From Rubrivivax sp. (GTDB taxonomy: Bacteria; Pseudomonadota; Gammaproteobacteria; Burkholderiales; Burkholderiaceae_C), in the NCBI GenBank assembly GCA_027485165.1, contig JAIXRN010000057.1, positions 1 through 64,000 on the forward strand: DNA of 64,000 bases. Direction: 5' to 3'. The notes beneath the pieces are model-generated. The model saw only the letters and a program-made list of their open reading frames with translations. It was not told the origin of the DNA and ran no database searches. The position numbers were made by a program, and so were the translations under genes. Position 1 is the first letter of the stretch, and the number at the start of each line of letters is the position of its first letter. Of the stretch, positions 1 through 64,000 are shown in pieces.

Positions 1-1928
1 CCGCAGTCCTGGCCTTCGCAGTTCATCAGCACGAAGCGCGTGGCGTTCCAGAGCTTGTTGCAGAAGTTGCGGTAGCCCTCGCAGCGCTTGGTGTCGAAGT
101 TGATGTTGCGGCCCAGGCTGGCGTAGCTGGCCATCGTGAAGCGCAGCGCGTCTGCGCCGAAGGCGGGGATGCCGTTCGGGAATTCCTTCTCCGTTTCCTT
201 GCGCACGCGCGGGGCGGTTTCGGGCTTGCGCAGGCCGGTGCTGCGCTTGTCCAGCAGCGGGCCCAGTTCGATGCCGTCGATCAGGTCCACCGGGTCCAGC
301 ACATTGCCTTCGCTTTTGCTCATCTTCTGGCCTTGCGCGTCGCGCACCAGGCCGTGGATGTAGACGTCCTTGAACGGCACCTTGCCGGTGAAATGCGTGG
401 TCATCATGATCATCCGGGCGACCCAGAAGAAGATGATGTCGAAGCCTGTGACGAGCACAGTGCTGGGTAGGAACAGGTCCTGCTCCACCGTCTTGGCCGG
501 CCAGCCCAGGGTGCTGAAGGGCACCAGGGCCGACGAATACCAGGTGTCGAGCACGTCTTCGTCGCGCTTCAGTTCGCCGGTGTAGCCGGCGGCCGTGGCG
601 CGCTGGCGAGCTTCTTCTTCCGAACGCGCAACGAACAGTTCACCGCCCGCGCCGTACCAGGCCGGGATCTGGTGCCCCCACCAGAGCTGGCGGCTGATGC
701 ACCAGTCCTGCAGGTTGCCCATCCAGTGGTTGTAAGTGTTGACCCATTGCTCCGGCACGAAGCGCACCTGGCCGCTGTCGACGGCGTGGATGGCCTTCTG
801 CGCGATGCTCTTGCCGTCGGCGCCGGGCTTGTTCACGGCCACGAACCACTGGTCGGTGAGCATCGGCTCCACCACCTGGCCGGTGCGGGCGCAGCGCGGT
901 ACCGTCAGGCGGTGCTTCTTGGTTTCCACCAGCAGCCCGGCGGCGTCGAGGTCGGCCACGATGCGCTTGCGGGCGACGAAGCGGTCCAGCCCGCGGTAGG
1001 CCTCTGGCGCGTTGGCGTTGATCTTCGCGTCCGTGTCCAGCACGCCCACCATCGGCAGGCCGTGGCGCTGGCCCACGGCGTAGTCGTTGGCGTCGTGCGC
1101 CGGTGTCACCTTCACCACACCGGTGCCGAATTCGCGGTCCACGTAGGCGTCGGCGATCACGGGGATGAGCTTGTCCACCAGCGGCAGGCGAACCTGCTTG
1201 CCCACCAGGGCGGTGTAGCGCTCGTCATCGGGGTGCACCATCACGGCGACGTCGCCCAGCATGGTCTCGGGCCGCGTGGTGGCCACCACGAGCTGGCCGC
1301 TGCCATCTTCGAGCGGGTAGGCGATGTGCCAGAGGAACCCGTCTTCTTCTTCGCTTTCCACTTCCAGATCAGACACCGCGCTCTTCAACTGCGGGTCCCA
1401 GCTCACCAGGCGCTGGCCGCGGTAGATCAGGCCTTCGTCGAACAGCCGCACGAAGGTCTCGGTGACGGTGGCCGAGAGCTTCTCGTCCATCGTGAAGTAC
1501 TCGCGGCTCCAGTCCACGCTGTCGCCCAGGCGGCGCATCTGGTTCGTGATGGTGGCGCCGCTGCTGGCCTTCCAGTCCCACACCCGGGCGACGAAGTTCT
1601 TGCGGCCCAGGTCGTGGCGGCTCTGGCCCTGGTCCTGCAGTTGCCGTTCCACCACGATCTGCGTGGCGATGCCGGCGTGGTCGGTGCCCGGCACCCACAG
1701 CGTGTTGAAGCCGCGCATGCGGTGGTAGCGCGTCAGGCTGTCCATGATCGTCTGGTTGAACGCGTGGCCCATGTGCAGCGTGCCGGTGACGTTGGGCGGC
1801 GGCAGCTGGATGCTGAAGGACGGCTTGGCCGGGTCCAGCGTGGGCGCGTGCAGGCCGCTGGCGTCCCAGACCGGGCCCCAGCGGCGTTCGATGGCGGCGG
1901 GTTCGAAGGACTTGGCGAGCTCGGTCAT
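1..1928 (-). CDS. valS: Valine--tRNA ligase (partial, C-terminus outside window)
   Basis: Class I aminoacyl-tRNA synthetase that charges tRNA-Val in the cytoplasm. About 642 codons are visible, and the 3' end runs off the left edge of the window. The protein starts [10 protein letters not shown] at the ATG at 1928. It carries the class I signature HMGH at residues 52-55, after PPPNVTGTL, and the KMSKS loop at 535-539 ([12 protein letters not shown]), the extended form typical of ValRS. The [14 protein letters not shown] segment just before it also fits ValRS. The missing part would hold the tRNA-binding and coiled-coil C-terminal domains. The start is divergent from the S41 protease gene that begins about 75 bases away. 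Identification is secure. Confidence 0.97.
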
Positions 1929-2005
1929 GGCGGTGGGTGAATCAGGGGCAGTCAAGGAAGAAAACCAGCGCGGGCGCTATGCTTGAATTGTAGGTGTCAC
2001 CCCCC

Positions 2006-3418
2006 ATGCCAAGCCTGTTCCGCTTCCCTTCTGGCCGCCTGGCCGTCTGTGCCCTGGCCTGTCTGCTCGTGTCGTGCGGCGGGGGTGGCGGAGGCAGCGA
2101 TGGCGCCACGACCGGCAGCGCGCAAGGCGCCGAATGCACTGTCGATGCTCAGAAGGCCTGGTTAGGCGGCTACATGGACGAGTGGTACTTCTGGAACCGC
2201 TTGTCCCCGCGGCCCGACGCCGCCGCCTACAGCAGCGTGGCCGACTACTTCACCGCGCTGCGCTACACCGGCAGCGACCCGGCCTACCCCGCAGCCGACC
2301 GCTGGAGCGGCAGCCAGTCCAGCGAGGTCTACAACCGTTTCTTTGGCGACGGCCAAACCCTGGGCTACGGCCTGTCGGTGGCAGGCATCGAAGTCGCGGG
2401 CCAGCCCGACAGACCGCTGCGGGTGCGCTATGTCGAACCGCTGTCGCCTGCCGCCGCTGCAGGCATCCGCCGCGGCGACGAGGTGCTGTCGATCAACGGC
2501 CGCAGTGCCAGCAGCCTGATCGCGGCCAACGACTTCGAGGCCCTGACCGCCAATGCCGCTGGCGATGGGTTGCGGCTGCGCCTGCGCTCGCTGGAAGGCG
2601 CCGAGCGTGACGTGGCCGTCACCGCCGCGGTGCACACGCTCACGCCAGTGGCGCAGGCCAACGTCGTCACCAGCCCCGGCGGCCAGCGCCTGGGCCATGT
2701 GTTCGTGAAGGACATGATCAGCCAGGCCACTGGGCCGCTGGAAGCCGCCTTCACGCGGCTGAAGGCCGAAGGCGCCCAGGCCGTGGTGCTGGACCTGCGC
2801 TACAACGGCGGCGGCCTGGTGTCGGTGGGCCGCACCGTGGCGTCTTATGCGGCCGGTACGCGCGGGCAGGGGCGGGTCTATGCCCAGCTGCTGTACAACG
2901 ACCGGCGCGCGCCCGGCAACAACAGCAGCTTCGTCTTCGAGGCTCAGCCCCAGGCCATCGACGCGCCACGCGTTTATGTGCTCAGCGGGCCGCGCACCTG
3001 TTCGGCCAGCGAACAGGTCGTGAACGGCTTGCGCGGGCTGGGCATCGACACGGTCACGATCGGCCACACCAGCTGCGGCAAGCCCGTGGGCTTCGTGCCC
3101 ACGGCACGCTGCGGCATGACCTACAGCGTGGTGAACTTCGAAAGCGTGAACGCGCGCGGCCAGGGCCGCTACTTTGACGGGCTGGCAGCCAGCTGTCGGG
3201 TGGACGAAGACTTCAGTCAGCCACTGGGCAGCCCGTCAGACCCGTTGCTGGCCGCCGCGCTGGCCCATGCCGACACGGGCCGCTGCCCCGAAGCCGCTGC
3301 CGGTGTAGCCAATGCCGCTGCAGCCGATGCAACTGGCGACGCTGCCCGGCGCCAGCGTGCGCGCGGCATCCGCGACAGCGGTGGCGCCGATGGCGTGCCC
3401 GGCATGCTGCCGCGCTGA
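2006..3418 (+). CDS. S41-family (C-terminal processing type) protease, lipoprotein
   Basis: Predicted periplasmic, lipid-anchored serine protease of the S41/tail-specific family. From the ATG at 2006 it begins MPSLFRFPSGRLAVC and has a lipobox LLVSC followed by a run of glycines, so it should be a lipoprotein. A GTG at 1994 would add four residues but places the signal less neatly. A PDZ domain (VRYVEPLSPAAAAGI, RRGDEVLSING) precedes the S41 core. The core shows DLRYNGGGLVS and the catalytic serine motif CSASE (SGPRTCSASEQV). The C-terminal tail (VANAAAADATGDAA) is low complexity. Substrate unknown; family assignment is strong. Confidence 0.88.
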   Translation: MPSLFRFPSGRLAVCALACLLVSCGGGGGGSDGATTGSAQGAECTVDAQKAWLGGYMDEWYFWNRLSPRPDAAAYSSVADYFTALRYTGSDPAYPAADRWSGSQSSEVYNRFFGDGQTLGYGLSVAGIEVAGQPDRPLRVRYVEPLSPAAAAGIRRGDEVLSINGRSASSLIAANDFEALTANAAGDGLRLRLRSLEGAERDVAVTAAVHTLTPVAQANVVTSPGGQRLGHVFVKDMISQATGPLEAAFTRLKAEGAQAVVLDLRYNGGGLVSVGRTVASYAAGTRGQGRVYAQLLYNDRRAPGNNSSFVFEAQPQAIDAPRVYVLSGPRTCSASEQVVNGLRGLGIDTVTIGHTSCGKPVGFVPTARCGMTYSVVNFESVNARGQGRYFDGLAASCRVDEDFSQPLGSPSDPLLAAALAHADTGRCPEAAAGVANAAAADATGDAARRQRARGIRDSGGADGVPGMLPR

Positions 3419-3458
3419 ATGGGTTGAATCTGCCACGGCCACCGCCGCCGCAGCCGGG

Positions 3459-4436
3459 TCACATGAACAGGTGTTCGCCGGCGTTTTCGCCGCCCAGCAC
3501 CACATAGTTCACTTTCTTCAAGTCGCCCAGCACGCGACCGCCGGCGTAGCTGATGCTGCTTTGCACGTCTTCGCGCATCTCGCGCAGGGTGTCGGCAAGA
3601 AAGCCCTTGATGGGTTCCAGGATGCGCTTGCCTTCAACGTGCTTGTACTCGCCCTTGTTGAAGTCGCTGGCGCTGCCGTAGTACTCCTTGTAGCGCTTGC
3701 CATCCACTTCCACCGTGGCGCCGGGCGATTCCTCGTGGCCTGCGAACAGCGAACCCACCATCACCATGGCTGCGCCGAAGCGCACGCTCTTGGCTATGTC
3801 GCCGTGGTGGCGGATGCCGCCGTCGGCAATGATGGGCTTGGTGGCCACGCGGGCACACCACTTCAGCGCGCTGAGCTGCCAGCCGCCGGTGCCGAAGCCC
3901 GTCTTCAGCTTGGTGATGCACACCTTGCCCGGCCCCACGCCCACCTTGGTGGCGTCGGCGCCCCAGTTTTCCAGGTCGATCACGGCTTCCGGCGTGGCCA
4001 CGTTGCCGGCGATGACGAAGGCCTGCGGCAGCCGGGCCTTGATGTGCTCGATGGCGCGCTTCACGCTATCGGCATGGCCGTGGGCGATGTCGATGGTGAC
4101 GTAGTCAGCCCCCAGCCCGCTGGCCGCGAGTTCATCGATGACGGCAAAGTCCGCTGGCTTCACGCCAGACGAGATCGACACGTACAGGCCCTGGTCCCGC
4201 ATGCGGCGCGCGTAGGCCACCGCGTCCAGGTCGAAGCGGTGCATGACGTAGAAGTGGCCGCTCCTGGCCAGCATCTCGCTGATCGGTTCGTCGATCACCG
4301 TCTTCATGTTCGCCGGCACCACTGGCAGCGCAAAGCGCCGGCCGCCGAACTGCACCGAGGTGTCGCACTGGCTGCGGCTGTCCACCACGCATTTGCGCGG
4401 CAGCAGCAGGATGTTGTCGTAGTCGAAGATTTCCAT
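3459..4436 (-). CDS. guaC: GMP reductase
   Basis: NADPH-dependent GMP reductase that converts GMP to IMP and ammonia in purine salvage. It is 325 residues from ATG 4436 ([15 protein letters not shown]). The catalytic cysteine loop is [17 protein letters not shown], which is the GMP-reductase version of the IMPDH/GMPR loop. The downstream [20 protein letters not shown] and [17 protein letters not shown] segments match the shorter GuaC form known from Gram-positive bacteria rather than the 347-residue E. coli form. There is no CBS domain pair, which argues against IMP dehydrogenase. It is convergent with the S41 protease gene (40 bases between stops) and divergent from the sensor kinase. Confidence 0.93.
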
Positions 4437-4544
4437 GCGCTTGGCCTTTCGCCATGCCCGCCGGGGCATGCGGCGGTGCAGTCTATCGGGCCTGGGGCAA
4501 TCGCCGACGCCGCGGCATCTCGCGGGTGATAGCCTTTCGCCATC

Positions 4545-9470
<4,926 letters not shown>

Positions 9471-9480
9471 GCCGGCCGCC

Positions 9481-12400
9481 CTACTGCGGCCGCAGCTGCG
9501 CTGCCGGCACGATGCTGAAGCCACCGGCTCCCGGCGGCTGCCAGCGCAGCCGGGCTTCAGCGCTGCCGGTGTTGTCGTAGTACTCCACGCGCAGTGGCAC
9601 GGCCACCCCGGCGCTGAAGCTGAGCACGCCGCTGGTGGTGGTGGTGGCCGACTGGTCGGCCCAGTTGTCGATCACCAGCACGTTGTTCACCCACACCCGT
9701 ACGCCGTCGTCGGCGGTGGTCTGCAGCCGGTAGCTGCCGCTGGTGGTGGGCAGCAGGCTGCCGGTCCACCGCACCGAGAAGTTGTCGGCCGGCAGGCTGG
9801 CCGCCGGTGCGGCCGTGCCCCAGCCGAAGTCGATGGTTTCGTCGCGCACCAGCACCGGGCTGGCGGACAGGCCGATGTTGGCGAAGTAGCTGGCGCGCAG
9901 GCCCTGGCCGGGCTGTGGTGGCGGCACCAACGGCGTGACAGGCGCCTGTGCGCTGCCCATTTCGCGCACGAAGGCTGCCAGCGGGGCCACGTTGGCGGCC
10001 GGGATGTTCAGCGTGGTGTGGGCGCGGATGGCGTCTTCCAGCGTGGTGGCCGACCCGTCGTGCAGGTAGGGCGCGGTGGCCCAGGCGTCGCGCAGGGTGG
10101 GCACGTCCAGGCCTGTCAGCGGCTGCCCCAGGCGCCGGCCGCTGGCGGCCTTGATCGTGCCGACATTGGCCAGGGCGCCGTCGCTGCTGTTGCTGAAGGC
10201 CTGCCCGCCGTGGCAGCTGGCGCAGCTGGCGGCAAACAGCGCCTGGCCCGCCGTGGCCTGGGCCGACAGCTGTCCGCCCACCCGGAAGGGGCTGGGGTCG
10301 AAGCTGTTGAGCGAATTGACGTAGGCCGCCAGGGCGTCCAGGTCGGCGCTGAGACCGGCCTTCGGGTCGCCCAGCGGCTGGCCGCGGGTGCCGGCGTTGA
10401 ACAGCGCGTCACTCATCAGCCCGGTGCCGCGCGCGAAGGCGCGGATCTGGCCTTCGAAGTCTTGTACTTCGTCGAAGTTGCCGCTCCAGTGCAGCCGGCC
10501 ATGGCTGCTGGCGCTGCCCGTGCCGGCGCGCCCGCGCAGGGCCACGGTGTTGCGCAGGCCTTCGCCAAAGCCGGTGAAGTCCCAGGTGCGGCCGTCGTGC
10601 CCGCCGTCGTGGTGGCAGCTGGCGCAGCTGAGATAGCTGTCGCGCGCCAGGCGGGTGTCGCGGGCGTCGTAGAAGAACTGCTTGCCGCGCAGCACGGCCG
10701 TGGGCAGGCGTTCGCTGGCCACGCTGGCCAGCACCAGCGGCGCGGGCAGGGCGGATTCACCGCGGTCCAGCAGCGGTGCCAGGTCGATGCGGCTGACGCT
10801 GCGGTCCATGAAGTTGTGCACCAGCAGGCTGCGCGCGTCGGTGCTCAGCGCCAGGCCCTGCGGGGCGCGGCCCACTTCCAGGCGGAACAGTTCGCGCCGG
10901 CCGACGGCGTCCATCACCGCCACCTGGCGGTTGGTCTCCAGCGCCACGAACAGGTAGGCCCCGCCCGGGTGGTGCAGGGCCGCGCTGGCCAGGCCGGCGT
11001 TGTCATGGTCCACGCGGTTGGCGGCGTCGGCTGTCTGAGCCTGCAGGTCCAGGCGCGATGAAACAGCGCGCACCGTGGTCTGGAAGTCCAGCGGCTGGCT
11101 GGCGCCGCCGCGCAGGGTGCCGCGCTGGATGTTGTCCTGCTTGGACGGCACCCAGGCGCTGCGGCCGTTGGGTGCAATGGCCGGCGCGCCCAGGTAGTTG
11201 GGCACGCCGCGGGCGCTGAGGGTGGTGTCGGGCCGGGTGGAAAAGCCCAGCGTGAAGCTGCGCAGGCGGGCCAGCGTACTGGGGTCGAGTTCCACCACCT
11301 CGGCGCCGCCCGTGCCAGCCACCGTGGCCGTGCCCTCGCCGGTCTGTGGCGCGGTGATGAAGCGCGACACCAGCAGCCGCGTGCGGTCCGGGCTCAGGGC
11401 CAGATGGCGCGCGCCAGGCACGCTGGCCACGGCCGTCACTTCACCGGCAGTCGTGAAGCGGAAGATCTCACCCGTGCCTTCCAGGCTGAGGAAGCCCACG
11501 CCGTCGTTCTGCAGCACGATACCCTGCGGCATCGAGCCCGGCACCAGGCTGAAGCTGGCCACCACGGCCAGGCTGCTGGTGTCGATGACGTGCACGCCGG
11601 CGCCCCGGCTGCTGGCTACGTAGGCCAGGCCATTGCTGGCCAGGGTGATGCTGGCCGGCTGCACACCGACCGGTATTTCCGACAGCCGTGTGTTGCTGCC
11701 CAGGTCGAAGACGCTGACGCTGTCGTTGTCGGGGTTCACCACCCACAGCCGGTCGCTGCTGCCGGCGCGGGTCTGCACCGCGATCGGGCTGCTGGCCACC
11801 GCGCGCGCGCTGCTGTTGCCGCTGGTCTGCACGGCCTGGTAGAAGCGGCGCGTGCTGATGTCGTTGTTCGCATTGCGCACGCTCAGCGTCACGGTGTAGA
11901 CGCCGGGGTTGGGCCAGGTCTTGGTGATGGCGGGGTTGGGGCTGTAGGCGCTGACAGGGCTGCCGTCGCCAAAGTCCCAGCTGAACTGCAGGCCGCCACC
12001 TGTGGCGCTGGCGCGGTAGCTGGCGCTGCCGCCTTGCATCACCAGCGGGGTGTTGATGGGCGCGATCACGGGCAGCACAGTCTGGATGGTCCAGGCAAAG
12101 CTGGCACTCGTGCGGGCGCCGCGGCTGTCCGTCACCGTGACCTGCACGTTGTAGCCACCGGCCGTGGTGGGGGTGCCGCTGATCAGGCCCGTGGCGCCGT
12201 TGATGGCCAGGCCTGGCGGTAGCCCGGCTGCTTGCCAGTTGATGGCGTCGCCATCGGCGTCGCTGGCCTGCAGCGGCAGGGTCAGCGCCGTGCCGGCGGG
12301 GTGGTTCTGCGCGGCGGGCGTGGTCAGCAGCGGCGGGCTGTTGTCGGCGTCACGGCCGAAGGCTTCCACCTCGGCCAGGTGCAGGGCATTCGTGCCGGCC

Positions 12401-15111
12401 AGCTGCACGCGCAGGTAGCGCCCATTGCCGGCCAGCGGCCAGGTGCTCAGCGCGCCGGCAGCGCCAGGCACGGAAATGCGGCGGACGGCAGGGTCGGCCA
12501 GCAGCTGCGCCAGGCTGCGCCCGGCCATGGGCGTGGGCGACAGCAGGATGTGGAAGTTGCTCAGCCGGTCGGCGCAGCAGTCGCTGCGGTTCCACAGGCG
12601 TACGGCGTGCATCGTCTTCTGGCTGCCCAGGTCGGTTTCCCACCAGGCCTGTGCCTCGTTGCCAGTGTGCGAAACCGAGCCCGCAGAGAAGTTGCCGTTG
12701 GTGTTGCCGTCTACGGCGCGGCTGGCGGTGCCCGACGGGATCGAGGTGCTGGACTGGCTGGCCGGCCGGCCGCGCGCCACGTTCTGCAGGTGGACGGTCT
12801 TTTCTGCGCCGGCCTCGCCCAGGGTGCTGAAGTCTCCGCTGCCCAGCAGCGTCCAGTTTTGCCCGTCGTTGCTGGCCAGGAAGCGCCAGCCGGTGATGGT
12901 GCCGTTGGCGCCGGCCGGGCGCGGCAGGTAGCGGAAGCCGCCGATGCGGTGGGAAGCGCCCAGGTTGACGCTGAAGGTGTGCGGGTGCACCGGGGTGCTG
13001 CCGGTGTAGCGGCTGTGCCAGTAGGTGCTGGGGTTGCCGTCCAGCGCCTGGTTGGCGGCGCCGTTCTCGCCCGCGGTTTCGGCGCTGGACGCGCTGGCCA
13101 CCCAGGCCGTGCGCGGAATCTCGCGCCCGTCGGCGTCCAGCACCTGCAGTTCGGCCATGCTGGCCCAGGGGTTGCCGTTCACGGCGGCGGTGCTTTCCAG
13201 GCGCACCTGGCGCCAGCCGCCGGGCACTGCTGCGGGCAGCACGGTAAAGCGGAAGTCCCAGCTGCTGGCACCCGTGCCGTTGCGTGCCGTGACGCTGACA
13301 ACATAGCTGCCAGCGCGCGTGGGCACGCCGCTGATGACGCCGGTGCCCGTATTCAGGCTCAGCCCGTCGGGCAGCCCGCTGGCGGCATAGCTGCTGGCAT
13401 TGGTGGCCTGCAGCGCCAGGGTGGTGGGGGTGTCGACGACGGCGGCGGTGTTGGCCGGCACCTGCAGCGTGGGCACGCCCGTGCCGTTGATGCCCAGCAC
13501 CCGCGCCACCGAAGGCACGCCCGCGGCATTGCTCGCAAACAGCATCCACTGGCCAGGCACCGCCCAGCCGGCATTGGCCGGGATGTCCACGGCATAGGTG
13601 TTGGTACCCGTGGCGCGGAAGGCCAGGCTCAGGCGGCGTTGGTCGTTGTTCACGGCGTGCGTGGCGCTGGCCATGCGCACGATGGCAAACGCGGTCACGG
13701 GCGCGCTGGTGGTGACGGTGATGCTGCTGCCATGCGCGGCGCTGGCCGGTGCACTGCTGATGGCGGGCCGTGTGGCGGTGCTGCCATCGGCGTTGAACAG
13801 GTAGTAGGGCGACAGGATCTCGTAGTCCGCATGGTTGGCCGCACAGCCTGCGCCGCACAGCCCGCCGCCGGTGACCAGCACCCGCGCATCGGGCAGCAGC
13901 AGGGCCAGGCTGTGATACGTGCGCGGCACCCGCATCGCGGGCATGACTGTGAAGCTTTCGGTGGCGGGGTCGAAGAGCTCGGGCACCATCACCGCGTTGG
14001 CGTCGGTGAACGCCACGGATGTGGTGGCGCCGCCCAACACGACGACCTGTCCGTTGGGCAGTACCACGGAGTTGTGGAAGCTGCGCCGGTAGCCCATCGA
14101 GACGATGCGCCGCACTTCGGCGCGGGTGCTGCGGGTGTCGATGATGAAGCTGTTGGCGTTGGACACGCGGTCGCTGTAGCCGGCGGCGCCGCCGGTCTTC
14201 AGTACACGGCCAGCGTCGTACATCACGGCGTTGCCGTTGACGCTGAATTCATCGTCGCCGCGGCGGCCGGCGGCTTCCACGCTGCCATTGCCGTCATTCG
14301 CGCGGGTGTCGATCCACTGCATTTCCACGCCCGGGCCGGCATACAGCACGCGGCCGTTGCCGCTGGGCACCAGCCAGAAATGGCTGTCCATGCCGAAGTT
14401 GCGCGTCGGGTCGCTGCTGAGCATGCTGTCCACGCGCACGCCGTCCAGCAGCTGCCAGCCGCCGGCTTCGGTCCAGCGTTCGCCATGCTTGTTGCCTGTG
14501 CCACCCGACCAGCTGCCGCCGATCATGAAGACCGAGCCGTCGGCCAGCACGGTGTTGGCGTGGTAAGCGCGGGCAATCCGCGGTTCTGAGGCGGTGGTCC
14601 ACACCCCCGTGACGGGGTTGAAGATGCTGGTGCGCTTGTCGGAAGAACCGCCGCTGACCAGCACGCGGCCGTCGGGCAGGGTGCTGGTGCCGGGGCAGAA
14701 CATGTCGTGCCCGGTGGCGCTGACCAGTTGTTCGGTGACCTGCCCGGTGGCCGGGTTCAGCAGCGCCGTGTAGGTGCGGCCGGCATTGCCGCCAAATTCG
14801 AAGCGGTCCCGTGCCGACCACAGCAGCACGCGGCCGTCTGGCAGGTTGGCGCCGGCGGCTGGCACCAGTGGCAGGCTGGCCGGGGCGGACCAGCGCGAAC
14901 GTTCCGGGCCCTGGATGGCCAGGATGCGCTGGCGGCCGTCTTCTTCAGCCGCGGGGGCCGGGGTTGCGGCTGGGCTTGCCGATGTCGCGGCAGGGCTGGC
15001 GCTACCCGTCGCTTCGCTCGTGCTGTTGCCGCCGCCGCAGGCGGCCAGCAGGGCCGCAGCCAACAGGCTCGCCAGGGTGGTTGCAGGGCAATGGCGGGCC
15101 TTGAAGAGCAT
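9481..15111 (-). CDS. Multidomain lipoprotein: galactose-oxidase-like copper-radical oxidase fused to beta-propeller, di-haem cytochrome c and PA14
   Basis: Exported 1876-residue protein with lipobox LLAAC (Cys25). Domains in order: (1) about 60-545, a Kelch/galactose-oxidase domain including its C-terminal Ig-like part. Counterparts of every galactose oxidase active-site residue are present: Cys139 in HDMFC, Tyr183 in ARAYH, stacking Trp201 in GGSWSGG, Tyr399-His400 in RTYHS and His485 in ATHAVN. (2) about 550-625, a putative-Ig (He_PIG) repeat. (3) about 632-775 and 776-920, two F5/8C discoidin-like modules. (4) about 925-1010, a second He_PIG repeat. (5) about 1018-1095, a PKD domain (FSWDFGDG). 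(6) about 1105-1445, a YVTN-type beta-propeller. (7) about 1465-1722, a di-haem cytochrome with CASCH at 1496-1500 and 1630-1634. (8) about 1737-1876, PA14. Likely a surface oxidase of alcohols or glycans; substrate unknown. Cytochrome c and Sco genes lie upstream on the same strand. Confidence 0.87.
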   Translation of the reverse strand: MLFKARHCPATTLASLLAAALLAACGGGNSTSEATGSASPAATSASPAATPAPAAEEDGRQRILAIQGPERSRWSAPASLPLVPAAGANLPDGRVLLWSARDRFEFGGNAGRTYTALLNPATGQVTEQLVSATGHDMFCPGTSTLPDGRVLVSGGSSDKRTSIFNPVTGVWTTASEPRIARAYHANTVLADGSVFMIGGSWSGGTGNKHGERWTEAGGWQLLDGVRVDSMLSSDPTRNFGMDSHFWLVPSGNGRVLYAGPGVEMQWIDTRANDGNGSVEAAGRRGDDEFSVNGNAVMYDAGRVLKTGGAAGYSDRVSNANSFIIDTRSTRAEVRRIVSMGYRRSFHNSVVLPNGQVVVLGGATTSVAFTDANAVMVPELFDPATESFTVMPAMRVPRTYHSLALLLPDARVLVTGGGLCGAGCAANHADYEILSPYYLFNADGSTATRPAISSAPASAAHGSSITVTTSAPVTAFAIVRMASATHAVNNDQRRLSLAFRATGTNTYAVDIPANAGWAVPGQWMLFASNAAGVPSVARVLGINGTGVPTLQVPANTAAVVDTPTTLALQATNASSYAASGLPDGLSLNTGTGVISGVPTRAGSYVVSVTARNGTGASSWDFRFTVLPAAVPGGWRQVRLESTAAVNGNPWASMAELQVLDADGREIPRTAWVASASSAETAGENGAANQALDGNPSTYWHSRYTGSTPVHPHTFSVNLGASHRIGGFRYLPRPAGANGTITGWRFLASNDGQNWTLLGSGDFSTLGEAGAEKTVHLQNVARGRPASQSSTSIPSGTASRAVDGNTNGNFSAGSVSHTGNEAQAWWETDLGSQKTMHAVRLWNRSDCCADRLSNFHILLSPTPMAGRSLAQLLADPAVRRISVPGAAGALSTWPLAGNGRYLRVQLAGTNALHLAEVEAFGRDADNSPPLLTTPAAQNHPAGTALTLPLQASDADGDAINWQAAGLPPGLAINGATGLISGTPTTAGGYNVQVTVTDSRGARTSASFAWTIQTVLPVIAPINTPLVMQGGSASYRASATGGGLQFSWDFGDGSPVSAYSPNPAITKTWPNPGVYTVTLSVRNANNDISTRRFYQAVQTSGNSSARAVASSPIAVQTRAGSSDRLWVVNPDNDSVSVFDLGSNTRLSEIPVGVQPASITLASNGLAYVASSRGAGVHVIDTSSLAVVASFSLVPGSMPQGIVLQNDGVGFLSLEGTGEIFRFTTAGEVTAVASVPGARHLALSPDRTRLLVSRFITAPQTGEGTATVAGTGGAEVVELDPSTLARLRSFTLGFSTRPDTTLSARGVPNYLGAPAIAPNGRSAWVPSKQDNIQRGTLRGGASQPLDFQTTVRAVSSRLDLQAQTADAANRVDHDNAGLASAALHHPGGAYLFVALETNRQVAVMDAVGRRELFRLEVGRAPQGLALSTDARSLLVHNFMDRSVSRIDLAPLLDRGESALPAPLVLASVASERLPTAVLRGKQFFYDARDTRLARDSYLSCASCHHDGGHDGRTWDFTGFGEGLRNTVALRGRAGTGSASSHGRLHWSGNFDEVQDFEGQIRAFARGTGLMSDALFNAGTRGQPLGDPKAGLSADLDALAAYVNSLNSFDPSPFRVGGQLSAQATAGQALFAASCASCHGGQAFSNSSDGALANVGTIKAASGRRLGQPLTGLDVPTLRDAWATAPYLHDGSATTLEDAIRAHTTLNIPAANVAPLAAFVREMGSAQAPVTPLVPPPQPGQGLRASYFANIGLSASPVLVRDETIDFGWGTAAPAASLPADNFSVRWTGSLLPTTSGSYRLQTTADDGVRVWVNNVLVIDNWADQSATTTTSGVLSFSAGVAVPLRVEYYDNTGSAEARLRWQPPGAGGFSIVPAAQLRPQ

Positions 15112-15236
15112 GGTCGACAGTCAGAAACAACATGTGTTGCAGAGTGTCTGGCGGGCCGGGCCGCCTGTCGACGCACACAGCCCCCCGGGCCATGGGGGTG
15201 GGCGCGTGCAGTTGCCACGCCCAGGGCCGCTTGGCT

Positions 15237-15869
15237 TCAGCCCGTGCCCGCGGCGGCCGTCAACCAGCCCAGAACCTGGCTGGGCGCCGGGAAGTCGGTG
15301 GACCGCAGCAGCAGTTCGGCGCGCCGGCCGAACACGTACACCTGGGCGGTGTGACGGTCGGGGGCCACGCTGCGCCCGCGCAGGAAGTCGAGCAGCGTAT
15401 CGACCCCGGCCACGCTGGGCACGGCGGCGCGCCAGCGCGGGCCGGCGCCCTGCTGGCGCAGCCAGCGTGCCAGGGCCGGGGGGTCGTCGCTCAGGGCGTC
15501 GATGCTCAGCGACAGCAGCTGCAGCCGGGCGTCGGGCCGCGCCTGGCGCTGCAGGCCGGCTTGCACGGCCGCGAACATCGCGCCCTGAATCGGGCAGGTG
15601 GCGGTGCAGCCGGTGAACATCAGCTGCAGGGCCGTGACTTTGCCTTTCAGCATCTCGGGCAGTGGCGTGCGCGTGGCATCTTCCCGCGTCAGCAGCAGTG
15701 CCGGGGCGGGCAGGGGCGGGTCGACGCGGCCGGCTTCGTTGTGCGCCGCTGCAGGCGCTGCGATGCCGGCCATCAGCCCGGGCAGGCAGCCGATGCCAGC
15801 GCCCAGCACGGCGCGGCGGCGCTGTCCGGCGGCCTGTTCAGGCGTGTGGCGGCTGGCCGGGGCCGGCAT
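15237..15869 (-). CDS. Sco1/SenC-family copper chaperone
   Basis: Thioredoxin-fold copper-delivery protein of 210 residues, exported. The N-terminus has a twin-arginine-like stretch (GQRRRAVLGAGIG) and a hydrophobic segment ending near AAPAAAH, so Tat export is possible. The copper-binding CxxxC is Cys88-Cys92 (FTGCTATCP) and the third ligand is His172 (RHTAQVYVFG), so all Sco metal ligands are present. The start ATG 15869 lies 14 bases after the stop of the cytochrome c gene, and the galactose-oxidase-like gene follows 125 bases downstream on the same strand. This context suggests that it loads copper into that oxidase rather than, or as well as, cytochrome oxidase CuA; that is inference. 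No cytochrome oxidase genes are nearby. Confidence 0.88.
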   Translation of the reverse strand: MPAPASRHTPEQAAGQRRRAVLGAGIGCLPGLMAGIAAPAAAHNEAGRVDPPLPAPALLLTREDATRTPLPEMLKGKVTALQLMFTGCTATCPIQGAMFAAVQAGLQRQARPDARLQLLSLSIDALSDDPPALARWLRQQGAGPRWRAAVPSVAGVDTLLDFLRGRSVAPDRHTAQVYVFGRRAELLLRSTDFPAPSQVLGWLTAAAGTG

Positions 15870-15883
15870 GAGGGCTGGGCAGG

Positions 15884-16465
15884 TCACAGGTCGCTGGTCA
15901 GCAGGGTCCAGAGCTGCCGACACTGCACATCGTCCACGCCGTAGCGGGGCATGGCCGGGTTCAGCATCACGCCCGCCGGGTCGACCCCGTCGCGCAACAC
16001 CCGGCACAGGCTGGCGGCGTCGTATCGCGATGGTGGGCCGCCGCGGCGCGCCTGAGGCTGCAGCAACGCGGCGGAATTCAGCGCCGGGCCATAGCTGGCG
16101 GGGCTGGCACCCGCGCCGTTGCGCGTGCTGTTGCTCGTGCTGGCGCTGGGGACGGGTGCAGTGCCCGTGGCTGGCCGCAGGCCGGGCGCGCTGTGGCAGT
16201 TGATGCAGCGGCTGGCCGTGGCCGCCAGCGCCTGCTGTTGCGTGGCCAGGCGTGCAAGCAGAGCCGTTTCGCCCAGGAACATGGCGCGCCCGGCGCGCAC
16301 GGCGTCGTTGGCCTGGCCCTGGCTGGGGGCCAGCAGCCAGGCCAGCAACAGCAGCTTGCCCAAGCCGCCCGCCAGGGCCAGCACGGCAGCTGCGCGGCGC
16401 CCTGAACGGGCCTTCGTGGATGGGGCGGAAGCGGTAGAAGGGGTCGAAGGGGTGGGTGGGGTCAT
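15884..16465 (-). CDS. Membrane-anchored mono-haem c-type cytochrome
   Basis: A 193-residue protein from ATG 16465 (MTPPTPSTPS); a TTG at 16534 would extend it. A short Pro/Thr/Ser-rich cytoplasmic segment precedes a hydrophobic anchor or signal at about 25-47. A single haem-binding CINCH lies at residues 87-91, and a likely distal Met is in AMPRYG near the C-terminus. The region between the haem motif and the Met ligand contains a Ser/Thr/Asn-rich linker. It is the first gene of the cytochrome-Sco-oxidase set and probably an electron carrier or acceptor for it. The pairing with Sco is also seen near respiratory oxidases, so partner assignment is inferred from position only. Confidence 0.8.
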   Translation of the reverse strand: MTPPTPSTPSTASAPSTKARSGRRAAAVLALAGGLGKLLLLAWLLAPSQGQANDAVRAGRAMFLGETALLARLATQQQALAATASRCINCHSAPGLRPATGTAPVPSASTSNSTRNGAGASPASYGPALNSAALLQPQARRGGPPSRYDAASLCRVLRDGVDPAGVMLNPAMPRYGVDDVQCRQLWTLLTSDL

Positions 16466-16568
16466 CGGCAAGGGAGTGTCGGTTCCTGCAGGCGGCTTGT
16501 CGATCGGCGGTGCCCCCGGGCGTGCGGGGTGCAAGGCTGGTTATCGGCACGACTTCTAGAATCCGGTG

Positions 16569-18938
16569 ATGAATGAGTCATCGGCCGACCCTGACCTGCA
16601 AACCCCGGCGGCCCTGGCCGCGCCCGCCTTGCTGCGCGGGCTGAACCCGGAACAGATGGCAGCCGTCACCCTGCCTGCGGTGCCTTCGCTGATCCTGGCG
16701 GGCGCCGGTTCGGGCAAGACGCGCGTGCTGACCACGCGCATCGCCTGGCTGATGCAGACCGGCCAGGTGTCGCCCGGCGGCGTGCTGGCGGTGACCTTCA
16801 CGAACAAGGCCGCGAAGGAGATGCTCACGCGGCTGGGCGCCATGCTGCCCGTGGCCGTGCGCGGGATGTGGATCGGCACCTTCCACGGCCTGTGCAACCG
16901 TTTCCTGCGTGCGCACTGGAAGCTGGCGGCGCTGCCGCAGGGCTTCCAGATCCTGGACAGCAGCGACACGCAGAGTGCCGTGAAGCGCGTCATCAAGGCG
17001 CTGAACCTGGACGAGGAACGCTTCGTGCCCAAGCAGGTGGGCTGGTTCATCGCCGGCAGCAAGGAAGACGGCCTGCGCCCGAAGGACGTGGAAGTGCGCG
17101 ACGAGCAGACGCGCAAGCTGGTGGAGATCTACCAGGCCTATGAAGACCAGTGCCAGCGCGAAGGCGTGGTCGATTTCGCCGAACTGCTGCTGCGCACCTA
17201 CGAACTGCTGCGCGACAACGCCACGCTGCGGCAGCACTACCAGCAGCGCTTTCGCCACCTGCTGGTGGACGAGTTCCAGGACACCAACAAGCTGCAGTAC
17301 GCGTGGCTGAAGATGTTGGCGCCGCCTGGCGGGGCGCAGGCCGTGTTCGCCGTGGGCGACGACGACCAGAGCATCTACGCCTTCCGCGGCGCGCGGGTGG
17401 GCAACATGGCCGACTTCGAACGCGAATACCGCGTGCAGCGCGTCATCAAGCTGGAACAGAACTACCGCAGTTACGGCAACATCCTGGATTCCGCCAACGA
17501 GCTGATCAGCCGCAACACCCAGCGCCTGGGCAAGAACCTGCGCACCGACGCGGGCGCTGGCGAACCGGTGCGCGTGTTCGAAGCCACCAGCGACTTTGCC
17601 GAAGCGCAGTGGTTCCTGGAAGAGGCGCAGCAGCTGCACCGCGGCGGCACGCCGCGCAGCGGGATCGCGCTGCTGTACCGCAGCAATGCGCAGAGCCGCA
17701 TCATCGAAAGCGCCTTGTTCAACGCTGGCGTGCCCTACCGCGTCTACGGCGGCCTGCGTTTCTTCGAGCGCGCCGAGATCAAGCACGCGCTGGCCTACCT
17801 GCGCCTGGTCGAGAACCCGAACGACGACACCAGCTTTTTGCGCGTGGTGAACTTTCCCACCCGCGGCATCGGCGCGCGCAGCATCGAAAACCTGCAGGAC
17901 GCGGCACGGCAGTCCGGCCGCAGCCTTTACCAAAGCGTGGGAGCGGTGGCGGGCAAGGCCGGGGCGAACCTGCAGGGCTTCGTCAAGCTGGTCGACATGC
18001 TGCGCGACAACACGCGCGGCCAGACGCTGCGCGAGATCATCGACCAGTGCCTGCAGCACAGCGGCCTGCTGGACTTCTACAAGACCGACAAGGAAGGCCA
18101 GGACCGGGTGGAAAACCTGCAGGAACTGGTGAACGCGGCCGAGAGCTTCGTGACACAGGAAGGCTTCGGCAAGGACGCCGTAGCCCTGCCGGTGGACGAA
18201 CAGGGCGCTGCCGCGGGCGGCGGCCCGGTCCCAGTGCCCGACGCAGAAACGGGCGAGATCATGTCGCCGCTGGCGGCCTTCCTCACGCACGCCAGCCTGG
18301 AAGCCGGCGACAACCAGGCCCAGGCGGGCGCCGACGCCATCCAGCTGATGACGGTGCATTCGGCCAAGGGCCTGGAATTCGATGCGGTCTTCATCACCGG
18401 CATCGAGGAAGGCCTGTTCCCGCACGAGCAAAGCCTGAACGACGCCGATGGCGTGGAAGAAGAACGGCGGCTGATGTACGTGGCCATCACCCGCGCGCGC
18501 AAGCGCCTGTACCTGAGCTTCAGCCAGACGCGCATGCTGCACGGCCAGACGCGCTACAACGTGAAGAGCCGCTTCATCGAAGAACTGCCCGAAGGCGCGC
18601 TGAAGTGGATCACCCCGCGCAACCAGGGCTTCGGTTCGGGCTTTGCGCGCGACTACCAGCAGGCCTGGCAGCGCGGCAGCGGGCTGGGCAGCATCGTGGG
18701 CACGGGGCGCGTAGAACCGCGTTCACCCGTTCACACACCATTGCCCGCGGCCATGGCCGCGGCGCAGACGGTGGGCGGCTTTCGCACCGGGCAGACGGTG
18801 TTCCACACCAAGTTCGGCGAAGGCGTCATCACCACCCTGGAAGGCCAGGGCGCCGACGCCCGCGCCCAGGTGCAATTCGGCCGCCACGGCAGCAAGTGGC
18901 TGGCATTGGCGATTGCGAAGCTGACGCCAGTGGATTGA
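16569..18938 (+). CDS. uvrD: ATP-dependent DNA helicase UvrD
   Basis: Superfamily 1A 3'-5' helicase of 789 residues acting in nucleotide-excision and mismatch repair. Walker A is AGAGSGKT (44-51), with motif Ia TFTNKAAKEM. Motif II VDEFQDTN has Asp234-Glu235, motif III is GDDDQSIYAFRGA, motif IV QNYRS, motif V TVHSAKGLEFD and motif VI YVAITRARKRL. The C-terminus (TVFHTKFGEGVI, KLTPVD) is the Tudor-like RNA-polymerase-interaction module usual for UvrD/PcrA. A GTG immediately upstream at 16566 is less likely than the ATG at 16569. The gene is divergent from the cytochrome/Sco set and is followed by the inverted-repeat element. Confidence 0.95.
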   Translation: MNESSADPDLQTPAALAAPALLRGLNPEQMAAVTLPAVPSLILAGAGSGKTRVLTTRIAWLMQTGQVSPGGVLAVTFTNKAAKEMLTRLGAMLPVAVRGMWIGTFHGLCNRFLRAHWKLAALPQGFQILDSSDTQSAVKRVIKALNLDEERFVPKQVGWFIAGSKEDGLRPKDVEVRDEQTRKLVEIYQAYEDQCQREGVVDFAELLLRTYELLRDNATLRQHYQQRFRHLLVDEFQDTNKLQYAWLKMLAPPGGAQAVFAVGDDDQSIYAFRGARVGNMADFEREYRVQRVIKLEQNYRSYGNILDSANELISRNTQRLGKNLRTDAGAGEPVRVFEATSDFAEAQWFLEEAQQLHRGGTPRSGIALLYRSNAQSRIIESALFNAGVPYRVYGGLRFFERAEIKHALAYLRLVENPNDDTSFLRVVNFPTRGIGARSIENLQDAARQSGRSLYQSVGAVAGKAGANLQGFVKLVDMLRDNTRGQTLREIIDQCLQHSGLLDFYKTDKEGQDRVENLQELVNAAESFVTQEGFGKDAVALPVDEQGAAAGGGPVPVPDAETGEIMSPLAAFLTHASLEAGDNQAQAGADAIQLMTVHSAKGLEFDAVFITGIEEGLFPHEQSLNDADGVEEERRLMYVAITRARKRLYLSFSQTRMLHGQTRYNVKSRFIEELPEGALKWITPRNQGFGSGFARDYQQAWQRGSGLGSIVGTGRVEPRSPVHTPLPAAMAAAQTVGGFRTGQTVFHTKFGEGVITTLEGQGADARAQVQFGRHGSKWLALAIAKLTPVD

Positions 18939-19443
18939 GGTAGGGGCTGCTTCTGGCACTTGGCTGTCGTTCGCTCGGACCCATTGGATGGCATCGTTGT
19001 TCCCAGGGCTGCGTCAGTCGGGTGGCCCCCTACGCTCATGTCCCCCGCCAGCGCTTCATATGCCAACGGTTGCGCAGGCCACTGCGCTGGCTCCTCCTTG
19101 ACTTCGCTACGGGGGCCACCCGACTGCCGCAGCCCGGCAAGATGGTGCCGCGCGACCGGCCGCGCGGCGACGTAGTTGCTCTTGGACGAGAGGCCTGCAC
19201 GCCACCGGTGGCGTGCTGCCATCTTGCCGGGCTGCGGGGCTTGGGTGGCCCCTGGAGCGAAGTCAAGGAGGAGCCAGCGCGGCGCATTGCTGCGACGTTC
19301 GCCTGCGCAGCGCTGGCGGGGGACATGAGCGGAAGGGGCCACTCAAGCCCCGTAGCCCCAGGGACCCACTGAACGACCCGAAGGGTCCGCGCCAATTGAC
19401 CGTAAAGCGCCGAAAGCAACCTTCGGCACTGCGCCCTAGTCCA
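18939..19443. repeat. Gene-free interval containing a long imperfect inverted repeat (arms about 19018-19145 and 19219-19346)
   Basis: Between the stops of uvrD and the BPSS1780-type gene lies a 505-base interval dominated by a large palindrome. Three perfectly complementary blocks can be read: 19034-19055 with 19309-19330 (22 bp), 19084-19108 with 19256-19280 (25 bp, containing CTCCTCCTTGACTTCGCT), and 19129-19145 with 19219-19235 (17 bp, GCAGCCCGGCAAGATGG). The blocks are separated by diverged sequence of similar length, and the central spacer is about 73 bases. Each arm also carries a smaller internal GGTGGCCCC/GGGGCCACC repeat. The transcript could fold into a long cruciform. No transposase is present. 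It resembles a MITE-like or multi-copy intergenic repeat, but copy number cannot be judged here. Confidence 0.8.
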
Positions 19444-20268
19444 TCAAGCCGGTTCCACTGGCTCCGCCCGCACCGATTCCGCCCCACCGAAGCTGTCGTT
19501 GAAGCTGAACAGCAGCGAGATGTAGAACACCGTCGACAGGAACAGGCCGGCCGGCACACTGACCAGGCTGGCCAGCTGCCCCAGGCCTAGCAGGCCGAAG
19601 ATCAGGGCCGAACCGACGCCCACACCCAGCACCAGGGCCACCCAGGTAGCCAGGTAGCCCAGCATCGCGCCCTTGCTGCGCCAGACGGCCAGCGCGCTGG
19701 AAAACAAGGCCTGCGCCACGCCCTGGCCGCCCCAGTGCACCAGGGCTGGCGCGTGCCAGTAGGGGATGGACAAGGCAGTGCCCAGGCTGATGCCCAGCAG
19801 CGCGGCCAGGCTGACGCCGGGTTCGTTCAGCAGGGCCTGCACCTCGGCTTGCGTGCTGTCGCCGCGGGCCATCAATTCCTGCAGCCGCAGCAGGGCACTG
19901 TCGCTGACCACGTCGCACAGCAGCAGGATGAGCGCGGCACTGATGCCATAGCCCACACACAACGTCAGCAGCGCCTTGCGGCGCTGAGGGTCGGCGCCGC
20001 GCAGCGGTTCGATGAACTGGCGCGGCGACACCGGGCCGTCCAGCAGGGCCGACTGGCTGGCCACCATGAAGCCCAGCGACAGCAGCGGCAGCATCATCAT
20101 CTGCAGCACACCGCCCAGCACCGGCACGGCACTGGCCACCACGGCCGCCAGCAGGAAGGCCATGAACATCAACGCGAAGGGCAGCGGTCGGCGCTTGAAC
20201 AAACGAAAGGCGTCGCCCACCCAGCGCGGGCCGCGGGCAGGTTCAACGGATTTCAACAGCAGGGGCAT
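19444..20268 (-). CDS. BPSS1780-family integral membrane protein
   Basis: A 274-residue polytopic membrane protein of unknown function, of the family common in Burkholderiales. The start MPLLLKSVEPARGPRWV (ATG 20268) carries the conserved N-terminal pattern of a GPRWV segment followed by an amphipathic F-rich stretch. Several hydrophobic segments follow: about 30-75, 100-120, 155-185, 205-240 and 245-260. The C-terminus is acidic and not membrane-spanning. It lies 4 bases after the stop of thrB on the same strand, so it is probably co-transcribed with thrB. No catalytic motif is visible. Confidence 0.75.
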   Translation of the reverse strand: MPLLLKSVEPARGPRWVGDAFRLFKRRPLPFALMFMAFLLAAVVASAVPVLGGVLQMMMLPLLSLGFMVASQSALLDGPVSPRQFIEPLRGADPQRRKALLTLCVGYGISAALILLLCDVVSDSALLRLQELMARGDSTQAEVQALLNEPGVSLAALLGISLGTALSIPYWHAPALVHWGGQGVAQALFSSALAVWRSKGAMLGYLATWVALVLGVGVGSALIFGLLGLGQLASLVSVPAGLFLSTVFYISLLFSFNDSFGGAESVRAEPVEPA

Positions 20269-20272
20269 GGGG

Positions 20273-21244
20273 TCAGGCAGTCCTGGGGTGCCAGGGCTCG
20301 GCAATGCGATAGCCCAGCACGCGTTCGAAGTGTGTCGGGTCCTTGGGCTGCAGCAGGGCGGCATCGCGCGGCAGGTGCCAGTCCCACAGGCGGGAAATCC
20401 AGAAGCGCAGCGCGGCCGCGCGCAGCAGCGCCGGCAGCAGGCGCAGCTCGGCGCTGTGCAACGGCCGTACGGCTTCGTAGGCGGCCATGAAGGCCGCGGC
20501 GCGGTCGTCGCAGGGGCGGCCGCTGGCGGGGTCGGCGCACCAGTCGTTCAGGCACACCGCCACGTCGAACAGCAGGGTGTCGGTGCCGGCAAAGTAGAAG
20601 TCGAAGAAGCCGCACAGCCGGTCGGGCCCGGCGGTGTCGTCGAACATCACGTTGTCGCGGAACAGGTCGGCGTGGATGGGCCCGCGCGGCAGCGCCTGGC
20701 CGGCGGCCGATGCAGCCACCTGCTGCTGGAAGGCCAGCTCGTCGGCCAGCAGCCGGGCCTGGGCGGGCTGCAGATGCGGCAGCACCACGGGCACGGTGTC
20801 GGCCCACCAGGACAGGCCGCGCAGATGCGGCTGGGCGCCGTCGAAGCGGGTGCCGGCGATGTGCATGCGCGCCATCATGTCGCCCACCTGGGCGCAGTGC
20901 GGGGCGTCTGGCGCCAGGCGGTGGCTGCCGGGCAGGCGCGTTACCACCGCTGCCGGCTTGCCGGCTGCGGTGTGCACCAGTTCGCCGCTGGCGGCGGGTT
21001 GCGGGGCGGGCACGGGGATGCCGTGGGCCGCCAGGTGCTGCATCAGCTTCAGGTAGTAGGGCAGCTGTTCGCGCGGCAAGCGTTCAAAGAGCGTCAGCAC
21101 CCATTGCCCGCGCACCGTGGTGGCAAAGTAGTTGGTGTTCTCGATGCCGGAACGGATGCCCTGCAGGTCGGTCAGCTCACCCAGGCCCAGGCTGCGCAGC
21201 AGTGCATCGGCCTCGGCAAAGCCGACTTCGGTGTAGACCGCCAT
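20273..21244 (-). CDS. thrB: Homoserine kinase (kinase-fold type II ThrB)
   Basis: ATP-dependent phosphorylation of L-homoserine in threonine synthesis. It is 323 residues from ATG 21244 (MAVYTEVGFAEADAL). It belongs to the aminoglycoside-phosphotransferase/choline-kinase fold rather than the GHMP fold. GIENTNYF and the Lys/Glu region lie in the N-lobe, the Brenner motif GPIHADLFRDNVMF has the catalytic Asp, and GFFDFYFAGTD supplies the metal-binding Asp. This ThrB form is standard in beta- and alphaproteobacteria and often lies near polA, as here. It sits between the BPSS1780-type gene downstream and a small secreted protein upstream on the same strand. Confidence 0.93.
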   Translation of the reverse strand: MAVYTEVGFAEADALLRSLGLGELTDLQGIRSGIENTNYFATTVRGQWVLTLFERLPREQLPYYLKLMQHLAAHGIPVPAPQPAASGELVHTAAGKPAAVVTRLPGSHRLAPDAPHCAQVGDMMARMHIAGTRFDGAQPHLRGLSWWADTVPVVLPHLQPAQARLLADELAFQQQVAASAAGQALPRGPIHADLFRDNVMFDDTAGPDRLCGFFDFYFAGTDTLLFDVAVCLNDWCADPASGRPCDDRAAAFMAAYEAVRPLHSAELRLLPALLRAAALRFWISRLWDWHLPRDAALLQPKDPTHFERVLGYRIAEPWHPRTA

Positions 21245-21261
21245 GGCCGCGGGCCAGCCCG

Positions 21262-21630
21262 TCAGAAGCGGAACAGCGACCAGGCGCGCTGGCCGCCCGC
21301 GTCATTTTTCTGCGAAGGGTCGCGGCCGCCGGGCCCGACGATGATTTCGAAGTCCTGGCCCGTGAGCTTGCTGCGCACGGTGATGCGCTGCACCTGGCCG
21401 CGGATGCGTGTTTCTTCGATGCGCACCTTTTCGTCTTCGATCACGCGGCGTTCCGACGACGGCTCGGCACGCTGGGCCGCCGAAGCGGCCGGGCCTGCGG
21501 CAGACGGTGGCTCGGACGGGGCAACAGGCGGCGGCGCCGTCTGCGCCAGCGCTGCGCCAGCGGCCAGGATGGCCAGGCTGGCGAGACTGGCCATGCTGGC
21601 AAGACGGGCGGGACGCAGGCGTTGTTTCAT
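21262..21630 (-). CDS. Small secreted hypothetical protein
   Basis: A 122-residue protein starting MKQRLRPARLASM (ATG 21630). It has an N-terminal signal peptide (about 1-30, ending near AALAQ), a Pro/Ala/Ser-rich linker at about 30-60, and a conserved charged C-terminal domain (RRVIEDEKVRIEETRIRGQ). I do not recognise a named domain. Its place between polA and thrB, and its same-strand position 17 bases upstream of thrB, suggest co-transcription with thrB. Function unknown. Confidence 0.7.
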   Translation of the reverse strand: MKQRLRPARLASMASLASLAILAAGAALAQTAPPPVAPSEPPSAAGPAASAAQRAEPSSERRVIEDEKVRIEETRIRGQVQRITVRSKLTGQDFEIIVGPGGRDPSQKNDAGGQRAWSLFRF

Positions 21631-21714
21631 GCCCTCGATTCTACGCAGGCCCCCCTGGCGCCAAGCCTGCCAAGCCCCTGCGCCCGGCCCTGCCGCCGCG
21701 CCACAATGCCTGGC

Positions 21715-24474
21715 ATGAGTGAAAAGATCATGCTGCTGGTCGACGGTTCCAGCTACCTGTACCGCGCCTACCACGCTATGCCCGACCTGCGCGGCCCGGA
21801 AGGCGTGCCCACGGGCGCCGTGCACGGCATGGTGGCAATGATGAAGCGCCTGCGCGAACAGATCCCGGCCGAACACGCGGTGTGCGTGTTCGACGCCAAA
21901 GGCAAGACCTTTCGCGACGACTGGTACCCCGACTACAAGGCCCAGCGCGCCCCCATGCCCGAACCGCTGGTGCAGCAGATCGAGCCCATCCACGAAGTGG
22001 TGCGCCTGCTCGGCTGGCCGGTGCTGGAAGTGCCCGGCATCGAGGCCGACGACGCCATCGGCACGCTGGCACGCGTGGCCGCTGCCAGTGGCCACCAGGT
22101 GGTGGTCAGCACCGGCGACAAAGACCTGGCGCAGCTGGTGACGCCGAACGTGACGTTGATCAACACCATGAGCAACGAGAAGCTCGATGAAGCCGGTGTG
22201 CTGGCCAAGTTCGGTGTGCCGCCCGACCGCATCGTCGACTTCCTCACTCTGGTGGGGGACACGGTCGACAACGTGCCCGGCGTTGACAAGGTGGGCCCGA
22301 AGACGGCCGCGAAGTGGCTGGCTGAACATGGTTCGCTGGACGGTGTGATCGCCGCGGCGGCCAGCATCAAGGGCGCCGCGGGCGACAACCTGCGCAAGGC
22401 CCTGGACTGGCTGCCCACCGGCCGCAAGCTGGTGACCGTGGTCACCGACTGCGACCTGACTGCGCAGGTGCCGGGCTGGCCGGCGCTGGACGCGCTGGCC
22501 CTGCGGCCCGTGGACACCGCCGGCCTGCTGGCCTTCTACGAACGCTACGGCTTCAAGACCTGGAAGCGCGAGATCGAAGGCACCGTTGCTGCGGCCGCGG
22601 GGCCGGCAGAGGCTGGCAGCACGGCTGCCGAAGGCGCGGCCCCTGCCGCCCCCGCCGGCCTGCCGCTGGCGCGCGACTACGAAACCATCAGCACCTGGGA
22701 ACGTCTGGACGACTGGCTGCAACGTCTACACGCCGCGCCCCTGGTGGCCATCGACACCGAGACCGATTCGCTGGATGCGCTGCGCGCCCGCATCGTGGGC
22801 ATCAGCTTTGCCGTCGAACCTGGGCGCGCGGCTTATGTGCCTTTGACGCACGACTACCCCGATGCTCCGGCGCAGCTGCCGCTGGCCGACGTGCTGGCCC
22901 GGCTGCAGCCCTGGCTGGAAGACGCCAGCCGGCCCAAGCTGGGGCAGAACATCAAGTACGACCTGCATGTGTTCGCCAACCATGGCGTTCAGGTGCGGGG
23001 TTATGTGCACGACACGATGCTGGAAAGCTATGTGCTGGAAGCGCACAAACCCCACGGGCTGGCCAGCCTGGCCGACCGCCACCTGGGCCGCCGCGGGCTG
23101 AGCTACGAAGACCTGTGCGGAAAGGGCGCGAACCAGATTCCTTTCGCCCAGGTGGACGTGGCCAAAGCCAGTGAATACAGCGGCGAAGACAGCGAAATGG
23201 CCGTGCAGGTTCACGGCAAGCTGTGGCCTGAAGTGGCGGCTGACGCTGGCCTGCGCTTCGTCTACGAGCACATCGAGATGCCCACCAGCATCGTGCTGCA
23301 GCGCATCGAACGCCATGGTGTTCTGATCGACGCGGCTGTGCTGGCCCGGCAGAGCCACCAGCTGGCCGAACGCATGATGGCGCTGGAACAGGAGGCCTAC
23401 GACATCGCGGGCCAGCCCTTCAACATGGGGTCGCCGAAGCAGATCGGCGACATCCTGTTCACCAAGCTCGGCCTGCCGGTGAAGAAGAAGACCGCCACCG
23501 GCGCGCCCAGCACCGACGAAGAGGTGCTGGCCGAACTGGCGGCGGATTACCCGCTGCCGGCGCGCATCCTGGAGCACCGGTCCTTGAGCAAGCTGAAGGG
23601 CACCTACACCGACAAGCTGCCCTTGATGGTGAACGCGGCCACCGGCCGCGTGCACACCAACTACGCGCAGGCGGTGGCGGTGACGGGCCGGCTGTCCAGC
23701 AACGACCCGAACCTGCAGAACATCCCCATCCGCACGCCCGAAGGCCGCCGCGTGCGCGAGGCCTTCATCGCCCCAGCCGGGCATGTGCTGATGAGTGCGG
23801 ACTATTCGCAGATCGAACTGCGCATCATGGCCCACATCAGCGAAGACCCGAGCCTGCTGCGCGCCTTTGCCGAAGGCATCGACGTGCACAAGGCAACCGC
23901 GGCTGAAGTCTTTGGCGTGGCGGTGAACGAGGTCAGCAGCGAGCAGCGCCGCTACGCCAAGGTCATCAACTTCGGGTTGATCTACGGCATGGGCGCCTTC
24001 GGCCTGGCCAGCAACCTGGGCATCGAGCAGAAGGCTGCGAAGGACTACATCGACAAGTACTTCGCGCGTTTTGCCGGCGTGAAGCGCTACATGGACGAAA
24101 CGCGCGTGTCAGCGCACGAGAAGGGCTACGTGCAGACCGTGTTCGGCCGCCGGCTGTGGCTGCCCGAGATCAATTCCGGCAACGGCCCGCGCAAGGCGGG
24201 GGCCGAGCGCCAGGCCATCAATGCGCCCATGCAGGGCACGGCGGCTGACCTGATCAAGCTGGCGATGATCGCGGTGCAGAAGACGCTGGACGACGAGGCC
24301 CGTGCCACGCGCATGGTGATGCAGGTGCACGACGAACTGGTGCTGGAAGTGCCCGAAGCCGAACTGGGCTGGGCGCGCGAAGCCATCCCGCGGCTGATGG
24401 CTGGCGTGGCCCAGCTGAAGGTGCCGCTGCTGGCCGAAGTGGGCGTCGGGCCGAACTGGGACGAGGCGCACTGA
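21715..24474 (+). CDS. polA: DNA polymerase I
   Basis: A 919-residue repair and Okazaki-fragment-processing polymerase. It has an N-terminal 5'-3' exonuclease domain (LLVDGSSYLYRAYHA, EADDAIGTLA, TGDKDLAQLV). The 3'-5' proofreading domain has its metal ligands present (Asp347, Glu349 in AIDTETDSLD), so proofreading should be active. The family A polymerase domain has SADYSQIELR (Asp696), KVINFGLIYGMG and MQVHDELVLEV (Asp873). The start chosen is ATG 21715 (MSEKIMLL); an in-frame ATG nine bases earlier (21706) is equally possible. It is divergent from the small secreted protein and convergent with the PEP-CTERM gene. Confidence 0.96.
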   Translation: MSEKIMLLVDGSSYLYRAYHAMPDLRGPEGVPTGAVHGMVAMMKRLREQIPAEHAVCVFDAKGKTFRDDWYPDYKAQRAPMPEPLVQQIEPIHEVVRLLGWPVLEVPGIEADDAIGTLARVAAASGHQVVVSTGDKDLAQLVTPNVTLINTMSNEKLDEAGVLAKFGVPPDRIVDFLTLVGDTVDNVPGVDKVGPKTAAKWLAEHGSLDGVIAAAASIKGAAGDNLRKALDWLPTGRKLVTVVTDCDLTAQVPGWPALDALALRPVDTAGLLAFYERYGFKTWKREIEGTVAAAAGPAEAGSTAAEGAAPAAPAGLPLARDYETISTWERLDDWLQRLHAAPLVAIDTETDSLDALRARIVGISFAVEPGRAAYVPLTHDYPDAPAQLPLADVLARLQPWLEDASRPKLGQNIKYDLHVFANHGVQVRGYVHDTMLESYVLEAHKPHGLASLADRHLGRRGLSYEDLCGKGANQIPFAQVDVAKASEYSGEDSEMAVQVHGKLWPEVAADAGLRFVYEHIEMPTSIVLQRIERHGVLIDAAVLARQSHQLAERMMALEQEAYDIAGQPFNMGSPKQIGDILFTKLGLPVKKKTATGAPSTDEEVLAELAADYPLPARILEHRSLSKLKGTYTDKLPLMVNAATGRVHTNYAQAVAVTGRLSSNDPNLQNIPIRTPEGRRVREAFIAPAGHVLMSADYSQIELRIMAHISEDPSLLRAFAEGIDVHKATAAEVFGVAVNEVSSEQRRYAKVINFGLIYGMGAFGLASNLGIEQKAAKDYIDKYFARFAGVKRYMDETRVSAHEKGYVQTVFGRRLWLPEINSGNGPRKAGAERQAINAPMQGTAADLIKLAMIAVQKTLDDEARATRMVMQVHDELVLEVPEAELGWAREAIPRLMAGVAQLKVPLLAEVGVGPNWDEAH

Positions 24475-24486
24475 CCAGGCGCCTGG
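24475..24486. terminator. 12-bp perfect palindrome between convergent polA and PEP-CTERM genes
   Basis: CCAGGCGCCTGG begins directly after the polA stop codon. It could form a short GC-rich stem that ends transcripts from either side, but there is no T-run, so this is a weak call. Confidence 0.25.
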
Positions 24487-24517
24487 ACGGCGCGCTGCCC
24501 CTGTCCCTGCCCGCTGT

Positions 24518-25192
24518 TCAGCGCCCGCGCTTGCGGCCCGCCACCACCATGCCCAGCAAGCCGGCCAGCACCAGGGCTGCGGTCAGCGGCTCGGGCACGG
24601 CCTTCAGTTCGTCGGTGGTCGACAGCGGGGCCCAGGTCTTGGTGCCGCCCAGTCGGTACTGGGCACTCTGCAGACCGTCGCAGCAGGCCTCCAGGCCGTA
24701 GATGGCCAGCCGGTGGTTGCCGGCGCCGATGGCGATGTTGTGCAAGGACAGGATCTCGGTGGAAGCGCCATAGTTGCCGCCCCACCAGAGGTCGTCCTTC
24801 GATGCTGCGAGCAGCGCGCCGTTCAGGAACACGGCGCCGCCCTTGCCGAAGTCGGGGCCCACCTGGAAGCTGATGCTGCCGGCCTGCGCGGCGCTGATGC
24901 CGAAGTCCACCGTGAACTTGAAAGCGATGTCGGTGTTGCTGCCGGCGCAGTTGCTGGAATTCTCCAGCGCCAGATAGGCCGCCGGCATGGTGTCGCAGTA
25001 GCCGGCGCTCGGCGCCTGCAGCAGCAGGCCTTCCACCAGGTTCTGGTAGTAGCTGCCCATCTGGGCCGGCGTGCCTGCGGGGGCAGCGGCGGCGGTGGAC
25101 TGGCGGGTCTGCAGGGTGATGACGCTGGCCGCGGCAGGCAGGCTGGCCAGGGTGGTCAGCGCCAAGGCCAGCGCGAGAGAAAAGGGTTTCAT
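24518..25192 (-). CDS. PEP-CTERM sorted exported protein, CCXG type
   Basis: A 224-residue secreted protein with a signal peptide (MKPFSLALALALTTLASLPAAAS). Its C-terminal PEP-CTERM tripartite signal consists of VPEP, a hydrophobic helix and the basic end GRKRGR. Such signals are recognised by exosortase and linked to exopolysaccharide-associated surface display. The middle part carries the motif EACCDGLQSAQYR, the CCxG signature of a PEP-CTERM subfamily, in an Ig-like beta-rich region (FKFTVDFGIS, ISFQVGPDFG). No exosortase gene is in this window. About 205 bases of gene-free sequence lie upstream (25193-25397); I see no confident promoter there. Confidence 0.85.
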   Translation of the reverse strand: MKPFSLALALALTTLASLPAAASVITLQTRQSTAAAAPAGTPAQMGSYYQNLVEGLLLQAPSAGYCDTMPAAYLALENSSNCAGSNTDIAFKFTVDFGISAAQAGSISFQVGPDFGKGGAVFLNGALLAASKDDLWWGGNYGASTEILSLHNIAIGAGNHRLAIYGLEACCDGLQSAQYRLGGTKTWAPLSTTDELKAVPEPLTAALVLAGLLGMVVAGRKRGR

Positions 25193-25397
25193 ATTAGGGA
25201 TTGACGCGTTCGTTCCGATGAACGGAATTGTCGCGAGCCCAAGCGGACCACGGGGTCCCTTACGCGCGTGGTTTGTCCGTTTCGGCCGTGTCGGACGTCA
25301 CGGCACCGCGGTTTGCCAGCCTGCGGCCGGCGCAGCAGCGCACGTGGGCCCGCGGTAGGCCGCACGCCATGCAGCGCGGGCCGCGCCCGCCCCCGGT

Positions 25398-26249
25398 TCA
25401 GGAACCCGCGCTCGGGAAGAACAGCTGCTCGCCACCGATCTTGTAGCTGGCGATGGCCGCCTGGCCGGCAGGGGACACCACCCAGTCGGCGAAGGCCTGG
25501 GCCAGGTCTTTCTTCACATGCGGGTGCCTGGCCGGGTTCACGACCATCACACCGTAGGGGTTGAACAGCCGCCGGTCGCCCTCCACCAGCACCGTCAGTT
25601 CGCCACGGTTCTTGAAGTTCAGCCAGGTGCCACGGTCTGCCAGCACATAGGCATGGGTCGAACTGGCGATGTTCAGCGCCGGGCCCATGCCGCAGCCGCA
25701 TTCCTTGTACTGGGCCGGCTTGGCCGCGGTGACGTCGACGTTGGCCGCTTTCCAGTAGCGCAGTTCGGCGGCGTGGGTGCCGCTCTTGTCACCACGAGAA
25801 ATGAAGCTGGCAGGCGGTGTGCCGCCCGTGCCCGCTGCCCACAGCCGGCCCAGGGCCGCGGCGATGTCCCGCCCCTTCACGCCGGCGGGGTCGGCCTTCG
25901 GCCCGATCAGGACAAAATCGTTGTACATCACGGGCCGGCGGGCGGTGGCGAAGCCTTCGGCCACGAACTTCTCTTCTGCGGCCTGGTCGTGCACGAAGAC
26001 GATGTCGGCGTCGCCGCGGCGGCCGGTGTCCAGCGCCTGCCCGGTGCCGACCGCCACGACCCGCACGTCGATGCCTGTGGCCTGCTTGAACAACGGCAGG
26101 AGATGGCCGAACAGGCCCGACTGTTCGGTGGATGTGGTGGATGCCATCACGATGAACCTGTCCTGCGCCTGCAGCGGCAGCGCCAAACTGCATGTGGCCA
26201 GGGCGAGGGTGAGGGCGGCAACCAGTCGGCGGGAGAAGGGCAGGGCCAT
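25398..26249 (-). CDS. tupA: Tungstate ABC transporter substrate-binding protein, TupA-like
   Basis: A 283-residue periplasmic oxyanion-binding protein from ATG 26249 (MALPFSRRLVAALT) with a cleavable signal ending near LPLQAQ. TupA features are present: the binding loop ASTTSTEQSGL after the signal, VGTGQALDTGRRGDADIVFVHD, FISRGDKSGTHAAEL, and GMGPALNIAS with DRGTWL. These distinguish TupA from PstS and from ModA. No tupB or tupC permease/ATPase gene is adjacent; instead, modABC-modE is divergent across 322 bases. It may work with ModBC or with a permease elsewhere; that is inference. Confidence 0.87.
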   Translation of the reverse strand: MALPFSRRLVAALTLALATCSLALPLQAQDRFIVMASTTSTEQSGLFGHLLPLFKQATGIDVRVVAVGTGQALDTGRRGDADIVFVHDQAAEEKFVAEGFATARRPVMYNDFVLIGPKADPAGVKGRDIAAALGRLWAAGTGGTPPASFISRGDKSGTHAAELRYWKAANVDVTAAKPAQYKECGCGMGPALNIASSTHAYVLADRGTWLNFKNRGELTVLVEGDRRLFNPYGVMVVNPARHPHVKKDLAQAFADWVVSPAGQAAIASYKIGGEQLFFPSAGS

Positions 26250-26571
26250 GGTGATGAGCTGGATTCGATGGCGGGCGACTGATCGATTGTTCCGGCCCGG
26301 CAGCGCTGGCGCCATCGGTGATGGCCCGCAAGAGTGAGTGGTCAGCCGTTCCGGCCGGCGCGGCGGGCAGGGCAGAGCGCGATCAAACGAAGCTTGGCTG
26401 CAGCGCTATCAATGCGACTTTACGTCCCTTTTGTGGTGGCAGGCCCTAGGCCTGCTTTGGCTAAGGCGCCCGTTTTCCAATTCGTAAACCTGCAAGCGCC
26501 AGTCAGCACAGCGCACAAGGTATCAGGCAAGATAAACTGCAGAACATTTCGCATAATCCGTCTGCCGCACG
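26250..26571. promoter_or_regulatory. Divergent intergenic region between tupA and modA
   Basis: A 322-base gene-free interval that must hold promoters for both tupA (minus) and modABC-modE (plus). It is less GC-rich than the flanks around 26380-26560. Visible elements are an inverted repeat GCAGGCC-CTA-GGCCTGC at 26439-26455 and a CATAAT hexamer near 26551 that could be a -10 box for modA. No convincing ModE operator (CGnTATATA half-sites) was found. ModE or another metal-responsive regulator binding here is an expectation from gene context, not something read in the sequence. Confidence 0.4.
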
Positions 26572-27339
26572 ATGCCTGTCACCGCTCGACGACTGCTCGT
26601 CCGCACGGCTGCCTTGCTGCTGGCCGCCACGCTCAGCCTGGCCAGCCATGCCGCCGTGCTGACCGTTTCCGCCGCCACCAGCCTGACCCATGCCTTCAGG
26701 GAACTGGGGCCGGTGTTCGAGGCGCTGCACCCTGGTACGCAGCTGCAGTTCAACTTCGCAGCCTCTGGTGCCTTGCTGCAGCAGATTGCCAAAGGCGCAC
26801 CCGCCGACGTGTTCGCCAGCGCCGACCAGGAAACCATGAACCAGGCGCAGGCGCAGAACCTGATCAAGACCGCGGCGCGGCGCGACTTCGCTGCCAACGC
26901 CCTGGTGGTGGTCGTTCCGGCAGCCAGCCGCCAGCTGCCGAAGGCCCTGGTCGAACTGACCCAGCCGGGCTATGCGCGCATCGTCATCGGCTTGCCCGCC
27001 AGCGTGCCGGTGGGGCGCTACACGCGGGGGGTGCTGCAGGCGGCAGGCCTGTGGGGCGCGATCGAGCCGAAGATGATCGGCGCCAACAATGTGCGCCAGG
27101 CCCTGGACTACGTGGCCCGGGCCGAGGTCGACGCCGGGTTCGTCTACGCCACCGACGCGGCCCTGATGCCCGACAAGGTCAAAGTCGCGCTGGTGGCGCC
27201 CACTGCCACGCCCATCCGGTACCCGGCCGCGCCCGTGGCCGCCAGCGCCCACGCCGACCTGGCGCAGAAGTTCGTCGACTTCCTCACCAGCGCGCCGGCC
27301 CAGGCCGTGCTGGCGAAACACGGCTTTGGCAGGCCCTGA
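26572..27339 (+). CDS. modA: Molybdate ABC transporter substrate-binding protein ModA
   Basis: A 255-residue periplasmic molybdate-binding protein with a signal peptide (MPVTARRLLVRTAALLL to ASHA). The mature N-terminus LTVSAATSLTHAF has the Ser ligands that grip the oxyanion. FNFAASGALLQQIAKGAPADVFASAD and VDAGFVYATDA are the other family signatures. It is the first gene of modABC-modE. The gap to modB is 75 bases, and the remaining junctions overlap, which points to one transcript. Confidence 0.93.
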   Translation: MPVTARRLLVRTAALLLAATLSLASHAAVLTVSAATSLTHAFRELGPVFEALHPGTQLQFNFAASGALLQQIAKGAPADVFASADQETMNQAQAQNLIKTAARRDFAANALVVVVPAASRQLPKALVELTQPGYARIVIGLPASVPVGRYTRGVLQAAGLWGAIEPKMIGANNVRQALDYVARAEVDAGFVYATDAALMPDKVKVALVAPTATPIRYPAAPVAASAHADLAQKFVDFLTSAPAQAVLAKHGFGRP

Positions 27340-27414
27340 GATGGCGCGGCTGCACGCCCGGCGCGCGCCAGTGCGCCCCCGTGGCCAGGTTCTGAACGGC
27401 GCCGCTTGACAAGC

Positions 27415-28089
27415 ATGGAAGGCGCGTGGGTGCCGTTGGCGCTGACGCTGAAGGTGGCCGGCTGGGCGACTCTGCTGAACCTGTTCCTGGGCGTGGCCGC
27501 AGGCTGGGCGCTGGCGCGCTGGCGCTTCCCGGGCCGCGACCTGGCCGACGCCTTGCTGACCCTGCCGATGGTGATGCCGCCCACGGTGCTGGGCTACTAC
27601 CTGTTGGTGCTGATCGGCAGCCAGGGGCCGGTGGGCGCGTGGCTGCTGCAGCACTTCGGCATCCGGCTGATCTTCAGCTGGCAGGCGGCGGTGATTGCGG
27701 CCACGGTGGTGTCGTTCCCGCTGGTCTTCAAGGCCGCGCGCGCTGCCTTCGAGACGCTGGACCCGCAGCTGGAAGACGCCGCGCGTTCGCTGGGTGTCAG
27801 CGAAGCGGCGGTGTTTTTTCGCGTCTCGCTGCCGCTGGCCTGGCGCGGCATCCTGTCGGGCCTGCTGCTGTCGTTCGCGCGGGCGCTGGGCGAATTCGGC
27901 GCCACGCTGATGGTGGCCGGCAGCATCGCCGGCCAGACGCAGACGCTGTCGATCGCCGTCTACGAAGCCGTGCAGGCCGGGCAGGACGACACGGCCAACT
28001 TTTTGGTCGCCGTCACGTCGCTGGTCTGCATGGCCGTGCTGTTGTCGGCCGGCCGCCTGGTGCCTGGCCGGGTGGCGCCGCGGGCATGA
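27415..28089 (+). CDS. modB: Molybdate ABC transporter permease ModB
   Basis: A 224-residue inner-membrane permease from ATG 27415 (MEGAWVPLALTLKVAG). It has about five hydrophobic segments. The cytoplasmic EAA loop is EDAARSLGVSEAAVFFRVSLP, which contacts the ATPase ModC. The conserved LPMVMPPTVLGYYLL segment is typical of ModB. Its stop overlaps the start of modC by four bases (ATGA at 28086-28089), indicating translational coupling. An upstream TTG at 27406 would add only three residues. Confidence 0.92.
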   Translation: MEGAWVPLALTLKVAGWATLLNLFLGVAAGWALARWRFPGRDLADALLTLPMVMPPTVLGYYLLVLIGSQGPVGAWLLQHFGIRLIFSWQAAVIAATVVSFPLVFKAARAAFETLDPQLEDAARSLGVSEAAVFFRVSLPLAWRGILSGLLLSFARALGEFGATLMVAGSIAGQTQTLSIAVYEAVQAGQDDTANFLVAVTSLVCMAVLLSAGRLVPGRVAPRA

Positions 28090-28892
28090 GCATGCTGGGC
28101 CGCCCGATGGGCGCGTACCGAAGTGCGCAGCCCGAAAGCACCGCCGTGCCCCCTGCCGTGCACGCCCCGGTCTGGGACCTGACCTTGCGCAAGCAGCTGC
28201 GCCATGCCGGCACGCAGTTCAGCCTGGACCTGGCCTTTCGCAGCAGCGCGCGCCGGCTGGTGCTGTTCGGGCCTTCCGGCGCGGGCAAGACGCAGACGCT
28301 GAAGATGCTGGCCGGCATCGTGCGCCCCGACGCCGGCCACGCCGCAGTGGCTGGCCGCGTGCTGTACGACAGCGTTGCCGGCGTTTCGCTGTCGCCGCAG
28401 CAGCGCAGGCTGGCGTTCGTGTTCCAGGACTACGCGCTGTTCCCGCACCTGACGGTGCGGCAGAACATCGCCTTTGCCCGCCAGCCCGCGGGCCGGCGCT
28501 GGATCAACGCCCCGCAGGACCGGCCTGATGCCGCGGTGGACCGCTGGATCCAGGCCTTCGACCTGACGGGCGTGGCCCGTCATCAGCCGCACCAGCTGTC
28601 GGGCGGCCAGCGCCAGCGCACGGCACTGGCGCGCGCACTCGTCAACGACCCCACGGCCCTGTTGCTGGACGAGCCCTTCGCGGCGCTGGACAAGGCGCTG
28701 CGCCAGCGCCTGCGCGCCGAACTGCGCGACCTGCAGGCGCAGCTGGGCATTCCCATGCTGCTGATCACGCACGACGACGACGACCTGCAGATGCTGGCCG
28801 ACGATGTGCTGCACATCGACGCCGGCCGCGTGGTGGGCCCTGCGGGCAGCCCGCCCGCAGACGCCGCGTGCGCGCTGCCAGCCCGGCCATGA
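28086..28892 (+). CDS. modC: Molybdate ABC transporter ATP-binding protein ModC (short form without Mop/TOBE domain)
   Basis: A 268-residue ATPase of the molybdate importer. It has Walker A GPSGAGKT, Q-loop VFQDYALFPHL, ABC signature LSGGQRQRTALARAL, Walker B LLLDEPFAALD and the H-loop His in LITHD. Most ModC proteins run to about 350 residues with a C-terminal molybdate-binding TOBE domain. This one stops soon after the nucleotide-binding domain, so that domain is absent. The next gene, modE, carries two TOBE domains. It overlaps both neighbours by four bases (ATGA). Confidence 0.9.
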   Translation: MSMLGRPMGAYRSAQPESTAVPPAVHAPVWDLTLRKQLRHAGTQFSLDLAFRSSARRLVLFGPSGAGKTQTLKMLAGIVRPDAGHAAVAGRVLYDSVAGVSLSPQQRRLAFVFQDYALFPHLTVRQNIAFARQPAGRRWINAPQDRPDAAVDRWIQAFDLTGVARHQPHQLSGGQRQRTALARALVNDPTALLLDEPFAALDKALRQRLRAELRDLQAQLGIPMLLITHDDDDLQMLADDVLHIDAGRVVGPAGSPPADAACALPARP

Positions 28893-29719
28893 CGCCAGCC
28901 CCACCGCGCCGCAAGAAACCCCAGCGGCTGACGCTCGAGGGCGCCATCTGGCTGGCCCGGGGCGACGAGCGGCTGGGCGGGCAGGACCGCATGGCCTTGC
29001 TGCGCGCCGTGGCCCAGCAGGGGTCCATCACCCACGCCGCCAAGGCCGTGGGCCTGAGCTACAAGGGCGCTTGGGACGCCATCGACGCCATGAACTCCCT
29101 GGCCGGTACGCCCCTGGTGGAACGCAGCACCGGCGGGCGCGGCGGTGGGTCCACGCGGCTGACGGCACATGGCCTGCGGCTGGTCGAACGCTTCGAAGAG
29201 ATCGACGCCGTGCACCAACGTTTCTTGCGCCTGCTGGACGCGCAGTCGATCGACCTGGACCAGGACTTTTCGCTGCTGAAGGTGATCAACATGAAGACCA
29301 GTGCCCGCAACCAGTTCGTCGGCACCGTCAGCGCGGTGCGCGCGGGCGCGGTGAACGACGAGGTTGAACTGACCTTGCCGGGTGGCGTGCGCCTGGTGGC
29401 CGTGGTCACGCGCGACAGCACCGAAGCCCTGGGCCTGCGCACGAGCATGACGGCGATGGCGCTGGTGAAATCGTCGTCTGTCCTGGTGGCCACCGGCCTG
29501 GAAGACGCCCGGCTGTCGGCCCGCAACCAGCTGCCCGGCACGGTCAGCGCCGTCACGCCCGGCGCGGTGAACGCCGAAGTGCTGATCGACATCGACGGCG
29601 GCGGCAGCATCGCCGCCACCGTCACCCAGGCCAGCGTGAAGCACCTGGGGCTGGCCGTGGGTGTGCGGGCGGTGGCCTTCTTCAAGGCATCCAGCGTGAT
29701 CTTGGCCGTGACGGCGTGA
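28889..29719 (+). CDS. modE: Molybdate-responsive transcriptional regulator ModE
   Basis: A 276-residue regulator from ATG 28889 (MTPAPPRRKKPQRL). The N-terminal winged helix-turn-helix (LLRAVAQQGSITHAAKAVGLSYKGAWDAIDAMN) is of ModE/LysR-like type. Two tandem TOBE (Mop) domains at about 135-200 and 205-275 both begin SARNQ(F/L)xGTVSAV and bind molybdate. It overlaps the modC stop by four bases (ATGA), so it is made with the transporter. It normally represses mod genes when molybdate is plentiful. An upstream GTG at 28868 would extend it by seven residues. Confidence 0.93.
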   Translation: MTPAPPRRKKPQRLTLEGAIWLARGDERLGGQDRMALLRAVAQQGSITHAAKAVGLSYKGAWDAIDAMNSLAGTPLVERSTGGRGGGSTRLTAHGLRLVERFEEIDAVHQRFLRLLDAQSIDLDQDFSLLKVINMKTSARNQFVGTVSAVRAGAVNDEVELTLPGGVRLVAVVTRDSTEALGLRTSMTAMALVKSSSVLVATGLEDARLSARNQLPGTVSAVTPGAVNAEVLIDIDGGGSIAATVTQASVKHLGLAVGVRAVAFFKASSVILAVTA

Positions 29720-29753
29720 AGTTGCGCCGCCTTGGCCCGGCTTGCAGCCGGAT

Positions 29754-30638
29754 TCAGGAAGGCTGGTAGGCCAGCCGCACGTAGATGGGCGCGAAGGCTT
29801 CGGCCTGGGTCACTTCCAGCAGCTGTTCGCGCGAGAGTTCCAGCATCGCCACGAAGGTCACCACCAGCACCGGTGTGCCGCGGGTGACGTCGAACAGATC
29901 GTGGAATTCCAGGAAGCGCCGGCCCTGCAGCTTGCGCAGGACGATGCTCATGTGTTCGCGCACCGACAGCTGTTCGCGGCTGATGGTGTGGTGCTGGTTC
30001 AGGCGCGCGCGGGCCAGGATGTCCAGCCAGGCCTGGCGCAGGTCGTCGGCACTGACGTCGGGCCAGCGCGGCTGCAGGCTCTGTTCGACATGCACCTGCA
30101 CGCGCAGGAAGTCGCGGCCCACCAGCGGCAGGGCTTCCAGCCGGGCGGCGGCCTGCTTGATCTGTTCGTATTCCACCAGCCGGCGCACGAGTTCGGCGCG
30201 CGGGTCTTCCGGCTCGCTGCCGTCGGCGCTTTTCTTCGGCGGCAAGAGCATGCGGCTCTTGATTTCGATCAGCATGGCCGCCATCAGCAGGTATTCGCTG
30301 GCCAGTTCCAGGTTGTGGCGGCGGATCTGGGCCACGTATTCCAGGTACTGCTTGGTGACGCTGGCCAGCGGGATGTCCAGGATGTTGAAGTTCTGGCGCC
30401 GGATCAGGTACAGCAGCAGGTCCAGCGGGCCTTCGAAGGCTTCGAGGAAAACTTCCAGCGCGTCCGGCGGGATGTACAGGTCCTGCGGCATGCGGAACAG
30501 CGGCTCGCCGTACAGGCGGGCCACGGCCACCTGGTCGACGACGCGCGGCTCGGGCGGGGCGGCTTCGGCGGCCAAGGTCTGGGCCAGCTGGTCGCTCAGT
30601 GCTTGCGGCAGGCCTGGGGGGCTGGACGCGGGCTTCAA
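29754..30638 (-). CDS. scpA: Segregation and condensation protein A
   Basis: Kleisin subunit of the SMC-ScpAB chromosome condensin, 294 residues. It is recognised from FEGPLDLLLYLIRRQNFNILDIPLASVTKQYLEY, the kleisin N-terminal signature. ASEYLLMAAMLIEIKSRMLLP and the C-terminal winged-helix region (VTFVAMLELSREQLLEV) support the call. The annotated start is a TTG at 30638, four bases after the stop of the DUF3460 gene, with GAGGG very close in front. A start further inside the roughly 40-residue variable N-terminus cannot be excluded. No scpB is present in the window. Confidence 0.92.
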   Translation of the reverse strand: MKPASSPPGLPQALSDQLAQTLAAEAAPPEPRVVDQVAVARLYGEPLFRMPQDLYIPPDALEVFLEAFEGPLDLLLYLIRRQNFNILDIPLASVTKQYLEYVAQIRRHNLELASEYLLMAAMLIEIKSRMLLPPKKSADGSEPEDPRAELVRRLVEYEQIKQAAARLEALPLVGRDFLRVQVHVEQSLQPRWPDVSADDLRQAWLDILARARLNQHHTISREQLSVREHMSIVLRKLQGRRFLEFHDLFDVTRGTPVLVVTFVAMLELSREQLLEVTQAEAFAPIYVRLAYQPS

Positions 30639-30642
30639 GCCC

Positions 30643-30846
30643 TCAATCCGGGTCGGTCTGGTAGACGTAAGGCTGCTGCGGCACCTTGGCCTGCTGCCAT
30701 TCGGCCTGCGCCTGGCGGTCCAGGGCCTTGTCCCATAGCAGGGCGCGGCCGGCGCGCTGCTCGGCTTCCAGCGTGGGCTTCTTCGCCTTCAGCTCTTCGA
30801 TGAAGTTCGTCACGTCGGACTTGTAGGGCTTCCAGAACAGGGGCAT
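30643..30846 (-). CDS. DUF3460 family protein
   Basis: A small 67-residue protein, MPLFWKPYKSDVTNFIEEL onwards, highly charged with conserved W, Y and RALLWDK segments. It belongs to a short family of unknown function found beside scpA in betaproteobacteria. It has no signal peptide or membrane segment. It ends four bases before the scpA start and is probably co-transcribed with it. Confidence 0.8.
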   Translation of the reverse strand: MPLFWKPYKSDVTNFIEELKAKKPTLEAEQRAGRALLWDKALDRQAQAEWQQAKVPQQPYVYQTDPD

Positions 30847-30948
30847 GGGGGCAGCGGGGCAAAATGAAGGCATGAGTTTACCGAGCCGTTGCCCCGCTGC
30901 CGCCGCCTTCTGCCAGGCCGCCGGAGTCGTACGTGCCACCCGGGCCGC

Positions 30949-32643
30949 ATGGTCGAAACAGAACTGAAGTTCCAGGTGCCCGCGGCGCGCTGGGCCGCGT
31001 TGCGCCAGGCCGTGGCCACGACAACGGCCACCCGCACCCGGCTGCAGGCGCTGTATGCCGAAACCGCCGGGCACGACCTGGCCGCCGCCGGCCTCGCGCT
31101 GCGCCTGCGCAAGGAAGGCCGGGTCTGGGTGCAGACCCTGAAAGGCCGCGGCGACGGCCTGATGCAGCGCCTGGAACATGAAGTGCGCCTGCCACCCCAG
31201 CGCGGCCAGGCCGCGCTGGATCCCGCTCACCGGGGCCTGCCCGCGCTGGACCCGGCCCGGCACGACGGCACGCCCGCCGGCCTTGCCCTGCGCGCGGCGC
31301 TGGCGGCGGCCCGCCAGGCCGGGCGCAGCGACGAGTTGCGCACCCTTTACCGCACCGACATCCAGCGCCTGCATCGCCGCGTGCGCCATGCCGGCGCGGT
31401 GGTGGAAATCGCACTGGACCAGGGCACCATTCACGCCGAAGGCTTGCCGGGCCAGCCGCCGCGCCGCTTGCCGGTGGCTGAAATCGAATTCGAATTGATC
31501 AGCGGCCCGGCCCCGGCCCTGACCGCCCTGGCCGAACGCTGGGCGCTGCGCTTCGGCCTGTGGTGGGATGTGCGCACCAAGTCCGAACGCGGCTTCCGCC
31601 TGGCGCTGGACCGCCAGCGCGTGCCCGCTGTCCTGGCCACGCCGGCCGCGCTGCCGGCCGGCGACGCCCTGGCCCCGGGCCCGGCATTGGCGGCGATGCT
31701 GCAGTCAGCCTTGGCGCAGGCCCTTCCGAACCTGGCCGAAATCGCCGGTGCCCCGGCCGACGCGCCTGCGGCGCCTGAGCATTTGCACCAGCTGCGCGTG
31801 GCGCTGCGCCGGCTGCGCACGGCCCTGGCCCTTTTCGGCGCCTGGTCGGGCGACGAAGACCGGGCGCTGGCGCTGGAAGCCCGCTGGCGTGATGTCTTCA
31901 CCGCCCTGGGTAGCGCACGCGACGCCGACGTGCTGGCCACCGTCTGGCTGCCGCGCCTGCAGGCGGCGGGCGCGCCCGCGCGGGCGCTGCTGGCCGACGC
32001 CGGCACCGTCCAGGCTACCCAGATGTTGGCGCCAGATGGGCTGGCCCGCGACCCGACCGTCACCGTGCTGCTGCTGCAGACCCTGGGCTGGGCGATGCAG
32101 CTGGCCCAGGGCCCGGTGGCAGCGGTGGGATCCGCTGGGGCATCCTTGGGGGCATCCGCGGCAGCATCGACGGCGCCATCAACAGCGGCCCCGTCGTCGC
32201 CCTCAGCATCTGCATCGGCTTCAGCGGCTGCAGCCGCTGCTTCCATCGCGGCTTCCACCGCCACGGCAGCGCGCGCCGTGCTGCGCCAGGCCTGGCGCCG
32301 TGCCTGGGCCGACGCGCGCCACTTCGCCACGGCGCCACTTGCGCAACAGCACCGGGCGCGCAAGCGCCTGAAGCGGCTGCGCTATGCGCTGGAATTCGTT
32401 GCCCCGCTGCTGCCCGCGCGGCGCTTGCGCCGCCACCAGCAGGCGCTGGCGCGGGCCTTGAAGGCGCTGGGCGAACACAACGACCTGCAGACCGCCAGGG
32501 CGTACTTCATGGCCCTGGCTGCACAACGGCCCGAGGCCTGGTTTGCCGTTGGCTGGCTGGCCGCGCAGGACGCGGCCGCACGTCAGCGCGCGCAGCGCAG
32601 CCTGACAGCGCTGGCCGCGAAGTCGCGGCCCTGGAAGCGCTGA
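30949..32643 (+). CDS. CYTH and CHAD domain-containing protein
   Basis: A 564-residue cytoplasmic protein from ATG 30949. The N-terminal CYTH (triphosphate tunnel metalloenzyme) domain, about 1-205, begins with the ExExK signature (VETELKFQV) and has the Arg/Lys tunnel pattern (ALRLRKEGRVWVQTLKG, VAEIEFEL). The C-terminal CHAD helical domain, about 235-560, has the His motif HLHQLRVALRRLRTAL and RARKRLKRLRYALEF, which bind polyphosphate in characterised CHAD proteins. An Ala/Ser-rich low-complexity insert at about 391-444 splits the CHAD domain. The probable role is inorganic (poly)phosphate or triphosphate metabolism; the true substrate is unknown. An upstream start at 30889 would add non-conserved residues. 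Confidence 0.88.
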   Translation: MVETELKFQVPAARWAALRQAVATTTATRTRLQALYAETAGHDLAAAGLALRLRKEGRVWVQTLKGRGDGLMQRLEHEVRLPPQRGQAALDPAHRGLPALDPARHDGTPAGLALRAALAAARQAGRSDELRTLYRTDIQRLHRRVRHAGAVVEIALDQGTIHAEGLPGQPPRRLPVAEIEFELISGPAPALTALAERWALRFGLWWDVRTKSERGFRLALDRQRVPAVLATPAALPAGDALAPGPALAAMLQSALAQALPNLAEIAGAPADAPAAPEHLHQLRVALRRLRTALALFGAWSGDEDRALALEARWRDVFTALGSARDADVLATVWLPRLQAAGAPARALLADAGTVQATQMLAPDGLARDPTVTVLLLQTLGWAMQLAQGPVAAVGSAGASLGASAAASTAPSTAAPSSPSASASASAAAAAASIAASTATAARAVLRQAWRRAWADARHFATAPLAQQHRARKRLKRLRYALEFVAPLLPARRLRRHQQALARALKALGEHNDLQTARAYFMALAAQRPEAWFAVGWLAAQDAAARQRAQRSLTALAAKSRPWKR

Positions 32644-32872
32644 AAGCTGGGCTGACGTGCCCAGCCGGCCAGGGTGCGGGCTGGCCACGACCGCTCTTCG
32701 GCAACCCAGCCGTGTGGTCGATGAGGTTCTAGCGACCCGATGCCGCGATTCACGTCGTTGATTTCCCCGCCGCCAAGCTGACCCCGACGACGGTCCCATC
32801 TCGAACTCTGCGGCGCCGGCCTGGAACACGTGGCCAGTCTGCGAATGGACTGCCGGACGGTCAGAACGAACG

Positions 32873-33091
32873 TCAGCGCGCCACGGCCCTGGCCGACGCC
32901 AAAGCCTGAATCAGCCGGTCGCGCCAGACGCGGTAGCCCGCCTCGCTGGGGTGCAGGCCGTCCACGAAGAGCCGCGGGTCCTGCTTTCCGCGCACGTCGA
33001 CGAAGGCCGGATAGAGATCCAGCCAGATCGTGAAGCCGGCGAACTCGGCGCTCGTGGCCAGGGCGGCGAGTCGCTTGTTCACGGGCTTCAC
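32873..33091 (-). pseudogene. Truncated SGNH/GDSL hydrolase remnant (C-terminal fragment)
   Basis: A 72-codon open frame starting GTG at 33091, overlapping the response-regulator stop in a GTGA arrangement. Its translation ends with VDGLHPSEAGYRVWRDRL, the block V motif (DxxH) of SGNH hydrolases that supplies the catalytic Asp and His. Blocks I-III, which hold the nucleophile Ser, Gly and Asn, are missing, and there is no room for them because the response-regulator gene occupies the upstream DNA. This looks like the tail of a lost esterase/lipase gene rather than a functional small protein. The 229 bases between it and the CYTH-CHAD stop (32644-32872) show no recognisable gene. Confidence 0.65.
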
Positions 33092-33819
33092 GAGTCGCTG
33101 CTGCCTTCAGCGGGCGGCACATCCAGCCGGTAGCCCACGCCATAGACGCTGGCGATGCAGTCGGGCCCCGCCATGGCGGCCTGCAGCTTGCGGCGCAGGT
33201 TCTTCACGTGGCTGTCCACGGCGCGGTCGCTCACGTCGCGAAAGTCGGCGTGGATGGCGTCCAGCAGCTGCGCCCGAGCGAAGACGCGGCTCGGCTGCTG
33301 CAGCAGCGTTCGCAGCAGCCGCCATTCGATGGGCGTGAGCGGCAGGGCCTGGCCGCGCCACCAGGCGCGCTGGCTGGCGTCATCCAGGGCAAAGCCGCCG
33401 ACTTCCAGTCTCGGCGTGGGCGCTGCACCCGCCGCGCCAGCCAGCCGGCCCTGCGATCGACGCAGCAGCGCGCCCACACGCGCCACCACCTCGCGGGGGC
33501 TGTAGGGCTTGCAGAGGTAGTCGTCGGCGCCGATCTCCAGGCCCACGATGCGTTCGATCTCGTCGGCACGTGCCGTCAGCATCAGGATGGGCACAGCCGA
33601 GTCGCGGCGGATCTGCCGGCACACCTCCATGCCGTCCAGCCCTGGCAGGTTCAGGTCCAGCAGCACGGCCGCTGGCGGGCTGTCGGAAAAGGCCTGCAGC
33701 GCCGAAGGTCCGTCTTCCGCCACGCGCGGCTCATAGCCCGCGGCGCGCAAGTAGTCGCACAACACCGCCGCAAGCTTGGCTTCGTCTTCGACCACCAGCA
33801 CACGCCGTTCGGCATTCAT
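33088..33819 (-). CDS. OmpR-family response regulator (BaeR-like)
   Basis: A 243-residue DNA-binding response regulator from ATG 33819 (MNAERRVLVVEDE). The receiver has phospho-acceptor Asp55 (VLLDLNLPG), acidic pair E11-D12, and LTARADE with the conserved Lys in LCKPYSP. The OmpR-type winged helix at about 145-235 shows LTPIEWRLLRTLL, DRAVDSHVKNLRRKL and YGVGYRLD. The gene follows its kinase with a four-base ATGA overlap (33816-33819), so the two are translationally coupled. The overall sequence is nearest the BaeR envelope-stress type; targets unknown. Confidence 0.92.
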   Translation of the reverse strand: MNAERRVLVVEDEAKLAAVLCDYLRAAGYEPRVAEDGPSALQAFSDSPPAAVLLDLNLPGLDGMEVCRQIRRDSAVPILMLTARADEIERIVGLEIGADDYLCKPYSPREVVARVGALLRRSQGRLAGAAGAAPTPRLEVGGFALDDASQRAWWRGQALPLTPIEWRLLRTLLQQPSRVFARAQLLDAIHADFRDVSDRAVDSHVKNLRRKLQAAMAGPDCIASVYGVGYRLDVPPAEGSSDS

Positions 33820-35309
33820 GTGCTGCCCTCGGGCTGCAGCGGCAGCGTGACCACGACACGCAGGCCGCCCAGCGGCGACGCGCTGGCCTCGATATGCCCG
33901 CCGTGGCTGCGCACGATGGCGCGGCAGATGGCCAGACCCAGCCCGCTGCCACCCAGGCGCCGGCTGCGCGACGTGTCTGCGCGGTACAGCGGCTCGAACA
34001 GGCGCGCCTGGTCGGCAGCCGGGACGCCGGGGGCGCTGTCGTCCACGCTCAGCGTCGCGTGATCCAGGCCCGTGGCGCGCAGCTGCAGCGCGATGTGACC
34101 GGGCGCGTCGGTGTAGCGCAGGCTGTTCTCCAGCACGTTGAACAGCAGCTGGCCCATGCGCTGCGTGTCCCAGTGCGCCAGTGGCGGCGCGTCGGCCGTG
34201 TCCACGTCCAGGCGCAGGCCGGCAGCCCGTGCGCGCGGCTCCAGGCGGCCCACCGTATCGCGCAGCCAGTCGGCGGGCTGCAGCGGTGCGAAGCTGCAGG
34301 GCAGCGCGCGCAGGTCGGACATGGCCAGTTGGTGGAAGTCCTCCACCAGCCGCGTCACGCGCGCCACGTCTTCCTGCAACGACAGCATGGCCGCTGCCGT
34401 GAGCGGGCGGACACCGTCCACCAGCGCTTCCACTTCGCCACGCAGCACCGACAGCGGCGTGCGCATCTCGTGCGACAGCTCGGCCATCCAGCGGCGGCGG
34501 CTGGCTTCCAGCTGCTGCAGCGACGCGGCCATGGCGTTGATGTCGCGGGACAGGTCGGTCAGTTCGTCGTTGCCATGCGGCACCAGGCGCACGTCGAAGG
34601 CGCCCTGCGCAATGCGGCGCGCGGCATCTTGCACGTCGCGCACGGGGCGCAGCCAGCGCCGGCCCGCCCACACCGCGCCGGCCACGGCCAGCAGCGTGAG
34701 CAGCAAGGCCGTCAGCACGATGCCACGGTACTGGCGCGCCAGGAAGGCCGCGTCCACGCCCGCCGTGGCAACGGCCACGCGCGCCAGCTGCGCGTTGGCC
34801 ACCGTGCGGCCACCGACGACGATGGGGCGCTCTGCCGACACCTCGTGCGGCTTCAGTGGGCGGCCTGCCAGGGGCCGGCCTTCGGCGTCGGACAAGCTCA
34901 GCCGGTCTGGTGTGCGTCCGGCGCCAGGTGGCGGGCGGCCGCCTGGGCCATGGCGTGAGTGCGGACCATGCGGCCTGTCCATGCGGTCAGGGCCGTCCAG
35001 GCCGCCGGGTCTGTGCCGCGGTCCCACGCCATCAGATGGCGCCATCGCTTCGAGCAGCGGCCGCAAGGAGCCAGGCGACCCGGACACGGCCGCGATGCCG
35101 CGGTCGGCCACAGCCACCGCGGCCACTTCGACAAAACGGTCGAGCCAGTGTTCGTCCTGGGCGCGCAGGTAGTCGCTGAAGCCCGCGCGCAGGTTCCAGG
35201 CCACGGCCGCGCCCAGCACCGTCACGGCCAGCAGCACGGCACCCACCAGCAGCAGTGCCAGCTGGTGGACGAGCGCCAGGCGCAGGCGGCGCGGTTCTGC
35301 GGACGGCAT
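33816..35309 (-). CDS. Sensor histidine kinase (BaeS-like) with His-rich periplasmic segment
   Basis: A 497-residue inner-membrane kinase. TM1 is about 14-38 and TM2 about 197-216, with a roughly 155-residue periplasmic domain between them. HAMP is about 217-270. The H-box ELSHEMRTPLSVL has His280. The ATPase domain has the N-box NVLENSLRYTD and GGSGLGLAICRAIV. The usual DxGxG motif reads DDSAPGVP, a common variant in BaeS-like kinases. The periplasmic region has a His/Pro/Gly cluster at about 99-121 (five His), which could bind metal ions; that is inference. It is the first gene of the pair, divergent from the di-haem peroxidase gene 125 bases away. Confidence 0.9.
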   Translation of the reverse strand: MPSAEPRRLRLALVHQLALLLVGAVLLAVTVLGAAVAWNLRAGFSDYLRAQDEHWLDRFVEVAAVAVADRGIAAVSGSPGSLRPLLEAMAPSDGVGPRHRPGGLDGPDRMDRPHGPHSRHGPGGRPPPGAGRTPDRLSLSDAEGRPLAGRPLKPHEVSAERPIVVGGRTVANAQLARVAVATAGVDAAFLARQYRGIVLTALLLTLLAVAGAVWAGRRWLRPVRDVQDAARRIAQGAFDVRLVPHGNDELTDLSRDINAMAASLQQLEASRRRWMAELSHEMRTPLSVLRGEVEALVDGVRPLTAAAMLSLQEDVARVTRLVEDFHQLAMSDLRALPCSFAPLQPADWLRDTVGRLEPRARAAGLRLDVDTADAPPLAHWDTQRMGQLLFNVLENSLRYTDAPGHIALQLRATGLDHATLSVDDSAPGVPAADQARLFEPLYRADTSRSRRLGGSGLGLAICRAIVRSHGGHIEASASPLGGLRVVVTLPLQPEGST

Positions 35310-35434
35310 GGTGCCGTGATCGTAGCCGTGGGCTCAGGAGCGATTGCGGAGGCCGCCTCCACAATTCATCCATGCTGGCTGCGCGCTTGGGGGCCATCGT
35401 GGCACGCATTGCAGCAACCACGGTGCCCTACCCC

Positions 35435-36718
35435 ATGAAGCTTCAGGCGCGCATTCGAACTCTCCGGACCCTGAGTGCCACCACGCTGATGGCCAGCCTT
35501 ATGGTCGCCCTTATGGCCGGCCTTCTGGCCGGCTGCGGCGGTGGCGGCGGCTCAGGCGACAGCGCCGTCACCCCAGCCGCCACGGCCACCGGGCCCACAC
35601 CGGCCACCGCCGCCACCGCACCAGGCGCGAGCGCGGCGGCCACCGAGGCCGCCCGCGTGGCCGTGGGCGATCTGCTGTTCAAGGACCCGCGGCTTTCCGC
35701 TGCGGGCAATCTGGCCTGCGCCAGCTGCCACGTGCTCGCGCGCGGGCATGCCGACGCCGACGGTGTTTTCCTGCCGCTGGGCGGCCCGGCGCTGGACCAG
35801 CAGGGCCTGCGCAGTTCGCCCACGCTGAACTACCTGAACGACAACCGCGCCTTCAGCTTCGACGGCCAGCGCCGTCCCACGGGTGGCTTCACCTGGGACG
35901 GCCGGGCCGACACGCGCGCTGCGCAGGCGCTGGGCCCGCTGCTGGCTGCCAATGAAATGGCCCACGCCGACAGCGCCGCCGTGGTGGCCCGCGTGCGCAC
36001 GCTGCCGTACTTCGGGCAGCTGCTGTCGGCATCGGCACTGGACGCCGGCGCCAGCGACACCCAGGTGATGCAGGCCCTGCAAGTGGCACTGCAGTCCTAC
36101 CAGTCTGGCGACGTGGACTACCAGCCCTTCACCAGCAAGTTCGACGCCGTGCAGGACGGCCGCGCCACCTTCAGCGCGCAAGAAGCGCGCGGGCTGGCGC
36201 TATTCAACAGCCCGCGGCAAGGCAACTGCGCCAGCTGCCACAGCAGCACGCCGCCCGCCGGGCAGACGCGGGCGCTGTTCACCAACTTCGGCTACTTCGC
36301 CTTGGGCGTGCCGCGCAACCAGAGCAAGGCCACAGCCGACCCGGCCTTTTTCGACATGGGGCTGTGCGGCCCTGTGCGCACCGACCTGTCCAACCGCACG
36401 GACTTGTGCGGCATGTTCAAGGTGCCGACGCTGCGCAACGTGGCACTGACCGCACCCTACTTCCACAATGGCGCGGTCGCGACGCTGCAGAACGCCGTGT
36501 CGTTCTACGCCACGCGCGACACCGACCCGTCGCGCTGGTACCCGATCTTGAATGGCGTGGTGGACAAGTTCAACGACCTGCCCGCAGCCTACCGCGACAA
36601 CGTCAACCAGCTGCCGCCCTTCGGCCAGCAGCCTGGCCAGCAGCCAAGGCTGAGTGCACAGGAAGTGCAGGACATCGTTGCCTTCCTGGGCACCCTGACG
36701 GACGGCTTCGTACCGTAA
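35435..36718 (+). CDS. Di-haem cytochrome c peroxidase family lipoprotein
   Basis: A 427-residue exported protein from ATG 35435 (MKLQARIRTLRT) with lipobox LLAGC (Cys34), then a Gly/Ala/Thr-rich linker. There are two haem c sites, CASCH at 95-99 and CASCH at 265-269, in the CcpA/MauG fold. Other family features are FTWDGRADT between the haems and FKVPTLRNVALTAPYFHNGAV after the second. It probably reduces hydrogen peroxide in the periplasm or carries out a MauG-like oxidation. Its C-terminal half resembles the di-haem module of the fusion protein at 9481-15111. The divergent position next to the BaeSR-like pair makes it a candidate target. An in-frame ATG at 35372 is an alternative start. 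Confidence 0.88.
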   Translation: MKLQARIRTLRTLSATTLMASLMVALMAGLLAGCGGGGGSGDSAVTPAATATGPTPATAATAPGASAAATEAARVAVGDLLFKDPRLSAAGNLACASCHVLARGHADADGVFLPLGGPALDQQGLRSSPTLNYLNDNRAFSFDGQRRPTGGFTWDGRADTRAAQALGPLLAANEMAHADSAAVVARVRTLPYFGQLLSASALDAGASDTQVMQALQVALQSYQSGDVDYQPFTSKFDAVQDGRATFSAQEARGLALFNSPRQGNCASCHSSTPPAGQTRALFTNFGYFALGVPRNQSKATADPAFFDMGLCGPVRTDLSNRTDLCGMFKVPTLRNVALTAPYFHNGAVATLQNAVSFYATRDTDPSRWYPILNGVVDKFNDLPAAYRDNVNQLPPFGQQPGQQPRLSAQEVQDIVAFLGTLTDGFVP

Positions 36719-36781
36719 CCCTGCAGGTTCATTCAGCGCGTCTGCTGCAGCCCAAGGTACGGCTGCAGGGGGCTATGCCCC

Positions 36782-38473
36782 TCAGTCGACTCGACGGGCC
36801 GACAGGCTGGCCGCAGCCGCTGCCACGCTGGGCACCAGGTTGTCGGCACCCAGATGGTCCACGAAGCCGGCGCGCTGCATCAGCGACAGCGGCTGTTCGT
36901 TCACGCGTGCAAGCATCACGCGCACGCCGCGGCGGCGCAGCACGCGCAGCAGCTGTTCCAGCGCGTCCAGGCCCGATGTGTCCAGCGAAATCAGGCGGTG
37001 CAGGTCCAGCACCAGGGTGTGCGTGCCGGACGCCATCTGGTGCTGCAGTGCTTCGAGCTTGCCCACCGCGCCGAAGAACAGCGGGCCGAACAGTTCGAAC
37101 ACCTGCAGGCCTGCCGGCAGCGCGGCGGCCTGGTCAGCCGCCAGCGGCTGCACGCTGAACAGGTCGCTCATGCGCACGATGAAGAACACGCAGGCCAGCA
37201 CCAGGCCCACTTCCACCGCCACCGTCAGGTCGAAGACCACGGTCAGGAAGAAGGTGCCCAGCAGGATCACGCGGTAAGGCAGGCTGAACTTGCGCAGGCG
37301 CGCGAATTCCCGCCATTCGCCCATGTTCCAGGCCACGAACAGCAGGATGCCGGCCAGCGCTGCCAGCGGGATGTGCAGCGCCAGCGGCGCGGCCAGCAGC
37401 ACGACGGCCAGCAGGGTGAGCGCATGCACGATACCGGCCACCGGGCTGCTGGCACCGGCGCGCACGTTCGTCACCGTACGGGCGATGGTGCCAGTGGCCG
37501 GAATGCCGCCGAAGAAGGGCACGACGAAGTTCGCCACGCCCTGGGCCATCAGTTCCTGGTTCGGGTCGTGGCGGGGCAGCTCGGTCATGTTGTCGGCCAC
37601 GCGCGCGCACAGCAGCGATTCGATCGCGCCCAGCAGCGCGATGGTCAGCGTGGGGAAGAGCAGCAGCTTCACGGTGGCCCAGCTGAAGTCGGGCAGAGCA
37701 AAGCTGGGCAGGGTCTGCGGGATGCTGCCAAAGCGCGAGCCGATGGTTTCCACCGGCAGCTTCAGCAGCAGTGCCAGCAGCGTGCACACCACCAATGCGA
37801 TGACGGTGCCGGGCACATGCGCCGCGGCTCGCTTCAGCTTCTGCCAGCCCGTGGCCGGCGCCGTGGGCATGGCATAGGTCTTGGGCCAGAACACCACCAG
37901 GGCCAGGCTGGCCAGGCCGATGCCCAGCGCCGACCCCTGCAGCGTGCCGGCGTGGGCGGCCAGCATGTTGATCTGCGTGAAGAAGTCGGCCGGCAGCTTG
38001 GGCGTGCTCAGGCCGAACAGGTCTTTCACCTGCGACAGCGCGATCAGCACCGCAATGCCGTTGGTGAAGCCGATGACGATGGGCAGCGGCACGTAGCGCA
38101 CCAGGCCGCCCAGCCTGAACAGACCCATCAGGAACAGCAGCACGCCGGCCATGGCGGTGCAGATCAGCAGGTTGGCCAGGCCGTAGCGTTCGACGATGCC
38201 GTAGACGATGACGATGAAGGCGCCCGCTGGCCCGCCGATCTGCACGCTGGACCCGCCCAGGGCCGATATCAGCAGCCCGGCGATGATGGCCGTGAACAGC
38301 CCCTGTTCCGGCTTCAGCCCGCTGGCGATGGCAAAGGCCATGGCCAGCGGCAAGGCCACCACGCCCACGGTGACGCCAGCGCCGATGTCGGCCAGTGCGC
38401 GCGGGCGGCTGTAGCCGCGCAGGTCGTCCAGCAGGCGGGGCCGGAAGCGGTGCAGCTTGGGCAAAGGCGGCAT
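36782..38473 (-). CDS. SulP family inorganic anion transporter with STAS domain
   Basis: A 563-residue membrane transporter. The SulP signature regions are visible: DIGAGVTVGVVALPLAMAFAIASGL in TM1-2, GGSSVQIGGPAGAFIVIVYG, and FFGGIPATGTIARTVTNVRAGA. About 12-14 hydrophobic segments are followed by a cytoplasmic STAS domain (about 445-560; LVLDLHRLISLDTSGLDAL). Family members carry sulfate, bicarbonate or dicarboxylates such as succinate (DauA). The substrate cannot be read from sequence. Bicarbonate or dicarboxylate uptake would suit the carbon-fixation genes in this window, but nothing links them directly. Confidence 0.9.
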   Translation of the reverse strand: MPPLPKLHRFRPRLLDDLRGYSRPRALADIGAGVTVGVVALPLAMAFAIASGLKPEQGLFTAIIAGLLISALGGSSVQIGGPAGAFIVIVYGIVERYGLANLLICTAMAGVLLFLMGLFRLGGLVRYVPLPIVIGFTNGIAVLIALSQVKDLFGLSTPKLPADFFTQINMLAAHAGTLQGSALGIGLASLALVVFWPKTYAMPTAPATGWQKLKRAAAHVPGTVIALVVCTLLALLLKLPVETIGSRFGSIPQTLPSFALPDFSWATVKLLLFPTLTIALLGAIESLLCARVADNMTELPRHDPNQELMAQGVANFVVPFFGGIPATGTIARTVTNVRAGASSPVAGIVHALTLLAVVLLAAPLALHIPLAALAGILLFVAWNMGEWREFARLRKFSLPYRVILLGTFFLTVVFDLTVAVEVGLVLACVFFIVRMSDLFSVQPLAADQAAALPAGLQVFELFGPLFFGAVGKLEALQHQMASGTHTLVLDLHRLISLDTSGLDALEQLLRVLRRRGVRVMLARVNEQPLSLMQRAGFVDHLGADNLVPSVAAAAASLSARRVD

Positions 38474-38518
38474 CGTCGGATGATGCCAGCGCGGGCTTGC
38501 GCGGCCCTGAACGCCGCT

Positions 38519-40564
38519 TCAGCGGATGCGCAGGCCCGGCACCGCGCCAGGCCAGGGTTCCAGCACGTAGACGCCTGGCACGGCTTTCTCGTCGGCGTGG
38601 CTGGCGGCCAGCACCATGCCTTCGCTGTTGCCGAACTTCATCTTGCGTGGCGCCAGGTTGGCCACCATCACGGTCAACTTACCGGTCAGTTCTTCGGGCT
38701 TGTAGTTCGCGGCAATGCCGCTGAAGACGTTGCGCGGTGCGGCCTCGCCCACGTCCAGCGTCAGGCGCAGCAGTTTGGTGCTGCCCTCAACAACCTCGGC
38801 CTTCAGGATCTTCGCGACGCGCAGGTCGACCTTGGCGAAGTCATCGATGTGGATCACCGGGGCGATGGGCTCGCCGCCCGGGTGCGCGGGCGGCGCTTCT
38901 TCCACTGGCACGGGCATCAGGGCTTCCAGCTTCGCCGGGTCCACGCGCTGCATCAGGTGCTGGTAGGCGCCGATGGCGTGGGCGCCCAGGGCGCGCTGGG
39001 CGTCGGCCCACTGCAGCGGCGCGATCTGCAGGAAGGCTTCCACCTGCGCGGCCAGCGCCGGCAGCACGGGCTTCAGGTACAGGGTCAGCAGCCGGAAGGC
39101 TTCGATGCAGGTGCTGCACACGTCGTGCAGCACGGCCGCGGCATCGGGCTGCTTGGCCAGTTCCCAGGGCTTGTGCTGGTCGACATAGGCATTCACGCGG
39201 TCAGCCAGGGCCATCACCTCGCGCAGGGCCTTGGCGAATTCGCGCTGGTCGAACAGTTCGGCAATGCTGTCGGCCGGGGCGCGCAGCGCGTCCAGCAGCA
39301 TCCTGCCTTCCACCCCCAGGTCGGCGCTCAGCACCCCGCCGAAGCGCTTGCTGATGAAGCCGGCGCTGCGGCTGGCGATGTTGATGTACTTGCCCACCAG
39401 GTCGCTGTTGACGCGGGCGGCGAAGTCTTCGGGGTTGAAGTCCAGGTCTTCCACGCGTGCGGTCAGCTTGGCGCAGATGTAGTAGCGCAGCCATTCGGCG
39501 TTCAGGCCCAGTTCCAGGTAGCGCAGCGGGCTGATGCCGGTGCCGCGGCTTTTGCTCATCTTTTCGCCGCTGACCGTCAGGTGGCCGTGCACGTACACCC
39601 GGTCAGGCGTCTTGCGGCCGCTGAACTTCAGCATCGCCGGCCAGAACAGCGTGTGGAAGGTGACGATGTCCTTGCCGATGAAGTGGATCTGCTCCACCGC
39701 CGGGTCGGCCAGGTAGGCGTTCACGTCCAGGCCCAGCGCGGCAAAGCGCGCTTGCAGCGAAGCCAGGTAGCCCACCGGCGCGTCGAGCCAGACGTAGAAG
39801 TACTTGCCCGGCGCGTCGGGGATCTCGATGCCGAAATAGGGCGCTTCGCGGCTGATGTCCCAGTCGCCCAGCAGCGGCTTGCCGTGCTCGTCGCGCACGA
39901 ACCATTCCTTGACCTTGTTCGCCACCTCGGGCTGCAGCCGGCCGTCCTGTGTCCAGCTTTCCAGGAAGGCCACGCAGCGCGGGTCGGACAGCTTGAAGAA
40001 GAAGTGCTCGCTGCTGCGCAAGACCGGCGTGGCCCCGCTGAGGGTGGAACGCGGGTTCTTCAGGTCGGTGGGCGCATAGACGGCGCCGCAGACTTCGCAG
40101 TTGTCACCGTACTGGTCGGCGCTGCCGCAGCGCGGGCATTCACCCTTCACGAAGCGGTCGGGCAGGAACATGCCCTTGTCGGGGTCGAAGAGCTGTTCCA
40201 CCACGCGGCTGGCGATCAGGTCGCCCGCCTTCAGGTCGCGGTAGATGGCCTGGGCCAGGGCGTGGTTTTCGGGCGCGTCGGTGCTGTGCCAGTGGTCGAA
40301 GGCGATGTGGAAGCCGTCGAAATAGGGCTTTCGGCCAGCGGCGATCTGGGCCACGAAGGCCTGGGGCGTGAGCCCGGCCTTTTCGGCCGCGATCATGATG
40401 GGTGCGCCGTGGGCGTCGTCGGCGCAGACGAAGTGCACTTCGGCGCCGCGCATGCGCTGGAAACGCACCCAGGTGTCGGCCTGGATGTATTCCATCACGT
40501 GCCCGATGTGCAGCGGGCCGTTGGCGTAGGGCAGGGCGGTGGTGACGAAGAGCTTGCGGGTCAT
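38519..40564 (-). CDS. metG: Methionine--tRNA ligase
   Basis: A class I synthetase of 681 residues charging elongator and initiator tRNA-Met. HIGH lies at residues 19-22 and KMSKS at 335-339 ([11 protein letters not shown]). The zinc knuckle has two CxxC pairs ([18 protein letters not shown]). The C-terminal EMAP-II/Trbp111-like dimerisation domain ([32 protein letters not shown]) is present, making it the long dimeric E. coli type. The start ATG 40564 is divergent from the LysR gene, about 107 bases apart. Confidence 0.97.
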
Positions 40565-40671
40565 GCCAGGATTTTAGGCGGCAGGGTTCATCATCGCGGG
40601 CTGCCACGTCCTCTGCCACTTCGCGTGCCTCTGCTTCCGCCACTCCATCTGGCCCCGCCGGCCCACCCCGC

Positions 40672-41661
40672 GTGAACTTCATCGACGGCTACCGCTACCT
40701 CGTTGCCTTGCAGCAGCACCGCCACTTCGGGCGTGCAGCTGCCGCCAGCCACATCACGCAGCCCGCGCTGTCGAACGCGCTGCGCGCGCTGGAAGCGCAT
40801 TTCGGCGTGGCCCTGGTGCGGCGCGGCCGGCAGTTCGAAGGCTTCACGGCCGAAGGCGAACAGGTGCTGGCCACCGCCCACCGCATGCTGCACGAACAGG
40901 AAGCGCTGCAGCAGCTGCTGAAGAGCCGCGCCACGCAGCCCCAGGGCCGGCTGCTGCTGGGCGCCGTGCCCACCGCGCTGCCGGTGGCGGCACGCTTTGC
41001 CAGCCGCCTGCTGGAACAGCACCCCGGGCTGCAGCCCGAACTGCGCAGCCTGACATCGCAAGACATCGAACAGGGCCTGGACACCCTGGCGCTGGACCTG
41101 GCACTGGGCTACATCGACCGCATGCGCGAACGCGCGCCGCAGCGGCTGCAGGCGCTGCCGCAGTACGTGGAACGCTACTACCTGCTGCAGCGGCAGGCGC
41201 CGCTGCCGGCGGCGGCGGCTGCAGGCCCGTTTCCGCCGCCTGCAGACGGTGCCCCGGCGCTGCAGCGCGGGCCGGCGCTGGCCTGGGCTGAAGCCGCGCA
41301 GCAGCCGCTGGCCCTGTTGTCGCCAGACATGCACAACCGCGCCATCGTCGACGGCATCTTTGCCGGCCTGGGCCTGAAGGTGCAGCCGGCTTTCGAGACC
41401 AATGCCGTGCTGGCCCTGCTGGCGGCCGTGCAGGCCGGGCAGCTGGCTGCTGTGCTGCCCGGTGCGCTGGTCAGCACCCTGGCCGGCCAGCCCGGCCTGC
41501 TGGCCCGGCCGCTGGTGCAGCCTGAAGCCACCACGCCCATCGGCTTCATGGTGCTGGCCGAAGCCCGCCACAGCCTGGCCCTGCAGGCGGCGCTGGCGCT
41601 GGCGAAAAGCCCGGCCTGGCTGGCCGAAGCACGCCAGCACAGCGGGGCGCTGCAGCCTTGA
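40672..41661 (+). CDS. LysR-family transcriptional regulator
   Basis: A 329-residue regulator starting at a GTG (MNFIDGYRYLVALQQHRHFG). The N-terminal helix-turn-helix (FGRAAAASHITQPALSNALRALEAHFG) is followed by a type 2 periplasmic-binding-like effector domain from about residue 90 (GRLLLGAVPTALPVAARF). A Pro/Ala-rich stretch lies in the middle at about 180-200. The divergent neighbour is metG and the downstream neighbour is the convergent DUF962 gene. No clear target operon is adjacent, so the effector is unknown. Confidence 0.88.
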   Translation: MNFIDGYRYLVALQQHRHFGRAAAASHITQPALSNALRALEAHFGVALVRRGRQFEGFTAEGEQVLATAHRMLHEQEALQQLLKSRATQPQGRLLLGAVPTALPVAARFASRLLEQHPGLQPELRSLTSQDIEQGLDTLALDLALGYIDRMRERAPQRLQALPQYVERYYLLQRQAPLPAAAAAGPFPPPADGAPALQRGPALAWAEAAQQPLALLSPDMHNRAIVDGIFAGLGLKVQPAFETNAVLALLAAVQAGQLAAVLPGALVSTLAGQPGLLARPLVQPEATTPIGFMVLAEARHSLALQAALALAKSPAWLAEARQHSGALQP

Positions 41662-41702
41662 AATCCCAACCTGGCGGCCCAGCCTGGGGGCCGCGCCAGG
41701 CT

Positions 41703-42248
41703 TCAGCGCGCGACCGGGTGTGCCAGGTTGCGCAACATGGTGGGGCCGGCGTGGCGTTCGATATCGGCCAGCAGCCCCTTGAACCAGCCCAGTGGTGCCA
41801 GGGCTTCCAGGGTGACGAACATCGGGCCCACCAGCAGGCCCACCAGGTCGTCGGCGAATGCCGGCTTGCGGCCTTCGTAATAGTGGCCGACGAACTGCGC
41901 CATCCAGCCCAGTGCAAAGCTGCCCAGCCCCCAGGCCAGCCACTGGCCCCAGGGCGCGCCTGACACCTGGTGCGCCAGCAGCAGCACCAGGCCCACGGCC
42001 GCCGTGGTGGCCGCGCCGATGCCCAGGTGCCCGCGCGTCAGGTACCAGGCCGCCGCCAGGCCGTAGACCAGCCAGGCCAGCGTCAGCGCCTGCCCGCCCA
42101 CCATGAACTGGGCCCCGGCCAGCAGCACCCCGACACCGAACACGATCATCGGCACGCCGACGAAGTGGGTGACGATGTTGCGCTGGTCGCGGTGGTATTC
42201 GGCGTATTGCTGCAGCAGGGTGCTGGCACTGCGAAACGGACTGGCCAT
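41703..42248 (-). CDS. DUF962 / Mpo1-like membrane protein
   Basis: A 181-residue protein from ATG 42248 (MASPFRSASTLLQQYAEYHRD), with a good ribosome-binding site AAGGAG (42256-42261) seven bases upstream. The family signature YHRDQRNIVTHFVGVPMIVFG and the later FVGHYYEGRKPA are present, with four to five transmembrane segments between. In yeast the related Mpo1 is an iron-dependent dioxygenase in fatty-acid alpha-oxidation, and the His residues of the HF and GHxxYE motifs are kept here. The bacterial role is not established. Confidence 0.85.
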   Translation of the reverse strand: MASPFRSASTLLQQYAEYHRDQRNIVTHFVGVPMIVFGVGVLLAGAQFMVGGQALTLAWLVYGLAAAWYLTRGHLGIGAATTAAVGLVLLLAHQVSGAPWGQWLAWGLGSFALGWMAQFVGHYYEGRKPAFADDLVGLLVGPMFVTLEALAPLGWFKGLLADIERHAGPTMLRNLAHPVAR

Positions 42249-42342
42249 GGTGGATCTCCTTGCCAGCCCACTGTAGCGCGGGCTCCTAGAATCCGGCACT
42301 GCGGAAAGCGCCAAAACCACACGGGCCGGGGACCCACGTCAC

Positions 42343-42912
<570 letters not shown>

Positions 42913-42949
42913 AACCGGCGGGCAGCTGCGGCGTGACGGGCACGCGGCT

Positions 42950-43867
42950 TCAGCCCGCCACCGGGCCCTGCGGTGCCAGCACCACGTCTTCGCTCTGCTT
43001 CAGCAAGCTCTTCAGCAAGGGCGGCTCAAAGCGGCGCTGCAGCGAGATCGCGAAGAAGGTTTCGTACAGGCCCGGCACCACGGCGTATTCCACCAGCCGG
43101 CCACTTTGCAGTTCGTCCTGCACCACGACCGTGGGCACCAGGGCCACGCTGTCTGAATCGCGTGCCAGCAGGCGCAGCAAAGCCATGTCGTCTGCTTCGG
43201 CCCGCAGCCGGTAGCGCACGCCGAACTGTTCACACAGCAGGTCGAAGCCGGCGCGGATGTCGCTGTCGCGGCCGGGCAGCAGCAGGGGCACGTCGCCCAG
43301 GTCCTGCGGAAAGCGGAATGCCGGCGCGCGGCGGCCGCGCGGCTTTCCCACCAGGCACACCGGCTGGCGCGCGATGCGCCGGCAGCGCCAAGGGTCTTCG
43401 GCGCTGGCGTGCACGCGGCGGTTGGACAGGATCACGTCCAGCGAATGGACGCGCAGCCGCCCCAGCAGTTCCAGCAGGGTGCCGGACTGCAGCACCAGTT
43501 CCACGTCGTCCCGCTGCAGCAGCGGGCGGATGAAGTTCTCCTGGAAGTTGCGCGACAGCGTGGCCACCGCACCGATGCGCAGCACCTGTCTTTCCTCGCG
43601 CCGGCCTTCGCGCAGCAGCGCCACCAGTTCGCTGCCGGAAGCGAAGATGCTGTCGGCATAGCCCAGCGCCAGCTGCCCGGCTTCGGTGAGCTTCAGTGTG
43701 CGGCCCACGCGCGCAAACAGCGGCTGGCCCAGCTGTTCTTCCAGCTGTCGGATCTGCTTGGACAACGCACTCTGCGACACGTGCAGCTTCTCGGCCGCCC
43801 GCGTCAGGTTGCCTTCCTTGGCCACGGCCCAGAAGTAGTGCAGGTGGTGGAAGTTCAGGCGCGACAT
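42950..43867 (-). CDS. LysR-family transcriptional regulator (NhaR-like)
   Basis: A 305-residue regulator from ATG 43867 (MSRLNFHHLHYFWAVAKEGNL). The helix-turn-helix is LTRAAEKLHVSQSALSKQIRQLEEQLG. The MNFxHLxYFWxVAKEG start and the effector domain resemble NhaR-type LysR proteins. It lies directly downstream of the second LysR gene on the same strand (46-base gap), so the two may be co-transcribed. Its target is unknown; proximity makes it a possible second regulator of the carbon-fixation cluster. Confidence 0.87.
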   Translation of the reverse strand: MSRLNFHHLHYFWAVAKEGNLTRAAEKLHVSQSALSKQIRQLEEQLGQPLFARVGRTLKLTEAGQLALGYADSIFASGSELVALLREGRREERQVLRIGAVATLSRNFQENFIRPLLQRDDVELVLQSGTLLELLGRLRVHSLDVILSNRRVHASAEDPWRCRRIARQPVCLVGKPRGRRAPAFRFPQDLGDVPLLLPGRDSDIRAGFDLLCEQFGVRYRLRAEADDMALLRLLARDSDSVALVPTVVVQDELQSGRLVEYAVVPGLYETFFAISLQRRFEPPLLKSLLKQSEDVVLAPQGPVAG

Positions 43868-43913
43868 CGCATGCCTCGTGGGCGTGACCGTGGCCCCGGC
43901 GGCGGCCCGCCGT

Positions 43914-44846
43914 TCAGGCCGGGGCCTGCTGCCGGGGCCGCGCCACAGCCAGCGGGGCCGTGGGGTCCAGCCCCAGCAGCATCTCGCGGAAGGTGCGCGC
44001 CGAAGCCGACAGCCGCTTGTGCGTGCGGTGCAGCACGTACCACTGGCGCACCACGGGAAAGCCTTCGACCGGCAGCACCACCAGGCAGCGCGCGAGCAGC
44101 TCGAGTTCGATGGTCTGTGCCGACACCACACCCAGGCCCAGCCCGGCACGCACGGCCTGCTTCAGCGCTTCGTTGGTGCCGAATTCGCAGCCCGGCCGGT
44201 ACGTCACGCCATGGGCGGCGAAGTGGCGTTCCATCGCCGCACGCGTGCCTGAGCCTGGCTCGCGCACCACCAGCGTTTCTTCGGCCACCTGCGCCAGGGT
44301 GACCGAAGCCTGCGCCGCCAGCGGGTGGCTGGGCGCGGCGATCACCACCAGCGGGTTGTCCATGAAGTGCTGGGCCACCACGTCGGCGCTGTCGGGCGGG
44401 CGGCCGGTGATGGCCAGGTCGGTGCTGTTATCGGCCAGCGCCGAGAGCACGAATTCGCGGTTCGCCACCTGCAGGCTGACGCGCACGCCCGGGTAGCGGC
44501 GGTTGAAGTCGGCGATCAGGCTGGGCAGGAAGTAGTTGGCGGTGGACACCACGGCCAGCCGCAGCAGGCCGCGCTGCAGGCCGCGGAACTGGTCCATCGC
44601 GGCGTTCAGATCGGCCATGCGCGCCGCGATGTCGCGCGCATGTTCTTCCAGTTCATGGCCGGCTTCGGTCAGGAACATGCGCTTGCCCACTTGTTCCAGC
44701 AGCGGCAGGCCCACCTGTTCTTCCAGCTGCTTCATCTGCATCGACACCGCGGGCTGGGTCAGATGCATTTCGGTGGCGGCGCGCGAAATCGAACCGCAGC
44801 GTGCCACGGCTTCGAAGATCTTCAGGTGACGCAGGGTGATGTGCAT
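43914..44846 (-). CDS. LysR-family transcriptional regulator (CbbR-like), probable regulator of the 3-hydroxypropionate cluster
   Basis: A 310-residue regulator from ATG 44846 (MHITLRHLKIFEAVARCGSIS). The helix-turn-helix is SRAATEMHLTQPAVSMQMKQLEEQVG, followed by an effector domain (LLRLAVVSTANYFLPSLIADFNRRYPGV). This combination matches the CbbR/CysB-like branch that controls Calvin-cycle genes in autotrophic proteobacteria. It ends up 20 bases downstream of meh on the same strand and next to the divergent bi-cycle operon. A role in controlling CO2 fixation is therefore plausible, although inferred from position and subfamily only. Confidence 0.88.
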   Translation of the reverse strand: MHITLRHLKIFEAVARCGSISRAATEMHLTQPAVSMQMKQLEEQVGLPLLEQVGKRMFLTEAGHELEEHARDIAARMADLNAAMDQFRGLQRGLLRLAVVSTANYFLPSLIADFNRRYPGVRVSLQVANREFVLSALADNSTDLAITGRPPDSADVVAQHFMDNPLVVIAAPSHPLAAQASVTLAQVAEETLVVREPGSGTRAAMERHFAAHGVTYRPGCEFGTNEALKQAVRAGLGLGVVSAQTIELELLARCLVVLPVEGFPVVRQWYVLHRTHKRLSASARTFREMLLGLDPTAPLAVARPRQQAPA

Positions 44847-44866
44847 GACGCGGGCCGCACCGGCAG

Positions 44867-45754
44867 CTAGCCCAGCGTGGCGCTGGCCAGCAGTGCTGCC
44901 TGCCCGTCGGGCCCCAGGGCCTGCAGGTTCACGGTGTCGCCTTCCGGCGTGCCCAGCAGGTGCACCGGCCCCAGGTCGAACAGCGGCGCCACGCCGCGGA
45001 AGCTGAAGGCCCGCACCGCCCGCGGGGTGGACTGCCGCACCAGCTGCAGCAGCAGCACGGCCGTCAGCGGGCCGTGCACCACCAGGCCCGGGTAGCCTTC
45101 CACCTGCTGGGCATAGGCACGGTCGTAGTGGATGCGGTGGGCGTTGAAGGTCAGGGCCGAAAAGCGGAACAGCAGCCGCGTGTCGGGCTGCACGCTGCGC
45201 TGCCAGCTGCTGGCTGGCGCAGGCGGCAGGGCGGCTGCCACGGGCGCCGGCACGGGCGCGCCGGCTTCGCGGTAGACGATGTCCTGCTGCTCTTCCAGGC
45301 ACAGCTGCCCGTCCTGCAGGAAGCGGTAGGCCACGGTGACGAAGGCCAGCGCCCCGGTCTTGCCATGCTTGATGACAACCTTGTCGATGCGGCCTTCGCG
45401 CAGCGCCGGCACGCCCACGCGCAGCGGCTGGTGCACCTGGATGCGGGCGCCGGCAAACATGCGCCGCGGGTAGGGGATGGGTGGCAGGAAGCCGCCGCGT
45501 TGCGGGTGGCCGTCGGCGTCCAGCCGGGCCTGTGGGGCCCGGGGCAGGAAGTGGAACCAGTGCCAGGGCAAGGGCAGGGCGTCGCCTGCCGCCAGAGCCG
45601 CGCCGGTCTCGTCCAGCATGGCCTGCGCGGCCTGGGCCTGCACCCAGGACATCGGGTCGGCCACCTGTTCGGTGCGCCCGACCCAGGCGGAAAAGTCGAC
45701 CTCGGCGCCGTTCGGCGTGGGGGTGGCGGGGTGTGATTCCGAGGCTTTTTCCAT
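44867..45754 (-). CDS. meh: Mesaconyl-C4-CoA hydratase (MaoC/FAS1-type)
   Basis: Predicted to hydrate mesaconyl-C4-CoA to (S)-citramalyl-CoA, the step before lyase cleavage to acetyl-CoA and pyruvate in the 3-hydroxypropionate bi-cycle. It is 295 residues from ATG 45754 (MEKASESHPATPTP); a TTG at 45766 is an alternative. It is a double hot-dog protein. The N-terminal half contains DPMSWVQAQAAQAML and WHWFHFLPRAPQ. The C-terminal hydratase segment FNAHRIHYDRAYAQQVEGYPGLVVHGPL has the Asp/His-type active site of R-hydratases. It is divergent from the smtA-mcr operon. The close homologue family also includes other enoyl hydratases (HTD2-like); the setting beside mct, mcl and mch decides the call. 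Confidence 0.85.
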   Translation of the reverse strand: MEKASESHPATPTPNGAEVDFSAWVGRTEQVADPMSWVQAQAAQAMLDETGAALAAGDALPLPWHWFHFLPRAPQARLDADGHPQRGGFLPPIPYPRRMFAGARIQVHQPLRVGVPALREGRIDKVVIKHGKTGALAFVTVAYRFLQDGQLCLEEQQDIVYREAGAPVPAPVAAALPPAPASSWQRSVQPDTRLLFRFSALTFNAHRIHYDRAYAQQVEGYPGLVVHGPLTAVLLLQLVRQSTPRAVRAFSFRGVAPLFDLGPVHLLGTPEGDTVNLQALGPDGQAALLASATLG

Positions 45755-45949
45755 CAGCGATTCCAATGCTGGCTTCAGAAAGTCTGCATAAAGGCGCGGG
45801 ATTCCACCCGGCTGCCAAAGCGCCCGGCGAATCTAACCTCAAAGCTGATGTGCAGGGCTGGCCACCGCCACCCGCGCATCTGACCCCGCTTGAGCCGTTC
45901 TTTCCGCCACCTGCCTGGCAGCGCCGCTGCCGGGTTTCCGGGACTGCCT
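45755..45949. promoter_or_regulatory. Divergent control region between meh and the smtA-mcr operon
   Basis: A 195-base interval between two divergently transcribed parts of one pathway, bordered on the meh side by a CbbR-like regulator gene. It is locally AT-richer than its surroundings near 45771-45790 and 45835-45855. A short dyad CAGA-AAG-TCTG lies at 45776-45786, followed by CATAAA. This could be part of a LysR operator and a -10 box, but the match to the T-N11-A pattern is incomplete. Confidence 0.4.
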
Positions 45950-47209
45950 GTGACGCCATCTTCCCAGCCCGACGCCGCAACGTCAGCCGCACCGTCCGGC
46001 GCGCCCACAGGACCGGCGCCCCTGCAGGGCGTGCGTGTCATCGACGTCGGCAACTTCCTGGCCGGGCCTTACGCGGCCACGATGCTGGGCGAATTTGGCG
46101 CCGAGGTCATCAAGGTCGAACACCCCGACGGCGGCGACCCGATGCGCCGCTTCGGCACCGCCACGGCGCTGCCCGACGCCACGCTGAAGTGGCTGAGCGA
46201 AAGCCGGAACAAGAAGTCCGTCACCTGCGACCTGCTGCAGCCCGAAGGCGTGGCGTTGTTCCTGAAGCTGGTGGCCAAGTCCGACGTGCTGGTGGAGAAC
46301 TTCCGCCCCGGCACCATGGAAGGCTGGGGCCTGACCTGGGACGTGCTGCACGAAGTCAACCCCAAGCTGGTGATGTTGCGCGTCACGGGCTACGGCCAGA
46401 CCGGGCCCTACCGCCGGCGTTCGGGCTTTGCGCACATTGCGCAGGCCTTCGGCGGGCTGAACTACCTGGCCGGCTTCCCGGGCGAAACGCCCGTGCTGCC
46501 CGGCACGGTGCCGCTGGGCGACTACCTGGCCAGCCTGTTCGGCGCCATCGGCGTGATGATCGCGCTGCGCCATGCCGAACACACCGGGCGCGGCCAGGTC
46601 ATCGACGTCGGCATCTACGAATCGGTCTTTCGCGTGCTGGAAGAGATCGCCGCCGCCTACGGCCTGCACGGCACGGTGCGCGAACGCGAAGGCTCGGGCA
46701 GCTTCGTGGCCTGCCCGCACGGCCACTTCCTGTGCAAGAACGGCAAGTGGATCGCGATTGCCTGCACCACCGACAAGATGTTCGAACGTCTGGCCGTGGC
46801 GATGGATCGGCCCGAACTGGCGGCGCGCGACAAGTGGGGCGACCAGCGCAAGCGCCTGGCGGCGCGGGAAGAGGTGAACCGCATCGTGGGCGACTGGGTG
46901 GGCGCGCGCGACCGCACCGAAGTGCTGGAACGCTGCCTGGCCGAGGAAGTGCCGGTGGGCAAGGTCAATTCGATTGCCGACATCTTTGCCGACGAACACT
47001 TCCAGGCGCGCGGCAATCTCGCCCGTGTGGCCGTGGAAGGGCTGGGCGAGGTCGTCGTACCCGGCGTGGTGCCGCGCCTGTCGGCCACGCCCGGCCGCAT
47101 CGACCACCTGGGCCCGGCCCTGGGCGACGCCAACCTGGACGTGCTGCAGGGCCTGCTGGGCCTGCAGGCCGACGAGATCAGCCGCCTGCGCCGCCAGCGC
47201 GTGGTGTGA
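45950..47209 (+). CDS. smtA: Class III CoA-transferase, probable succinyl-CoA:(S)-malate CoA-transferase subunit A
   Basis: Predicted partner of the next gene in moving CoA from succinyl-CoA to (S)-malate, giving malyl-CoA for the lyase. It is 419 residues from GTG 45950 with GGGA in front; a TTG at 45890 would add 20 residues. CaiB/BaiF fold: GVRVIDVGNFLAGPYAATML, EVIKVEHPDGGDPMRRFG, NKKSVTCDL, ENFRPGTMEGWGL. The catalytic Asp of the family is Asp191 in PLGDYLASLFG. The N-terminus is Ala/Pro-rich and unconserved. Smt of Chloroflexus is built from two similar subunits, which fits this tandem pair. Assignment to A rather than B is by length and order only. Confidence 0.78.
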   Translation: MTPSSQPDAATSAAPSGAPTGPAPLQGVRVIDVGNFLAGPYAATMLGEFGAEVIKVEHPDGGDPMRRFGTATALPDATLKWLSESRNKKSVTCDLLQPEGVALFLKLVAKSDVLVENFRPGTMEGWGLTWDVLHEVNPKLVMLRVTGYGQTGPYRRRSGFAHIAQAFGGLNYLAGFPGETPVLPGTVPLGDYLASLFGAIGVMIALRHAEHTGRGQVIDVGIYESVFRVLEEIAAAYGLHGTVREREGSGSFVACPHGHFLCKNGKWIAIACTTDKMFERLAVAMDRPELAARDKWGDQRKRLAAREEVNRIVGDWVGARDRTEVLERCLAEEVPVGKVNSIADIFADEHFQARGNLARVAVEGLGEVVVPGVVPRLSATPGRIDHLGPALGDANLDVLQGLLGLQADEISRLRRQRVV

Positions 47210-47210
47210 G

Positions 47211-47238
47211 GCCAAGAGCGTGAAGCCAAGAGCGTGAA
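47211..47238. repeat. 14-bp tandem duplication between smtA and smtB
   Basis: GCCAAGAGCGTGAA occurs twice head to tail in the 41-base gap after the smtA stop, placing a second GTGAAG(G) just upstream of the smtB ATG. It is probably a small replication-slippage duplication. The second copy supplies the GAAGGGA ribosome-binding sequence for smtB. Confidence 0.7.
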
Positions 47239-47250
47239 GGGACGAACCGC

Positions 47251-48483
47251 ATGAACACCACTGCACCCGGCACCGCCGCCGCCAAGCCGCCGCTGCAGGG
47301 CCTGCGCGTGGTCGACATCGCCACCGTCATCGCCGCGCCCTACTGCGCCACGCTGCTGGGCGAATTCGGCGCCGACGTGCTGAAGCTGGAACACCCTGAC
47401 GGCGGCGACGCGCTGCGCCGCTTCGGCACGCCTTCCAAGCGCGGCGACACGCTCACCTGGCTTTCGGAAGCGCGCAACAAGCGGTCGATGACCATCGACC
47501 TGCGCACGCCCGAAGGCGCTGACGTCTTCAAACAGATCATCGCCAAGACCGACGTGCTGTGCGAAAACTTCCGCACCGGCACGCTGGAAAAGTGGGGCCT
47601 GGGCTGGGATGTGCTGAAGGCCGTCAACCCCGGCCTCGTGATGCTGCGCGTCACCGGCTACGGCCAGACCGGGCCGTACAAAGACCGGCCCGGCTTCGCC
47701 CGCGTGGCGCATGCGGTGGGCGGCCTGGCCTACCTGGCCGGCATGCCCAAGGGCACGCCAGTGACGCCGGGGTCCACCACCCTGGGCGACTACATGACTG
47801 GCCTGTACGGCTGCCTGGGCGTGCTGATGGCCCTGCGCCACAAGGAACGCACGGGCGAAGGCCAGTGCGTGGACGCAGCGCTGTACGAATCGGTGTTCCG
47901 CTGCACGGAAGAGCTGGCCCCGGCGTTCGCCATGTTCGGCACCGTGCGCGAACGCGCAGGTTCCTCGCACAACGACTTCGCGGTGCCGCACGGCCACTTC
48001 GCCACCAAGGACGCCAAGTGGGTGGCCATTTCCTGCGCCACCGACCTGCTGTTCGAACGCCTGGCCCGCGCGATGGGCCGGCCCGAGCTGGCCACGGCCG
48101 ACACCTACGGCAACCAGGCCACGCGGCTGTCGCACCGCCACGACGTGAACGAGATCGTGCGCGACTGGTGCGGTTCGCTCACGCGCGAAGAGGTGCTGGC
48201 GCGCTGCTACGCCACCGACGTGCCTGCCGGCCCGCTGAACAACATCGCCGACATCTTCGGCGACCGCCAGTTCCACGCCCGCCGCAACCTGGCCACGCTG
48301 GACGCGCCCGACACCGGTGAACAGATCATCGTGCCCGCGCCCGTGCCCCGCCTGTCGGAAACCCCGGGCAGCGTGCGCAGCCTGGGCCCGAAGCTGGGTG
48401 AACACACCGACGAGATCCTGCGCGAAGTGCTGGGCTGCGACGACGCGCAGATCGCGCACCTGCGCGCGCGCAAGGCGATCTGA
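47251..48483 (+). CDS. smtB: Class III CoA-transferase, probable succinyl-CoA:(S)-malate CoA-transferase subunit B
   Basis: A 410-residue paralogue of the preceding protein, starting [30 protein letters not shown] in outline. It has the same landmarks: [48 protein letters not shown], and catalytic Asp180 in [11 protein letters not shown]. The C-terminal half is conserved with SmtA throughout ([13 protein letters not shown] against VPVGKVNSIADIF). Together they would form the heteromeric malate CoA-transferase. The start has GAAGGGA about ten bases upstream. Its stop codon abuts the ATG of the next gene with no gap, so translation is likely coupled. Other class III transferases (formyl-, crotonobetainyl-CoA) look alike, so context carries weight. 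Confidence 0.8.
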
Positions 48484-49725
48484 ATGACAGCTTCCTCGTC
48501 CCCCACGCGCGGCATCCTGCAGGGCCTGCGCATCGTGGAAGGCTCGGCCTTCGTCGCCGCGCCCCTGGGCGGCATGAGCCTGGCGCAGCTGGGCGCCGAC
48601 GTGATCCGTTTCGACCCCATCGGCGGCGGGCTGGACCACACGCGCTGGCCGCTCAGTGCGCAGGGCCAGTCGATGTTCTGGGCCGGCATGAACAAGGGCA
48701 AGCGCTCGATCGCGGTCGACATCCGCCAGCCCCGCGGCCAGGAATTGCTGACGGCGCTGATTACGGCACCCGGCCCGCAGGCCGGCCTGTTCAGCACCAA
48801 CTTCCCGGCCCGTGGCTGGCTGGCCTACGACAAGCTGGCCGCGCGCCGGCCCGACCTGGTGATGGTGAACCTGATGGGGCGGCGCGACGGCGGCTCTGAA
48901 GTGGACTACACCGTCAACCCGCAGCTGGGCTTTCCGGCCCTGACCGGCCCCACCACCTGCCGCGAACCCACCAACCACGTCTTCCCGGCCTGGGACGCCA
49001 TCACCGGCCAGATGATCGCCACCGCGATGCTGGCCGCGCTGCGCCACCGCGACCAGACCGGTGAAGGCCAGCTGGTGACCCTGGCACTGAAGGACGTAGG
49101 CCTGGCCATGCTGGGCCACATGGGCATGATCGCCGAAGTGCAGGTGGGCGGCGTGGACCGGCCTCGCTACGGCAACGACCTGTACGGCGCTTTCGGCCGC
49201 GACTTCGTCACCCGCGATGGCCAGCGCCTCATGGTGGTGGGCCTGACCGACCTGCAATGGCAATGCCTGCTGAAGGCCACCGGCCTGGCCGACGCCGTGG
49301 CCAAGCTGGGCGCGCTGCTGCAGGTGGACCTGGCCGACGAAGGCCAGCGCTTCCGCGCCCGCGAGGCCCTGGCGGCGCTGTTCGAACCCTGGTTCGCCGA
49401 CAGACCGATGGACGAGGTGCGCGCCACCTTCGACACCCACCGCGTCACCTGGGGCCCCTACCGCACCGTGACCCAGGCGCTGGCGCAGGACCCGGACCTG
49501 AGCACCGACCACCCCATGTTCAGCTGGATCGACCAGCCCGGCATCGGCCGCTACCTGGCGCCCGCCACGCCGCTGGACTTCAGCAAGATGCCGCGCCTGC
49601 CCGCTGCCCCGGCCCCTGTGCTGGGCCAGCACACCGACGAGATCCTGCACGACCTGCTGGGCCTGCCGGCGCATGAGATCGGTGCCCTGCACGACGCCGG
49701 GGTCGTGGCGGGACCTGCAGCCTGA
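48484..49725 (+). CDS. mct: Mesaconyl-CoA C1-C4 CoA-transferase
   Basis: Predicted to shift CoA within one molecule, turning mesaconyl-C1-CoA into mesaconyl-C4-CoA without an external acceptor. It is 413 residues and also a CaiB/BaiF protein, but clearly divergent from the two Smt-like neighbours. The N-terminus GLRIVEGSAFVAAPLGGMSLAQLGADVIRFDP lacks the usual RVxDxxxxxAGP pattern. It has IGGGLDHTRWPL, and the catalytic Asp171 sits in FPAWDAITGQM instead of LGDY. This pattern agrees with my recollection of Chloroflexus Mct. It begins immediately after the smtB stop and is followed 24 bases later by mcl. Confidence 0.83.
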   Translation: MTASSSPTRGILQGLRIVEGSAFVAAPLGGMSLAQLGADVIRFDPIGGGLDHTRWPLSAQGQSMFWAGMNKGKRSIAVDIRQPRGQELLTALITAPGPQAGLFSTNFPARGWLAYDKLAARRPDLVMVNLMGRRDGGSEVDYTVNPQLGFPALTGPTTCREPTNHVFPAWDAITGQMIATAMLAALRHRDQTGEGQLVTLALKDVGLAMLGHMGMIAEVQVGGVDRPRYGNDLYGAFGRDFVTRDGQRLMVVGLTDLQWQCLLKATGLADAVAKLGALLQVDLADEGQRFRAREALAALFEPWFADRPMDEVRATFDTHRVTWGPYRTVTQALAQDPDLSTDHPMFSWIDQPGIGRYLAPATPLDFSKMPRLPAAPAPVLGQHTDEILHDLLGLPAHEIGALHDAGVVAGPAA

Positions 49726-49749
49726 CAAGACAAAACGACGGAGACGCCC

Positions 49750-50793
49750 TTGAAACTGCCGAACAACTTCTACAAGCCCCTGGCCATTGGCGCGCCCGCG
49801 CCCTTCCGCGAACTGCCGGTGCGGCCAGAACGCGTGGTGCACTTTTTCCCGCCCCACATCGAAAAGATCCGGGCCCGCATGACGGAAACCGCGGGCCAGG
49901 TGGACGTGCTGTGCGGCAACCTGGAAGACGCCATTCCGCTGGACCAGAAAGACAACGCGCGCCGCGGCTTTATCCAGGGCGTGCAGCAAGCCGACCTGGG
50001 TGATACCGGCCTGTGGGTGCGTGTGAACTGCCTGAACAGCCCCTGGCTGCTGGACGACCTGTCGGAGATCGTCGCTGGCTGCGGCAACCGGCTGGATGCG
50101 GTGATGATCCCCAAGGTCGAAGGCCCCTGGGACATCCACTTCGTCGACCAGTACCTGGCGCAGCTGGAGGCGCGCAACGGCATCAAAAAGCCCATCCTCA
50201 TCCACGCGCTGCTGGAGACGGCCGAAGGCGTGAAGAACGTCGAGCAGATCGCCACCGCCAGCCCGCGTATGCACGGCATGAGCCTGGGCCCGGCCGACCT
50301 GGCCGCTTCGCGCGGCATGAAGACCACGCGCGTGGGCGGCGGCCACCCCGGCTACGGCGTGCTGGCCGACCCGGTGGAAGGCCAGCCCGAACGTAGCTAC
50401 GCGCAACAGGACCTGTGGCACTACACGCTGGCCCGCATGGTGGACGCGTGCGCGGCCAGTGGCATTCGCGCCTTCTACGGCCCCTTTGGCGACCTGAAGG
50501 ACGAAGCCGGCTGCGAGGCTCAATTTCGCAATGCGTTCATCATGGGCTGCGCCGGGGCCTGGTCGCTGGCGCCGAACCAGATCGCGATTGCCAAGCGCGT
50601 GTTCAGCCCCGACGTGAAGGAAGTGCTGTTCGCCAAGCGCATCCTGGAAGCCATGCCTGATGGCACTGGCGTGGCCACCATCGACGGCAAGATGCAGGAC
50701 GACGCGACCTGGAAACAGGCCAAGGTGATGGTCGATCTGGCGCGCCTGGTGGCCCGCAAAGACCCGGCCCTGGCAGCGGCCTATGGCCTGTGA
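49750..50793 (+). CDS. mcl: Malyl-CoA / beta-methylmalyl-CoA / (S)-citramalyl-CoA lyase
   Basis: Trifunctional HpcH/HpaI (CitE)-superfamily lyase of 347 residues. It cleaves malyl-CoA to acetyl-CoA and glyoxylate, condenses glyoxylate with propionyl-CoA, and cleaves citramalyl-CoA to acetyl-CoA and pyruvate. Motifs seen are [48 protein letters not shown] (active-site Glu), [20 protein letters not shown] (metal-binding Asp) and [19 protein letters not shown]. The whole sequence looks very close to the Chloroflexus enzyme as I remember it, including the ending [18 protein letters not shown]. It starts at a TTG with GGAG seven bases upstream, an uncommon codon that may lower its expression. Confidence 0.94.
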
Positions 50794-50818
50794 CCGCAGC
50801 TGAAGGAAGCGCAACGCA

Positions 50819-51922
50819 ATGTCCACATCTTCCCTTTCGCCGTCTTCCCCGCTGAAGACCAGCGCCGGCAACTTCTTCGAAGACTTCCGGCTCGGCCAGG
50901 CCATCGTGCACGCGCCGCCGCGCACCATCACCGTGGGCGACGTGGCGGCCTACACGGCCTTGTTCGGTTCGCGCTTTGCAGTGACGTCTTCCGACCCTTT
51001 CGCGCGGACCCTGGGCCTGCCGCGCGCGCCGATCGATTCGATGCTGGCCTTCCACATGATCTTCGGCCGCACCGTGGCCGACGTGTCGCTGAACGCAATC
51101 GCCAACCTGGGCTATGCCGGCGGGCTGTTTGGCGCGCCGCTGTACCCGGGCGACACCATCAGCAGCGATTCCACGGTCATCGGCCTGAAGGAAAACCGCG
51201 ACGGCAAGACCGGCGTGGTTTACGTGCGGTCCATCGGCCGCAATCAGGACGGGCAGACGGTGCTGGACTACAGGCGCTGGGTGATGGTTCGCAAGCGCGG
51301 CAGTGAATCCAGCGATGGGCGTACCGCCAGCACCCCCCCGCCTGAAGCCGTGGTGCCTGAACTGCCGCTTTTCGTGCCGGTGGAAGAACTGCACTGCCCG
51401 TACCAGCTGGCCCCGGGCGCCTACGACAGCGCGCGCGCCGGCAGCCCCTTCCTGTGGGACGACTATGCGGTGGGCGAGCGCATCGACCATGTCGACGGCA
51501 CCACCATCGAAGAAGCCGAACACATGCTGGCCACGCGCCTTTACCAGAACACCGCCAAGGTGCACTTCAACCAGCACGTGGAACGTGGCGGCCGCTTTGG
51601 CAAACGCATCGTCTATGGCGGGCACGTCATCAGCGTGGCGCGGGCGCTGTCGTACAACGGCCTGGCCAATGCCCTGTGCGTGGCCGCCATCCACGGCGGC
51701 AAGCATGTGGCGCCCAGCTTTGCCGGCGACACGCTCTACGCCTGGTCGGAAGTGCTGGCCAAGGACGCCTTGCCGGGCCGCAGCGACATCGGCGCGCTGC
51801 GCATCCGCACCGTCGCCACGAAAGACCGCGCCTGCCACGACTTCCCTGGCCACGACCCCGCCAGCCCCGACCCGGCCGTGGTGCTGGACTTCGACTATTC
51901 CGTGCTGATGCCCCGGCGCTGA
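50819..51922 (+). CDS. mch: Mesaconyl-C1-CoA hydratase (beta-methylmalyl-CoA dehydratase)
   Basis: Interconverts beta-methylmalyl-CoA and mesaconyl-C1-CoA. It is 367 residues with two tandem MaoC-type hot-dog domains. The first (about 18-165) has NFFEDFRLGQAIVHAPPRTITVGDVAAYTALFG and APLYPGDTISSDSTVIG. The second (about 210-365) has FLWDDYAVGERIDHVDGTTIEEAEHM, FNQHVERGGRFGKRIVYGGHVISVARAL and SFAGDTLYAWSEVL. These are the features of the Mch/Mcd family used in the ethylmalonyl-CoA pathway and the bi-cycle. No ethylmalonyl-CoA pathway genes (ccr, ecm, msd) are present, which favours the bi-cycle role. A ribosome-binding site GAAGGAAG lies about nine bases before the ATG; pcs follows after 53 bases. 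Confidence 0.92.
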   Translation: MSTSSLSPSSPLKTSAGNFFEDFRLGQAIVHAPPRTITVGDVAAYTALFGSRFAVTSSDPFARTLGLPRAPIDSMLAFHMIFGRTVADVSLNAIANLGYAGGLFGAPLYPGDTISSDSTVIGLKENRDGKTGVVYVRSIGRNQDGQTVLDYRRWVMVRKRGSESSDGRTASTPPPEAVVPELPLFVPVEELHCPYQLAPGAYDSARAGSPFLWDDYAVGERIDHVDGTTIEEAEHMLATRLYQNTAKVHFNQHVERGGRFGKRIVYGGHVISVARALSYNGLANALCVAAIHGGKHVAPSFAGDTLYAWSEVLAKDALPGRSDIGALRIRTVATKDRACHDFPGHDPASPDPAVVLDFDYSVLMPRR

Positions 51923-51975
51923 GACGGCGCACCCCGCCTTCCTTCTAGCCGTCCAGACGCTCTGACGCCCTGACC

Positions 51976-54900
51976 ATGACCACCACCTCCACACCCGCGC
52001 GCCCCACCGCTGTCCCCCAGGCCCAGTTCAACCCGGTGCGCACCCGGCGCGACTGGGAAGCGCAGCGCGCCGCCGCCATCGCTGACCCCGGCGCCTTCCA
52101 TGGGGCGATCGCGAAGCGGCAGATCCACTGGTTCGTGCCCGGCCAGGGCGCGCAGGGTGCCTGGCTCAGCTTCGACGAAACCCGCGGCTGCTGGACGGGC
52201 TGGGACGCCGCCAGCGCCGCGCCGCTGATCCTGGACCTGGGCGAAGGCTTCGAACCCTGGCAGCGCGCGTTCAACCCCGACGACGCACCGCACTGGAAGT
52301 GGTTTGAAGGCGGGCGCACCAACGCCTGCTTCAACGAAGTCGACCGCCATGTGTTGGCCGGCTTCGGCTCTGAGGCGGCCTTCCTGTTCGAAGGCGACCG
52401 CTGGGACATGTCGCAGGACGGCGGCCGCGGCGCGCCGGTGGACGCCTACGCCATCTCGCGCAAGAAGCTGCTGCTGGAAACCGCCAAGTGCGCGCTGGCG
52501 CTGCAGGCCCTGGGCCTGAAGGCCGGCGACCGCATCGCGCTGAACCTGCCCAACATCCCCGCCCAGCTGTACTGGACCGAAGCCGCCAAGCGCCTGGGCG
52601 TGGTCTACACGCCGGTGTTCGGCGGCTTTTCCGACAAGACGCTGAGCGACCGCATCCACGACGCCGGCGCACGCGTGGTCATCACCGCCGACGGCGGCTA
52701 CCGCAATGCCCAGATCGTCGCCTTCAAGACGGCCTACACCGACCCCGCGCTGGACGACTACGTGCCTGTGGCCACCGCGCGTGCGGCGATCGCGCAGCGC
52801 CTGGCCACGCTGGGCCTGTCCGACGCCGACGCGCAGCAGCTGCTGACGACCGTGGACGAGACCCTGGCCGGCGAAGTGACGGTTCAGCGCAGCGACGCGA
52901 TGCGCGGCGTGGGCCGCGCGCTGCGCGACCTGGGCCGCCAGGGCCGGCTGAACGCGGCCGAAGCTTCAAGGGTGCGCACGGCAGTGGCCGAAGCCCTGGT
53001 GGCCACGCCGCCGCGTGTGGACGCGGTGGTGGTGGTGCGGCACACGGCGCAGTCCGACCTGGTGTGGCGCGCTGAACGCGACCGCTGGAGTCACGAGCTG
53101 ACGGATGCTGGCCTGGCGCAACTGCTGCAGGCTGCGCGCGGCGCGGGCTTTGCCGTGGCCGACGAAGCCGCCCTGCTGGCCCTGCCCGACGCCGACTTCG
53201 TGCGCGCCATCTGGGCCGCCAGCCCGCCCGCGCCGCTGGACGCCGAGTTCCCGCTGTTCTTCATCTACACCAGCGGCAGCACCGGCAAGCCCAAGGGCGT
53301 GGTGCATGTGCACGGTGGCTACACCGCCGGCGTGGCCCACACCATGAAGGTGGCTTTCGACGCGCGCCCCGGCGATGTGGTCTACGTGGTGGCCGACCCG
53401 GGCTGGATCACCGGCCAGAGCTACATGCTCAGCGCCACCATGACCACGCGCTGCACTGGCGTGCTGGGCGAAGGCGCGCCCACCTTCCCGCATGCCGGGC
53501 GCTACGCGTCGATGATCGAACGCTACGGCGTGCGCATCTTCAAGGCCGGCGTCACCTTCCTGAAGACCATCATGGCCGACGCGCAGAACGCGCGCGACGT
53601 GCAGCAGTACGACCTGACCAGCCTGCGCGTGGCCACCTTCTGCGCCGAGCCCACCAGCCCGGCGGTGCAGCAGTTCGGCATGGACCTGATGACGCCGAAC
53701 TACATCAACAGCTACTGGGCCACCGAACACGGCGGCATGGTCTGGACGCACTTCTACGGCAATGCCGACTTTCCGCTGCATGCCGACGCCCACACCTACC
53801 CGCTGCCCTGGATCGCCGGCGACGTGTGGGTGGAAGACGCCAGCGTCACCCAGGCCACCTTCACGCCCTGGCAGCGCCCGCCCACTGATGGCGGCGTGGC
53901 CTGGCGCCGCGCAGCGCTGGACGAAAAGGGCGAGATCGTCATCGCCGCGCCGTACCCGTACCTGGCGCGTACCGTCTGGGGCGACGCCGCGAACTTCCAC
54001 GTTGAAACCGCAGACGGCAGCGTGCGCGTGCAACCCGGCTGGAAGGGCGACGGCCAGCGCTGGGCCAGCACCTACTGGAAGCGCTGGCGTGGGGCCTGGG
54101 CTTACACCCAGGGCGACTTCGCCGTCAGCTACCCCGACGGCAGCTTCAGCCTGCACGGCCGCAGCGACGACGTCATCAACGTCAGCGGCCACCGCATGGG
54201 CACCGAGGAAATCGAAGGCGCCATCCTGCGCCACAAGAGCCTGGACCCGGACAGCCCGGTGGGCAACGTCATCGTGGTCGGCGCGCCGCACCGCGAAAAG
54301 GGCCTGACGCCGCTGGCTTTCGTGAAGCCCGCTGCCGGCCGCAAGCTGACGCAGGACGACCGCCGCCGCCTGACCGAGCTGGTGCGCAGCGAAAAGGGCG
54401 CCGTGGCCGTGCCCAGCGACTTCATCGAAGTTACGCAGTTCCCCGAAACGCGCAGCGGCAAGTACATGCGCCGCATGGTGCGTGCTTTGGTGGAAGACAC
54501 CGAAGTGGGCGACGCGTCGACGCTGAAGAACCCGGAATCGATCGACGAACTCAAGCGCGTCATCGGCGACTGGAAGCGCAAGCAGCAGCTGGCCGACGAC
54601 CAGCAGATGTTCGAGCGCTATCGCTATTTCACCGTGCAGTACAACGAAGTGCCCACACCGAAAGGTCCGCAGCGCGTGGCCACGGTGACGGTGACCAACC
54701 CGCCGGTGAACGCGCTGAACGAACGCGCGCTGGACGAGCTGACGGTGGTGGTGGAACACCTGTCGCGCCGCGACGATGTGGCCGCCGTGGTCTTCACCGG
54801 TCAGGGCACCGCCAGCTTCGTGGCCGGGGCCGACATCCGGCAGCTGCTGGAAGACATTCACTCGCTCGACGAGGCGCGCGCGCTGCCCAACAACGCGCAC

Positions 54901-57513
54901 CTGGCCTTCCGCAAGATCGAACGCATGGGCAAGCCCTGCATCGCGGCCATCCAGGGCGTGGCGCTGGGTGGCGGGATGGAATTCGCCCTGGCCTGCCACT
55001 GGCGCATCGCCGAGCCTTCGGCGCGCTTCGGCCAGCCGGAAATCCGCCTGCGCCTGCTGCCCGGTTACGGCGGCACGCAGCGCTTGCCGCGCTTGCTGGC
55101 CGCGCGCCGCGGGGCCGACGGCCTGCGCGACGCGCTGGACCTGATCCTGGGCGGGCGCAACATCGGCGGCAGCGAAGCGCTGGCCATGGGCGTGGTCGAC
55201 GAACTGGCCGACGCGTCTTCCGACGTGCTGAGCGCTGCCCACGCCCGCATCCGCGACTACCTGCAGGGCGGCAGCGGCAGCCAGAACACCAGCGCGCTGG
55301 GGCAGGCGCTGCGTGAACGCCACGACGGCCTGGTGGCCTGGAATCAGCCGTCTGCGCTGTCGCTGGACGAAGCCTTGGCCGACCCGCACCTGCGGCAGGT
55401 GCACGCCCAGCTGGACTGGGCTGGCCGCGCCGGTGCGCGCGACCGGGCGCTGCAGGCCATCCGCAGCGGCTGGACGCAGGGCCTGGACGCCGGCCTGGCG
55501 GTGGAAGCCGAGCTCTTTGCGCAAGCCATCATCGACCCCGAAGGCGGCAAGACCGGCATCCGCCAGTTCATGGACAAGCAAAGCCCCGCGCTGCCCATTC
55601 GCCGCGGCGGCGTGAAGCCCGTGGCCGAGCTTGCCGCGTGGGCCGCACAGCAGGAAGCGCAAGGCCAGCTGCTGCAGCGGGGCTCTCCCTTCTACCCCGG
55701 CATCACGCCGTTGCCGGCCTGGCAGTACGCCTTCGGCGTGCCGAAAGACCCGGCCACTGGCGAACCCTGCTTCGGTGCGCCGAAGAAGAGCGAAATCGAG
55801 CTCATCGTGCCGGTGGAAACGCCCGAGCCGAACGAGGCCCTGGTCTACATGCTGGCTTCGGAAGTGAACTTCAACGACATCTGGGCGCTGACCGGCATCC
55901 CGGTCTCGCCCTTCGACAACCATGAACTGGACGTGCAGGTCACCGGCAGCGGCGGCGTGGCCCTGGTGGCGGCGCTGGGCAGCGAAGCCAAGCGCGAGGG
56001 CCGGCTGAAGGTGGGCGACCTGGTAGCGGTGTATTCGGGCCAGACCGAGCTGCTCAGCCCGCTGGCGGGGCGCGACCCGATGTACGTGGGCTTCTCGATT
56101 CAGGGCTATGAAACCAAGACCGGCAGCCACGCGCAGTTCCTGGTGACGCAGGCGCCGCAGCTGCACCCGATTCCCGGTACTGGCGACCTGACGCTGGAAC
56201 AGGCCGGGTCCTACATCCTGAACCTGGGCACCATCGTGCGGGCGCTGTTCACCACGCTGAAGATTGCCCCGGGCAAGTCGATGTTCGTGGAAGGTGCGGC
56301 CACCGGCACGGGCATGGAAGCGCTGAAGGCCGGCACGCGCGCTGGCCTGGCGGTGACGGGCGGGGTGTCCAGCCCGGCACGTGCGGCTTTTGTCGGCAGC
56401 CTGGGCGCCGTGGGCGCGCTGGACCGCAGCGATGCGCGCTTCGCCGGCCTGTACACGCCGGTGCCCGAAGGCGACCCGGCCGGCTGGGAAGCCGCCGGGC
56501 TGCCGTTGCTGGAAGAGTTCAAGCGCCAGAACGGCGGACGGCTGGCTGATTACTCGGTCTCCCATGCCGGTGAAACCGCGTTCCCGCGCAGCTTCCAGCT
56601 GCTGGCCGATGGCGGGGCCATCGCCTTCTACGGCGCTTCTTCGGGCTACCACCTCACCTTCGTCGGCAAGCCCGGCGTGGCCGCACCCGAAGCCATGCTG
56701 CAGCGCGCCGGCGCGCGTGCCGGCGAAGCCGTGCTGCTGTACTACGGCCCGGGCAGCACCGAGCTGCTGGACGCCACCGGCCTGGAGATGATCGAAGCCG
56801 TACGCGCCATCGGCGCGCGCACCGTGGTGGCCACCGCCACCGACGCGCAGCGCGAATTCGTGCAGTCGCTGGGCTTCGAGGACGCCGTGGCCGGCGTGGT
56901 GTCGCTGGAAGACATCGCGCGGCGCCAGGGCGACAACTTCCACTGGCCCCAGACCATGCCGCGCCTGGCCGATGCCAAGCAGGACATCGAGACCTTCCGC
57001 GCCGGTGTGCGTGACTTCCAGGACCGCACGCTCAAGCCTTTCGGCGCGGCCGTGGGCGCCCTGCTGCGCAGCCCGGACAACCCGCGCGGCGCGCCCGACC
57101 TGATCATCGAACGCGCGGCGCACGACGCCCTGGGCGTCAGCACCTCGCTCGTCAAGCCCTTCACCGGCCGCGTGGTCTATTGCGAAGAGATGACGGGCCG
57201 GCGCTATGCCTTCTATGCCCCGCAGGTGTGGACGCGCCAGCGCCGCATCCTGATGCCCAGCGCCAGCATCCTGGGCACGCACCTGTGCAATGCCTATGAG
57301 GTGACGCGCATGAACGACATGGTCGCAGCCGGTCTGCTGGAAGTCACCGAACCCACGGTGGTGCCTTGGCACGAACTGCCCACCGCCCACCAGGCGATGT
57401 GGGACAACAAGCACCAAGGTGCGAACTACGTCGTCAACCACGCCCTGCCCGGGCCCGGGCTGCGCAGCCGCGACGCGCTGTTCGAAGCCTGGGCTGCCGG
57501 CGAGAGAGCTTGA
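51976..57513 (+). CDS. pcs: Propionyl-CoA synthase (trifunctional fusion)
   Basis: Single 1845-residue protein converting 3-hydroxypropionate, ATP, CoA and NADPH to propionyl-CoA. (1) Acyl-CoA synthetase, about 1-865: A3 motif YTSGSTGKPKG at 431-441, YWATEHGG, HGRSDDVINVSGHRMG from 727, and catalytic Lys829 in SGKYMRR. An about 150-residue helical insert (about 255-415) precedes the A3 motif. (2) Enoyl-CoA hydratase (crotonase), about 880-1200: AGADI at 950-954, GVALGGGME at 994-1002, GQPEIRLRLLPGYGGTQRLP. (3) MDR-type enoyl-CoA reductase, about 1210-1845: VNFNDIWALTG and nucleotide-binding EGAATGTGMEALKAG near 1437. All three active sites look intact. Length and order match Pcs of Chloroflexus and Erythrobacter. 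Confidence 0.95.
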   Translation: MTTTSTPARPTAVPQAQFNPVRTRRDWEAQRAAAIADPGAFHGAIAKRQIHWFVPGQGAQGAWLSFDETRGCWTGWDAASAAPLILDLGEGFEPWQRAFNPDDAPHWKWFEGGRTNACFNEVDRHVLAGFGSEAAFLFEGDRWDMSQDGGRGAPVDAYAISRKKLLLETAKCALALQALGLKAGDRIALNLPNIPAQLYWTEAAKRLGVVYTPVFGGFSDKTLSDRIHDAGARVVITADGGYRNAQIVAFKTAYTDPALDDYVPVATARAAIAQRLATLGLSDADAQQLLTTVDETLAGEVTVQRSDAMRGVGRALRDLGRQGRLNAAEASRVRTAVAEALVATPPRVDAVVVVRHTAQSDLVWRAERDRWSHELTDAGLAQLLQAARGAGFAVADEAALLALPDADFVRAIWAASPPAPLDAEFPLFFIYTSGSTGKPKGVVHVHGGYTAGVAHTMKVAFDARPGDVVYVVADPGWITGQSYMLSATMTTRCTGVLGEGAPTFPHAGRYASMIERYGVRIFKAGVTFLKTIMADAQNARDVQQYDLTSLRVATFCAEPTSPAVQQFGMDLMTPNYINSYWATEHGGMVWTHFYGNADFPLHADAHTYPLPWIAGDVWVEDASVTQATFTPWQRPPTDGGVAWRRAALDEKGEIVIAAPYPYLARTVWGDAANFHVETADGSVRVQPGWKGDGQRWASTYWKRWRGAWAYTQGDFAVSYPDGSFSLHGRSDDVINVSGHRMGTEEIEGAILRHKSLDPDSPVGNVIVVGAPHREKGLTPLAFVKPAAGRKLTQDDRRRLTELVRSEKGAVAVPSDFIEVTQFPETRSGKYMRRMVRALVEDTEVGDASTLKNPESIDELKRVIGDWKRKQQLADDQQMFERYRYFTVQYNEVPTPKGPQRVATVTVTNPPVNALNERALDELTVVVEHLSRRDDVAAVVFTGQGTASFVAGADIRQLLEDIHSLDEARALPNNAHLAFRKIERMGKPCIAAIQGVALGGGMEFALACHWRIAEPSARFGQPEIRLRLLPGYGGTQRLPRLLAARRGADGLRDALDLILGGRNIGGSEALAMGVVDELADASSDVLSAAHARIRDYLQGGSGSQNTSALGQALRERHDGLVAWNQPSALSLDEALADPHLRQVHAQLDWAGRAGARDRALQAIRSGWTQGLDAGLAVEAELFAQAIIDPEGGKTGIRQFMDKQSPALPIRRGGVKPVAELAAWAAQQEAQGQLLQRGSPFYPGITPLPAWQYAFGVPKDPATGEPCFGAPKKSEIELIVPVETPEPNEALVYMLASEVNFNDIWALTGIPVSPFDNHELDVQVTGSGGVALVAALGSEAKREGRLKVGDLVAVYSGQTELLSPLAGRDPMYVGFSIQGYETKTGSHAQFLVTQAPQLHPIPGTGDLTLEQAGSYILNLGTIVRALFTTLKIAPGKSMFVEGAATGTGMEALKAGTRAGLAVTGGVSSPARAAFVGSLGAVGALDRSDARFAGLYTPVPEGDPAGWEAAGLPLLEEFKRQNGGRLADYSVSHAGETAFPRSFQLLADGGAIAFYGASSGYHLTFVGKPGVAAPEAMLQRAGARAGEAVLLYYGPGSTELLDATGLEMIEAVRAIGARTVVATATDAQREFVQSLGFEDAVAGVVSLEDIARRQGDNFHWPQTMPRLADAKQDIETFRAGVRDFQDRTLKPFGAAVGALLRSPDNPRGAPDLIIERAAHDALGVSTSLVKPFTGRVVYCEEMTGRRYAFYAPQVWTRQRRILMPSASILGTHLCNAYEVTRMNDMVAAGLLEVTEPTVVPWHELPTAHQAMWDNKHQGANYVVNHALPGPGLRSRDALFEAWAAGERA

Positions 57514-57586
57514 CCCCGCTGCACTGCCTGCACGCCTGCACACCCAATCCAGTATTCCAAGAATCCAAGTACCGGGAGTTCCTGAG

Positions 57587-60500
57587 ATGGCCAAAACCAA
57601 GACCCCTCCGTCCGAAGCGACGGGCCCCGCCGGCACCCCACCCGCAGGCCGCCTGGCCGGCAAGGTGGCGCTGGTCACCGGCGCAGCCGGCAACCTGGGC
57701 GGCGAGATCGTGCGCCACTACCTGCGCCAGGGCGCGGTGGTGGTGCTGTCGGGCCGCACCCAGGCCCGCCTGAGCGCAGCGCTGGATGCGGCGCTGAACG
57801 ACACCGGCGCCGCGCCTTCACAGGTCGACGCCGTGGTCATGGACGGGGCTGACGCCGACAGCGTGCGCCAGGGCATCCAGCAGATCATCGCCCGCCACGG
57901 CCGGCTGGACATCCTGGTGAACAACGCCGGCTCGGCCGGGCCGCGCCAGCCGCTGGAGAAAGTGCCGCTGACCGACGAAGAACTGCAGGAACTGCGCGCC
58001 GCTGGTTCCACCGACACCGAAACCCTGGCCCAGGCCACGCGCAACATCCTGGGCGTGTCCTGGAACACGCTGCGTGCCGCCGCGCCCGTGTTGCAAGCCG
58101 GGGCTTCGGTCATCAACGTCTCGACGATCTTTTCGCGCACCCAGTACTACGGCCGCACGGCCTACGTGGTGCCGAAGGCGGCGCTGAACGCGCTGTCGCG
58201 CGAGCTGTCGGAAGAGCTGGGCCTGCGCGGCATCCGCGTGAACACGGTGTTCCCCGGGCCGATCCGCAGCGAACGCATCCGCAGCGTGTTCGCCACCATG
58301 GACCAGCTCAAGGGCGCCGAGGCCGGCAGCACGGCCGGCGAGTTCTTCGACCTGATGACGCTGAACCGCAGTACCGATGACGCCGCGCCGCAGAAGGACT
58401 TCCCCACGCCGCTGGACGTGGCCAACACCTGCGTGTTCCTGGGCAGCGACGAATCGGCCGCGTTCAACGGCCACGATTTCGAGATCACGCACGGCATGCG
58501 CGTGCGCAAGGAAAGCCGCAGCACCTGGGTCAGCCGGCCCACCATGCGCACCGTGGACGCGCACGGCCAGACCGTGCTGGTGGCTGCAGGCGACCAGGTC
58601 GACGACGCCGTGGGCATCGCCCGGCTGCTGGCCGACGTGGGTGCGCACGTGATCCTGGGCCTGGCGCGTGAATCCGACTGCGCCACCGCGCGGGACCGCC
58701 TGGCCGGCTACCGCGCCGACCACCGCGTGGACGTGCGCGTGTTCGACCGCGCCAACCCCGCCAGCATGGACCGTGCGCTGGCCGAAGACCATGGCGGGCC
58801 GATCAGCGGCGCGGTGATCCTGCCCGCGCACGGCGCAGACCGCTTCACCGGCGGGCTGGCCGAGGTCAGCGACGCCGACATGGAAGCCTTCGTCGACGAC
58901 GAACTGGGCGGCGCCATCGCGCTGGCCCGCAAGCTCAGCCGCTACTGGAAAGATCGGCAGGACCTGGGGCAGGAACCGCGCTTCGTGTTCGTGACAAACG
59001 GTGGCCAGGCCGCAGGGGCGGGCAGCGGCCTGCCCTGGGCCAACCTGCTGCGCTCGGCAGTGGAAGAGCTGATCCGCGTGTGGCGCGACGAAAGCGAAGT
59101 CGACGTGCGCCTGGGCCGCCGCATGTTCCGCGAATGGGGCAACCAGATCATCCGCTACGACAACACCGAAGCCGAGAACCTGCCCTTCACCGCCGGCCAC
59201 GCCGCGCGGCTGCTGTTCAAGGAACAGCGCATCCGCCAGGTCAACCTGTACCTGCCCAGCAGCATCGTCGAAGCCAGCGGCGCGCGCCGTGCCACCGTGG
59301 GCTTCACCGAGAACCTGGCCGGGCTGCATATCGGCAAAGTGGCGCTGATCACGGGCGGCTCAGCCGGCATCGGCGGCGCGGTAGGCCGGCTGCTGGCCCT
59401 GGGCGGTGCGAAGGTGATGCTGGCCGCGCGCCGCGAAAGCGAACTGCTGGCCATCCGTGAACGCATCGTGGGCGAACTCGCCGACATCGGCTATTCGTCC
59501 GCCGAGCGCCGCGTGGGCATCCTGCCGGGCGTGGACGTAGGGCAGCTCGACACCCTGGCCCCGGCCGTGAAGGCCACGCTGGCGGCTTTCGGGCGCATCG
59601 ACTACCTGATCAACAACGCCGGTGTCTCGGGCGCTGAAGAGATGGCCGTGGACATGAGCGTGAAGGCCTGGAACGCCACGCTGGACGCCAACTTGGTGTC
59701 GAACTACGCCCTGCTGCACGAAGTGCTGCCGCTGATGAAGGCGCAGGGCAGCGGCTATGTGCTGAACGTGTCCAGCTTCTTCGGTGGCGAAAAGTACCTG
59801 GCTGTGGCCTACCCGAACCGCAGCGACTACGCCGTCAGCAAGGCCGGGCAGCGCGCGCTGGTGGAAAGCCTGGCGCGCTTCCTGGGCCCGGAAGTGCAGA
59901 TCAACGCCATCGCCCCCGGCCCGGTGGAAGGCGAACGCCTGAAGGGCGTGGGCAGCCGGCCGGGGCTGTTTGAGCGGCGTGGACGCCTGATCCTGGAAAA
60001 CAAGCGCCTGAATGCCGTGCACAAGGCCGTCATCCAGGCCCAGCGCCGCGGGCAGCGCGTGCCGGCCCTGCTGGAACGCCTGGCCCACAACGACGTGGCC
60101 GGGCTGGCGATGGATTCCGAAGCGCCGCACGAACTGCGCGAACTGGGCACGGCCTGCCACAAGGAACGCGACGACCGCTGCACCTGGGGCAGCTACCTGA
60201 TGAGCGAAGGCATTGCGCGGCGGCTGCTGGCTCGGCTGCGCCTGGGCGGCTTCCTGCTGGACAGCCCGGAATGGCAGGCGGTGGAAGACGCCACCTGGCT
60301 GAAGCGCCTGCCGCCCGAAGACACGCCCTACCTGCCTGGCGCCAGCATCCAGACCGAAGCCGGCAAGGTGCGCAACGGCGTGCTGTCGCTGCTGCACCTG
60401 GGCAAGATGCCGACCGAAACCGAAGTGGCGCTGGCCACGGTCTACTTCCTGGCCGACCGCGCCGTCAGCGGCGAGACCTTCATGCCTTCCGGCGGCCTGA

Positions 60501-61294
60501 GTCTGGAACGGTCCATCACCGAACGCGAACTCTTCGGCAGCGCCAAACGCGAGCGCCTGGAAATGCTGCGCGGCCGCACGGTGTGGCTGATCGGTGAAGA
60601 GCTGGTGGAATACCTGGCCGAAGCCGCGCGCCAGCTGGTGACCGAATGCCACGTCGGGCGCGTGGTGGTGCTGGCGCGCAGCGAAGCCGGCGTGGGCGCG
60701 ATGCGCGCTGCGCTGCGCGACGTGCCGGCCGACCTGGTGCATGCCACGGCCGTGGGCGACGACCTGGAAAGCGGCATCGACGCCGCGCTGCGCCAGCATG
60801 GCTACCCGGCCACCATCGTCAGCTCGCCCTTCGAACCGCTGCCCGCCAAGCTGCTGGGCGGTGACGGCGCCGCCGCGCTGAACGCGGCTGAATTCCGCCA
60901 GATGGTGCAGGACCAGCTGACGCACCACTTCCGCGTGGCGCGCAAGGCCAGCCTGATCGACGGCACGCAGCTGGTGCTGGTGTCGCCCGACGTGCCCGCA
61001 GGTGCCGACCCCACGGGCGCCGGCTTTGCGATGGCCAACTTCATCAAGACCACGCTGCATGCCTTCACCGCCACGCTGGCGGTGGAAAACGAGCGCCTGG
61101 TGCACGACGTGCCGGTGAACCAGATCAACCTGACGCGCCGCGCGCGCAGCGAAGAGCCGCGCAACCAGCACGAACACCAGGAAGAAGTGCGCCGCTTCGG
61201 CCGCGCGGTGCTGCTGGCCGGCGCACCGCTGGCCGATGCCGAGGACTCGCGCTACCGCTCGCGCATCTACCGCGGCATGGCCATCACGGTCTAG
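57587..61294 (+). CDS. mcr: Malonyl-CoA reductase (bifunctional, 3-hydroxypropionate-forming)
   Basis: A 1235-residue NADPH-dependent enzyme reducing malonyl-CoA to malonate semialdehyde and then to 3-hydroxypropionate. It starts at ATG 57587 with GGGAG eight bases upstream. Two tandem short-chain dehydrogenase units are seen: the first with TGAAGNLG at 31-38 and Tyr193/Lys197 (YVVPK), the second with TGGSAGIGG at 589-597 and Tyr748/Lys752 (YAVSK). In Chloroflexus the N-terminal half does the semialdehyde-to-alcohol step and the C-terminal half the CoA-ester reduction. The C-terminal signature HHFRVARK, NFIKTTLHAFTAT and the final RGMAITV also match. This is the fused bacterial Mcr, unrelated to the archaeal ASD-type enzyme. 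It ends the operon. Confidence 0.95.
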   Translation: MAKTKTPPSEATGPAGTPPAGRLAGKVALVTGAAGNLGGEIVRHYLRQGAVVVLSGRTQARLSAALDAALNDTGAAPSQVDAVVMDGADADSVRQGIQQIIARHGRLDILVNNAGSAGPRQPLEKVPLTDEELQELRAAGSTDTETLAQATRNILGVSWNTLRAAAPVLQAGASVINVSTIFSRTQYYGRTAYVVPKAALNALSRELSEELGLRGIRVNTVFPGPIRSERIRSVFATMDQLKGAEAGSTAGEFFDLMTLNRSTDDAAPQKDFPTPLDVANTCVFLGSDESAAFNGHDFEITHGMRVRKESRSTWVSRPTMRTVDAHGQTVLVAAGDQVDDAVGIARLLADVGAHVILGLARESDCATARDRLAGYRADHRVDVRVFDRANPASMDRALAEDHGGPISGAVILPAHGADRFTGGLAEVSDADMEAFVDDELGGAIALARKLSRYWKDRQDLGQEPRFVFVTNGGQAAGAGSGLPWANLLRSAVEELIRVWRDESEVDVRLGRRMFREWGNQIIRYDNTEAENLPFTAGHAARLLFKEQRIRQVNLYLPSSIVEASGARRATVGFTENLAGLHIGKVALITGGSAGIGGAVGRLLALGGAKVMLAARRESELLAIRERIVGELADIGYSSAERRVGILPGVDVGQLDTLAPAVKATLAAFGRIDYLINNAGVSGAEEMAVDMSVKAWNATLDANLVSNYALLHEVLPLMKAQGSGYVLNVSSFFGGEKYLAVAYPNRSDYAVSKAGQRALVESLARFLGPEVQINAIAPGPVEGERLKGVGSRPGLFERRGRLILENKRLNAVHKAVIQAQRRGQRVPALLERLAHNDVAGLAMDSEAPHELRELGTACHKERDDRCTWGSYLMSEGIARRLLARLRLGGFLLDSPEWQAVEDATWLKRLPPEDTPYLPGASIQTEAGKVRNGVLSLLHLGKMPTETEVALATVYFLADRAVSGETFMPSGGLSLERSITERELFGSAKRERLEMLRGRTVWLIGEELVEYLAEAARQLVTECHVGRVVVLARSEAGVGAMRAALRDVPADLVHATAVGDDLESGIDAALRQHGYPATIVSSPFEPLPAKLLGGDGAAALNAAEFRQMVQDQLTHHFRVARKASLIDGTQLVLVSPDVPAGADPTGAGFAMANFIKTTLHAFTATLAVENERLVHDVPVNQINLTRRARSEEPRNQHEHQEEVRRFGRAVLLAGAPLADAEDSRYRSRIYRGMAITV

Positions 61295-61406
61295 CGCGGG
61301 CGGCTGAAGGCTGGCGACCGGCGGGCCTGGCCTGCCGGTCGCCACCGCCTTGTGGCACTGCCCGGGCCACGCTGCACAATGCCCCGCAAGCAGCAGGAGC
61401 GGTGCG

Positions 61407-62303
61407 ATGAAGTGGGAAGACCAGGAACGCAGCAGCAACGTCGAAGATCGCCGCGGGGGTGGCAGCGGTGGCGGGAGCGGGCTGCCGCGCATCGGCGGAC
61501 GCGGCGTGGGCATCGGCACGATCGCCATCGCGCTGGTGGCGGGCTGGATCTTCGGCATCAACCCGATGACGGTGCTGGGGCTGCTCAGCGGCGGTGGTGC
61601 GCCGATCGAAGCCTCAAGCCCTGCTCGGCCTGCTGGCCCGGCGCCAGCACCGCCGCAAAACGACCCGATGGCGCAGTTCGTCAGTGCCGTACTGCGCGAC
61701 ACCGAAATCGCCTGGCAGCAGGTCTTCCGCGCCAACGGCCAGCAGTACCAGCCGCCCAAGCTGGTGCTGTTCCGTGGCCGCACGCCCACGGCCTGCGGCA
61801 CGGGGGATTCGGCCATGGGCCCGTTTTACTGCCCGGGCGATTCGAAGGTCTACCTGGACATGGCGTTCTTCGACACCCTGGCCAGCCGCATGGGCGCACC
61901 GGGCGACTTCGCGCAGGCCTACGTCATCGCGCATGAAGTGGGTCACCATGTGCAGAACCTGCTGGGCATCACTGGCAAGGTGGACGCGATGCGAGGGCGC
62001 ATTTCAGAACGCGACATGAATGCGCTGAGTGTGCGCGTCGAACTGCAGGCCGACTGCTTTGCCGGCGTCTGGGCCAAGCTGTCGCAGGGCGGCAAGATCC
62101 GCCTTGAGGCCGGCGACATCCAGGAAGGCCTGAACGCCGCGGCGCAGATCGGCGACGACACGCTGCAGCGCCAGTCACGCGGCACCGTGGTGCCCGAAAG
62201 CTTCACCCACGGCAGCAGCCAGCAGCGCATGGCCTGGTTCAAGCGCGGGCTGGACAGCGGCAGCGTGCAGCAGTGCAACACCTTCGACGCGAAGCAGTTG
62301 TAG
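61407..62303 (+). CDS. ypfJ: YpfJ-family neutral zinc metallopeptidase
   Basis: A 298-residue membrane-anchored protein from ATG 61407 (MKWEDQERSSNVEDRRG), with AGGAG seven bases upstream. The Gly-rich N-terminal segment and the single transmembrane helix at about 37-58 (IGTIAIALVAGWIFGI) are typical. The zinc-binding HEVGHH motif lies in AYVIAHEVGHHVQNLLG, and the third ligand region is ELQADCFAGVWA. The C-terminus (SQQRMAWFKRGLDSG) is conserved. The physiological substrate is unknown. It lies 112 bases after mcr on the same strand but does not belong functionally to the carbon-fixation genes. Confidence 0.9.
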   Translation: MKWEDQERSSNVEDRRGGGSGGGSGLPRIGGRGVGIGTIAIALVAGWIFGINPMTVLGLLSGGGAPIEASSPARPAGPAPAPPQNDPMAQFVSAVLRDTEIAWQQVFRANGQQYQPPKLVLFRGRTPTACGTGDSAMGPFYCPGDSKVYLDMAFFDTLASRMGAPGDFAQAYVIAHEVGHHVQNLLGITGKVDAMRGRISERDMNALSVRVELQADCFAGVWAKLSQGGKIRLEAGDIQEGLNAAAQIGDDTLQRQSRGTVVPESFTHGSSQQRMAWFKRGLDSGSVQQCNTFDAKQL

Positions 62304-62328
62304 CCGAGTGAATGGTTCGGCAGCCGCG

Positions 62329-64000
62329 TCAGGTAGGCGGTTCAGCAGCAGCCTCACGAAGCCTGGCCAGCAGGCCTGAATGGCGCCGCGTGGGCGTGGC
62401 CACGGCGGCCGCCACCGCTGCCGGGCTGGCCGCCAGCGCGACCTGGTGGCGCGCGCGGGTGACGGCGGTGTAGAGCAGTTCGCGCGTCAGCACCCGGCTA
62501 CCGGGCCCTGGCAGCACCACCAGCACGGCGTCGAATTCCGAGCCCTGCGACTGATGCACCGTCATCGCCAGCGCGGTGTCGTGCGCGGGCAGCCGCGCAG
62601 GGGCGACGGCGCGGTAGCCGCCGGGCTGGCGTGCATCGGCAAACCACACCAGCAGGTCTTGCCCGGCGGGGGCGCCGGCGACTGGCGCTGGAGCCGTGTT
62701 CGCAGTCGCAGCATGGGCCTCGCCAGCTTCGCCCGCCGCGCCGCTGGCGGGCAGCGCAATGCCCACGTCGCCGTTGAACAGGCCCAGGCCTGGGTCGTTG
62801 CGCAGCACCGCCACCGGCCGGCCGGCGAACCAGGGCGATAGCGGGTCGGCCCCAGGCGGCTGCAGCGCGGCCAGGTTCTCGCGCAGCCAGCGGGCCAGCT
62901 GCGCGTTCAGCCCGTCCACGCCCAGCGCGCCGCCGCGCAGCGCGCACAGCACGCGAAAGCGCGCCAGCGCCGCATGCGCCTGCGCCGGGCCGGCCCCGGG
63001 CTGCAGCAGGGCGCTGGCATACGCGGCGTAGCCCGCCTGCGCCTGGGCCACTGTGGCTGGGCCGGGTGCCGCCAGCGACAACGCATCGCCGCCAGCTTGC
63101 AGCAGGGCCTGGGCCACGGCGACGTCGCCCGCCCGCACCGCGCTGGCCAGCTGGCCGATGGCGGAATCGGCGGCGAAGCGGTGGTTCTGCGTCAGCCAGA
63201 CCACGCTGTCGGGCAGGGCCGTGCTGGCCGTGCTGGCGGGCGCCTGCAGGGCGGCCGGCGCCACGCCGCACAGCGCGACCAGCGCTTCGCGGGTGGCAGG
63301 GCTCAACGCCGGGCTGGCGCTGAGGTCGGAAAACACCGCGCCCGATTCCACCGCCGCCAGCTGGTCCTTGTCGCCCAGCAGCACGATGCGCGCCGCTTGC
63401 GGCACGGCGTCCAGCAGCCGGCGCGCCAGGGCCAGGTCCAGCATCGAGGCTTCGTCGACCACCAGTACGTCGATGGGCAGCGGGTTGCCGGCGTGGTGGC
63501 GGAAGCGGCCCGCTTCATTCGTGGCGCCCAGAAGGCGGTGCACGGTACTGGCCTGCGTCGGCAGGCCCTGGCGGACGCCTTCGGGCAGGATGGCGGGCAG
63601 GGCGGCAGCGCGCGCCTGCAGCGCTTCGGCCATGCGCGCCGCGGCCTTGCCCGTGGGCGCGGCCAGGGCGATGCGGCTGCCCGGCTGCGCGGCCAGCAGC
63701 AGCGCCAGCAGTTGCACCACGGTGGTGGTCTTGCCGGTGCCCGGGCCGCCGCTGACGACCAGCAGGCGCTGGCGCAGCGCCAGCGCTGCAGCCAGCTGCT
63801 GGCCGCTGATGGGGCCTTCGGCCTGCCCGTCGATGCGGCCTTCAGCTGGCCCATCCGTTCGGCCTGCGGTCTGCACATTCATGCCGCCTTCAGCCAGCGC
63901 GTTGATGCTGCCGTCGTCGGGGTCTTTGCCGCGGCCCGCTGGCGCGGGCACGAACAAGGCCCGCATCAGGCCCTGCAATCCTGGCGGCAGGGGCAGCGGG
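62329..64000 (-). CDS. recD: Exodeoxyribonuclease V subunit alpha RecD (partial, N-terminus outside window)
   Basis: C-terminal part of the 5'-3' helicase subunit of RecBCD; the frame stays open to the right edge, so the first part is missing. Walker A GGPGTGKTTT lies in LLVVSGGPGTGKTTTVVQLL. Walker B is VLVVDEASMLD, and others are LLGDKDQLAAVESGAVF, LTQNHRF, and the C-terminal UvrD-like motifs AMTVHQSQGSEFDAVLVVLP and LLYTAVTRARHQVAL. An Ala/Pro-rich insert interrupts the region near GEAHAATANTAP. It is convergent with ypfJ, with 25 bases between the stop codons. recB and recC would be expected just outside the window. Confidence 0.93.
   Translation of the reverse strand, partial: PLPLPPGLQGLMRALFVPAPAGRGKDPDDGSINALAEGGMNVQTAGRTDGPAEGRIDGQAEGPISGQQLAAALALRQRLLVVSGGPGTGKTTTVVQLLALLLAAQPGSRIALAAPTGKAAARMAEALQARAAALPAILPEGVRQGLPTQASTVHRLLGATNEAGRFRHHAGNPLPIDVLVVDEASMLDLALARRLLDAVPQAARIVLLGDKDQLAAVESGAVFSDLSASPALSPATREALVALCGVAPAALQAPASTASTALPDSVVWLTQNHRFAADSAIGQLASAVRAGDVAVAQALLQAGGDALSLAAPGPATVAQAQAGYAAYASALLQPGAGPAQAHAALARFRVLCALRGGALGVDGLNAQLARWLRENLAALQPPGADPLSPWFAGRPVAVLRNDPGLGLFNGDVGIALPASGAAGEAGEAHAATANTAPAPVAGAPAGQDLLVWFADARQPGGYRAVAPARLPAHDTALAMTVHQSQGSEFDAVLVVLPGPGSRVLTRELLYTAVTRARHQVALAASPAAVAAAVATPTRRHSGLLARLREAAAEPPT

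Follow-up and report, generated by a model that had tools for sequence, protein, structure and literature searches.

We identified, in a 64,000-bp stretch of Rubrivivax sp. DNA (the window), a single locus predicted from sequence to encode the complete set of signature enzymes of the 3-hydroxypropionate bi-cycle, arranged as one operon plus a divergent meh, in a genome whose cbb operon is missing RuBisCO. Some Rubrivivax have probably switched their CO2 fixation from RuBisCO to the bi-cycle, and the two carbon-fixation pathways seem to have changed hands between closely related lineages. An ancestor with both pathways, which genome G474 still seems to have, would have given rise to lineages keeping one or the other.

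Positions 44867–61294 of the window hold eight adjacent, intact genes whose names, coordinates and pathway, proposed in an earlier sequence-only reading, were all borne out. Seven lie on the forward strand: smtA (45890–47209; start codon uncertain; 57% identical to smtB), smtB, the second Smt subunit (47251–48483), mct (48484–49725), mcl (49750–50793; TTG start), the mesaconyl-C1-CoA hydratase gene mch (50819–51922), pcs, for a trifunctional propionyl-CoA synthase with ligase, hydratase and reductase domains (51976–57513), and mcr, for a bifunctional malonyl-CoA reductase with two SDR-type halves (57587–61294), separated by gaps of 41, 0, 24, 25, 53 and 73 bp. The mesaconyl-C4-CoA hydratase gene meh, with a FAS1-dehydratase-like domain, lies on the reverse strand (44867–45766; alternative ATG at 45754) across a 123-bp intergenic region (45767–45889) that presumably serves both meh and the operon as promoter region, so that the locus comprises seven co-directional genes and one divergent gene. 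Its earlier description as essentially one operon does not hold for meh. The mcr product is 1235 aa long from its ATG, and a longer ORF with a GTG start begins at 57419 and overlaps pcs. A candidate ninth cluster gene (44325–44870, forward strand) was rejected as an antisense shadow of the CbbR-like gene; this ORF is conserved in genomes G401 and G029 and in Methylibium sp. NZG. The same gene order was found again in other genomes.

Mct, Mcl, Mch, Pcs and Mcr are so named because of near full-length matches to solved enzymes. Mcl matched 4l7z at 649 bits (residues 2–347 of 347), Mch matched 4e3e at 563 bits, Pcs matched 6eqo at 2740 bits (residues 24–1843) and Mcr matched 8hi4 at 1209 bits (residues 77–1291 of the long ORF), with domain make-up and match lengths fitting a trifunctional Pcs and a bifunctional Mcr. 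Mct matched two solved Mct chains at 646–657 bits and TIGR04253 at 684 bits, under the curated cut-off of 725. Its D171 and L50 align with Asp165 and Leu43 of Chloroflexus aurantiacus Mct (with the numbering offset of that chain deduced from where its first Met stands), the residues named for intramolecular transfer (PMC9813914). Meh and Smt are putative assignments made mainly by synteny plus weaker family matches: Meh gave a single Pfam match (5e-7) and an itaconyl-CoA hydratase match of 221 bits, and is 55–64% identical to the gene in the meh position of the Chloroploca, Roseiflexus and Accumulibacter loci, while the Smts scored under the cut-off of every NCBIfam model that they matched. 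Pairwise dN/dS ratios of 0.12–0.44, against G460 for seven genes and against G401 for eight, indicate that the genes of the locus are on average under purifying selection.

Elsewhere in the genome carrying the window (G000), a full methylmalonyl-CoA mutase (1265 bits; cut-off 876), MeaB, a PccB-type carboxyltransferase and a biotin carboxylase are encoded together in an mcm-meaB-pccB-pccA region (contig C28). Both the mutase and the propionyl-CoA carboxylase on which the pathway had been said to depend are thus present. The carboxyltransferase scored 791 bits against its best model, TIGR01117, under the cut-off of 999, and is named PccB because, besides this score, its gene stands beside that of the mutase. 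Two partial carboxyltransferase-domain matches (contigs C44 and C38) are candidates for acetyl-CoA carboxylase. The genome has genes for a type-2 reaction centre and bacteriochlorophyll (pufLM, puhA, pufC and bch/crt) and for phosphoribulokinase (505 bits; cut-off 362). In the proposed pathway, acetyl-CoA and propionyl-CoA carboxylases would fix bicarbonate, Mcr and Pcs would convert malonyl-CoA to propionyl-CoA, Smt and Mcl would release glyoxylate, and Mcl, Mch, Mct and Meh would carry glyoxylate and propionyl-CoA through citramalyl-CoA to pyruvate and acetyl-CoA.

No PF00016 match was found in G000, and cbbL-cbbS-cbbX is missing from its cbb locus. The operon keeps cbbR, most of the cbbR–cbbL intergenic region (the presumed promoter), fbp and prk, and the gap is internal to a contig of 194,603 bp, flanked on either side by conserved genes. 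Compared with G416, which has an intact RuBisCO operon and no Mct or Mcr match, the host sequence is collinear through cbbR into the cbbR–cbbL intergenic region, jumps by ~3.04 kb and resumes ~20 bp before fbp. Of the 53 genus genomes that matched prk strongly, 26 had their cbb loci examined, and cbbL-cbbS-cbbX-fbp-prk was contiguous in 20 of these, namely those with an uncut locus and RuBisCO. Only short collinear pieces of cbbR and cbbX are left in the locus of G401, and in the 6.4 kb upstream of fbp in G455 tblastn found no cbb gene and blastn gave short matches only (best E 0.002). Neither RuBisCO nor prk was found in G460, leaving no scar to read. G474 carries both RuBisCO and the bi-cycle, and G414 carries RuBisCO and pcs-mcr, but with an Mct match of only 49% identity. 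At a threshold of 1e-60, rpoB was not found in G000, G401, G455 or G460, so gene absences in these drafts must be read with caution, and RuBisCO could sit on a plasmid left out of the bins.

Across the genus, three genomes combine a strong, contig-internal prk match with no RuBisCO match, and all three are mcr carriers. Among PRK-positive genomes, this was so for 3 of 5 with mcr versus 0 of 47 others with the contig-edge G452 set aside (p = 0.0005; p = 0.0017 with G452 counted), by a Fisher test that ignores the relatedness of genomes. G452 was rejected as a fourth orphan-prk genome because on its 4,070-bp contig fbp is preceded by no more than the end of cbbX. Among RuBisCO-less genomes, three of the four mcr carriers had a strong prk match (G000, G401 and G455; not G460), as against G452 only among the 26 lacking an Mcr match. 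Since prk is absent along with RuBisCO in nearly all of these 26, the usual loss takes prk too. Plain absence of RuBisCO was discarded as evidence (4 of 6 mcr carriers versus 26 of 75 others; p = 0.19, not significant), as was the use of any Mct match to call a bi-cycle carrier: 18 of 81 genus genomes match, and only G000, G460, G401, G474 and G455 have the neighbouring genes. The other 13 matches are 47–56% identical, and the stretches around them, some only 3–8 kb, held no cluster gene except 27–30% Smt-like matches in two. We also set aside rpoB as a species marker (detected in 47 of the 81 genomes, but not in four key bins) and used pufLM, fbp-prk and flank genes instead. G416 grouped with G401, leaving G000 outside, with support of 0.73 for pufLM (40 of the 46 genomes with Photo_RC, one copy where two existed, leaving out the fragmentary G420, G431, G437, G459, G460 and G472), 0.86 for fbp-prk and 0.999 for seven flank genes in nine chosen genomes, a pairing that is weak in two of the three trees.

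Adjoining meh is a LysR regulator of the CbbR group (43914–44846, reverse strand; start codon inferred from the domain start), followed by a flanking NhaR-like LysR-family gene (42950–43864, reverse strand) that is 89% identical to the gene beside meh in G460. The former scored 277 bits against the CbbR model NF045990 (cut-off 450; next model 203) and is 43% identical to the host's own CbbR, which at 300 bits likewise falls under that cut-off. In a tree it groups with the RuBisCO-side LysR genes L011/L012 of other Burkholderiales (support 0.996, against 0.12 for the exact sister), and a counterpart stands at this position in G401, G029 and Methylibium sp. NZG. This linked regulator probably controls the divergent meh/smtA promoter; a sigma-70 scan of the 123-bp region found no consensus.

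Replacement of RuBisCO by the bi-cycle has to be weighed against explanations that overlap, so that their probabilities need not sum to one. Bi-cycle genes can also serve organic-acid co-assimilation, and the cluster may possibly, though on balance doubtfully, be a photoheterotrophic module for uptake of acetate, propionate, 3-hydroxypropionate and glyoxylate, with Mcr and Pcs serving to rebalance redox, RuBisCO having been lost as the lineage turned photoheterotrophic, with no net autotrophy. Such use has been proposed for Chloroflexus, Kentron and Actinobacteriota (PMC6593406, PMC9802188), and several of the 26 genus mates lacking both RuBisCO and an Mcr match have pufLM. However, the retention of prk in RuBisCO-less mcr carriers departs from the usual loss, and the CO2-fixing half (pcs and mcr) sits in the same operon under constraint. 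We regard an artefact of assembly or binning, in an organism running both cycles, as a quite improbable cause of the missing RuBisCO: the bins are incomplete and G474 appears to run both, but the host gap is internal to a long contig between conserved genes, G401 has short eroded remnants rather than a clean join, and G455 presents a third configuration.

The prk gene itself looks constrained (dN/dS 0.07–0.11 among G000, G401 and G416), which would be odd if it had no use and counts against replacement of RuBisCO by the bi-cycle. Ribulose-1,5-bisphosphate is a CbbR effector in some bacteria, and an unlikely extension of the replacement reading is that the Calvin control circuit was rewired, with the CbbR-type regulator running the bi-cycle operon, orphan prk selected for ribulose-1,5-bisphosphate that is now a signal only, and RuBisCO removed in separate events, in two or more lineages, after the bi-cycle had begun to run. 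As to origin, which is compatible with any of these readings, recent import of the cluster from phototrophic Chloroflexota is very improbable. Mcl and Mct do strongly match, over their length, solved chains that we take to be from Chloroflexus and Roseiflexus, but in a five-gene tree (35 chosen rows) a split with support of 1.0 puts the Burkholderiales eight-gene clusters on the same side as Gemmatimonadota and opposite the Chloroflexi, Accumulibacter, Woeseiaceae and G075, the exact neighbour of these clusters not being resolved. Similar loci occur in Methylibium sp. NZG, in a single Gemmatimonadetes MAG that keeps the gene order, and in G029, from another family of the order, where just part of a single smt gene is present. 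In the first two, mcr runs off the stretch examined. These loci fit the earlier suggestion that the pathway is transferable as a unit.

All eight signature enzymes are common to this locus and the bi-cycle of C. aurantiacus, where six genes lie at Caur_0173-0180 and, as the sequence-only reading had stated, pcs (Caur_0613) and mcr (Caur_2614) lie apart (PMC3150298). Here, in contrast, both follow mch in one operon, meh has a CbbR-type regulator next to it and the betaproteobacterial host has a cbb operon lacking RuBisCO; the core order meh(divergent)-smtA-smtB-mct-mcl-mch is shared with the Chloroploca and Roseiflexus loci. The second half of the cycle is shared with the partial bi-cycles of Accumulibacter and Kentron, the latter described without mcr and pcs (PMC6593406), and the Accumulibacter loci compared here have no mcr and only 28–34% partial pcs-like matches beside the core. 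The full set, earlier presented as exceptional in proteobacteria, is not the first in the group: the bi-cycle is reported in photosynthetic Burkholderiales MAGs of the families Ga0077523 and Burkholderiaceae (PMC9802188), of the same order and with predicted photosynthesis and glyoxylate-salvage genes in one operon, as here, and possibly from the same or neighbouring lineages as G000. Section 7 of that paper mentions neither pcs and mcr in the operon, nor a regulator of CbbR type, nor a cbb operon from which RuBisCO is deleted. The cbb-operon scar and the CbbR-type bi-cycle regulator, neither found in the open-licence papers searched, are what this analysis adds to the known bi-cycle set. If our reading is true, the locus offers a compact natural bi-cycle gene set with a candidate regulator, useful for study of the pathway outside Chloroflexota, and makes a pathway swap testable within one genus of purple bacteria. 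Changes of CO2-fixation pathway are usually inferred across deep branches, and the alternation of Calvin cycle and bi-cycle in phototrophic Chloroflexi, with relatives having one pathway or the other (PMC5826079, citing Shih 2017), is between genera, whereas here a single genus includes genomes with RuBisCO only, with the bi-cycle only and with both, and the loci lacking RuBisCO bear differently shaped scars.

The sequence-only reading had placed the eight signature genes of the 3-hydroxypropionate bi-cycle (meh, smtA, smtB, mct, mcl, mch, pcs and mcr) at 44867-61294 of the window, contig C94 of the Rubrivivax host genome G000 (draft of 4.63 Mb, completeness 93.4%); our coordinates agree, and every gene is intact. 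Seven lie on the + strand, spaced by 0-73 bp, and meh is transcribed divergently from them, at a spacing of 123 bp. Near full-length matches to solved enzymes firmly identify Mct, Mcl, Mch, Pcs and Mcr, and in alignment Mct has both the Asp and the Leu of intramolecular transfer named in PMC9813914. SmtA and SmtB, both family III CoA-transferases, share 57% identity, and Meh is named mostly from gene position and its 55-64% identity to the same-position gene in Chloroploca, Roseiflexus, Gemmatimonadota and Accumulibacter loci. Judged by gene content, this supports a putatively complete signature set in G000. Contig C28 groups methylmalonyl-CoA mutase, MeaB, a PccB-type subunit and biotin carboxylase, and pufL and pufM share a contig with puhA, bchM, acsF, puhE, crtD, pufC and a crtB-like gene. 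Rubrivivax gelatinosus is described in PMC8307300 as being without isocitrate lyase activity.

Among 26 Calvin cycle (cbb) loci examined, 20 genus mates, including G414, have an uncut, RuBisCO-bearing locus; the order cbbL-cbbS-cbbX-fbp-prk is constant in all 20, with cbbR alongside in 19. The cbb operon of G000 (9748-12817 of locus L157, from contig C70) is RuBisCO-less, with its flanks, cbbR, fbp and prk all kept in position and both fbp and prk intact. Its collinearity with the operon of congener G416 spans cbbR, extends into the intergenic region between cbbR and cbbL, and resumes 39 bp on, ~20 bp upstream of fbp; therefore ~3.04 kb with cbbL, cbbS and cbbX is missing from G000. The locus of G401 retains short collinear remnants of cbbR and cbbX, with no significant cbbL or cbbS match, and in the 6.4 kb before fbp in G455 tblastn found no cbbR, cbbL, cbbS or cbbX and blastn matches were short only (best E 0.002). 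G474 has kept cbbR, cbbL, cbbS and, at a contig edge, at least part of cbbX; its bi-cycle genes lie on separate contigs.

The RuBisCO profile PF00016 matched 51 of 81 genus genomes, with no match in G000, G401, G455 or G460; strong prk matches were present in the first three and absent from G460. Because the bins are incomplete (rpoB had no match at 1e-60 in four), the takeover argument rests on these scars rather than on gene absence. RuBisCO absence alone was not associated with mcr (4/6 vs 26/75, p = 0.19). A contig-internal orphan prk occurred in three of five mcr carriers and 0/47 others (p = 0.0005), or 1/48 others counting the contig-edge G452 (p = 0.0017), both with relatedness ignored. 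The scars support the reading that the bi-cycle would have replaced RuBisCO in the G000 lineage. Crude pairwise tests gave a prk dN/dS of 0.07-0.11, with no sign of relaxation; such constraint may reflect a very recent RuBisCO loss, another role for prk, or a RuBisCO located outside the bins. Trees of pufLM (40 genomes), fbp+prk (26 loci) and seven flank genes (nine genomes) all recovered (G000,(G401,G416)), with support for the G401-G416 node of 0.73, 0.86 and 0.999, respectively. Given this pairing and the complete cbb operon of G416, RuBisCO was either lost separately in G000 and G401 or decayed separately afterwards; since G416 has neither an Mct nor an Mcr match in the search of 81 genomes, the bi-cycle was either lost or never acquired there.

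Mct matches at 1e-60 occurred in 8/399 genomes of an order-wide sample and in 18/81 genus genomes, only five of which (G000, G460, G401, G474 and G455) have cluster neighbours beside it; Mcr occurs in those five and G414 (6/81). Solitary Mct-like genes of 47-56% identity (L020-L032, L007-L010) occur in Rubrivivax and other Burkholderiales, with no bi-cycle neighbours in the fetched stretches. Among 80 named loci listed from one genome scan, judged within fetched flanks, pcs and mcr adjoin the meh-smtA-smtB-mct-mcl-mch core in G029 (L072, another Burkholderiales genome), Methylibium sp. NZG (L078) and a Gemmatimonadetes MAG (L096); both lie upstream of meh in L074, as does an mcr piece in L122. 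The G029 locus (L072/L054) holds just part of one smt gene and a pcs match split in two pieces, possibly through decay or assembly error. In the closest named congener, Rubrivivax sp. isolate D8_MAG_00057 (G460, L071; Mct 86%), pcs lies beside the core and mcr on a different contig. Flanks outside the unit are common to G000 and G460 and were not found in the G401 stretches examined, as expected for a mobile unit.

Beside meh, on the same (-) strand, lies a CbbR-type LysR gene (43914-44846), for which CbbR was the top NCBIfam model (277 bits against a cut-off of 450; second model 203). In a tree it is placed, at group level, among LysR genes that lie beside RuBisCO in other Burkholderiales families (support of 0.996 for its grouping with L011 and L012), apart from the window's two other LysR genes. 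It holds the same position in G401, G029 and Methylibium NZG and does not adjoin meh in G455 or G460; the G474 contig ends short of that position. A + strand ORF at 44325-44870 was rejected as an antisense shadow of this gene. Elsewhere in the window, a 1876-aa protein (9481-15111, -) combines beta-propeller repeats with a region resembling the radical copper oxidase GlxA and a di-haem piece similar to MbnH, its family matches falling under cut-offs except for the repeat model, and a tungstate-binding TupA-like protein (25398-26315, -) scores 216 bits, under the cut-off of 400.

A tree built from five genes in 35 selected rows unites the clusters of Rubrivivax, Methylibium and G029 with an unclassified gammaproteobacterial cluster in a single clade. 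A split with support 1.0 leaves this clade on the same side as Gemmatimonadota, opposite Chloroflexi, Accumulibacter, Woeseiaceae and the other Burkholderiales locus, G075. Locus tags for the Chloroflexus aurantiacus bi-cycle are given in PMC3150298. PMC9802188 reports the bi-cycle, with photosynthesis, in three MAGs of Ga0077523 and four of Burkholderiaceae, and PMC6593406 describes a patchy distribution and offers a heterotrophic reading. In Chloroflexi, according to PMC5826079, the bi-cycle and the Calvin cycle alternate.
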